Counted from the stretch's first letter, positions 1 through 36,189 are shown. The stretch is 36,189 nucleotides of DNA from Balneolaceae bacterium (GCA_007123715.1 SKKO01000315.1:1-36189), one strand, 5' to 3'. Notes: generated from the letters alone by a model not told the origin. Program-made: numbers and translations.

Positions 1-185
1 ACATGGTTCATATTCCGCCTGCAGTAGTGATTTTATCTGTAGTGGCATTTGGCCTGGTTTTCGGAGTTGCCGGTATTATTCTTGCCACCCCGCTTGCAGT
101 TATTATGATGGTGCTGGTGGGCATGTTCTACGTGCAGGATGTATTGGGCAAAGAAGTGAAAATACCCGGGCAGAAGGAGGGTTAA
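1..185 (+). CDS. AI-2E family transporter (PerM/YdiK), C-terminal fragment
   Basis: This is the 3' end of a gene cut by the left edge of the window; the frame is open to the first base. The roughly 60 visible residues have the ending typical of the PerM/YdiK/TqsA (AI-2E exporter-like) family: a PPAVVIL segment, a Gly-rich hydrophobic hairpin (FGVAGIILATPLAVI), then YVQDVLG and a short charged tail. The motif AxPL in the last membrane segment is characteristic of the family. A second, complete member lies at 3536-4642 on the same strand, so the genome carries at least two paralogues close together. The transported substrate cannot be told from this piece; many members are of unknown function. 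Confidence 0.8.
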   Translation, partial: MVHIPPAVVILSVVAFGLVFGVAGIILATPLAVIMMVLVGMFYVQDVLGKEVKIPGQKEG

Positions 186-563
186 ATTTCACTACGTAGT
201 AAACGTCCGGCTAATCATGAAATTTGTGAGCTATTCTATCAGCTTATTCTATTCGTTCCAACCCTTTACATGGGATAGTATATCGTCATTAAGATTGCGG
301 TCCAGGAAGTAGTGATCCATGAATAATCCATGATTGTGGGTTTTAAATAGTTACCATGAAATCGAATAATCATTCGGTAACAATAGAATATTAATTTTGT
401 TTAACATCATGTCTCTTCATTTCGCCAGCCGATGAATTCGTGGCAAAAAACATATCGCTGATGATTTTGATTAAGTATTTCACAACGAATCTATGGGAGT
501 CTTTTCCTATTTAAAATTTCAACGAATAAAAGAACATCCAATGAGATGAAAGCTTTTTGAAAT
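186..563. other. Intergenic stretch without a recognised gene
   Basis: About 380 AT-rich bases between the ends of a plus-strand transporter gene and the minus-strand cardiolipin synthase gene. I see a perfect 10-bp palindrome ACTACGTAGT at 191-200, just after the transporter stop, but no T-tracted hairpin and no convincing ORF on either strand. Confidence 0.5.
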
Positions 564-1811
564 TTATATCTGTTGATTAAACAAGTGTGTAGCCTTCTCC
601 GAGGCTTTTTTTAACAGGCTTCTCTTTTTCCAGCGTCCTTTTTCTACTTTCTCGCACTGCTCAAGATCTTCCAGAAAGTGATCATTCAGCTCTCCGGCTA
701 CCTGTTCATCAAGAAATACGACATTGATCTCATCATCTTTGAGCATAGACCTGTGGTTAAAATTAGCCGACCCAATACAGCTTAATATTCCGTCAATGGT
801 GATAATTTTGGCATGAAGCATCGTTTTTTGATAGTACAATAATTCAATTCCGGCTTCCAGCAGTACATCGAATGACCTCTCCCCCGCAATTTTCGCAATT
901 TCCTGGTCGGTTATCTTTCCGGGCATCATGATCTGGATGTTCACTCCCCGGCCAGCCGCTTCTTTGAGCATGTCAATGATAACCGGACTCGGATTAAAAT
1001 AGGCGGTTGTAATACGGATGCTCTCACGCGCCATCAAAATCAGTACCTGGTAAAGCATCACAATATCACTCCACCGTACCGACGCTGATGTGCGAATCAC
1101 CTGAACAGCCACATTTTGATCGGAATTGGCTTCTGCTTTAATCGAGTGATCAAATTTGAGCGGTCGTCCCGCCTCAATCCAGTTTTCCATAAATGCGGCC
1201 TGAAGGCCAAATACTGCCGGCCCTTTGATTCGAAAGTGCGTATCCCTCCATTCATCTTCATTACTGGCATCTCCTTCCCACTCGCTGGCAATGCCAACCC
1301 CGCCGGTAAACGCTACTTCGCCGTCGCAGATGAGTACTTTTCGATGTGTCCGGTTATCAATTTTCCAGAACTTCCAGCGCGTCAGAGGGCGGAAGAATTC
1401 AATTTGAACTCCTTTCTCTATCATCAACTTCAAGAGTTCTCCAGGCATTTTTGCAGCCCCAAAACTATCCAGGATCACAAACACCTCAATACCTTCTTCC
1501 GCTTTATCGGCCAATGCTTTGGCGAACTCGTGAGCGATGTTGCCGGTCCAGTACACGAATGTGAGAAATTCGACCCTCTCCTTAGACTCGGAGATCGCAT
1601 TTATCATGGCGGGAAAAATTCTGTCGCCGTTTTTTAATACCGTAATGGTATTTCCCAACGTAAATGGAATGCCGAGTGTTTGTTCTAACAGGCCTTTATA
1701 ATATTCACATGAAGAATTCATATCTCTGCTTACTCCTCCTGATCTGTTATAAAGTGGATAGTGATTGGGTATATCACTGGATTTCATTATTCTTTGATCG
1801 GAATTGAACAT
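564..1811 (-). CDS. Cardiolipin synthase / phospholipase D-like protein
   Basis: A phospholipase D superfamily enzyme, most likely a cardiolipin synthase that joins phosphatidylglycerol units at the inner membrane. Both HKD catalytic motifs are present: H156-x-K158 with D163 in the first half and H333-x-K335 with D340 in the second, each followed by the usual GG/GSAN segments (FTGGVGIASEW and IGSANFNHRS). There is no N-terminal pair of membrane helices as in E. coli ClsA, so it is closer to the ClsB/short type, which usually associates with the membrane peripherally. The first 30 residues look unlike the family, and a start at Met31 (MNSSCEYYKG, followed by the family-like GIPFTLGNTITVLKNG) is a reasonable alternative. 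It stands alone. Phospholipase activity on another substrate cannot be excluded. Confidence 0.85.
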   Translation of the reverse strand: MFNSDQRIMKSSDIPNHYPLYNRSGGVSRDMNSSCEYYKGLLEQTLGIPFTLGNTITVLKNGDRIFPAMINAISESKERVEFLTFVYWTGNIAHEFAKALADKAEEGIEVFVILDSFGAAKMPGELLKLMIEKGVQIEFFRPLTRWKFWKIDNRTHRKVLICDGEVAFTGGVGIASEWEGDASNEDEWRDTHFRIKGPAVFGLQAAFMENWIEAGRPLKFDHSIKAEANSDQNVAVQVIRTSASVRWSDIVMLYQVLILMARESIRITTAYFNPSPVIIDMLKEAAGRGVNIQIMMPGKITDQEIAKIAGERSFDVLLEAGIELLYYQKTMLHAKIITIDGILSCIGSANFNHRSMLKDDEINVVFLDEQVAGELNDHFLEDLEQCEKVEKGRWKKRSLLKKASEKATHLFNQQI

Positions 1812-1922
1812 AATGCGCTGCTCTTATCATAGGCTGCTGAGGATTCAAATGCCCTGATTCGTACTCCATGTTTGATAGATTTCATCAGCATTCGTCTCAC
1901 CATACTGGCACATATTAGAAAT

Positions 1923-1962
1923 AAAAAAAGGAATCAGGCTTTATACCCGCTTCCTTTTTTTT
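1923..1962 (-). terminator. Rho-independent terminator after the glycine-zipper gene
   Basis: An 11-bp perfect stem (AAAAAAAGGAA at 1923-1933 pairs with TTCCTTTTTTT at 1951-1961) with a 17-nt loop. It lies just beyond the stop of the minus-strand gene at 1974 and ends in a U-tract when read on the minus strand. The A/T symmetry would let it work on both strands. Confidence 0.75.
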
Positions 1963-1973
1963 CGAATCATATT

Positions 1974-2546
1974 CTATCGGTGTATTTCCCGGCCATCATT
2001 TTCTTGCCAGTTTTTTTCAAAGTATTGAGCATCTTTATCGTTTTTGGGTTTTACACCCAATACAATGTGCCCATCTTTAATGCCTGATTCATACAATTTG
2101 GCCCGCTCTTTGGGTATTCCCCAACCTACCAACGCACCAATGATTCCGCCCGCGAGTCCTCCTGCACCTGCCCCGGCTAAACCTGCTGCGATTGGCCCGG
2201 CCACCACAAGCCCAAGACCCGGAATAACAACACTGGTTCCAATTGCTGCTACGATTCCTGCAATGGCTCCTATTGTGCCACCGATCGCTGAGCCTGCACC
2301 TGACCCGGCTGCAGCTTTATTGCCCAGCTCAGTTTCTTCCTTATCGTCAGAAAAATATTTATCATGTGTTTCTTTGGACATTACCAGGTTGATTTCATCC
2401 TCTGTATATCCTCTCTCATGCATTGAATTGTATGCATTTTCAGTACTTCTTCGGTCACGAAACATTCCTGTTAACATGCCCTTTTCATCTGTTTTAGTAT
2501 CGTTATTCAGATTATTATGTCTGTCTAACTCATTCTTATGTTCCAT
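1974..2546 (-). CDS. Glycine-zipper general stress-type protein
   Basis: A 190-residue protein in two parts. The N-terminal part (about residues 20-65: MFRDRRSTENAYNSMHERGY and a following helix) resembles the YflT/GSP17M general-stress domain, in which a residue pattern around RxxxxAxxxxxxGY is typical. The middle (about residues 75-145) is a long run of Gly/Ala-rich hydrophobic segments with GxxxG spacing, a glycine zipper that probably inserts in the membrane. The C-terminus (YESGIKDGHIVLGVKP) again looks like the GSP17M family, where this strand follows the zipper. It sits with other small stress-like genes and has its own terminator. The family assignment is good, but the molecular function is unknown; a role in osmotic or general stress is inferred from family and neighbours. 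Confidence 0.75.
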   Translation of the reverse strand: MEHKNELDRHNNLNNDTKTDEKGMLTGMFRDRRSTENAYNSMHERGYTEDEINLVMSKETHDKYFSDDKEETELGNKAAAGSGAGSAIGGTIGAIAGIVAAIGTSVVIPGLGLVVAGPIAAGLAGAGAGGLAGGIIGALVGWGIPKERAKLYESGIKDGHIVLGVKPKNDKDAQYFEKNWQENDGREIHR

Positions 2547-2658
2547 AATAGTTACATTTTTTAATGTTAATGTTGTTTTTGATTTATTTGAAAGCTAGTG
2601 TCATATCAACAGTAAAACCATGGGATGACTTACCCTCATCGTTGACACGACACTTATC

Positions 2659-2778
2659 CTAACTACACATTCCAAGCAGCAGCCATATAGCTACAAAAAT
2701 GATAATGGTGCCAAAACAGCCGCCTCCTAATTTCCAGGCACCGAATCCTGCCAGTGCGCCTTTTAAAAGATTACTCAT
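2659..2778 (-). CDS. 39-residue single-pass membrane protein
   Basis: A short ORF of 39 codons with a good ribosome-binding site (AGAGGAA, 5 bases before the ATG). The peptide begins MSNLLKGALAGFGAWKLGGG, then has one hydrophobic helix (TIIIFVAIWLLL) and ends GMCS. The Gly-rich segment before a single membrane helix and the GGGCFG turn are patterns I associate with tiny Bacteroidota membrane proteins of unknown function, but I cannot name the family. It lies 112 bases upstream of the glycine-zipper gene on the same strand and could share its transcript. The clear Shine-Dalgarno sequence and clean hydropathy are the main support. Confidence 0.6.
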   Translation of the reverse strand: MSNLLKGALAGFGAWKLGGGCFGTIIIFVAIWLLLGMCS

Positions 2779-2854
2779 GGTGTTCCTCTGATTTTATGGT
2801 TTCTTTTTTGTTATGAGGCGGCTTCCAGGTTCACTCCGTGTACCGCCACTTCTG

Positions 2855-3013
2855 TCAGTTTTTTATCATTTCAGTTGCCTCTTCAATCAGCCCTGCCATA
2901 GCATCACATTTAACTGTAGCGGGCTTTTTGTCGAGGGTTTTAAAAACTTTAGCCAGACGTGTAACCTGCTCTCGATAGTGTTTCTGATCTATTTTGCATA
3001 ACTCATTATTCAT
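2855..3013 (-). pseudogene. Fragment of a DUF892 (YciF-type) ferritin-like protein
   Basis: A 52-codon ORF whose product matches only the middle of the DUF892/YciF four-helix domain: REQVTRLAKVFKTLDKKPA followed by KCDAMAGLIEEATEMI, the conserved Cys-containing helix. Full family members have about 150-170 residues, with two helices before this point and two after. No matching N-terminal half is visible upstream in any minus-strand frame. The ORF ends with a TGA right after a run of six A residues; adding one A would extend the frame by 15 codons to a stop at 2811, but that extension does not resemble the family. There is no ribosome-binding site at normal spacing (AAGGAG is 26 bases away). 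I read it as a remnant of a stress ferritin-like gene; a genuine mini-protein is the alternative. Confidence 0.4.
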
Positions 3014-3126
3014 TATGATAAGAGGGTGGATATTCTCTCCTTATTCATCTTATCAGCTTTAATGGTTTGGTTTAAAGTTTTTAAAGAAACTGCGGGATAG
3101 CTTTAGACAAGTATTCTGTTCAAAAT

Positions 3127-3294
3127 CTATTTCCGCTGCGGATTATCAGTGTTTGGCATTTCTTTTATTGGGGGACCCATTTCTTCGTACGGATCGTCAG
3201 GGTTGGGATGTCTCTCGTCTGGATCATCACCCGTAAGCTTTTTGGAGGGCCTATCAGAAACCTTGTCCGACTTACTTTTTTTCTCCTTTGTCAT
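3127..3294 (-). CDS. 55-residue highly charged small protein
   Basis: A 55-codon ORF beginning MTKEKKSKSDK and ending PQRK, lysine-rich at the start and rich in Asp, Glu and Pro after that (DDPDERHPNPDDPYEEMG). It has no hydrophobic segment and is predicted by eye to be disordered and cytoplasmic. The Asp-Pro repeats (DDPDE, NPDDPYEE) and sharp acid/base division are not what random reading of non-coding DNA gives. The ribosome-binding site is weak (CCGAG some 14 bases upstream). It lies among other small stress-type genes on the same strand. No function can be assigned. Confidence 0.45.
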   Translation of the reverse strand: MTKEKKSKSDKVSDRPSKKLTGDDPDERHPNPDDPYEEMGPPIKEMPNTDNPQRK

Positions 3295-3535
3295 ATAGTT
3301 GGTTGCTCGGTTTTAGAAAATATATTTCTTAACAAAGCTGACTAATTGAGATATAAAGAGCATTACAGAACGCTCAGATTTGTTTACATGATTTACAGAT
3401 TTTCGAGTAACGATGTTTACTTCTGTTTCTAATCTGATAAATATGTAACCCCCTGGCAGTAAATATGTAATGATCGTGAGAGGCAAATGAATCTTACTTT
3501 TGTTATTTACAAGTATACCCGAATATCGGCTAAAT

Positions 3536-4642
3536 ATGTTGAATAAAAGTAATTACCGACGTCAAAAAAATAACACCTATCCATTCTGGTTAAAAGCGCC
3601 AATCATTTTGCTTGGCCTATACCTGCTGGTCCTCATTATGAGTTATGGCAGATTTATTCTGATGCCACTGGCTTTTGCCGCGCTGTTTTCAATGTTGTTA
3701 AGCCCTGTTATCAAGCGATTTGAGTCATGGAGAATGAATCGTGCAGTAAGTATTATTTTAGCCCTTTCAATAATCCTTATCTTACTTTCCGTGTTTGTCA
3801 CATTTATTACACTTCAGATCATACAGTTTTCTGATAGTTTAGCGGATGTTGCAGATAAATTTAAAAGTACTTCCTACGGGGGGCTTCATTTCATAGAGGG
3901 AATTACAGGAATTTCTGAAGAAAGGCAAACGGAGTACATCAAAAATGGATTGAGAAACCTTTTTGAAACAGGTGGTGAGTTTATGAGTTCAATGGCTGAG
4001 GCTACAATGGGTACACTTATCTTTATGGGTTTATTGCCAATCTTCATCTTCTTTATGCTTTACTATAAAGAGATGTATAAAACTTTTCTTGAAAAAACGT
4101 TTGAAAACAGCCATAATTCAGATATTCATATCGTTGTAAAAAGAGTTCAAAGGGTAACTCAAAACTATTTGGTGGGACTTTTTTCAGTAATTGGAATTAT
4201 GGCCCTTCTCAATGCCATCGGATTGTTAATCATAGGGTTAGATTATGCTATTTTTTTTGCAGTCTTCGCCTCATTCTTAACTATTATACCATTTGTTGGC
4301 TCAATTCTGGGCATGCTTCCTGCCGTACTATATGCTTTCCTTTTTGGTGGTTCACTTTGGCTTCCTGTGCTGGTAATTTGTGTATTTACTATCGTACAGA
4401 TTATTGAAAGTAGTTTCCTTACTCCCAAGATTGTAGGATCCAGGGTTTCAATCAATCCGTTTGTCGCAATTATTGTATTACTAGTAGGAGCTGAATTGTG
4501 GGGTATTGCAGGGATGATTCTATTCATCCCGTTATTAGGAATTATACGCGTTGGTTTTTCTCAGGTACGCGAACTTAAACCGTACGGCTATCTATTGGGC
4601 AATATTATTGACTATAATGAAAGTGATCGAACGAAAGACTAA
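3536..4642 (+). CDS. AI-2E family transporter (PerM/YdiK)
   Basis: A 368-residue polytopic membrane protein of the PerM/TqsA family. About eight hydrophobic segments are visible: two near the N-terminus (LGLYLLVLIMS, FILMPLAFAALFSMLLSPV), a third after a charged loop, a long soluble stretch with helices (about residues 95-145), then four or five more. Family hallmarks are the LMPLAFAALFSMLLSPVIKR segment, the FVGSILGMLPAVLYAF hairpin, and SRVSINPFVAIIVLLVGAELWGIAGMILFIPL near the end. An in-frame TTG at 3500 would add 12 residues; I prefer the ATG at 3536 because it starts a normal Lys/Arg-rich leader. It probably functions in export or in osmotic homeostasis as proposed for some members; the substrate is unknown. 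It is a paralogue of the fragment at the left edge. Confidence 0.85.
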   Translation: MLNKSNYRRQKNNTYPFWLKAPIILLGLYLLVLIMSYGRFILMPLAFAALFSMLLSPVIKRFESWRMNRAVSIILALSIILILLSVFVTFITLQIIQFSDSLADVADKFKSTSYGGLHFIEGITGISEERQTEYIKNGLRNLFETGGEFMSSMAEATMGTLIFMGLLPIFIFFMLYYKEMYKTFLEKTFENSHNSDIHIVVKRVQRVTQNYLVGLFSVIGIMALLNAIGLLIIGLDYAIFFAVFASFLTIIPFVGSILGMLPAVLYAFLFGGSLWLPVLVICVFTIVQIIESSFLTPKIVGSRVSINPFVAIIVLLVGAELWGIAGMILFIPLLGIIRVGFSQVRELKPYGYLLGNIIDYNESDRTKD

Positions 4643-4988
4643 AGGTGAATTTCCGGATACCTTCGCGGGTTAGTTCACGGCTATAAACTGGGTTTTCGGT
4701 GCCTCCAAATAGCACTGAGAATCAGGCTTTGCCAGCTGCTGATACCAAATTCTTATCCGACGCTTTCACGCTATACCGGCAGGCTTGACAATATTACTGC
4801 TGCCCATTTCACAAAATTGACATAAAAACGGGACAGAAATCCTGATAATCTGTCAAATATATAACTCCATGCCGTCTTCCTATAACGTACATCAGCATTA
4901 ATTATCCCACATTATGGATGTGTAGATGCATTTATACGTCTGTTTCTGCAAGCTGCAGGAAACAAATACATTAAAAACCCAAATACTT
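4643..4988. other. Intergenic stretch with an upstream hairpin
   Basis: About 345 bases between the transporter and the following lipoprotein gene. It has no ORF I would support. An imperfect hairpin occupies 4942-4963 (GTTTC and TGCA arms paired with TGCA and GAAAC around an AGC loop, one bulged G), some 25 bases before the lipoprotein ATG, so it may lie in the mRNA leader. A promoter is expected here, but I cannot place one with confidence. Confidence 0.35.
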
Positions 4989-5453
4989 ATGAAATACACA
5001 ATAGGAATACTAACGACAGTCATCCTGATTGCAGCGTTTGTGCTGTCAGGTTGCGACAGGCCGTCTAATGACAGAATGCAAGATGCTGAAGTCTCGGTAA
5101 TCGAATCAAACCGGGATCTGGAGATCGCTAAAGCTGAAGTGGAAGCAGAATACCGGATCTACAAATTAGAAAATGAGAATCGATTAGTAAGGTATAACCG
5201 AACCATTGAAGGAATCAAACAAGACATTAGCAGCGAAACTGATCGGGATGCAAAAGCCATGCACGAAACAAGGCTTGAAAGATATGAAACAAACCACAGT
5301 GAACTTAAACGCGAACTGGATAATTACAGAGTTTCAGGAAGAGAAAACTGGAGTAACTTTAAAGACAGTTACAGTAACAGAATGGATGATCTTGGTGACT
5401 CGTTGGATGATTTCTTTTCAACCCGACGTACAACCACATCATCTACAAATTAA
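4989..5453 (+). CDS. Coiled-coil lipoprotein resembling sll1863-type stress proteins
   Basis: A 154-residue lipoprotein. The start at 4989 gives a proper signal peptide (MKYTIGILTTVILIAAFVLSGC) with a lipobox LSGC; the longer reading from 4926 would put 21 unrelated residues ahead of it. After the Cys come long charged helices (about residues 35-125) of coiled-coil type. The C-terminal segment ENWSNFKDSYSNRMDDLGDS is the part that resembles sll1863-like stress proteins, which share an NWxxFKxxxxxxMDxLG pattern, though I rely on memory for this. The last residues are Ser/Thr/Arg rich. It is followed 24 bases later by an lmo0937-type membrane peptide; the two often occur together in Bacteroidota stress loci. 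The role is unknown, probably envelope-associated. Confidence 0.7.
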   Translation: MKYTIGILTTVILIAAFVLSGCDRPSNDRMQDAEVSVIESNRDLEIAKAEVEAEYRIYKLENENRLVRYNRTIEGIKQDISSETDRDAKAMHETRLERYETNHSELKRELDNYRVSGRENWSNFKDSYSNRMDDLGDSLDDFFSTRRTTTSSTN

Positions 5454-5477
5454 CATTAATCTAAAACACCAAACATC

Positions 5478-5636
5478 ATGGGAAATCTATTATATATCAT
5501 TGCCGTAGTATTAGTAATCGCCTGGTTAATCGGGTTTATTGGTTACAGCACCGGAGGCATTATCCATATCCTGTTGGTTATAGCTATAATTGCTGTAATA
5601 TTTCAGGTAATCCAGGGAGGCAGAAGAATAGCGTAG
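5478..5636 (+). CDS. lmo0937 family small membrane protein
   Basis: A 52-residue protein of two hydrophobic helices: MGNLLYIIAVVLVIAWLIGF, then a Gly-rich turn (GYSTGGIIH) and ILLVIAIIAVIFQVIQGGRR. This is the full layout of the lmo0937/DUF5670 family, which is about 45-55 residues long with a conserved first helix ending in WLIGF and a central G-x-x-x-G-G-x-x-H turn. It follows the stress lipoprotein by 24 bases on the same strand and is likely in its operon. Function in the family is unknown; members are often stress-induced. Confidence 0.8.
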   Translation: MGNLLYIIAVVLVIAWLIGFIGYSTGGIIHILLVIAIIAVIFQVIQGGRRIA

Positions 5637-5675
5637 CAATGGAAGAAACAATCATTGCAAAACCAAACAGAAATA

Positions 5676-5720
5676 TTTCAGCCCGGAAATTGGGTATTTA
5701 ACCACTTCATCGGGCTGAAA
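5676..5720 (+). promoter_or_regulatory. Inverted repeat downstream of the small membrane gene
   Basis: TTTCAGCCCG at 5676-5685 is the exact reverse complement of CGGGCTGAAA at 5711-5720, with 25 bases between. It lies between the lmo0937-type gene and the next ORF and could be a weak terminator or an mRNA stability element. No T-run follows immediately, so I do not call it a terminator. Confidence 0.4.
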
Positions 5721-5781
5721 ATATTCAACTTAAATAAAGTATGAAATCTAAAAAAAATCATCAACTCAAATCAACACTATT

Positions 5782-6225
5782 ATGAAAACACTATATGCAT
5801 TGCTCGCTTCTGTACTGTTAGTATGTGCAATCCAGACAACATCTTTTGCGCAATCATCTAACATTACAGAAACATTTAAAAAGCATTTTAATGAAACTGT
5901 CCAGGCAGTTCATGAAACTGAGAGTGCAGACGAAAAAAGAGCAATTTTAAATGAATCATTTAATAAACTGATTATAGCAATTGATCGAATTGAATCAGTT
6001 TCCTCCCTTACCGAGAACGAGAGTGCCAGCCTTAATTCTTATAAAATTGGTTTGACTGAAAAATTGAATGAATTAAACGGTTTGGATGGTTTTGACGAAA
6101 TCATGGACGAAGATCTCGACGATTTCTCCAATTTTTCACAGGATTTCATTGAACAAGCCAATCGCACCATTACTATTGGTATTGGAACGGCTCTGCTGAT
6201 CCTCATCATACTGCTACTTTTATAA
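5782..6225 (+). CDS. Exported protein with C-terminal membrane anchor, function unknown
   Basis: A 147-residue protein I do not recognise. It has a cleavable signal peptide (MKTLYALLASVLLVCAIQTT, with a likely cut after SFA), a predicted all-helical acidic domain of about 100 residues, and a C-terminal hydrophobic helix (TITIGIGTALLILIILLLL) that reaches the last residue. So the helical domain should be in the periplasm, held to the membrane by its C-terminus. The gene is on the same strand as the stress lipoprotein and lmo0937-type genes but 145 bases away. A terminator-like hairpin follows it. No Cys residues remain in the mature part. Confidence 0.65.
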   Translation: MKTLYALLASVLLVCAIQTTSFAQSSNITETFKKHFNETVQAVHETESADEKRAILNESFNKLIIAIDRIESVSSLTENESASLNSYKIGLTEKLNELNGLDGFDEIMDEDLDDFSNFSQDFIEQANRTITIGIGTALLILIILLLL

Positions 6226-6263
6226 TCCATTCTCAACACATTGAGTCAAATTATCTTGAGAGA

Positions 6264-6321
6264 AGAGTCCCTTTCTGCCTGATTGATCCCATCGGATGGC
6301 AGAGGGGACACTCTTTATTTA
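6264..6321 (+). terminator. Terminator-like hairpin after the exported-protein gene
   Basis: An imperfect long stem pairs AGAGTCCCTTTCTGCC (from 6264) with GGCAGAGGGGACACTCT (to 6314); two single-base bulges interrupt it. The sequence TTTATTTATT follows. It starts 38 bases past the stop codon at 6225. Confidence 0.5.
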
Positions 6322-6353
6322 TTCAGTAACCGCAAACCATTTGACTATTCATC

Positions 6354-6528
6354 TGTTATCCAGGAGTTTCCACTCCCAAAGGATCATAGCCCATTAAATA
6401 CCTTCGCGCCTTCGTGTCCTTGTGGCCAAGTGCCTTTTCCTCAAAAATCACTGAATATCGAAGTGAGACTTGGGTAAAAACTACCTTCACTTATTCCGTT
6501 AATCGGTTATTCAGTTCATCCGTTCGTC
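6354..6528 (+). repeat. Intergenic repeat unit A, copy 1
   Basis: First of two near-identical 175-bp units. It opens with TGTTATCCAGGAG, contains a small hairpin GGAGT-TTCC-ACTCC, then CCTTCGCGCCTTCGTGTCC, and closes with a segment shared with unit B (ACTTGGGTAAAAACTACC to CCGTTCGTC). It alternates with unit B. No protein is likely here. Confidence 0.85.
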
Positions 6529-6688
6529 TGTTATCCAGGGGCTTTCCAAGCCGGAGAAGCTCTCCGGCCTACATGGTTTAAACCTTTCTTGCCTTTTCCT
6601 CAAAAATTACAAAATATCGAAGTGAGACTTGGGTAAAAAACTGCCTTCACTTATTCCGTTAATCGGTTATTCGGTTCGTCCGTTCGTC
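6529..6688 (+). repeat. Intergenic repeat unit B, copy 1
   Basis: A 160-bp unit that begins like unit A (TGTTATCCAGG) but replaces the small hairpin by a stronger one, CCGGAGA-AGC-TCTCCGG (6551-6567), and lacks the GCGCCTTCGTGTCC block. Its last 90 bases match unit A closely. Confidence 0.85.
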
Positions 6689-6863
6689 TGTTATCCAGGA
6701 GTTTCCACTCCCAAAGGATCATAGCCCATTAAACACCTTCGCGCCTTCGTGTCCTTGTGGCTAAGTGCCTTTTCCTCAAAAATCACTGAATATCGAATTG
6801 AGACTTGGGTAAAAACTACCTTCACTTATTCTGTTAATCGGTTATTCAGTTCATCCGTTCGTC
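6689..6863 (+). repeat. Intergenic repeat unit A, copy 2
   Basis: Second 175-bp unit A, exactly 335 bases after the first and differing from it at only a handful of positions (for example AAATACC to AAACACC and GAAGTGAG to GAATTGAG). Confidence 0.85.
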
Positions 6864-6908
6864 TGTTATCCAGGGGCTTTCCAAACCGGAGAAGCTCTCC
6901 GGCCTACG
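6864..6908 (+). repeat. Intergenic repeat unit B, truncated copy 2
   Basis: The first 45 bases of unit B, including its hairpin, ending after GGCCTACGTT. It stops about 30 bases short of the 3' end of glgC on the other strand. Confidence 0.8.
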
Positions 6909-6936
6909 TTGAAATTCGATATATCTCAGATACGAA

Positions 6937-8268
6937 TTACGAAACGTATTGATCCTTGAGTAATGGGTACAATTGATGATGCATTTTTGAATGAAGAATT
7001 CTCACGGGTTTCGACGTTTGTTTCTTACTTACATAATCTTGTACCATATCCTGTGAGATTAGTCTGATTCCGCCGGGACTTATATGAAAGTAACGACTGT
7101 CTTCCTCACTGTTTTCTCCGATAACCAATCCATCAGGAATAACCGTGTTTTTGTCAATAATAGTATTTTGTATCCGGCAACCGGAACCGATCACAGCATC
7201 CGGCAGAATAACTGAATTTCTGATCCGGGAGTTTTGCATTTTTACCCCATCGGACACAATCGAATTCTCCGAACTGCAACCGTTGATAATGCATCCTGCA
7301 GAGATCATGGAATGGATAATTTTTTTACTATGGTCATTATTGATATGTAAAATTGTTGGAGGGCGATTCTTCAAGATGGACTTGATAGGCCAACTCTGAT
7401 CGTTAAGATCCAGACGGGGAACCGGGTTCAGCAGATCCATGTTTGCCTGCCAATAGGAATCAATGTTGCCAATATCTTTCCAGTATTCCGGAGTTCCGGA
7501 TAATTCATCGACAAATGGCCAGGCAAATATTCGGCTGGTATTAAGCGCTGCCGGTATGATATCACGACCAAAATCATGGGTAGACTGACCATCAACTGCA
7601 TCCTGCATCAACAATTTGAGTAATCGTTCTGTTTTAAAAATATAGATCCCCATGGAGGCCAGACACCGGCTTTTATTTCCCGGAACTGTGACAGGATGAA
7701 CAGGTTTTTCTACAAAACCAGTAATCTTTTGATTCGGGTCGGTTGTCATGATTCCGAGAGATTGTGCTTCTTTTGTGGAAACTTCAATACAACCGACGGT
7801 GACATCAGCCTGTCTTTCTGTGTGAAATGAAATAAACCGGTTATAATCGAGCTTGTAAATGTGATCACCACCAAGAATCATTATGTTTTCAGGAGCGTAT
7901 TTTTGTATAAGATCAATATTCTGATAAATCGAGTCTGCCGTTCCCTCATACCACTCATTCTTGTTGCGCATTTGGGCAGGAATTATTTCCAGAAAACCTT
8001 CTAACCCATCATTCAGGAAATTCCATCCATTTAAGAGATGGCGAATGAGTGACTGAGATTTGTATTGAGTTAGTACCCCTATATTATTCAGTCCGGAATT
8101 GATACAGTTTGACAGTACAAAATCAATGATACGATAATTTCCGCCGAATGGTACTGCAGGCTTAACTCTCCACTTGGTTAAAGTTGCCAGACGACTCCCG
8201 CGACCTCCTGCAAGAATCATGGTCAGTATATCGGGACTCTTTTTCCTGGGGCTAAATTTGTTATTCAT
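6937..8268 (-). CDS. glgC: Glucose-1-phosphate adenylyltransferase (ADP-glucose pyrophosphorylase)
   Basis: Makes ADP-glucose from ATP and glucose 1-phosphate, the committed step of glycogen synthesis in the cytoplasm. The N-terminal nucleotidyltransferase domain has the family signature AGGRGSRLATLTKWRVKPAV (from about residue 20) and PFGGNYRIIDFVLSNCINSG, then WYEGTADSIYQN at 107-118 and LGGDHIYKLDY with the catalytic Asp135. The C-terminal third has the hexapeptide left-handed beta-helix pattern (SIVSDGVKMQNSRIRNSVILPDAVIGSGC, in overlapping steps). The length, 443 residues, is a little above the usual 410-430. It stands alone, without glgA or glgB nearby. Its 3' end is close to the repeat array at 6354-6908. 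Confidence 0.93.
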   Translation of the reverse strand: MNNKFSPRKKSPDILTMILAGGRGSRLATLTKWRVKPAVPFGGNYRIIDFVLSNCINSGLNNIGVLTQYKSQSLIRHLLNGWNFLNDGLEGFLEIIPAQMRNKNEWYEGTADSIYQNIDLIQKYAPENIMILGGDHIYKLDYNRFISFHTERQADVTVGCIEVSTKEAQSLGIMTTDPNQKITGFVEKPVHPVTVPGNKSRCLASMGIYIFKTERLLKLLMQDAVDGQSTHDFGRDIIPAALNTSRIFAWPFVDELSGTPEYWKDIGNIDSYWQANMDLLNPVPRLDLNDQSWPIKSILKNRPPTILHINNDHSKKIIHSMISAGCIINGCSSENSIVSDGVKMQNSRIRNSVILPDAVIGSGCRIQNTIIDKNTVIPDGLVIGENSEEDSRYFHISPGGIRLISQDMVQDYVSKKQTSKPVRILHSKMHHQLYPLLKDQYVS

Positions 8269-8740
8269 GTCCTTGATCCATTAAATATTTTAGATAGAGT
8301 AGGTGCAGTACTTAGCATGCATTATGGGCATGTTTCCTTGAAATTAAAGGTGATGATTTTCACCCATTTCGAATGATAAAAATAGATACTGATTAGCCGA
8401 CACACTTTACATTTAATCAAGTGCTTGTTATATATTTTACAGTTTTTTAAAAATTGAATTCATTTCTCAGAATAACGAAGTGTGCTTGGGTAAAAAACTG
8501 CCTTCACTTACTCTGTTAATCGGTTATTCGGTTCGTCTGTTCCTCCGTTTTTCAGGGACTTTCCAAGCCGGAGAAGCTCTCCGGCCTACATGGCTAAAAC
8601 CTTCCTGCCTTATTCTCAGTTTATGAATCTGTCATCGGGTATTCAAAAGGAATCGCAAGTTGTTTTGTTTTATAACATGTTTATTTTAGGTAGATTTCTA
8701 CAATTACATTTAATTAAACAGACAAAAAGATTTAATCTAT
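8269..8740. other. Divergent intergenic region with promoter space and a repeat copy
   Basis: About 470 bases between the divergent glgC and DUF1080 genes. The first 200 bases should hold the glgC promoter; the middle holds a diverged repeat copy (8476-8617); the last 120 bases are AT-rich and should hold the promoter of the lipoprotein gene. I see no gene. Confidence 0.5.
8476..8617 (+). repeat. Dispersed copy of repeat unit B
   Basis: A diverged copy running from CGAAGTGTGCTTGGG through CTTCACTTACTCTGTTAATC and the hairpin CCGGAGA-AGC-TCTCCGG to ACATGGCTAAAACCTTCC. It corresponds to the end of one unit joined to the start of a unit B, as in the array at 6354-6908, and is in the same orientation. 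Confidence 0.8.
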
Positions 8741-9574
8741 ATGATTCAGATAAAAAATATTTCCATTTTCTTAATGCCGCTGCTTCTGTTTTTGGCATGT
8801 TCAAATTCAACAACGCCTGTTGACCCTGACACAGAAGAATGGGTTGAGCTATTTAATGGTGAAAACCTGGATGGCTGGGATTTCAAAATCAGTGGTTATG
8901 AACTGAATTACAATTTCAATAATACATTCAGGGTAGAAGACGGATTAATGAAAGTTCGGTACGATGAATACGAATCATTCAATGGTGAATTCGGGCATAT
9001 TTTCTACCAGGAACCTTTCTCGCATTATCGTTTGCAAGTAGATTACCGCTTTGTGGGTGAACAGGCTCCAAACGGGCCGGGATGGGCTTTCAGAAACAAC
9101 GGGATTATGTTCCATTCACAGTCTGCCGAGAGTATGGAACTGGACCAGGATTTTCCTGATTCCATTGAATTTCAGCTATTGGGTGGTGATGGTGAGAATG
9201 ACCGGTCCAACGGCAGTATCTGCACACCGGGCACTCACGTTGTAGTTGGCGGTGAACTGCAAACACAGCACTGCATCAACTCAAACGGCCCCACTCACCA
9301 CGGCGACCAGTGGGTAACCGCTGAATTGGTAGCATTCGGCAATGCTCTTATCCGGCATAAACTGAATGATGAAGTGGTAATTGAGTACACCAATCCCCAT
9401 TTAGATAATGGCACCCCGCTTACAGGCGGTTATTTTGCACTTCAGGCTGAAAGCCACCCGACAGACATCCGTTCCGTCAGGATATTAAACCTGGAAGGCT
9501 GCATGGATGAAAATGCCCGGAATTATAAATCCTATTATGTTAAAGATAATCCGGATGCCTGTACGTATAACTAA
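8741..9574 (+). CDS. DUF1080 (3-keto-disaccharide hydrolase-like) lipoprotein
   Basis: A 277-residue lipoprotein: signal sequence MIQIKNISIFLMPLLLFLAC with the lipid-accepting Cys20. Residues about 35-250 form a concanavalin-like DUF1080 domain: EWVELFNGENLDGWDFK is the family opening, then GEFGHIFYQEPFSHYRLQVDY and NNGIMFHSQS, and SIEFQLLGGDG. Family members have been linked to cleavage of 3-keto-glucosides; actual substrate here is unknown. The C-terminal tail (GCMDENARNYKSYYVKDNP, then ACTY) is a Cys-bounded motif common at the end of Bacteroidota surface proteins. A clear terminator follows. It appears to be transcribed alone. Confidence 0.88.
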   Translation: MIQIKNISIFLMPLLLFLACSNSTTPVDPDTEEWVELFNGENLDGWDFKISGYELNYNFNNTFRVEDGLMKVRYDEYESFNGEFGHIFYQEPFSHYRLQVDYRFVGEQAPNGPGWAFRNNGIMFHSQSAESMELDQDFPDSIEFQLLGGDGENDRSNGSICTPGTHVVVGGELQTQHCINSNGPTHHGDQWVTAELVAFGNALIRHKLNDEVVIEYTNPHLDNGTPLTGGYFALQAESHPTDIRSVRILNLEGCMDENARNYKSYYVKDNPDACTYN

Positions 9575-9603
9575 TTGGATATACCAAGCGTAATAACTTA
9601 CCT

Positions 9604-9639
9604 AAAAGCAGGTTTCTCTACGGAAGCCTGCTTTTTTTT
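9604..9639 (+). terminator. Rho-independent terminator after the DUF1080 gene
   Basis: A perfect 9-bp stem (AAAAGCAGG with CCTGCTTTT) and 14-nt loop followed by a T-tract to 9639. It sits 30 bases past the stop and 8 bases before the end of the convergent gene, so it may serve both. Confidence 0.9.
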
Positions 9640-9646
9640 GTAATGA

Positions 9647-11446
9647 TTATGCTGCCACTCCCATTAATTTTTCCAATCTTTTTCTGCTCGTCTCAACACT
9701 GACTTTGATGGACTCCAGATTCTCGCCCGGATAAGGAGTTTGTGACGCTATATCCAGGCAATACTCCATTCCCTCTTCAAGGTTTTTGTGCATTTTCTTC
9801 ATTTTACGCATTTCCGGGCTATCATCATCCATTCCGCGCATAAGCTCTTCCATATAATCCACATACATCTCAAGTTCTTTTGCAAACATATGGGGACGTT
9901 CTTGCGGAACCAGTGATTCTCTTCTGCCATAGATATGGTCAACCATCTCTTCCAGTGTATAAAACCTGTTAAACCATGCGATATTTGGCCCCGGGCATAT
10001 TGCCTGTCTGCCATATGATGGTTTTACTATTCCGAGCCGGATCAGTGAACCTGTTCCAAGGTTTGTACAAAGGCAGGTTTTTTCCATTACCTTTTTCTTT
10101 TCAGCATCTTTTTCCTCGGAAGTAAGTTCGCTTTCATTGATATGATTGATTTTTAGAATCTGGTATTGAGCAGAGGCTGTACAAATGGGATTCTCTGTAA
10201 ATTCTACATTGGACACCAAAAATCCTTTTGGACATTTCGAGCCGGGTTTACCTTTTTCAATCAATTCATTTTTGTGAGTTTCGGAACCTGTACCCCGGAT
10301 ATTATTAAATGGCACCCCGAGTGGTGATACATTACTCAGGAATACATCATCGATTCCCGCTTCGGCCAACACTGCGGATGTTACATCATCTACACAAGTT
10401 GCTTCAGTAACCAATAAAAATGGTGTACCCCAACCGGTGGCATCCATCTCAAAATCATTTAAAAGGCGCCTCATTTCTCCGTTGTTCCCAATGCCGCCCT
10501 GAACAGTAATTCGTGGTGTGGTATTAATTTCTTCATTCTCGGTATAATCCCAGCCCTGTGACTCATAAAAACTTTTGATCATCGGCCTGAAAGTCTCCAT
10601 AAGCTGATCTTTTTTCTCATGAAACTCTCTTAGTAAAACCGGCAGCAATACCCCGTCTGATGCAAATGCATGGCCTCCGCAGTTCAGTCCCGATTCAATT
10701 CTGAACTCGGCAACTTCAAGTCCTTTTTTTGCAAGAAATTTTCCCTGAATCAATGCAGAACGAAAATCGCTTACCTTCAAAATTATTTTCTTTTTGATAT
10801 CCCCGGCATGGTCTCTGTAAAAATCCTTGAATTCTGCAAGGTAACTGTACAAGCGGGGGTTGAATCCGGCTGATAAAACCACGCTTGAAGACAATTTACT
10901 CATTGCAAAACCCCGAAGGGCTGCGCTGGCATCGCTGTACTCCGAACTCAAAGGTTCACCATCATTTCCGGATTTCAGTGCATCCACTTTTGCCATAATA
11001 TTTACATCGATGGCACCGGGAGTCATGCGTTCTGTAAGTTCCTGGATAAATTTCTGCCGGCCTTTCTTCTCTGTAAGAGCAGATACAAAATTATAAGTTT
11101 CCTTAAGCGGGTTGCTATCCGGTAATAAACGAAAATAGCGATCCTTTTCGGTATCTTCAAAAAGCGGTAAATTTTTCAGGTCATCAAATTTTGATGAAAC
11201 AATATCTGACACTGTATCAAGGTATGCCATAATTCTTACTGCCCTGCCATCTGGCAAAGAACGAGGAATATTTTTGTACTCTAATCCAAATTCGTTACAA
11301 TAATATTTTCTGATTTTTTCGCACAGGAGATCATCCACTACCGAAATTACAGAATGAATACCTAGATGTGCCACGCGGATAGGACTGTCTATGGAATGCC
11401 CGGTGCCCATAACCGGGATATGAAATAGATGTTGGTTTTGAATCAT
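9647..11446 (-). CDS. Conserved protein of unknown function with TIM-barrel-like motifs and clustered cysteines
   Basis: A 599-residue soluble protein I cannot name. The opening (HIPVMGTGHSIDSPIRVAHL, GIHSVISVVDD) and the segments ESGLNCGGHAFASDG (251-265) and PRITVQGGIGNNGEMRRLL (311-329) followed by GWGTPFLLVTEAT recall phosphate/FMN-binding loops of TIM-barrel enzymes such as nitronate monooxygenases and glutamate synthase, but the match is at the level of pattern only. The C-terminal third has five cysteines, C405, C422, C458, C460 and C484, in the segments KCPKG, NPICTASAQY, KTCLCTNLG and AICPGP, which could bind an iron-sulfur cluster or zinc. The tail (510-590) is helical and charged. 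No partner genes flank it. An oxidoreductase is my guess, at low confidence. Confidence 0.6.
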   Translation of the reverse strand: MIQNQHLFHIPVMGTGHSIDSPIRVAHLGIHSVISVVDDLLCEKIRKYYCNEFGLEYKNIPRSLPDGRAVRIMAYLDTVSDIVSSKFDDLKNLPLFEDTEKDRYFRLLPDSNPLKETYNFVSALTEKKGRQKFIQELTERMTPGAIDVNIMAKVDALKSGNDGEPLSSEYSDASAALRGFAMSKLSSSVVLSAGFNPRLYSYLAEFKDFYRDHAGDIKKKIILKVSDFRSALIQGKFLAKKGLEVAEFRIESGLNCGGHAFASDGVLLPVLLREFHEKKDQLMETFRPMIKSFYESQGWDYTENEEINTTPRITVQGGIGNNGEMRRLLNDFEMDATGWGTPFLLVTEATCVDDVTSAVLAEAGIDDVFLSNVSPLGVPFNNIRGTGSETHKNELIEKGKPGSKCPKGFLVSNVEFTENPICTASAQYQILKINHINESELTSEEKDAEKKKVMEKTCLCTNLGTGSLIRLGIVKPSYGRQAICPGPNIAWFNRFYTLEEMVDHIYGRRESLVPQERPHMFAKELEMYVDYMEELMRGMDDDSPEMRKMKKMHKNLEEGMEYCLDIASQTPYPGENLESIKVSVETSRKRLEKLMGVAA

Positions 11447-11766
11447 CAGTAGTTTGTATAAAAGTATTATATTAAGAATAAAAATAAATAATAAGACAGA
11501 AATTTTCTAATTATTTACAAATATTAATCTTAACAGCTAATCCAGGTTTACAATTTTGTTCTTGAAAATTATGTGCATCACTGCGTTCATATGCTTTTCG
11601 CGGCCAGGTTTGGAGTTTTGAGTTTTGATAGTTACTGTTGGCTGGCCTGGCCTTCTCTTTAACAAATCTGATTGACTAGGGCACCAATTAGAATGATCCG
11701 TAATATGGATTTTCAGGCAGTGTATGTGGCACTTTCTAGCGCTTTCGTATCGAATATCATGAACTC
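11447..11766. other. Intergenic stretch, nothing recognised
   Basis: About 320 bases between two minus-strand genes. The first 80 bases are very AT-rich and probably hold the promoter of the 599-residue protein. I find no ORF, hairpin with T-run or repeat that I would support in the rest. Confidence 0.4.
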
Positions 11767-12522
11767 TTACTTTAATTGAAATACGTAGAGCTTGCCTTCT
11801 CCATCATTTACCAGGTATACGATATCCCGGGCAAGATCAATCGCAATTCCCTCAAATTTTGTAAGTGGCAATTCAAAGTATTGAAATGGCTGCAGGTTCA
11901 TGTCCATCACCACAATTTTAGCCGATTCATCGCTAACCACCCAAAAATGATTGTTTATATGATCAAAAAATAATCCGCTTGCATCCTGTATAAAATATGG
12001 CATCTCAAAGTTCAGGAATTCATATCTGAGTACTTCCATATCCCGGTTCAACTCGATAAATGCCCTTGGGTTCTGTTCATTCAGAATATATAAATGTTCG
12101 TTTTCCGGATTGATGGCTATTCCTTCAAGGCCGTCATTAATATTTGTTATATCTACGGATACATCCACTATCTGAAGCACATTGCCGAGTGTATCGAGCT
12201 GAACAGCCTGCCTCATTTTTTCCTCTGCCACCCAAAGGGTATGGTCATTCGGGTTCATGGTAATTCCCTCCATATCATCGCCTTCGTAAGGCAAACGACC
12301 AAGTATATACCCTTCAAAACTGATCTTGTAAATGCGCCCGCCTGCCTGATCGCTTACTGTCCATAAAAATTCGCTTGATGTATCCAATGTAAGCCCTGAA
12401 GGCTGTTGAATATTCAGGTTATGGGATGAAAGAAGTGTGATTTCCCATTTTCGATCGGGTATTTCGCTCTCTGTAGCACATCCAATTTTCAGCATAATCA
12501 GGGAAAACAGAAGTAAACGCAT
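11767..12522 (-). CDS. SdiA-regulated domain lipoprotein (beta-propeller)
   Basis: A 251-residue lipoprotein: MRLLLFSLIMLKIGC gives a short signal with lipobox KIGC. The mature part is a single domain of the SdiA-regulated (YjiK-like) family, a beta-propeller with repeated segments of the form G-[IL]-x-x-[DN]-x-x-x-x-x-[LF]-[WY]-[VI]: GLTLDTSSEFLWTVSD, GITMNPNDHTLWVAEE, GIAINPENEHLYILNE, GLFFDHINNHFWVVSD and GIAIDLARDIVYLVND. The regular spacing of five such strands of about 45 residues is easy to see. It starts 13 bases after the ftsH stop on the same strand, so the two are probably co-transcribed. Function in the family is unknown; an envelope role is inferred from the signal. Confidence 0.88.
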   Translation of the reverse strand: MRLLLFSLIMLKIGCATESEIPDRKWEITLLSSHNLNIQQPSGLTLDTSSEFLWTVSDQAGGRIYKISFEGYILGRLPYEGDDMEGITMNPNDHTLWVAEEKMRQAVQLDTLGNVLQIVDVSVDITNINDGLEGIAINPENEHLYILNEQNPRAFIELNRDMEVLRYEFLNFEMPYFIQDASGLFFDHINNHFWVVSDESAKIVVMDMNLQPFQYFELPLTKFEGIAIDLARDIVYLVNDGEGKLYVFQLK

Positions 12523-12535
12523 GGCAAGTTGATCG

Positions 12536-14494
12536 TTATTCTTGCTCTTCAGCTTTATGGTTTAAAAGGCTTAATACCACTTCACCGGAAATCACTTCTT
12601 TCTCAATTAGCAGGCTGGCAATTTTATCCAATACCTTTCTATGCTTGATTAATGACGCTTTTGCACGATTATAAGCTTCTCTGGAAATTTTTTGGATCTC
12701 TTCATCAATTTCACGGGCCGTTGCGTCACTAAACTCTTTCTGCTTGGTCATATCGCGTCCGAGAAAAACCTCCTCCTGGCTTGTTCCGAATGACATATGA
12801 CCAAATTTTTCAGTCATCCCCCAGTCCATAACCATTTTTCGGGCAATTTTGGATGCCTGCTGCAAGTCATTTTGCGCACCGCTTGTTGATGTCTCAAAAA
12901 TCATTTCTTCTGCAGCACGTCCGCCCATAATAACAGCAAGACGGTCGAGCATGTACTCTTTATTGTAAAGATATTTTTCTTTTTGGGGAAGCTGCTGTGT
13001 AACACCCATTGCCCTTCCTCTGGGTATGATGGTAACCTTGTGCACGGGATCGGCATTTGGCAGTACGGCAGCCACCAGGGCATGGCCTGCTTCATGGTAT
13101 GCTATCAGTTTTTTCTCATCATCATCTATATTCATTCCCTCCCGTTCAAGCCCCATGATTACCTTATCACGCGCACTTTCGATATCATCCATGGAAATGG
13201 ATTTTTGTTTGGTGCGGCCTGCAAGAAGAGAAGCCTCATTAAGCAGATTTTCAAGGTCTGCACCGCTAAAGCCCGGGGTGCCCCTTGCAATTTTTTCAAG
13301 ATCCACGTCTTCATGCAATGGTTTGTTTTTGGCATGAATTTTCAAAATGTCAATCCTTGCATTCTGGGAAGGAAGATCAATGGTGATTTGCCGGTCAAAA
13401 CGTCCGGGACGAAGCAGTGCCTTATCAAGTATATCCGGGCGATTCGTTGCTGCGATCACCACTACATTTTCGGTGGGTTCAAAACCATCCAGTTCAGACA
13501 GAAGCTGATTCAGGGTCTGTTCACGTTCATCGTGTCCGCCTCCAAGCCCTGCACCCCGCGACCTTCCAATTGAATCGATCTCATCCACAAAGATGATACT
13601 GGGCGACAGTTCCTTCGCTTTCTTGAACATCTCGCGCACTCTTTTGGCTCCGACACCAACAAACATCTCCATAAAATCGGATCCCGTAATCGTGAAAAAA
13701 GGCACACCTGCTTCTCCGGCTACTGCTCTGGCAAAAAGTGTTTTCCCGGTTCCAGGCGGACCTACAAGTAAAATTCCTTTTGGCAGCTTCGCACCAAGTT
13801 CCTGGAAAAGGCCCGGTTCTTTTAAAAATTCAATAATCTCTTTCAGTTCTGTTTTGGCTCCTTCATGGCCGGCTACATCATCAAATTTAGTCTTGTTATT
13901 CTCCGGCCTTTGAAGTCGGGCCTGGCTTTGCCCGATATTCAGCATCCCTTTGCCCTGAGCTTGCATACGTTTGTAAAAAATAAATCCGATAATCAAAAAT
14001 ATCACCAGCGGAAAAGAAAATATGAGGATGTACCACCAATAGTTTTGTGCTTCCGGTTCGGCCGATAGTATAACTTCATATTCTTCAAGCATCGCGAGAA
14101 GCTGATCATCACCAAAAGATGGTATAAAAGTGCTGAAATCTGTGTAGTGGGTAGTGTCTTGTGTGGCAATCCTGAGCTGCTTCGGCTCTTTTAACTCTCC
14201 ACTAATACGTTCTCCCTGCACATGCACCTGGCGGATATTCTCCGCCCTTAATTCCTGGCGAAAATGACTGTACTCAATTTCCGGAGAACCTCCATAAAAT
14301 CCGTCAGCGCTACTGACACTAAAAATGTACCACAGCACCAGAAAGGAAAATATCATCAGCCAAATAAACGTATTTCTGCCACCCGGTGGCTGCCCGGCAG
14401 GAAACCGTTTTTTAGGTTTATCCTTTCTTGATTCTTTTTTATCTGAATTCAGATCCGATTCCCTGTTTTTTTCCAATTCACTGTTATTTGTCAC
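12536..14494 (-). CDS. ftsH: ATP-dependent zinc metalloprotease FtsH
   Basis: A membrane-anchored AAA+ protease that degrades misfolded membrane proteins and regulators. After a basic, disordered 40-residue N-terminus there is a first membrane helix (about 42-60), a periplasmic domain, and a second helix (about 152-174). The AAA module has Walker A GPPGTGKT at 245-252, Walker B IIFVDEID at 300-307 and the second region of homology [20 protein letters not shown]. The protease domain has HEAGH at 467-471 and a third zinc ligand in [11 protein letters not shown] (D543). It starts at GTG with AAAGG 10 bases upstream. The 652-residue length is normal. An SdiA-regulated lipoprotein follows 13 bases later. 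Confidence 0.97.
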
Positions 14495-14982
14495 GAATCA
14501 AAACCTTTAGATATTAGTCTTTTAATATATTAAAAATCTTTGTTTTATGAACAGCTTTAGAGGTTATGCCATTCATCGATATTTCATAAACCTTTATCAA
14601 GGTAAAAAAATATGACGGGAGCCAACCATCCCCGTTGCTTTTACTTCCTATTTGCCGGGTTGCTGACCAACTACACAGATAAATTCGTTGGCAAAATAAT
14701 CAGGCTGGTGTTTCGAAATACGGACCCGGAATTTTGTTTGGCCGAGTGTCATGACTTTCACAAGCTTACCTTAACGTCTTTTTGTGTGCGGGAGATCTTT
14801 CGGAAACAGGAAAGTCAAAAAAATGCAGTATCTGAAATCTGCGCGCGAGCATTACACTTATTCTAATTTCATCATGCTTTCATCTTGAATTCGTTAAGTT
14901 GTTAAGAAAATTATCGCTTAAATAGTCGATTTTTTAAAAAAATTATATAGGAATTAAGACTCTTACATCTTATAGTAAACAA
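14495..14982. other. Divergent promoter region between ftsH and the copper-like operon
   Basis: About 490 bases with no gene I accept. The left 120 bases should carry the ftsH promoter. The right end is very AT-rich (CGATTTTTTAAAAAAATTATATAGG at about 14930-14953) and should carry the promoter of the plus-strand operon starting at 14983. A minus-strand 37-codon ORF (14648-14761) and a plus-strand 84-codon ORF (14612-14866) overlap each other and have no recognisable product. Confidence 0.45.
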
Positions 14983-15348
14983 GTGAAAAAGATCTATTCT
15001 ATCATATTACTCTTATCCTTCCTTACAGGAGCCATACAGCCGATTGTGCCGCTGTTGGAATATCACTTTTTTAAAGAGAGTATTATTGAATTTTTTTGCG
15101 TAAACCGGGATTTGCCGGAGTCTGATTGTGAAGGTTTTTGTTACCTGACTAACCAGATTCAGGAGAGCCAGGATAAACAGTCTGAAACAAAAGCCGGTCA
15201 TGTAGAATATTATCCCGGAACGATATTATTGGATCATAGTATTGATTTAAATGTATTCCCCGAAACAGACGCCCGGTATATTGATGTAACGGTTTATGAT
15301 ATAAGTCCATCCTCAAAAACCGATATCCCACCACCAAAAACCAGCTGA
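14983..15348 (+). CDS. Small exported protein with CxNRDxP...CxGxCYL motif
   Basis: A 121-residue protein starting at GTG. It has a hydrophobic N-terminal segment (KKIYSIILLLSFLTGAIQPI) that is either a signal peptide or an anchor, then the motif C39-VNRDLPESD-C49-EGF-C53-YL, and an acidic C-terminus. Bacteroidota carry a small-protein family with this cysteine arrangement (CxNRDxPxxxCxGxC) near TonB receptors and metal genes; I assign it from memory, so the family link is moderate. The three cysteines could bind copper or another soft metal. Two genes downstream lies an OprC-like receptor, which fits. A hairpin follows the stop. Confidence 0.65.
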   Translation: MKKIYSIILLLSFLTGAIQPIVPLLEYHFFKESIIEFFCVNRDLPESDCEGFCYLTNQIQESQDKQSETKAGHVEYYPGTILLDHSIDLNVFPETDARYIDVTVYDISPSSKTDIPPPKTS

Positions 15349-15353
15349 GTTTT

Positions 15354-15377
15354 AAGGGCAAAAATTTAACTGCCCTT
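15354..15377 (+). promoter_or_regulatory. Hairpin after the first gene of the copper-like operon
   Basis: AAGGGCA (15354-15360) pairs exactly with TGCCCTT (15371-15377) around a 10-nt loop, six bases past the stop codon. No T-run follows, so it may be an mRNA processing or attenuation element rather than a full terminator. Confidence 0.4.
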
Positions 15378-15529
15378 CACATCAAACACGGTTTAAATGC
15401 ATTTATGGCCGGATCACAATTCCTCCCGGATTTCAGTGAAAGCTGATCTATATCTGTCAACTTTACAGCCATGTTTATTAGATGCTTACAACCGGACTAT
15501 TTATCTCCTAAACAAACTCAGTTATAACG

Positions 15530-16345
15530 ATGATGAAAAATTTGAAAATAATTCTGCCACTATTATTTAGTATACCTTTTTTAATGATGATTGCTATTGG
15601 ATGCAGCGATTCAAACTCCATAGACGAGGAAACCCCCGATCCTGATCTCTATAAACTTGGTGCATTCACTGACAATTCCGTAACCATTACAGCTTATGCC
15701 AATGCGCCCCTTGCAGTTGGATATAATGAAATCTACCTGGATGCGAGGGACAATCATGTTCCTGTACAGAATGCGCAATTCAGGTTTTTACCAATGATGC
15801 ATATGGAAGCTCATTCTCACGCCTCGCCATTTGAAAACCCCGAAACAGCTCGTGATCACGTGCACAACCTTTATGCAGCATGGGTAATTTTTACGATGCC
15901 AAGCGGAATGATGGGTACATGGGAACTCCAGCTTTCAGCTGAAAATCCTGCAAACCCCGGTATTGAGGCAACAGGAATCATTCCTGTTGAGGTGGAGGCC
16001 TCAACCCGTGTAAAAACATTTATGACCGATAACCAGACTCGATACGTACTTACATGGATTGAACCTGCATCACCGAAAGTTGGCCTGAATGATCTTAAGA
16101 TTTCACTTCACAAACGCGAATCGATGATGAGTTTTCCGCCTGTAACAAATGCCGTTTTTGATTTTGAACCCTGGATGCCTTCCATGGACCACGGTTCAAG
16201 CAATAATGTGCATCCCGTTCATGAAAGTCATGGTTTTTATAAAGGCAAGGTCAATTTCAACATGACCGGAGACTGGGAACTGAGGTTCAATATCGAAATA
16301 GACGGTGAAGATGCCGGATTGCATGTTTTTAAACTGGACTTTTAG
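15530..16345 (+). CDS. Met/His-rich FixH/YtkA-like lipoprotein
   Basis: A 271-residue lipoprotein: the signal ends in IAIGC with Cys25. The mature protein consists of two immunoglobulin-like halves of the FixH/YtkA type. The first (about 45-145) has FRFLPMMHMEAHSHASP with Met89, Met90, His91, Met92, His95 and His97, then TMPSGMMGTWELQL. The second (about 155-271) has EPWMPSMDHGSSNNVHPVHE and FNMTGDWELRFNIEIDG. Both show the family pattern MPxMxH ... G-x-Y-x-G-x-V/hydrophobic ... M-x-G-x-W-E-L. The dense Met and His clusters are typical of periplasmic copper ligands, so I infer copper binding or delivery. It lies 12 bases before the TonB receptor gene and 181 bases after the Cys-motif gene. 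Confidence 0.8.
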   Translation: MMKNLKIILPLLFSIPFLMMIAIGCSDSNSIDEETPDPDLYKLGAFTDNSVTITAYANAPLAVGYNEIYLDARDNHVPVQNAQFRFLPMMHMEAHSHASPFENPETARDHVHNLYAAWVIFTMPSGMMGTWELQLSAENPANPGIEATGIIPVEVEASTRVKTFMTDNQTRYVLTWIEPASPKVGLNDLKISLHKRESMMSFPPVTNAVFDFEPWMPSMDHGSSNNVHPVHESHGFYKGKVNFNMTGDWELRFNIEIDGEDAGLHVFKLDF

Positions 16346-16357
16346 CATGAATAGATT

Positions 16358-18595
16358 ATGAAAGCCCTGTATACCTTCATATTGATCTTTTGTTTAGTTT
16401 CTGTGGATGTACATAACAGTTTAGCCTCTCCTGAGGGAATCATCTCCGGCAGGGTACTGGATGCCCAAACTCGGAAACCTGTACCGGGAGCCCATGTTTA
16501 CCCGGAAGGCAGGGATAACGGCACGATTACCGATCATGACGGAAATTTCGTAATACATCTCTATCCCGGCCAAACCACACTGGTGATTAGTCATTTGGGT
16601 TTTCGTGTATATTTACTTGATCTTAATGATGTACATTTACAATCTCCTATCACTGTTTATCTCACTCCGGTGCCAATCCGGAGTGATGATATCATCATTA
16701 CTGCCGGAAGAATGCATATGCATAACCCGGGTGTATACAGCGATTCCAAAACCCGTGCTGTTGAAGACCATATGGGCAACATTCCAGGGCTCGATATGGT
16801 AACACGGGCAAACTTCGCAAAAGATCCCGTAATTCGCGGCTTGCGAGACAGCCGGGTGAATGTTCTCATCGACGGGATGCGCCTTACACCCGCCTGTGTT
16901 GACGGCATGGATCCTGCAACCGCATACGTGGAAGCGGATAATCTACAAGCCATCGAAATAAGCCGTGGCCAGGAAAATCAACTCTTATCTTCTACTGCTC
17001 CGGGCGGATCTGTCAATTTTGCCATGGCTCGGCCTGTATTGAACAGCGGCTTTCGCGGCAGTGCAGAAACGGGTTATCATACTGTAAGTAATCAGAGAAG
17101 TGTGCAATCAGCTTTTTCTTATGGTAAAAACAGCTGGGCCGTGCGAACTTCCGGAACATTCAGGGAGGCAGGAGATCTGAAACCCGGCAACGGTTCACGA
17201 ATTGCAGGTTCCGGTTTTACAAAAGGAAATGTTTATACCTCAATACTTTACAGTCCCAAAGAAAATCATGCGTTTAACCTGAGATATATCGGAGATTTTG
17301 CCGGTAAAATCGGTTATCCCATGCTGATTATGGATACCCGGCGGGCCGATGCACATATCACCGGGCTCGAGCATGCCTGGAAAAATTTAACCGGCAACAT
17401 ACACTCTATCACCACAAACCTGTACCTGAATAATGTGCGGCACTGGATGGATGACTACGACCGGGATGTTTCTCAGCGCGTAGTGATGCCAAATATGTTT
17501 ATGCCAATGTATGGTGAAACCACTACAGCAGGGTTAACCAGCCAAATGAGTGCAACATCAGGTAATCGGATCTTTAACCTTAAGCTGGAAATATTTTCGA
17601 TTGATGCATTTGCAGACATGCTGATGGAGCATGTCGATAGTTCCATTCGCGATATGTACCTTGTAAACCTTGGAAATGTGTCACAATATCACGGAGCTCT
17701 TTCTAAAAGCTTGCAGTATTTCTCCGTAAATGGATGGATTTTTGGCGCAAACGCACATGCTGAAATCGGCACCAACCGGATTCGCGAGCAGAGTGCAATC
17801 GCCACATACCGTGCAGAATATGCCGATAGTTCGAGCCTTGAACCAACCGATTTCGGCTATTCGGTTGGGCTATCTGCTGAAAAACAGGTCAATAACCGGG
17901 TACAATCCGGCATCCGGATATCTGACGGAAGACGCCTGCCCGGCCATCTCGAACGGTACGGTTACTACATCTACCAGCCTGTCGACGGATTTTTCTATAT
18001 TGGGAATCCTGCACTTAAACCTGAACGAAGCAGCCAGGCAGAAATATTTATCACCCTGGGAAGCGAACACTCCCGGTTCATCGGCAGTACATCATTATGG
18101 GTGAACTGGTTAAAGAACTATATCGCGGGCAGCCTGATTGACCAGCTTTTTAAGCGATATGATAATATGGGCATTGCCATACTCACAGGTTTTGAAACAG
18201 AGATGAGTGCCAGGATAAACAACCGGTGGAATTCTGCTGCTTCTGTATCGTATGTTTTTGGCCGGCACAATGAGCTGGATGAGCCCCTGCCAATGATGCC
18301 TCCATTAAAAGGATCGGTATCTATACAACGGGAATCAGAGCTTGTCTCATTTGAATCCCGCATTCGCTGGGCTTCTCCGCAAAACCGTATTGCAAAACAG
18401 AACAGCCTGGAAAACCAGACCGGGGGATACATCTTGTGGGATATCTATACAAGAATAAACCTTTCACAAAACCTTGTACTTCAGGTTGGCGCAGAAAACC
18501 TACTGAACACCTTTTTTACAGATCACCTCAGCGTAAACAATATGCCCGGCGCCGGCAGAAATTTTCACGGATCGCTGCGGGTTTTAATCAATTAA
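16358..18595 (+). CDS. TonB-dependent receptor, OprC-like (putative copper)
   Basis: A 745-residue outer-membrane receptor. The signal peptide (MKALYTFILIFCLVSVDVHN) is followed by a CarboxypepD_reg-like domain (about 26-105, starting GIISGRVLDAQTRKPVPGAH), a plug (about 128-225, with DPVIRGLRDSRVNVLIDGMR) and a 22-strand barrel ending GRNFHGSLRVLIN with a terminal aromatic-poor strand. In the plug the sequence C180-VDG-M184 within ACVDGMDPATAY aligns with the CxxxM copper site of OprC/NosA-type receptors, which read CPNRMDPP. Other Met clusters (MPNMFMPMYG) face the same theme. It is preceded by the Met/His-rich lipoprotein. Copper import is the best reading, though iron or a metallophore cannot be excluded from the sequence alone. 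Confidence 0.85.
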   Translation: MKALYTFILIFCLVSVDVHNSLASPEGIISGRVLDAQTRKPVPGAHVYPEGRDNGTITDHDGNFVIHLYPGQTTLVISHLGFRVYLLDLNDVHLQSPITVYLTPVPIRSDDIIITAGRMHMHNPGVYSDSKTRAVEDHMGNIPGLDMVTRANFAKDPVIRGLRDSRVNVLIDGMRLTPACVDGMDPATAYVEADNLQAIEISRGQENQLLSSTAPGGSVNFAMARPVLNSGFRGSAETGYHTVSNQRSVQSAFSYGKNSWAVRTSGTFREAGDLKPGNGSRIAGSGFTKGNVYTSILYSPKENHAFNLRYIGDFAGKIGYPMLIMDTRRADAHITGLEHAWKNLTGNIHSITTNLYLNNVRHWMDDYDRDVSQRVVMPNMFMPMYGETTTAGLTSQMSATSGNRIFNLKLEIFSIDAFADMLMEHVDSSIRDMYLVNLGNVSQYHGALSKSLQYFSVNGWIFGANAHAEIGTNRIREQSAIATYRAEYADSSSLEPTDFGYSVGLSAEKQVNNRVQSGIRISDGRRLPGHLERYGYYIYQPVDGFFYIGNPALKPERSSQAEIFITLGSEHSRFIGSTSLWVNWLKNYIAGSLIDQLFKRYDNMGIAILTGFETEMSARINNRWNSAASVSYVFGRHNELDEPLPMMPPLKGSVSIQRESELVSFESRIRWASPQNRIAKQNSLENQTGGYILWDIYTRINLSQNLVLQVGAENLLNTFFTDHLSVNNMPGAGRNFHGSLRVLIN

Positions 18596-18666
18596 ACTGT
18601 ATTGATCCGATTATTCTTACATTGATAAAGAAAGACTGTTTATAAAAAATAAATTAACAGGAACTG

Positions 18667-18921
18667 GTGATGAAAATAAAAAAAAACCTGGCAATCAGTG
18701 ATACCGGATTTGTATTCGACCCATCTACCGGTGATTCCTATACTCTGAATCCCATTGGACTCGAGATTATTCAACTTTTAAAAAACAACCTATCTCTGGA
18801 GGAAATCACAGAACACATGACAAGGGAATATGACGTAGATTCAAACACCTTCGAGCGATACTTTTACGATTTTACAGGAATGCTGAAACAGATGCAATTA
18901 GTAATACCGGATGAAGCATAA
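18667..18921 (+). CDS. PqqD family (RRE-fold) protein
   Basis: An 84-residue protein with the PqqD/RRE fold pattern: a short strand region, then NPIGLEIIQLLKNNLSLEEI (the conserved N-P-x-G-x-x-I-x-x-L-L helix at about 30-50) and EYDVDSNTFERYFYDFTGML leading to the hydrophobic end. PqqD-like domains bind leader peptides in RiPP pathways, and others partner with ATP-grasp or radical SAM enzymes. An AGGA ribosome-binding site lies 8 bases before the ATG. The gene overlaps the following ATP-grasp gene by 11 bases, which argues for functional coupling. I see no separate short leader-type ORF beside it. The role as peptide or carrier recognition subunit is inferred. Confidence 0.8.
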   Translation: MMKIKKNLAISDTGFVFDPSTGDSYTLNPIGLEIIQLLKNNLSLEEITEHMTREYDVDSNTFERYFYDFTGMLKQMQLVIPDEA

Positions 18922-19963
18922 ACAGTTAAATATTGCCATTTCGGGATTGAATAATGTAGACAGCCCGGGACCCGGGATTCCGGTCATCAGGGGAATTCGT
19001 GAATCAGGGAATTTTACTTCCAGAATAATCGGCCTCGCGTACGAAAACCTTGAACCCGGTGCGTATATGCATGAGTTTGTCGACAAAACCTATAAGGTCC
19101 CCTATCCTTCAGAGGGTGTGGATTCTCTGATGCAACGAATTCAGTATATTCATGAACGTGAAAAGATTGATGTTTTAATTCCGAATTTCGACTCGGAAAT
19201 TTTTGTATTCATCAAACTGGCTGATAAACTGAAGCAAATGGGAATCCATACGTTTTTACCCACCCTTGAGCAGTTTGAGGAGCGTCATAAAAGCAATCTG
19301 AACACTTTCGGAAAAACACATGGCATAAAGGTTCCGGAAAACATATCCGTTACCTCTCTTGAGGAGATAGAGCAGCTCAGGCAAAAAGATAAAATTGAGT
19401 TCCCGGTGGTTGTAAAGGGAAAATTTTATGATGCATATGTTGCCAAAAACCCGGAACAGGCCGCCATGTACTTTGCCAAAATCAGTGCACAGTGGGGTTT
19501 ACCGGTTGTTATTCAGGAATTTATCAGGGGAACAGAAGTAAATATTGTGGCTTTGGGCGATGGTGAAGGCAGAACAATCGGAGCTGTTTCCATGCGAAAA
19601 CAATACATCACAGATAAAGGCAAAGCGTGGGGTGGTATTACGCTGGATGACCCTTCCATGCTGGAATATGCCCGTAAACTGATTCACTCTACCCGATGGC
19701 GGGGCGGAATGGAACTGGAACTTATCCGTACTGCCGACCACGCCCTTTACCTGATAGAAATTAATCCAAGGCTGCCGGCATGGGTCTATCTTGCCGTTGC
19801 AGCGGGACAAAACCTGCCCGCTGCCATGGTTCAGCTGGCGATTGGAGAAAAAATAGAACCTTTTGAATTTTATGAAGTTGGTAAAATGTTTATACGTTAT
19901 TCATTTGACATGATCTGTGATTTAAGTGAATTTCAAAACCTATCCACACTGGGAGAACTTTAA
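18911..19963 (+). CDS. ATP-grasp ligase (CarB-like)
   Basis: A 350-residue ATP-grasp enzyme. Residues about 1-110 form a preATP-grasp Rossmann-like domain (IAISGLNNVDSPGPGIPVIR and VLIPNFDSEIF). The ATP-grasp core has FPVVVKGK at 165-171 and QEFIRGTEVN at 202-211. The Mg-binding end is GGMELELIR at 265-273 and LIEINPRLPAWVYLAVAAGQ, with Glu283 and Asn285 as ligands. It resembles the carbamoyl-phosphate synthetase ATP-grasp group rather than D-Ala-D-Ala ligase. Members form acyl-phosphates and then amide or thioester bonds. It starts within the PqqD gene and is 17 bases ahead of the decarboxylase. The acceptor and donor are unknown; I infer a peptide-bond or amide ligase for a small product. 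Confidence 0.85.
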   Translation: MKHKQLNIAISGLNNVDSPGPGIPVIRGIRESGNFTSRIIGLAYENLEPGAYMHEFVDKTYKVPYPSEGVDSLMQRIQYIHEREKIDVLIPNFDSEIFVFIKLADKLKQMGIHTFLPTLEQFEERHKSNLNTFGKTHGIKVPENISVTSLEEIEQLRQKDKIEFPVVVKGKFYDAYVAKNPEQAAMYFAKISAQWGLPVVIQEFIRGTEVNIVALGDGEGRTIGAVSMRKQYITDKGKAWGGITLDDPSMLEYARKLIHSTRWRGGMELELIRTADHALYLIEINPRLPAWVYLAVAAGQNLPAAMVQLAIGEKIEPFEFYEVGKMFIRYSFDMICDLSEFQNLSTLGEL

Positions 19964-19980
19964 CACATCCGAAAAGTCTT

Positions 19981-21333
19981 ATGGGAAAAAAACCTTTTGA
20001 ACGCCCGGTCATTACAAAAATAAATGCGGGGATGCCTGCTAAATTTGGCCTTCAGATTCGGCATGACCCTATAACGGACATTGACGGAGTTCCCCTGCAG
20101 TCACTGATGGATCAGTACGGTTCTCCATTGTTTGTCTATTCAGAAAAAACCATCCGGCAAACGTATATAGAAGCATACCGTGCATTCTCATCACGCTATC
20201 CCAATGTGTTGCTTGCATGGTCTTATAAAACGAATTATATCAATGCTATATGCAATATTTTCCATCAGGAAGGAGCATGGGCAGAGGTTGTCTCGGGATT
20301 TGAGTACAGAAAAGCACTGAAAAATGGGGTGAATGGCGGGCACATTATCTTTAACGGGCCATATAAGTCGACTGATGATTTGATTCTGGCGATAAATAAT
20401 GAATCTCTCATTCACATCGATCATTTTGATGAGCTTTATGATATCATAGAAATCAGTAAATCAATGGAGAAAAAGCCGAAAGTGGCTGTCAGAGTGAATA
20501 TGGATATTGGTATTTATCCGGCATGGGACCGGTTTGGCTTTAATTATGAAAACGGAGAAGCCTGGGATGCCCTGAATCGCATCATGCACTACGAAAACCT
20601 TGAACTGGTTGGCCTGCACACCCACATCGGCACCTACATTATGAGCACAGCCCCGTACAAAGTTGCATCTAAAAAAATGGCGGATCTGGCGATCGGGCTG
20701 GCCCGTAAGTTCAACCATCACATTCAGTACATCGATATGGGCGGAGGTTTTGCATCAAAAAACACGCTGAAAGGCGGCTACTATCCGGGCAGCGACACCA
20801 CTCCATCATTCGACGATTATGCAGAAGCAATCATATCTGAACTGATGAAAGCCGAATTTGCACCGGACCATCTGCCCATGCTGATTCTTGAAACCGGCCG
20901 GGCATTAATCGATGACGCAGGCTATCTGGCAGGAACTGTAATTGCCAACAAACGCCTTGCAGACGGTCAGCGGGCTAGCATTCTGGATGCGGGTGTAAAT
21001 CTACTGTTTACATCTTTCTGGTACGATCATGATATAAGACCCGGAAAAGACGTCTCAGATCAAACCGAAGAGACTGCAATTTTTGGTCCGTTGTGCATGA
21101 ATATAGATGTCATCAGAAAAAGTACGGCCTTTCCGCTGCTAAAAAAGGGAGATCCATTCGTCATCAAAAGAGTCGGGGCATACAATAATACTCAATGGCT
21201 GCAATTCATTACCATGCGGCCCAATGTTGTATTGATAGATTTGAAAGGGAAAGTGCATATCATCAGGGAAAAAGAAACCCTGGAAACGTTAAATCAGCAT
21301 GAATATACACCTGATCATCTTCAGGTTATTTAA
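19981..21333 (+). CDS. Fold-type III PLP-dependent decarboxylase, LysA/Orn-DAP family
   Basis: A 450-residue alanine-racemase-fold decarboxylase like diaminopimelate decarboxylase. Lys83 in AWSYKTNYINAI is the PLP-binding lysine, followed by VVSGFEYRKAL, HTHIG at 213-217, GGG at 254-256 and ETGR at 304-307. The Cys of the second active-site motif is in FGPLCMNIDVI (C372), where the standard DAP decarboxylase motif is GPxCESxD; the Glu that contacts the distal part of DAP is replaced by Asn, and Tyr401 is present in VGAYNNTQW. This points to a substrate other than meso-DAP. Within the operon it follows the ATP-grasp by 17 bases. It is probably a tailoring enzyme that removes a carboxylate from an amino-acid-derived product, rather than the housekeeping lysA. 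Confidence 0.85.
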   Translation: MGKKPFERPVITKINAGMPAKFGLQIRHDPITDIDGVPLQSLMDQYGSPLFVYSEKTIRQTYIEAYRAFSSRYPNVLLAWSYKTNYINAICNIFHQEGAWAEVVSGFEYRKALKNGVNGGHIIFNGPYKSTDDLILAINNESLIHIDHFDELYDIIEISKSMEKKPKVAVRVNMDIGIYPAWDRFGFNYENGEAWDALNRIMHYENLELVGLHTHIGTYIMSTAPYKVASKKMADLAIGLARKFNHHIQYIDMGGGFASKNTLKGGYYPGSDTTPSFDDYAEAIISELMKAEFAPDHLPMLILETGRALIDDAGYLAGTVIANKRLADGQRASILDAGVNLLFTSFWYDHDIRPGKDVSDQTEETAIFGPLCMNIDVIRKSTAFPLLKKGDPFVIKRVGAYNNTQWLQFITMRPNVVLIDLKGKVHIIREKETLETLNQHEYTPDHLQVI

Positions 21334-21355
21334 AGAATAAATACCACAGGCGGGT

Positions 21356-23539
21356 ATGTTACATAAAATTGACTGGTTTTGGAAAGGGTTTTTAAACAGC
21401 TATACGCAAATTTTCTTCTCGGATAATAAGCTGTTTGCCGCCCTGCTTATTCCCGTAACATTCATCGATTTTTATGCCGGCCTGTTTGGGTTAACTTCTG
21501 TTCTCTTCACCAATATTATCGGTTACTTTATCGGTTTTGATACCCAAAAAATTCAGAAAGGGTATTACGGATTTAACTCCCTTCTGGTGGGGCTTGGGCT
21601 TGGCATCTACTATGAACCGGGATTGGTACTGTTCATTCTGGTTCTGATTGCAGCCATTTTTACACTCTTTATCTCGGTAACCATAGAAGGAGTGATCGGA
21701 AAATATTACTTGCCGCATCTCAGTCTTCCCTTCGTCTTTGCGCTTTGGCTTCTGATGCTTTCATCCCGTGAATTTTACGCTCTGAGCCTGAATGAGAGGT
21801 GGATATATACACTTAATGATCTTTATATCATTGGCGGGCCCTCTTTGGTTTCTGTTTACGAATGGTGGAATCAATTACTGATCCCCTCACCGCTCAGATC
21901 TTATTTTCTTTCTCTTGGAGCCATTCTATTTCAGTTCAGTGTATTATCGGGAATCATCATCGCTATTGGCCTGCTGATCTATTCAAGAATTGCCTTTACA
22001 CTCTCTCTGATCGGTTTTTTTGGTGCCTGGCTTTTCTATTGGCTAATCGGTGCCGAAATATCTGAAGTCGGTTACAGCTATATAGGATTCAACTACATAC
22101 TGACGGCGATCGCTCTTGGCGGATTTTTCATTATTCCGAACATACAATCCTATATCTGGGTAATTGTAGTTGTTCCTATGGTTGCCATTGTCACGATCAG
22201 TATGGATTCTTTTCTCTCCTTTTTTCAGTTACCGGTATATGCCCTCCCGTTTAATATTACCGTGCTGATTTTCCTTTACATATTGCAATTCAGGGTAAAC
22301 AATAAGTCAAAGCTCTACACCTGGTTTGTCCAGAGAAATTCACCGGAGCGTAATCTCTACTCCTTTTTAAACTATCGCGAACGGTTTGCAGTATACTCTG
22401 AGATACCTGTGGCACTTCCATTCTTTGGGGAGTGGGTGGTTACACAGGCACATAACGGAGAATACACCCATAAAGGCGAATGGAAACACGCCTGGGATTT
22501 TGAAATGACCGATGAGGATGGAAAGACTTTCAAAAATAATGGAGATTTCCCCGATGATTATTACTGTTTCAATAAACCTGTTACCGTTCCGGCTGAAGGG
22601 ATCGTGGAAGAGGTAATTGATAATATCGACGACAATTTGATCGGCAAGAGAAACCTCGCTCAAAATTGGGGCAATACTGTAGTGATCAGGCATCTGGATA
22701 ATTTATATACAAAGCTTAGCCATCTGAAAAAAGGTTCTGTAAAAGTGAGCCGCGGTGACCGCGTACGAACCGGGGATGTTATGGGCCTTTGTGGAAATTC
22801 AGGTAATTCACCGTATCCGCATCTTCATTTTCAACTGCAAACCACTCCTCATATCGGGTCAAAAACACTGGAATACCCAATCACAAATTACAACCTTAAA
22901 AAAAACAGCGGGAAAAAACTGATAGAAACGGGCATACCCGGCAAAGAAGATCGCGTATCAAATGTTCAGATTAATACGTCTTTAAAAAATGCTTTTAACC
23001 TGGTACCCGGCAGATTAATGGAGTTTGATGTAGAAGGATTAAAAACACGAAAAGTGAAATGGGAGGTGAAAATAGATAATCACCTGAACCGGTACATCGA
23101 ATGCATTCAAACGGGATCAAAAGCATTTTTTAAACATGAATCGGCTATGCTTCACTTTCTGCATTTTGAGGGTGAGCGTACTTCACTTCTCTATTATTTC
23201 TATTTGTCAGCCTATAAAATCAGTTTTGGGTTCGAAAATGGCCTTATTTTAGAAGACAGTTATCCGGTTAATCAGATATTCAATCCCGTTAAAATTTTTC
23301 TCCATGATTTCACCGCCCCTTTCTTTCAGTATCTTGAAGGAAATGTTGAAATCAGATACCCGGGAAAAAACCACCATTTTGAAATATCTGATATTCAGTT
23401 AGATGGCACGATCAAAAAGAAACTTTTCGGACGTACAATCTCTCAGATGTCTTTCCTTTTCCGGCTGAATAATGACGGACTGCATGACTTCCATTTTTCC
23501 GGAAATAACCATCAGATTAAAGCCCGATGCGAAAAGTAA
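21356..23539 (+). CDS. Urea transporter / M23 peptidase fusion
   Basis: A 727-residue protein combining a membrane transporter and an extracytoplasmic peptidase. Residues about 20-310 are a urea transporter (UT) domain with the two-fold repeat: YGFNSLLVGLGLG at 71-83 and YIGFNYILTAIALGG at 242-256, and the paired LSLPFVFALW and YALPFNITVL segments. Residues about 360-510 are an M23/LytM-type zinc endopeptidase: HKGEWKHAWDFEM with Asp381, SHL with His456, GDRVRTGDVMGLCGNSGNS, and the H489-L-H491 motif. The remaining 210 residues are beta-rich and unassigned. UT domains move urea or small amides through the inner membrane; the peptidase should then lie outside. The gene follows the decarboxylase by 22 bases and overlaps the next by 13. 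Confidence 0.85.
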   Translation: MLHKIDWFWKGFLNSYTQIFFSDNKLFAALLIPVTFIDFYAGLFGLTSVLFTNIIGYFIGFDTQKIQKGYYGFNSLLVGLGLGIYYEPGLVLFILVLIAAIFTLFISVTIEGVIGKYYLPHLSLPFVFALWLLMLSSREFYALSLNERWIYTLNDLYIIGGPSLVSVYEWWNQLLIPSPLRSYFLSLGAILFQFSVLSGIIIAIGLLIYSRIAFTLSLIGFFGAWLFYWLIGAEISEVGYSYIGFNYILTAIALGGFFIIPNIQSYIWVIVVVPMVAIVTISMDSFLSFFQLPVYALPFNITVLIFLYILQFRVNNKSKLYTWFVQRNSPERNLYSFLNYRERFAVYSEIPVALPFFGEWVVTQAHNGEYTHKGEWKHAWDFEMTDEDGKTFKNNGDFPDDYYCFNKPVTVPAEGIVEEVIDNIDDNLIGKRNLAQNWGNTVVIRHLDNLYTKLSHLKKGSVKVSRGDRVRTGDVMGLCGNSGNSPYPHLHFQLQTTPHIGSKTLEYPITNYNLKKNSGKKLIETGIPGKEDRVSNVQINTSLKNAFNLVPGRLMEFDVEGLKTRKVKWEVKIDNHLNRYIECIQTGSKAFFKHESAMLHFLHFEGERTSLLYYFYLSAYKISFGFENGLILEDSYPVNQIFNPVKIFLHDFTAPFFQYLEGNVEIRYPGKNHHFEISDIQLDGTIKKKLFGRTISQMSFLFRLNNDGLHDFHFSGNNHQIKARCEK

Positions 23540-24855
23540 TCATCATCTCCATATTTCTGCTTTCGGTTTGCAAAACCGGTTATGGCCAGGCGCAACTAAC
23601 CACTTCGTCAGTGAATGCGATCACTTACCAGCAATGGGCGAATCAGGACTGGGAAGCGCTCATAGAATCAGGCAATAGCGCTCTGGCTGCGGGTATTGAT
23701 TTCTATTACCTCAGATACCGGTTGGGCATTGCCTGGTACGAAAAAAAGAACTTCCACAAAGCAGGTATGCATTTCAATAAAGCCTATCAATTGAACTCCG
23801 GTGATGACCTGTTAAGAGAATATCTCTACTATTCGTACGTCTTCTCAGGCAGAGAATACGAAGCCTCCTTTTTGGATCACGGCTTTACAAGCGGTTTTAA
23901 GAACAGGCTAAACCTTCAAAACAACCGTTCTGTAAAACAGGCCTATATTGCCTATTCATATCAGCCGGGAGCATCCTCGTCAGAAATATCACGATTTGAT
24001 TTTACCTCTGTACCTGAGGGCTATCAAACCATTTCAACGGGATACCATCTGCTCAATATCGGGCTTGAGCACCGGGTGGGTTCACGCGTATGGCTGCATC
24101 ATACCTTCAGGCATATCCAAAAAAATTACTATCTGTATAATAATATCACTGATTCCGGTATCCGGAACCCAAACGATTATATTTATCTGAACCAGTATTA
24201 TCTCGGCGCCACAACACTCATCAAGCCCGGCCTGGATGTCCGTTTTGGTTTCCATTATATCCATCTGCTGAATTATGAAACAACCATTACTTCACCTCCC
24301 CGTCCAAGAACCATACGCACGTCTGTAACCGGTTACGACCTGGCGGGGTTTCTGTCTGTATATCACCGGTTCAATTATGCTTCGGCCGGGCTTTCGACCT
24401 CCATTGCTAACCTGAATAATGCAACACAATACCAGCAAAATGCCATCATTTCACTTTTTCCATTCGGCAATCTCAATTTCTACACCACCTCTGTGATTTC
24501 ATATCAGTCAGAAAAAAAAGTGAGTGGCCAATGGCGCAACCAGTTTATTCTGAACCAAAAACTTGGCCTTAAACTCACCGGACGGATATGGGCTGAAGCT
24601 GATGCAACATTTGGTGATGTTCTGAACGTAGTATCAAATGACGGAAGTGTAATATATAACGATCCGGACGTTACCAGAATAAGTTATGGTCTTCGTCTTC
24701 ACACAATACTGTCCAGATCTTTAACCATGCTTCTGGACTACCGTCATTTAGAGAAAGAGAGTAACTTTGTTTTGTCACAAATCAGCACTCAGCTACCGGA
24801 AAGTATCCCCTATAACACCTTTTCATTTTCAGTAACACTCTTATGGAATATTTAA
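23527..24855 (+). CDS. TPR-containing outer-membrane beta-barrel protein
   Basis: A 442-residue exported protein. It starts with a signal peptide (MRKVIIISIFLLSVCKTGYG) and has two or three TPR-like helical repeats at about 40-125 (YLRYRLGIAWYEKKNFHKAG, then LLREYLYYSYVFSGREYEAS). From about residue 140 onward are alternating amphipathic strands of an outer-membrane barrel (GYHLLNIGLEHRVGSRVWLH and so on) ending in FSFSVTLLWNI. The layout is like YaiO-type barrels with N-terminal TPRs, used in surface export. The start codon overlaps the end of the transporter-peptidase gene by 13 bases and the stop overlaps the next TPR gene by 13 bases. Role in export of the operon product is inferred. Confidence 0.75.
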   Translation: MRKVIIISIFLLSVCKTGYGQAQLTTSSVNAITYQQWANQDWEALIESGNSALAAGIDFYYLRYRLGIAWYEKKNFHKAGMHFNKAYQLNSGDDLLREYLYYSYVFSGREYEASFLDHGFTSGFKNRLNLQNNRSVKQAYIAYSYQPGASSSEISRFDFTSVPEGYQTISTGYHLLNIGLEHRVGSRVWLHHTFRHIQKNYYLYNNITDSGIRNPNDYIYLNQYYLGATTLIKPGLDVRFGFHYIHLLNYETTITSPPRPRTIRTSVTGYDLAGFLSVYHRFNYASAGLSTSIANLNNATQYQQNAIISLFPFGNLNFYTTSVISYQSEKKVSGQWRNQFILNQKLGLKLTGRIWAEADATFGDVLNVVSNDGSVIYNDPDVTRISYGLRLHTILSRSLTMLLDYRHLEKESNFVLSQISTQLPESIPYNTFSFSVTLLWNI

Positions 24856-25460
24856 GATTATCGCTTTTATCCATCTCAATCCTCCTCCTCATAAACATGC
24901 CTCTATATGCACAGGATCATCTCACAGATGCCTTCCGGGCAAGTTATGAAGCTGAACGAAAGAGTGAGTATCGGGCTGCGGCCGAATACCTTTTGGATGT
25001 ATATGATTCATCATCCTATGAGCTGAACCTCAGGCTCGGCTGGCTGAACTATCAAAAAGGCAATATGGAAGCATCCATTCAATTTTATTCACAGGCCGTG
25101 GATCTGAAGCCCTATGCCGTGGAACCAAAACTTGGGCTTGTATATCCCTATTCTGCAATGGGAATGTGGGATGAGGTCATCGAACTTTACCAACGCATTT
25201 TGAGTACTGACCCGCAAAACAGCCTGGTGAATTACCGGATGGGGCTCATCTATTACAACAGGGGCCAACATGAACGTGCAGATCCTTTTATCGAAAAAGT
25301 GGTCAACCTCTATCCGTTTGATTATGATTCGCTCCTGCTGTTTGCCTGGAACAAACTGATGTTGCAGCGCTCAAGAGAGGCACAAGTGTTATTTCATAAA
25401 GTTTTGCTGGCCAATCCAGGAGATGAATCTGCTACAACTGGCCTCAGTTTGATTCAATAA
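24843..25460 (+). CDS. Exported TPR protein
   Basis: A 205-residue protein: signal peptide (MEYLRLSLLSISILLLINMP, then LYAQD) and about five TPR motifs to the end. Recognisable helices are YELNLRLGWLNYQKGNMEAS, VEPKLGLVYPYSAMGMWDEV, SLVNYRMGLIYYNRGQHERA and YDSLLLFAWNKLMLQRSREA, each with the spacing of TPR helix A and B. It should act as a periplasmic adaptor. It is the last gene of the run and overlaps the barrel gene by 13 bases, so the two TPR proteins probably interact in one export or assembly complex. Confidence 0.8.
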   Translation: MEYLRLSLLSISILLLINMPLYAQDHLTDAFRASYEAERKSEYRAAAEYLLDVYDSSSYELNLRLGWLNYQKGNMEASIQFYSQAVDLKPYAVEPKLGLVYPYSAMGMWDEVIELYQRILSTDPQNSLVNYRMGLIYYNRGQHERADPFIEKVVNLYPFDYDSLLLFAWNKLMLQRSREAQVLFHKVLLANPGDESATTGLSLIQ

Positions 25461-25470
25461 AAGAATCAAA
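25448..25470. other. Hairpin covering the convergent stop codons
   Basis: TTTGATTC (25448-25455) is the exact reverse complement of GAATCAAA (25463-25470) around a 7-nt loop. The TAA of the TPR gene and the stop of the convergent SIS gene both lie in it. No T-run follows, so it is a possible transcript end for both genes. Confidence 0.5.
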
Positions 25471-26233
25471 CCCCTGCTATTCTTCTTTTATATTCATCCA
25501 GGGCTTCCTTGAGACGTTCATGGGCAGTTTCGTCACCCGGTATATTGTGGGAGGGGTGAATATACAATTTGGTGCCCCGTTCCTCAAGAATTTCGGCTAC
25601 GGTCGTAATTACCATCCACACAATTGTGGTAAACGCCAGGGTGGAAACAGGGCCCACTTTATCAGTATGATGCTGAAGCTGAACCGTGGCATCTACGGAC
25701 GGTACACACGAATCGATCACGATATCTGCAATTTCAAATAACTTTCTGCCCGATGAATGGCGTGTTTTTGTATCCACGAAAGCTTTTTCTGATCCGCATA
25801 CCACCAGCTTAAGCCCGAGCTCTTTTGCCCTTAGTGCCACGTCAATAATAACGTTGTTGATACCCGAATGGGAAAAAAGCCACATGGTGTCTTCATCATG
25901 AAGATTATAGCTCTTCACGATTTCGCGCCCGTACCCTTCCACTCTTTCGAGAAAGACAAACTGATGAACGCCCATATCTCCGTGGATGTGGGTGAAAAAG
26001 GATAGCGGCAATTCAATCATCGGATGAAAACCCACAAATCCGCCGATTCTCGGATACATCTCCTCAATCGGAATGGTTGAGTGGCCGCAGCCAAATGTAT
26101 GCACCCATCTCCCTTTTTCGATGGAATCGGCCATCATGGTTGCAGCTTTTTCAATCGCTGCCATTTGTGTCTTTTCGATCTCGTCAATCACTGTTCGGGC
26201 ATTTTTCAGCCATTCTGATGCTAATCGGCTCAT
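25466..26233 (-). CDS. SIS domain sugar isomerase-like protein
   Basis: A 255-residue cytoplasmic protein with a phosphosugar-binding SIS fold. Residues about 40-60 read GRWVHTFGCGHSTIPIEEMY, the first SIS phosphate-binding loop; the second strand WLFSHSGINNVIIDVALRAK at about 118-137 carries the S-G-x-N-N loop. LKLVVCGSEKAF follows. It resembles the COG4821-type uncharacterised sugar-isomerase group. The gene is 18 bases after an MFS transporter and in an operon with a ROK kinase. It is likely to act on a phosphorylated amino or N-acetyl sugar; the isomerase or etherase reaction cannot be told from the sequence. It converges with the TPR gene, 5 bases between stops. Confidence 0.8.
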   Translation of the reverse strand: MSRLASEWLKNARTVIDEIEKTQMAAIEKAATMMADSIEKGRWVHTFGCGHSTIPIEEMYPRIGGFVGFHPMIELPLSFFTHIHGDMGVHQFVFLERVEGYGREIVKSYNLHDEDTMWLFSHSGINNVIIDVALRAKELGLKLVVCGSEKAFVDTKTRHSSGRKLFEIADIVIDSCVPSVDATVQLQHHTDKVGPVSTLAFTTIVWMVITTVAEILEERGTKLYIHPSHNIPGDETAHERLKEALDEYKRRIAGV

Positions 26234-26251
26234 ATCTGATGATTTTATTAT

Positions 26252-27427
26252 TTAAGGATTAATTTGAGGATGGTATCTGGTGAATCTCTTTAAAGCAAAC
26301 ACAAACAGGATATACGTGGCAATAATAGAAGCCGGAATCAGCATGAATGAAGAGCGCAGGCCAAACAGATCGCCTACAACACCGGCGATATAGGGCAACA
26401 GCATTCCTCCGATAAGGGCAATGGTAAAAGCCATGCTGAAAGCGGTGCCGGTCATGCCGGGATACAGATCACCGATATAGCCAAGCAACAGGGGGAATAC
26501 TGCTGCAAATCCGGCCCCAAGCAGGAAAATACTGAATGTCGCCATCACCGGATTATTTGTATTCAGCAAAATGAATGCCCCTGCCATCGCAATAGCCATA
26601 CTTATTTTGATAATGATTGCAGGCGGCCGCCATTTCAGGATCCTGCTGATTGCAAGCCTGCTCATCATCATACCGATCCAAAAAAAAGAAAGAAGGGTTA
26701 CAGCGGTGGAAGCTTCAACATTCAGTACATCCTGGAAGTAAGTGGCTGTCCATCCGCCGGTTGTAATTTCCATCCCGCTTTGAAAAAAAAGGATGAATGC
26801 CAGTAATAATAATGTGGGATGCTTCATAAGTGAGAGAGCATCTTTTGCAGGAAAACTGTGCGGCTGTTTCGGCTCGGGAAAGGTTAGCCGCAGATATACA
26901 AAAACCGCCAGCAGTACAATGATTCCAAGAGTGGCAATAATATGTGTATAGGTAAAATGGTTGAGTAAAGCTCCCAAAATTAATGGCACACTGAACGCAC
27001 CTATTCCGAAAAAAACGCCAAGCAAGGCTAATTTAGCGCTTCTATCGCCATCACTAATATCGCTTACAAGGGCATTGGCCGCTCCGTTCATAATCCCTCC
27101 CCCGAAACCAAAAAACATTATGGAAATTGAAAAAAGGAAAAAGGATGGCGAAAATGCAACGCCTTCCATTCCAATTAAAATGAGCAGTGTGCAAATCACC
27201 AGCAATTTTTTATACCCGAAACGGTCAACAATCGGGCCGAAGATTAATGAGCCTGCCAGTATCCCAAGATTCAGAAGGGTAAACAGAAACCCGGCCTCTG
27301 TCATGCTGATCTCAAACCGTGCAATAACAGCCGGCAGAATAGAACCAAGCGTTGTAAGTGTTATGCCAAATAACAGTAAACCCAGGCAGGCAGACCCAAA
27401 AAGAAATTTATATTCAATTTCTTTCAT
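26252..27427 (-). CDS. MFS transporter, sugar type
   Basis: A 391-residue transporter with twelve hydrophobic segments. The loop between helices 2 and 3 carries GPIVDRFGYKKLL, matching MFS motif A (GxxxDRxGRR), and the N-terminal half has the GGGIMNGAANALVSD segment common to fucose/N-acetylglucosamine-type symporters. The 391-residue length is normal. It overlaps the upstream ROK gene by 4 bases (ATGA) and precedes the SIS gene by 18 bases. I infer uptake of a sugar that the ROK kinase phosphorylates and the SIS protein then handles. The substrate is likely an N-acetyl-hexosamine or related sugar, without proof. Confidence 0.85.
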   Translation of the reverse strand: MKEIEYKFLFGSACLGLLLFGITLTTLGSILPAVIARFEISMTEAGFLFTLLNLGILAGSLIFGPIVDRFGYKKLLVICTLLILIGMEGVAFSPSFFLFSISIMFFGFGGGIMNGAANALVSDISDGDRSAKLALLGVFFGIGAFSVPLILGALLNHFTYTHIIATLGIIVLLAVFVYLRLTFPEPKQPHSFPAKDALSLMKHPTLLLLAFILFFQSGMEITTGGWTATYFQDVLNVEASTAVTLLSFFWIGMMMSRLAISRILKWRPPAIIIKISMAIAMAGAFILLNTNNPVMATFSIFLLGAGFAAVFPLLLGYIGDLYPGMTGTAFSMAFTIALIGGMLLPYIAGVVGDLFGLRSSFMLIPASIIATYILFVFALKRFTRYHPQINP

Positions 27428-28392
27428 TTCGCATCTTTCTTTTTTAATGATGATAACGCAAGATATGCCGCGCCGTACAGCCCTGCGCGGTTACCGAGGG
27501 CAGTTAGCTCGATGGATACCTGGTTCATGGCAACAGGCTGAGCCCACTTCCCGGCTTCGGTTTTTACTTGATCAAATAAAGCAGCGGCAGCCTCAAAGAC
27601 TCCGCCTCCGAGAATAATTTTTTCCGGGTTAAAGATACTGACCAGATTAGCCACAGACATTCCCCAAAATTCTACTGCCTCTCCGATGACCTGTTTGGCA
27701 ATAGGGTCTTTTTTTTGATATGCCTCAAATATATCTTTTGATGTGATTTTTCCGGGTGATATGTTGTCAAGATCGCCCCTGTAGGATGGCTGTTTGCCGA
27801 GATACGCCCTGTAAACACGGGCCAGCCCTTCGCCGGATGCATGATACTCAAAACACCCGCAATTCTGGTAAGCTGCAAGATAAGGCCTGTTCAGTGCCAT
27901 CCAGCCAATAGCACCTGCACTATAGCCCACTCCCTGTAAAACGTTGCCGTTTATCACAATGCCTGCACCAATACCCGTACCGACTGCCATATAAATCGCA
28001 TTTCTGCTCCCCCTTGCATTTCCCTGCCATATTTCACCGAGAATATAACAAGAACGGTCGCTTTCTATTGCTATGGGTATGGCCTCACCAAGCCGGATAC
28101 GCAGTTTTTCCGGCAATGGGTATTGATCCCAACCCGGCAAATTAGGAGCCCATACTGTGGCTTTTTCCCTGTGGTAAATGCCGGGCACACTCACACCTAT
28201 GGCTGATGTTTTCATTGTTTCCGCCCGGGCTTCTTTCAAAAGCATTTGGATAATACCTGTTATTGACATAAGAATTTCATCCCCCTCAGATCCTGCTACA
28301 GGTTCGGTGATTTCAGAGAGTAATTTTCCCTCACCGGAAAAAAGTCCTCCCGCAATTTTTGTTCCACCCAGGTCAACCGCTATTATTGCCAT
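27424..28392 (-). CDS. ROK family sugar kinase
   Basis: A 322-residue ROK kinase (glucose or N-acetyl-sugar kinase). It has the N-terminal ATP-binding DLGGTKIAGGLF (about 6-17), the central GTGIGAGIVINGNVLQGVGY with SAGAIGW, and GGGVFEAAAALF near the end. Kinase rather than repressor: there is no N-terminal helix-turn-helix. The usual zinc motif CxCGxxGCxE is replaced by a shortened CGCFEYHASG, with the Glu-x-His region retained. First gene of the minus-strand SIS-MFS-ROK operon, with the MFS gene overlapping its stop. The promoter is expected at 28393-28455, beside a copy of the dispersed repeat. Confidence 0.88.
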   Translation of the reverse strand: MAIIAVDLGGTKIAGGLFSGEGKLLSEITEPVAGSEGDEILMSITGIIQMLLKEARAETMKTSAIGVSVPGIYHREKATVWAPNLPGWDQYPLPEKLRIRLGEAIPIAIESDRSCYILGEIWQGNARGSRNAIYMAVGTGIGAGIVINGNVLQGVGYSAGAIGWMALNRPYLAAYQNCGCFEYHASGEGLARVYRAYLGKQPSYRGDLDNISPGKITSKDIFEAYQKKDPIAKQVIGEAVEFWGMSVANLVSIFNPEKIILGGGVFEAAAALFDQVKTEAGKWAQPVAMNQVSIELTALGNRAGLYGAAYLALSSLKKKDAK

Positions 28393-28728
28393 TCTACTCT
28401 ATATTATTCAATTATTGCTTATCCCTCAAAGTCTGCATTTAAACACTTCAAATCAAAAAACTGCCCTCACTTTCTCTGTTAATCGGTTATTCTGTTCGTC
28501 TGATATAATTTAAAAACTTCGTGCACCTTCGCGCATGGTGTCATTGTGGCTAAGTGCCTTATCCTTAAATCATTGCGGGTATGCAAAGGCTTTCCGTGCC
28601 GGAGAAGCTCTCCGGCCTACATCGCTAAAACCTTCCTGCCTTCCTATCATCGACAGCCCCTAATTTTGCCCAGAGGGAGTAGATTTTATGAGAAATTTGA
28701 GATAATTTTATCTGTTTATCTGTTTATC
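28393..28728. other. Divergent intergenic region with a repeat copy
   Basis: About 335 bases between the divergent ROK and U32 genes; it holds one diverged copy of the dispersed repeat (28456-28646). An open frame runs from 28546 into the U32 gene through the repeat, but this is the repeat translated, not a real protein extension. Confidence 0.6.
28456..28646 (+). repeat. Dispersed copy of the A/B repeat
   Basis: A diverged copy with AAAAAACTGCCCTCAC, TGTTAATCGGTTATTC and TGTTCGTCTG at the left, then an A-like block (CACCTTCGCGC to GTGGCTAAGTGCCTTATCC), then the B-type hairpin CCGGAGA-AGC-TCTCCGG and CCTACATCGCTAAAACCTTCC. It joins A-type and B-type material in one copy. Confidence 0.75.
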
Positions 28729-29991
28729 ATGCTTCATTCAAAAAAATCTACTCCAGATCGTAAAATTGAAATTATGGCTCCGGCCGGTGATTGGGCTTCT
28801 ATGCAGGCTGCTCTGCAGGCAAATGCAGATTCTGTATATTTTGGTGTAGAAAAATTGAATATGCGTGCGAGATCTTCCAATAATTTTAAACTGGATGATC
28901 TCCCCGAAATTGCCGCCCTCTGCAATTCCCGGCATACCAAAACGTACCTTACCCTTAATACAGTTCTCTATGATGAAGACTTACCGGTAATGGAAACTGT
29001 CATCGACCGCGTGAAGGAATCCGGTATTCATGCCATCATCGCATCCGATCAGGCTGCTATTCTGTATGCCAATCAAAGAGGAGTTAATGTACATATCTCA
29101 ACCCAGACCAATATTTCAAATATTGCCATGGTGGAGTTTTACAGTCGTTTTGCAGATGTGATGGTTTTAGCCCGAGAACTCAACCTGAATCAGGTTAAAA
29201 ATATAAACCGTGCAATTAAAGAGCGTAATATTACAGGGCCTTCAGGTTATCCGGTACGAATTGAACTTTTCGCACACGGGGCACTATGTATGGCTGTTTC
29301 AGGAAAATGTTACCTCAGCCTTCACACGTACAACTCGTCTGCAAACCGGGGAGAATGCAAACAAAACTGCAGGCATCAATACCATGTAACTGCCAATGGG
29401 GGTGATGGATTTCTGGTTGAAAATGAGTATATCATGTCGCCAAAAGATCTGTGTACAATCGATTTTCTTGATCTGATTTTGGATGCCGGTGTCAGCGTTT
29501 TAAAAATAGAAGGCCGGGGGCGTTCGCCCGAATATGTAAAAACGGTTACCGGATGCTACAAGGAAGCTGCGGAATCCGTTTTATCCGGAACTTACACAAC
29601 GGAACAAATTGAGAGTTGGAAAAATCGACTTGCAGGAGTTTATAACCGGGGTTTTTGGGATGGTTACTACCTAGGCAGTAAAATGGGTGAATGGAGTAAA
29701 AGGCATGGCTCATCATCCACAAAACAGAAAATTTTTGTTGGAGATGTTCTTCATTACTACCCTAAAGCCGGTATTGCCCATATTCGGATAAAATCGAATC
29801 AAATCAACATCCATGATTCTCTTCTTATCATCGGAAAAACAACAGGCGTCATTGCAACATCACCCTCTTCGATATGGGTTGATGATCAGCCATCCTCATC
29901 AGCTAAAAAGGGAAAAGAGTGTACCATTAAAGTTGATGAAAAAGTACGCCAGGGTGATGCCGTCTATCTCTGGACAGATCGCCGGAACTGA
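28729..29991 (+). CDS. Peptidase U32 family protein
   Basis: A 420-residue member of the U32 collagenase-like family, which includes tRNA and ubiquinone hydroxylation proteins as well as possible proteases. The start at 28729 gives MLHSKKSTPDRKIEIMAPAG, the normal family opening (APAGDWASMQAALQANADSV, then YFGV). The signature E-x-F-x-H-G-x-x-C is in ELFAHGALCMAVSGKCYLSL, with further cysteines in RGECKQNC; four cysteines in this region usually hold a 4Fe-4S cluster. The C-terminal part (about 315-420) is a beta-barrel-like extension. An open frame extends 61 codons upstream, but it is translated repeat sequence. It is not adjacent to known partner genes. I favour RNA-hydroxylation or a related role over protease activity. 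Confidence 0.88.
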   Translation: MLHSKKSTPDRKIEIMAPAGDWASMQAALQANADSVYFGVEKLNMRARSSNNFKLDDLPEIAALCNSRHTKTYLTLNTVLYDEDLPVMETVIDRVKESGIHAIIASDQAAILYANQRGVNVHISTQTNISNIAMVEFYSRFADVMVLARELNLNQVKNINRAIKERNITGPSGYPVRIELFAHGALCMAVSGKCYLSLHTYNSSANRGECKQNCRHQYHVTANGGDGFLVENEYIMSPKDLCTIDFLDLILDAGVSVLKIEGRGRSPEYVKTVTGCYKEAAESVLSGTYTTEQIESWKNRLAGVYNRGFWDGYYLGSKMGEWSKRHGSSSTKQKIFVGDVLHYYPKAGIAHIRIKSNQINIHDSLLIIGKTTGVIATSPSSIWVDDQPSSSAKKGKECTIKVDEKVRQGDAVYLWTDRRN

Positions 29992-30240
29992 TTTCATTCA
30001 GATTCATTTTAATTTGTGGGATGGATAAACATACAGCAAGCAATGAAGTAAAACCCTTGCAAATCAAAGCTCTGAATATTAATCTGAAACTGCCAAAAAA
30101 ATTAAAGTTGCTAAAGAAATACCTGTACTCTTTATCAGGATATCCCCGAAACTATTGCCGCATAATTTTCTTAACTATTATTATCCCTGCAAAGGTCTGT
30201 GGGATTCCATAACAATGCAATCATTTTAAATAATAAAGGC

Positions 30241-31206
30241 ATGAAAATTACATCCAAACACCTTTCCGTTTTATATGATCTTACCGCCGAGCAATTCAAT
30301 GCCGTTGAAATGCATTCTTTTCTGAACCTTATCAACCTCATCCAAATGCAGCTTGAGTTCCTTAAAATGGAAACCGGCAAAAAAGAACTTTTCGATGAAA
30401 TACTGGGAGAAACCAATGACATGGTAAGGGAAATTAGAAAAAGTAAAAAAAACAGGTTTTTCCCTGAAAATTTGAAATCGTATCAAAAGAAAGTGATTGA
30501 CCTGATCACATATATTGAAAAAGAAACTGAAGACGATGAACTGACTCATGGAATTCAGGAATCCCGTGATGTTTTGCTGGAAGTTTTCAGAGTTTTGGAC
30601 ATCCGTGCGGAAGAGCTGAAAAGGCACGTTTCCCATCCCGGCCAATGGCTCTCATATAGTGTTGAGGAGTTTATAAACGATTTTAACACCTTTTTCCATG
30701 CTGTTGAAAAAAATAGTAAGGGGAGATACCGTATTGTTCAGAATATAGCCAACCAGGAACCGAACGATTACCTCATACATTTCGAAGTTGACAGTGAACT
30801 TGACGGACTTGTCACCATGCCTGTCATATTTAAGGATGTAATACGTGACCTGATTGCAAATGCCCGAAAATACACGGATCCCGGCGGGAGGATTCATGTG
30901 GGTGTTTATCAAAAGAAAAACCTGTTACGTTTTATTGTTGAGGATAATGGGATGGGAATCCCGAAAAATGAGCTCGACCGTATTTTTGAATATGGTTATC
31001 GGGCCACAAACGTCCGCCATTTACCAACAATGGGAGGAGGATTCGGGCTAACCAAAGCATTATATGTAACCGTACAGCTGAATGGAGATCTGTGGATAGA
31101 TTCGGAAGAAGACAATGGAACGAAAATTAAGATTGAAATCCCTGTACCCGAAAAATTTGTTAAAACAGGTTTGAAAAAGACCAATATTTCGAGTGAGTCA
31201 GGTTAA
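30241..31206 (+). CDS. Sensor histidine kinase-like ATPase
   Basis: A 321-residue soluble protein ending in a HATPase_c domain. The kinase N-box is DLIANARKYTD, G1 is VEDNGMGIP, the F-box IFEYGYRAT and G2 GGGFGLT. Near the N-terminus, residues about 19-40 (AVEMHSFLNLINLIQMQLEF) look like a dimerisation helix with a candidate phospho-accepting His (MHSFLN). There is no membrane segment, PAS or response-regulator domain, so input must come from a partner. I chose the ATG at 30241; a GTG at 30199 would add 14 unlikely residues. The next gene, 32 bases on, is a polytopic membrane protein that could be its sensor. No response regulator is near. Confidence 0.8.
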   Translation: MKITSKHLSVLYDLTAEQFNAVEMHSFLNLINLIQMQLEFLKMETGKKELFDEILGETNDMVREIRKSKKNRFFPENLKSYQKKVIDLITYIEKETEDDELTHGIQESRDVLLEVFRVLDIRAEELKRHVSHPGQWLSYSVEEFINDFNTFFHAVEKNSKGRYRIVQNIANQEPNDYLIHFEVDSELDGLVTMPVIFKDVIRDLIANARKYTDPGGRIHVGVYQKKNLLRFIVEDNGMGIPKNELDRIFEYGYRATNVRHLPTMGGGFGLTKALYVTVQLNGDLWIDSEEDNGTKIKIEIPVPEKFVKTGLKKTNISSESG

Positions 31207-31238
31207 GAATAAAACCATTCTCTAAGTTCAGGTATTCG

Positions 31239-32123
31239 ATGATTGTAAACCTTATTAGAATAGCCGGGATTACTATTATTCTGCAAATTGGCTATATCCT
31301 TGCGGGTATGATGATCACTATTCCATCCGAAGCAGCGGCTGAATCAGATCCCTCATTATTTCATTTCCTGTTGCATTGCCTTCTTTTGGCTATCGGCCTT
31401 TCTGTGGTTATTCGAAATTCGGAATGGTACGGACTTAAACTGATCGTTACTTTGGTATTTTCATTCTTTGGTTTCCTGACGTTTATGTCTTTAATAGAAG
31501 CCTCATTTTTTATGACAAACATTCCTCAAGAATTTATACCGCAGCTCTGGCTGATGGGTACTGTGGTAGTACTGTTTTCTGTACCGCTTGCAGTACTTAT
31601 TCATGGAAAAGCTACGTCTAAGGAATCTGAAACCGGGGTTCGTCCTGACCGCACATTTTCAGTAGGAGAATGGATTTGGAAAACCGGATTTATTGCAGTT
31701 ATCTATCTTATTATCTATTTCACTTTTGGATATTACATTGCCTGGCAAAGCGCCGAATTGAGAGAGTTTTATGGAAGTACTGAGTTTCTCGGATTTTTCC
31801 CTCATATGAAAACTGTGTTACTCGAAACAACTTTAGCTCCATTCCAGGTTTTAAGGGCTGTTTTATGGATGATATTTGCCCTGCCTCTGGTCTGGATGTT
31901 AAAAGGGAATGTGTTTCGAGTTGCAATCATTACCGGTTTTGCAATTTCAGTACTCCATTCATCACAGCTACTACTGCCAAACCCTTTTATGCCTGAAACC
32001 ATCAGGCATATCCATCTGCTTGAAACATCCACATCCATGTTTTTGTTTGGATTGTTTTTAGGAGTGATACTCTACAGGTCGCATGATTCTTTCAAGGACT
32101 TTTTCGATTTCGAAGTTTTTTAG
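31239..32123 (+). CDS. Polytopic membrane protein of unknown function
   Basis: A 294-residue protein with about eight hydrophobic helices, for example IVNLIRIAGITIILQIGYIL at the start, LLHCLLLAIGLSVVI, LIVTLVFSFFGFLTFMSLIE, LWLMGTVVVLFSVPLAVLIH, FIAVIYLIIYFTFGYYIAWQ, VLRAVLWMIFALPLVWMLKG and FLFGLFLGVILY. The loop after helix 5 (WQSAELREFYGSTEFLGFFP) is the most polar part. I know no family for it. It lies 32 bases after the kinase-like gene, probably in one operon, so a sensor or accessory membrane role is a guess. Confidence 0.6.
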   Translation: MIVNLIRIAGITIILQIGYILAGMMITIPSEAAAESDPSLFHFLLHCLLLAIGLSVVIRNSEWYGLKLIVTLVFSFFGFLTFMSLIEASFFMTNIPQEFIPQLWLMGTVVVLFSVPLAVLIHGKATSKESETGVRPDRTFSVGEWIWKTGFIAVIYLIIYFTFGYYIAWQSAELREFYGSTEFLGFFPHMKTVLLETTLAPFQVLRAVLWMIFALPLVWMLKGNVFRVAIITGFAISVLHSSQLLLPNPFMPETIRHIHLLETSTSMFLFGLFLGVILYRSHDSFKDFFDFEVF

Positions 32124-32187
32124 GTTTATCGAATTATATTTTTGAGTCAATCTATGTTTGGAATTGACAACCCTTCGATATTTGGTG

Positions 32188-32210
32188 TTCAATATTCAAT
32201 ATTCAATATT
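32188..32210. repeat. Short tandem repeat (TTCAATA) x3
   Basis: Three perfect 7-bp units TTCAATA followed by TT, just before the end of the DUF3565 gene on the other strand. Such short AT-rich tandem copies often mark gene boundaries; no function is implied. Confidence 0.7.
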
Positions 32211-32219
32211 TAACATACA

Positions 32220-32429
32220 TTACTTCTGTAGCCGATTATTTTTTGTATGACTACACTCTTTACAGTACAGCTTTCTTCCGAGGTAAGAATCTCTTCCGGA
32301 TTTTGTGGTTACCCAGGGCCGCAGCTGCCAGGGCGGATCATGGCGCACATGCTGTGTATGGCCGCACTTCAGTTCAGCCACCCAATCAGCTTTATCATCT
32401 TTATAAAATCCGGTGATAGGTTGTTTCAT
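32220..32429 (-). CDS. DUF3565 domain-containing protein
   Basis: A 69-residue protein matching DUF3565: it opens MKQPITGFYKDDKADWVAEL, then KCGHTQHVRHDPPWQLRPWV and ends with a CKEC pair (C58 and C61 by count). The Cys-Gly-His early and CxxC late suggest a bound zinc. It overlaps the upstream 68-residue gene by 4 bases (ATGA), so the two are translationally coupled. The function of the family is unknown. Confidence 0.85.
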   Translation of the reverse strand: MKQPITGFYKDDKADWVAELKCGHTQHVRHDPPWQLRPWVTTKSGRDSYLGRKLYCKECSHTKNNRLQK

Positions 32430-32632
32430 GAGCGTTGAGTAAAAAAATCGTTCAGAACCTGTTCTATATCGATAAGCTGAATTGAACTTACCGCAGCTTC
32501 CATACTGCCTTCAGCACAAAGGCCCTGCATGGAAGCATCCGTGAATCCTTCCCTTGCTTTTTCTACACATAATTCACGAATAGTATTTGCCAGGATCAAT
32601 GCTTCGAATTTTTCCAGTCTGCTGTTGCACAT
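32426..32632 (-). CDS. Small helical protein coupled to DUF3565
   Basis: A 68-residue acidic protein, all predicted helix: MCNSRLEKFEALILANTIRE, then EKAREGFTDASMQGLCAEGS and a hydrophobic end (IQLIDIEQVLNDFF). The GF-x-DASM-x-GLC-x-EG stretch looks conserved-like, and I have the impression of a small unnamed family with it. It overlaps the DUF3565 gene by ATGA, supporting a real protein. No function can be named. Confidence 0.6.
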   Translation of the reverse strand: MCNSRLEKFEALILANTIRELCVEKAREGFTDASMQGLCAEGSMEAAVSSIQLIDIEQVLNDFFTQRS

Positions 32633-32854
32633 AGTTAATTTTAGATATTATATGAATGGTCAAATTTAAGCTGATTTGAATAGAATACCATTTTGAAAAC
32701 AGTTGTTCATTTGTTGTTGACTCAGTTTTCAAAGTTGCATCTTCATAAGTGGACCCAATTCCTGCTCATCTATGCGGGTTTCTGAAATTGCTGAATCTTA
32801 AACCATAAATTTTATTGCAAATACTCTGCAAATGATTTTATGGTGAAACTCTGA

Positions 32855-33169
32855 TCACTCAAGCACCACTGCTGTTCCGTAGACAAGGATTTCGGCCGCC
32901 CCTGTCATGATATAGCTTGTGGAAAATCGTATATCCACAATGGCATTTGCACCAAGGGATTGTGCATCATCTATCATCCGGTCAATTGCCTGTTCGCGGG
33001 CTTCCGCCATCATTTTAGTGTAATCATGAATTTCACCGCCAATCAGCATTTTCAGGGAAGCAAGTATATCCCGGCCCAAATGCCGTACTCGTATGGTATT
33101 TCCCCTTACCACGCCAAGTGTTTGTTTTACTGTTTTTCCTGCAATTTGTGAGGATGTTGTTATTTTCAT
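32855..33169 (-). CDS. YbjQ/UPF0145 family protein
   Basis: A 104-residue protein of the YbjQ heavy-metal-binding-like family. The opening MKITTSSQIAGKTVKQTLGVVRGNTI and the end GANAIVDIRFSTSYIMTGAA with EILVYGTAVVLE are the standard family blocks. Family members form ring-shaped homopentamers or decamers; function is unknown. It starts 4 bases before the end of the upstream membrane protein gene and so is the last gene of the sigma-factor operon. Confidence 0.9.
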   Translation of the reverse strand: MKITTSSQIAGKTVKQTLGVVRGNTIRVRHLGRDILASLKMLIGGEIHDYTKMMAEAREQAIDRMIDDAQSLGANAIVDIRFSTSYIMTGAAEILVYGTAVVLE

Positions 33170-33621
33170 CGTATTACATCTTTATATCTTTCATGTTTGT
33201 TCATATACATTCTTTCCCGTACAAGGGAAACCAGCAGGATTATGGTTCCGGCTGTAACAGCAATAATCGCTCCTTTAAGCCACCAGGCAAGAGCGGGATC
33301 GGTTAGCAGGTCCGAAAATACCAGCCATGCTCCGTAGAATAAAAGTACGAGAGCGCCAACAGTAAATAAAATCCAGCCGATTCCTCTTTCCATTTTTGTG
33401 AAGAGTGTCTGGCTGTAACTATCCCATAATTCTGGTGCCGGTTCTTTCATTTTTGTTTGTGTTGTCATTTTTTTCAGATTTTTGAGTTGTTGATATTCTT
33501 CTGCCAATTCACGGTTCTGTAACAGGTATTGTTTCAGTTCAACTTCTTCATCCAGCGTATTTTCGCCATCTATGGAAGCCATCATAAGCTGACGGATTCG
33601 TTCGGAATCATATATGCTCAT
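33166..33621 (-). CDS. Putative membrane anti-sigma factor
   Basis: A 151-residue protein. The N-terminal ~60 residues (IRQLMMASIDGENTLDEEVE, LKQYLLQNRELAEEYQQLKN) have the general layout of anti-sigma N-termini but lack the HxxxCxxC zinc motif. Two membrane helices follow (about residues 80-102 and 112-135), and a short basic tail. It overlaps the sigma-factor gene by 14 bases. Position and layout suggest it holds the sigma factor at the membrane. Because the zinc motif is absent, I keep the assignment provisional. Confidence 0.65.
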   Translation of the reverse strand: MSIYDSERIRQLMMASIDGENTLDEEVELKQYLLQNRELAEEYQQLKNLKKMTTQTKMKEPAPELWDSYSQTLFTKMERGIGWILFTVGALVLLFYGAWLVFSDLLTDPALAWWLKGAIIAVTAGTIILLVSLVRERMYMNKHERYKDVIR

Positions 33622-34177
33622 AGCCTGCCTCCTCCATTTTTATTTTAAATCGTTTTCGTGCCGTATATAATCTCGACATGACAGTTCCTGTCGGAATATC
33701 GAGCAACTCGGCTATTTCTTTGTAGGTATATCCTTCCAGGTCTTTCAGAATAATAATTTCGCGGTCGTCCATACTCAGTGATGATAGTGCATCCTGAATG
33801 AGCCTGCTCTGTTCAGCCTGTAAAAGCCGGGCAGATGCATCTTCTTCTGAAACCGGTTCTATCCACGATGGCAGCATGCTCAAGGCCATTTCCCTGCCGC
33901 GATTTTTATCGCGTTGCGCATTCAGACATAACCGTTTTAATACAGTATAGAACCAGGGATAAAAGGGCCTTTCCGGGTCCAGGGTTTGCCTTGCATTCCA
34001 TGCCCTTATAAAGGCTTGCTGTGAAACATCAATCGCATCATCATGGTTACCCAGTAATGCAAGTGAGTGGTAGTACGCCGGCTTCATCAACTGTTCTGCC
34101 AGCGTTTTGAATGCACGGGAATCTCCGCGGCTTACCTGCCTCACAATTTCCGGTTTTATGTGGATGCGGCTTTTCAT
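33608..34177 (-). CDS. ECF-type RNA polymerase sigma factor
   Basis: A 189-residue sigma-70 family protein of the ECF type. Region 2 is in residues about 20-85 (LAEQLMKPAYYHSLALLGNH, DDAIDVSQQAFIRAWN, RPFYPWFYTVLKRLCLNAQR). Region 4 is about 125-185 (LSMDDREIIILKDLEGYTYK, EIAELLDIPTGTVMSRLYTA, RKRFK), with a clear helix-turn-helix. Regions 1 and 3 are missing, as in ECF members. It is the first gene of an operon with a membrane anti-sigma candidate and YbjQ; the anti-sigma gene overlaps its end by 14 bases. Envelope or metal stress control is plausible. Confidence 0.92.
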   Translation of the reverse strand: MKSRIHIKPEIVRQVSRGDSRAFKTLAEQLMKPAYYHSLALLGNHDDAIDVSQQAFIRAWNARQTLDPERPFYPWFYTVLKRLCLNAQRDKNRGREMALSMLPSWIEPVSEEDASARLLQAEQSRLIQDALSSLSMDDREIIILKDLEGYTYKEIAELLDIPTGTVMSRLYTARKRFKIKMEEAGYEHI

Positions 34178-34525
34178 TCTTTATTGGCTCTTTCTATATC
34201 ATACACCAAAAATGAGTTTTTATTCGGAATTTTTTTGAGCGCTGACTATTTGTATGGATAAATTTATGCGATACGGAATACGGGTTTCGGGTCGCATGTT
34301 ATGAATTCGACCTGACAGCACCTACTGGATCTGTCAGCGTTTCGGGATGTGTGATGACGCAAAATGCCCCAACTGAAAGATAAAAGACGATTTTGTACGA
34401 AATTTCTTGTGGTTTATTATTGTGGTCAATAAATTAGATATAACTATCTAAAATAGGCTATTTTAAACAATCCAGGTGACTAAGCAATTTTAAACAAACA
34501 TTTCACAGATTAAAACTCTTGAATC
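34178..34525. other. Divergent intergenic region between the sigma factor and nrfH
   Basis: About 350 bases. A 7-bp inverted repeat CTGACAG/CTGTCAG lies at 34312-34337, and two overlapping palindromes lie at 34434-34465, about 60-90 bases before nrfH. TTTTAAACAA occurs twice (34461-34470 and 34488-34497). The right end should carry the nrfH promoter. No gene is seen. Confidence 0.5.
34434..34465 (+). promoter_or_regulatory. Overlapping palindromes upstream of nrfH (candidate operator)
   Basis: TTAGATA-TAAC-TATCTAA (34434-34451) is a perfect 7-4-7 palindrome. Sharing its last two bases is a second one, TAAAATAG-G-CTATTTTA (34449-34465). The first has the size and spacing of a dimeric CRP/FNR-like site but its half-site is not the TTGAT of FNR. 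A regulator of nitrite reduction could bind here. Confidence 0.45.
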
Positions 34526-35113
34526 GTGTCCCGCATTAAACGCCTTTTGCTGTTTTTTATTCCACCGGAAAACTGGCGGATTCCTGTAGCAATTGCTATG
34601 GGTGCTTTCACCGGGATTACGGTTTATGCACTGTTTGTTTCAAATGCGGTTAGTTATATGTCGGATTCACCTGAAACATGCATCAACTGTCATGTGATGG
34701 GGCCGCAGTATGCCACCTGGTTCCACAGCTCACACCGCGAGCATGCCACTTGCAACGATTGTCATGTACCGCAGGATAATGTTTTTAAACACTACGCTTT
34801 TAAAGCCCAGGATGGCCTTCGCCACGCCTATATGTTTACCATGGGAGATATCCCCGATCCCATCATCATGCATGAAGCCGGTCAAAGAACCGTGCAGGCC
34901 AATTGCCAGCGATGCCATGATTATACAAACCAGCACATCAGGGCCGGTTTTACATCGTGGGCCGATGCGCAGGCAGGGGAAGGTAAACTATGCTGGGACT
35001 GCCACCGGGATGTTCCTCACGGAACTGTCAGAAGTGCAGCATCCGCGCCTCAGGCACTGATTCCGGTGCCGCAATCACCTATGCCAGAGTGGTTAAATCG
35101 AATGGTTAACTAA
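34526..35113 (+). CDS. nrfH: Cytochrome c nitrite reductase small subunit NrfH
   Basis: A 195-residue membrane tetraheme cytochrome that passes electrons from the quinone pool to NrfA. One membrane helix lies at about residues 18-40. The four CxxCH sites are CINCH (52-56), CNDCH (76-80), CQRCH (127-131) and CWDCH (156-160). The start is GTG. The length is slightly above the usual ~160-180 because of a Pro-rich C-terminal tail (ALIPVPQSPMPEWLNRM). It is 16 bases ahead of nrfA, the usual nrfHA order of delta/epsilon-proteobacteria and Bacteroidota. Confidence 0.95.
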   Translation: MSRIKRLLLFFIPPENWRIPVAIAMGAFTGITVYALFVSNAVSYMSDSPETCINCHVMGPQYATWFHSSHREHATCNDCHVPQDNVFKHYAFKAQDGLRHAYMFTMGDIPDPIIMHEAGQRTVQANCQRCHDYTNQHIRAGFTSWADAQAGEGKLCWDCHRDVPHGTVRSAASAPQALIPVPQSPMPEWLNRMVN

Positions 35114-35129
35114 GAAAATTAAACCAGCT

Positions 35130-36189
35130 ATGAAAAATATATCCAAAACTGTCAGTAATAAGCCGTGGGTTGCATGGGTACTGTTCTTCGCAACCATGGT
35201 AGTGGTATTTTTCCTCGGCCTCTTTACCTATACCATTATCGAAAACCGTACAGCCGGCCAGTTTGCTTTCGTAACCACCACCGATATCGATCCGCTCGAT
35301 CCGCGGGCCGAAGCCTGGGGGCGTTTTTTCCCGCGCCAGTTTAACACATACGCACAAATGGCCGATACAACGTTCAGGAGCAAATACCTGGGATCACAGC
35401 GAAGGGATCTGCTGGATGAAAATCCGAACATGGTAATCCTGTTTGCCGGTTACGGCTTTTCGAGAGATTACAATCTGGCGCGCGGTCACTATTACTCAGT
35501 GCTGGATGTACAGGAAACATTGAGAACCGGTGCCCCCATGAATCCCCGGGATGGCCCCATGCCGGCTACATGCTGGACCTGTAAAAGCCCCGACGTACCC
35601 CGCCTGATGGACGAGATAGGTGTTGCTGAATACTATTCAAAAACCCTTGCTGAAGTGGGCCACGAGATACATAACCCGATCAATTGTGCAAGCTGCCACG
35701 AAGCTGAGGATATGTCACTGAAAATTGCGCTGCCTGCACTTGCCGAAACCTTCGAACGGATGGGACGTGATATCAACAATGTCTCGCATCAGGAGATGCG
35801 TTCTCTGGCATGTGCCCAGTGCCACGTTGAATATTATTTCGGAGAGAATAACTACCTTGTTTTTCCATGGGATGAAGGCATGCGCGCTGAAGATATCGCC
35901 TACTATTTTGACCAGCGGGAATTTGCCGACTGGATTCATCCGCTCAGCCGCGCACCGATGATTAAAGCCCAGCACCCGGATTACGAGATTTTCACAACAG
36001 GAATTCATTATCAGAGAGGAGTTTCCTGTGCCGACTGCCACATGCCATACACTACACAAGGGGGTATGAAATTTACAGATCACAAGATCCAGAGCCCGTT
36101 AAACAATATTTCGGCTTCATGCCAAACCTGTCACAGGCAGAGTGAAGCCGAACTTATTCGAAATGTGTACGACCGGCAGGATATGGTTC
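35130..36189 (+). CDS. nrfA: Ammonia-forming cytochrome c nitrite reductase NrfA (partial, 3' end missing)
   Basis: The first 353 residues of a pentaheme nitrite reductase that reduces nitrite to ammonium in the periplasm; the window ends inside the gene. The active-site heme motif is the lysine-ligated CWTCK (148-152); the four others are CASCH (186-190), CAQCH (228-232), CADCH (300-304) and CQTCH (331-335). The catalytic-site Tyr and His regions, CHVEYYF and FTDHKIQSP, are present. The N-terminus has a hydrophobic segment (about 12-35) that may remain as an anchor. It follows nrfH by 16 bases. Together they make respiratory or detoxifying nitrite ammonification. Confidence 0.97.
   Translation, partial: MKNISKTVSNKPWVAWVLFFATMVVVFFLGLFTYTIIENRTAGQFAFVTTTDIDPLDPRAEAWGRFFPRQFNTYAQMADTTFRSKYLGSQRRDLLDENPNMVILFAGYGFSRDYNLARGHYYSVLDVQETLRTGAPMNPRDGPMPATCWTCKSPDVPRLMDEIGVAEYYSKTLAEVGHEIHNPINCASCHEAEDMSLKIALPALAETFERMGRDINNVSHQEMRSLACAQCHVEYYFGENNYLVFPWDEGMRAEDIAYYFDQREFADWIHPLSRAPMIKAQHPDYEIFTTGIHYQRGVSCADCHMPYTTQGGMKFTDHKIQSPLNNISASCQTCHRQSEAELIRNVYDRQDMV

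Follow-up and report, generated by a model that had tools for sequence, protein, structure and literature searches.

Nine open reading frames on the plus strand fill positions 14983-25460 of a 36,189-nucleotide stretch of DNA from a Balneolaceae bacterium (the whole stretch is called the window here). They raise the question of whether copper-type and biosynthetic genes that follow one another on one strand belong to a single pathway and, if they do not, what the biosynthetic genes make. A sequence-only reading had joined them in one operon with a gene set for which it knew no described pathway.

Nine genes on one strand

All nine plus-strand genes of that reading are present, and its family assignments (YtkA, TonB receptor, PqqD, ATP-grasp, the Orn/DAP decarboxylase fold, urea transporter (UT) plus M23, and TPR) held in profile searches. 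The last six genes are packed as tightly as it had described, with an 11-base overlap, gaps of 17 and 22 bases and two 13-base overlaps. The 71-base gap between the receptor and PqqD-like genes was also reproduced, and a search of this gap found no terminator. One weak promoter-like match (9/12) lies within it at 18622-18650, in a searched region that held 20 promoter-like matches when 26 were expected from shuffles. No Rfam or tRNA elements were found in the window. The features are as follows.

14983-15348, plus strand: Cys-motif protein, 121 aa; part of the copper-type trio, outside the six-gene operon
15530-16345, plus strand: YtkA-like lipoprotein, 271 aa; part of the copper-type trio, outside the six-gene operon
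16358-18595, plus strand: TonB receptor, 745 aa; part of the copper-type trio, outside the six-gene operon
18596-25465, no strand assigned: the six-gene block as a module; the matching site in congeneric G017 is empty (391 bp)
18667-18921, plus strand: PqqD-like protein, 84 aa, small winged-helix protein of the RiPP-recognition-element type (PF05402, 39.8 bits)
18911-19963, plus strand: ATP-grasp carboxylate-amine ligase-like enzyme, 350 aa (ATP-grasp profile matches, structure model)
19981-21333, plus strand: alanine-racemase-fold PLP decarboxylase, 450 aa, FigC/FslC-like, citrate contacts replaced (nearest solved protein 7kh2)
21356-23539, plus strand: UT-M23 fusion, 727 aa (PF03253 and PF01551)
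21356-22381, plus strand: urea-transporter-fold channel domain of the fusion, residues 1-342 (PF03253, 208 bits)
22397-22933, plus strand: M23 peptidase domain of the fusion, residues 348-526 (PF01551, 53 bits), with a complete predicted zinc site
22934-23536, plus strand: C-terminal beta-rich domain of the fusion, residues 527-727 (model pLDDT mostly >85)
23527-24855, plus strand: N-terminal TPR and putative outer-membrane beta-barrel protein, 442 aa (sequence pattern, TPR matches)
24843-25460, plus strand: predicted periplasmic TPR protein, 205 aa, closing the block (TPR_1, 52 bits)

The copper-type trio and the six-gene block are independent modules

The nine genes are two independent modules, a copper-type trio and a six-gene block, and their adjacency in this genome is incidental. 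In none of 80 loci examined did the trio lie beside the decarboxylase gene. Among the order-level relatives searched, the fusion gene occurred in 5 of 59 (G020, G023, G053, G054 and G057), the YtkA gene in 18 and the receptor gene in 15. The complete trio was present in at least 12 of them, nine without the block, and two order-level genomes had the block without the trio. Three genomes (G020, G053 and G054) hold both modules, each time on different contigs, and in G020 the genes that come after the receptor are of the molybdenum-cofactor type, not PqqD.

DNA alignment of both flanks identified an empty site in G017, a genome of the same genus. Sequences matching window 14943-18585 and 25468-28062 lie only 391 bp apart there (G017:C259; L164 5741-6131), at the counterpart of window 18596-25465. 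The matched flanks carry the trio on one side and an SIS isomerase and an MFS gene on the other, with no block gene between. Because these flanks adjoin without the block, the block fills, as one unit, a position in the window that stands empty in a close relative. It may have been gained here or lost in G017, and we rank neither history above the other. In the decarboxylase tree, the window copy clusters with other Balneolota copies at full support.

The proposal that copper-like genes are joined to biosynthetic genes in one operon was therefore not borne out: in the gene-order comparison that it had itself called for, trio and block travel apart, the outcome that it had named as a refutation, and this together with the empty G017 site led us to reject the copper link. 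A single nine-gene operon is thus extremely improbable, although the genes share a strand and the terminator-free gap might allow read-through in this genome.

For the trio itself, the best receptor model was the TIGR01778 copper receptor, at 155 bits, far under the 472-bit equivalog cut-off. Close to the trio, several relatives have a gene encoding 599 aa (window 9647-11446; L166 1614-3404; L167 4386-6173; L168 11367-13163), perhaps a further member of this gene neighbourhood. In G048, the trio has an NrfH-like cytochrome gene at a distance of 2 kb (L170 6619-7203), and one is also present in the window at 34526-35113; this neighbour makes a link between the trio and nitrogen-oxide respiration possible. 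At the other end of the block, 5 bases part the TPR gene from the end of the SIS-isomerase gene in the window; in G020 (L114 1-8200) an RND efflux operon with TetR-type genes occupies this interval.

The six-gene block is a conserved operon with a patchy distribution

A decarboxylase scan of species-level genomes yielded 281 encoding stretches, and we examined 80 of these loci. Where the contig was long enough, the order PqqD, ATP-grasp, decarboxylase, UT-M23, TPR-barrel, TPR was kept in nearly all of them, with PqqD as the first block gene in nearly all loci and median intergenic gaps, in block order, of 1, 39, 29, -13 and -13 bases. The exceptions were L081, L082, L085, L108, L059 and L069. 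The first four retain the three biosynthetic genes without adjacent transport genes, which argues that ligase and decarboxylase are the core of the block. In L059 the UT gene is reduced to a stub, and in L069 the decarboxylase alone was found.

A phylum survey detected the decarboxylase in 33 of 394 genomes and 26 of 170 genera. Twenty more divergent loci from this survey, with decarboxylase identities of 45-64% (45-50% for some of them), all carry the block in the same order and without the trio. Conservation of one order in about 100 loci, at identities down to about 45%, is far beyond chance, and it is very likely that the six genes form a single operon. The block is a discrete operon, patchily distributed in many Bacteroidota and related phyla. 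Carriers include many aquatic and sediment bacteria, and among the cultured ones are Rhodonellum psychrophilum, Algoriphagus kandeliae, Prolixibacter bellariivorans and Thermaurantimonas aggregans. For the six-gene block, the claim of an undescribed gene set stood: we found no description in the open-access literature searched.

Between PqqD and ATP-grasp, two loci (L088 2807-3151; L103 924-1265) have an additional gene, for a small secreted protein carrying a CxxCH-type motif at its C-terminus. One decarboxylase copy (G344:C1:3432413-3433750) contains a single in-frame TGA in an otherwise intact block.

The decarboxylase resembles FigC but has lost its citrate contacts

The best solved match of the decarboxylase profile was the N-citrylornithine decarboxylase 7kh2 (E 9e-77), with diaminopimelate decarboxylases next at 2e-54; the profile also matched BtrK 2j66 and 7ru7. 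Like FigC/FslC, the block enzyme is an alanine-racemase-fold PLP decarboxylase with the catalytic Lys, the Cys and a Met after the Cys. It reached 231 bits against NF041039, under the 500-bit cut-off. Eight residues were invariant in 44 homologues: K83, T344, W347, Y348, C372, M373, I375 and Q405.

In FigC, M355, T327, T330 and Y331 have been proposed to line an enlarged pocket, and H357 and R387 to contact citrate (PMC7857480). We mapped these residues onto the block decarboxylase through the profile alignment to 7kh2. C354-M355 corresponds to C372-M373, T327 to T344 and Y331 to Y348, all kept, and the T330 position is occupied by W347. Both citrate-contacting residues are absent, with I375 and Q405 in their place in 44 of 44 homologues. 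The pocket is thus of a large-substrate type that is neutral where citrate would sit. A citryl substrate is disfavored by the Ile and Gln replacements, and the substrate would probably be an amino acid N-acylated with a group that bears no charge.

The catalytic-Cys loop reads C-M-N-I-D and lacks the acidic residue that ornithine and arginine decarboxylases (ODC and ADC) use after the Cys. Assignment as a canonical LysA was rejected, with a TIGR01048 score of 226.6 bits against a cut-off of 297.9 and no Glu directly after the catalytic Cys. A LysA-like gene with a C-E-T-D loop is found elsewhere in this genome, on C155, and a very long branch parts the block decarboxylase family from it in the tree.

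An ATP-grasp enzyme and a PqqD-like protein

The ATP-grasp enzyme keeps its ATP and metal residues in 50 of 50 homologues, among which K169, E209, E270, E283, N285 and R287 are invariant. Its model (pLDDT 87.7) had the CPS-like protein 2pn1 as best structural match (Z 29.5), followed at Z 24-26 by biotin carboxylases together with amino-acid ligases and PylC, which ligates the lysine side chain (about Z 24 for the latter two). Judged from the model, the fold does not separate amide ligases from carboxylases, and the reaction class could not be read from it. Since the adjoining decarboxylase seems to need an N-acyl substrate, an amide ligase is the simplest reading of this enzyme.

For the PqqD-like protein, the nearest solved proteins were the lasso-peptide RREs TbiB1 and TfuB1. 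The protein scored below the model for PqqD of PQQ biosynthesis (TIGR03859, 14.9 against a cut-off of 46 bits), and no PqqA or PqqE partners were found in the recurrent neighborhood of the block across 80 loci. The score against the HPr-rel-A system model TIGR04353 was marginal, at 34.5 bits just under the cut-off of 35. We also sought a conserved short open reading frame that could encode a RiPP precursor and found none in the loci tested, whether in the gaps, in the 700 bases upstream or in the 600 bases downstream. The short-ORF clusters that did appear near the block were an antisense reading of the upstream regulator gene, overlaps or copies from close strains.

A urea-transporter-fold channel is fused to an M23 peptidase domain

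The most unusual part of the block is the channel-peptidase fusion. We found no report of this architecture in the literature searched, and none of 78 records in a plasmid search covered the whole fusion. In the model (pLDDT 88.4), residues 1-342 matched dvUT and UT-A/UT-B at Z 37 over 310 residues (2.2 A). The domain thus belongs to the UT fold, and it scored 128 bits against the urea transporter equivalog TIGR03441 (cut-off 274.6 bits). Compared with dvUT, the Thr of the two LPxxT motifs is replaced by Ser (Ala in some sequences) and a second-half Glu by Ala, at positions of the dvUT alignment that we take to be pore-lining.

The M23 domain scored 53.1 bits against PF01551 (Pfam cut-off 28.7) and contains the H(x)nD and HxH motifs. 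Its model matched LytM, DipM and LasA at Z about 14. The predicted zinc site comprises H372, D381 and H491, with H456 and H489, and all five zinc/catalytic residues are invariant in 60 homologues. The H(x)8D spacing falls in the range known for M23 under the published motif definition (PMC9662197). Fold matches of the fusion model barely covered residues 527-727.

Both termini of UT-A are intracellular (PMC12649947) and the UT-M23 junction is basic (mean net charge +2.4), so the M23 domain is predicted to face the cytosol. In a halophilic archaeon, a member of a group without murein, membrane helices and a basic stretch likewise come before a related M23 protein. Basic stretches adjoin membrane-anchored M23 relatives in a halophilic archaeon and in Thermus (L162 2701-3627; L163 2665-3624) and suggest a cytosolic M23 domain in these proteins. 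A split between UT and M23 in L161 was unusable as evidence of location, as the reading frame shifts there at seven consecutive T (around 10990-11030), which could reflect misassembly, a mutation or a site of slippage.

The last two genes encode candidate envelope proteins. The 442 aa protein has a signal-like N-terminus and a barrel-like pattern, both read from sequence, and TPR matches occur in 42 of 55 homologues. In one branch its gene is replaced by one for a putative barrel of 270-300 aa, located after the TPR gene. The 205 aa TPR protein has 53 full-length homologues in the examined loci.

A candidate ligation-then-decarboxylation route

Our preferred reading, to which we assign a probability of about 0.4, is that the six genes at 18667-25460 act as one operon whose enzymes build a small molecule of amide type by ligation and then decarboxylation and whose other proteins move the product through the envelope. 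The ATP-grasp enzyme would couple a carboxylic acid other than citrate to an amino acid, most likely a diamino acid (ornithine or lysine, for example) acylated on its side-chain amine. The FigC-like PLP decarboxylase would then strip the alpha-carboxylate from the N-acyl amino acid to give an N-acylated amine. The PqqD-like protein could be a peptide-binding partner that presents substrate or carrier to the ligase. The channel domain with the urea-transporter fold would let the product pass, the M23 domain on the same chain, whose predicted location is cytosolic, might trim or release it, and the TPR/outer-membrane-barrel protein and the TPR protein would finish the route across the outer membrane. 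The analysis shows the unity and conservation of the operon, its catalytic residues and its folds; reaction order, substrate class, M23 location and transport direction are what we infer, and uptake instead of export would be equally compatible. The invariant catalytic residues of each enzyme lead us to expect one conserved product with a conserved role.

Several points weigh against this mechanism. A PqqD-like protein without a precursor peptide leaves its own role unexplained. Urea channels conduct small neutral molecules, whereas an N-acylated diamine would be charged. Characterised M23 enzymes are mostly extracytoplasmic peptidoglycan hydrolases; a cytosolic one would be unusual, and here the topology is predicted from fold and charge only.

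One alternative is a RiPP-like peptide-carrier pathway. In it, the PqqD-like protein would hold a ribosomal peptide whose gene lies elsewhere, the ATP-grasp enzyme would attach an amino acid to this peptide, the decarboxylase would decarboxylate the added group and M23 would free the product before the channel. MccE, which decarboxylates on a peptide-nucleotide, offers a model for such chemistry. The lasso-peptide RRE matches fit this pathway, as does an M23 domain with a complete site and a predicted cytosolic location. However, the flanks and gaps of the loci tested hold no conserved short open reading frame, and the window operon has no room for an internal one, and we consider the pathway unlikely. 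Also doubtful is a scheme that would make the block a novel type of small-molecule pathway. Here a PqqD-guided ATP-grasp/decarboxylase pair would build the product, possibly on a peptide carrier, and the channel with its cytosol-facing M23 domain, a single membrane protein, would cut it and carry it over the inner membrane to an outer-membrane barrel dedicated to it.

A metal-related role is hinted at by the genes upstream of the block. Of the 57 testable loci (those with enough upstream DNA), 21 have a Cys-motif AraC-type regulator as the gene immediately before PqqD, and 5 have a DUF2202 (ferritin-like) gene there; in L041, a ZIP gene precedes the block. About half of the regulators have the N-terminal motif KNMxCxCC and most keep the CC. 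Because their N-terminal likeness to a heavy-metal-associated domain is below the Pfam cut-off and the family is widespread (relatives in 181 of 394 genomes), they may offer a weak metal hint, one different from the copper trio. Our literature search on HMA-AraC regulators in Bacteroidota returned nothing relevant. These regulators lie just upstream of PqqD in L059, L061, L064, L066, L072, L074, L076, L077 and others, and those adjacent to the block form a closer group (L064 and G063 share 61%; other family members 48% or less). DUF2202 (rubrerythrin/ferritin-like) genes were seen beside the block, upstream of PqqD, in L061, L062, L063, L066, L071, L100, L103 and L104.

These neighbors, and the fact that FigC is a siderophore enzyme (PMC7857480), would fit a metallophore operon whose product binds iron or copper and is made by rhizoferrin-like ligase-decarboxylase chemistry. 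Yet both citrate-contacting residues are lost, the regulator family is common and its HMA-like part sub-threshold, and neither an NIS synthetase nor a TonB receptor family recurs among the neighbors of the 80 loci. We regard a metallophore as quite unlikely.

Improbable too, and more clearly so, is a cell-wall system. In this reading a periplasmic M23 domain would cleave peptidoglycan, and an amine or peptide made by the enzymes would serve to decorate or sense the wall. The structural matches of the M23 domain are peptidoglycan hydrolases, and cell-wall-recycling-type neighbors were seen by eye (AnmK-like in L148 and L153, MurQ-like in L159), but these neighbors are not widely recurrent. The UT topology and basic junction would instead put M23 inside, and a halophilic archaeon has a close relative of this M23 domain.

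Relation to known systems

The ligation-then-decarboxylation route has its closest counterpart in the rhizoferrin pathway of Francisella, where FigA-FigC (FslA-FslC) place a ligase beside a decarboxylase that acts on its N-acyl product (PMC7857480). There the ligase forms an N-acyl ornithine and the FigC-type decarboxylase removes the carboxylate; FigC and the block decarboxylase have in common the Cys-Met loop and the specificity-helix Thr and Tyr. However, FigC H357 and R387 are Ile and Gln in the block enzyme, the NIS synthetase of the Francisella pathway has an ATP-grasp ligase in its place, and the block lacks a receptor and adds PqqD, UT-M23 and an outer-membrane barrel.

In butirosin biosynthesis, BtrJ-BtrK are an ATP-grasp ligase and a PLP decarboxylase working with the carrier BtrI. 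The likeness lies in an ATP-grasp ligase paired with the same decarboxylase superfamily and in a small partner protein, but the block has no acyl carrier protein and no aminoglycoside genes.

The dvUT and UT-B urea channels share the fold of residues 1-342, whereas the block version is fused to M23. LytM-type M23 peptidases share the fold and the invariant H(x)nD and HxH motifs; the block domain differs in its H(x)8D spacing, its attachment to a channel and its predicted cytosolic location. The TonB copper receptor (OprC-type) module with a YtkA lipoprotein is represented in the window by the neighboring trio, yet it is separate from the six-gene operon.
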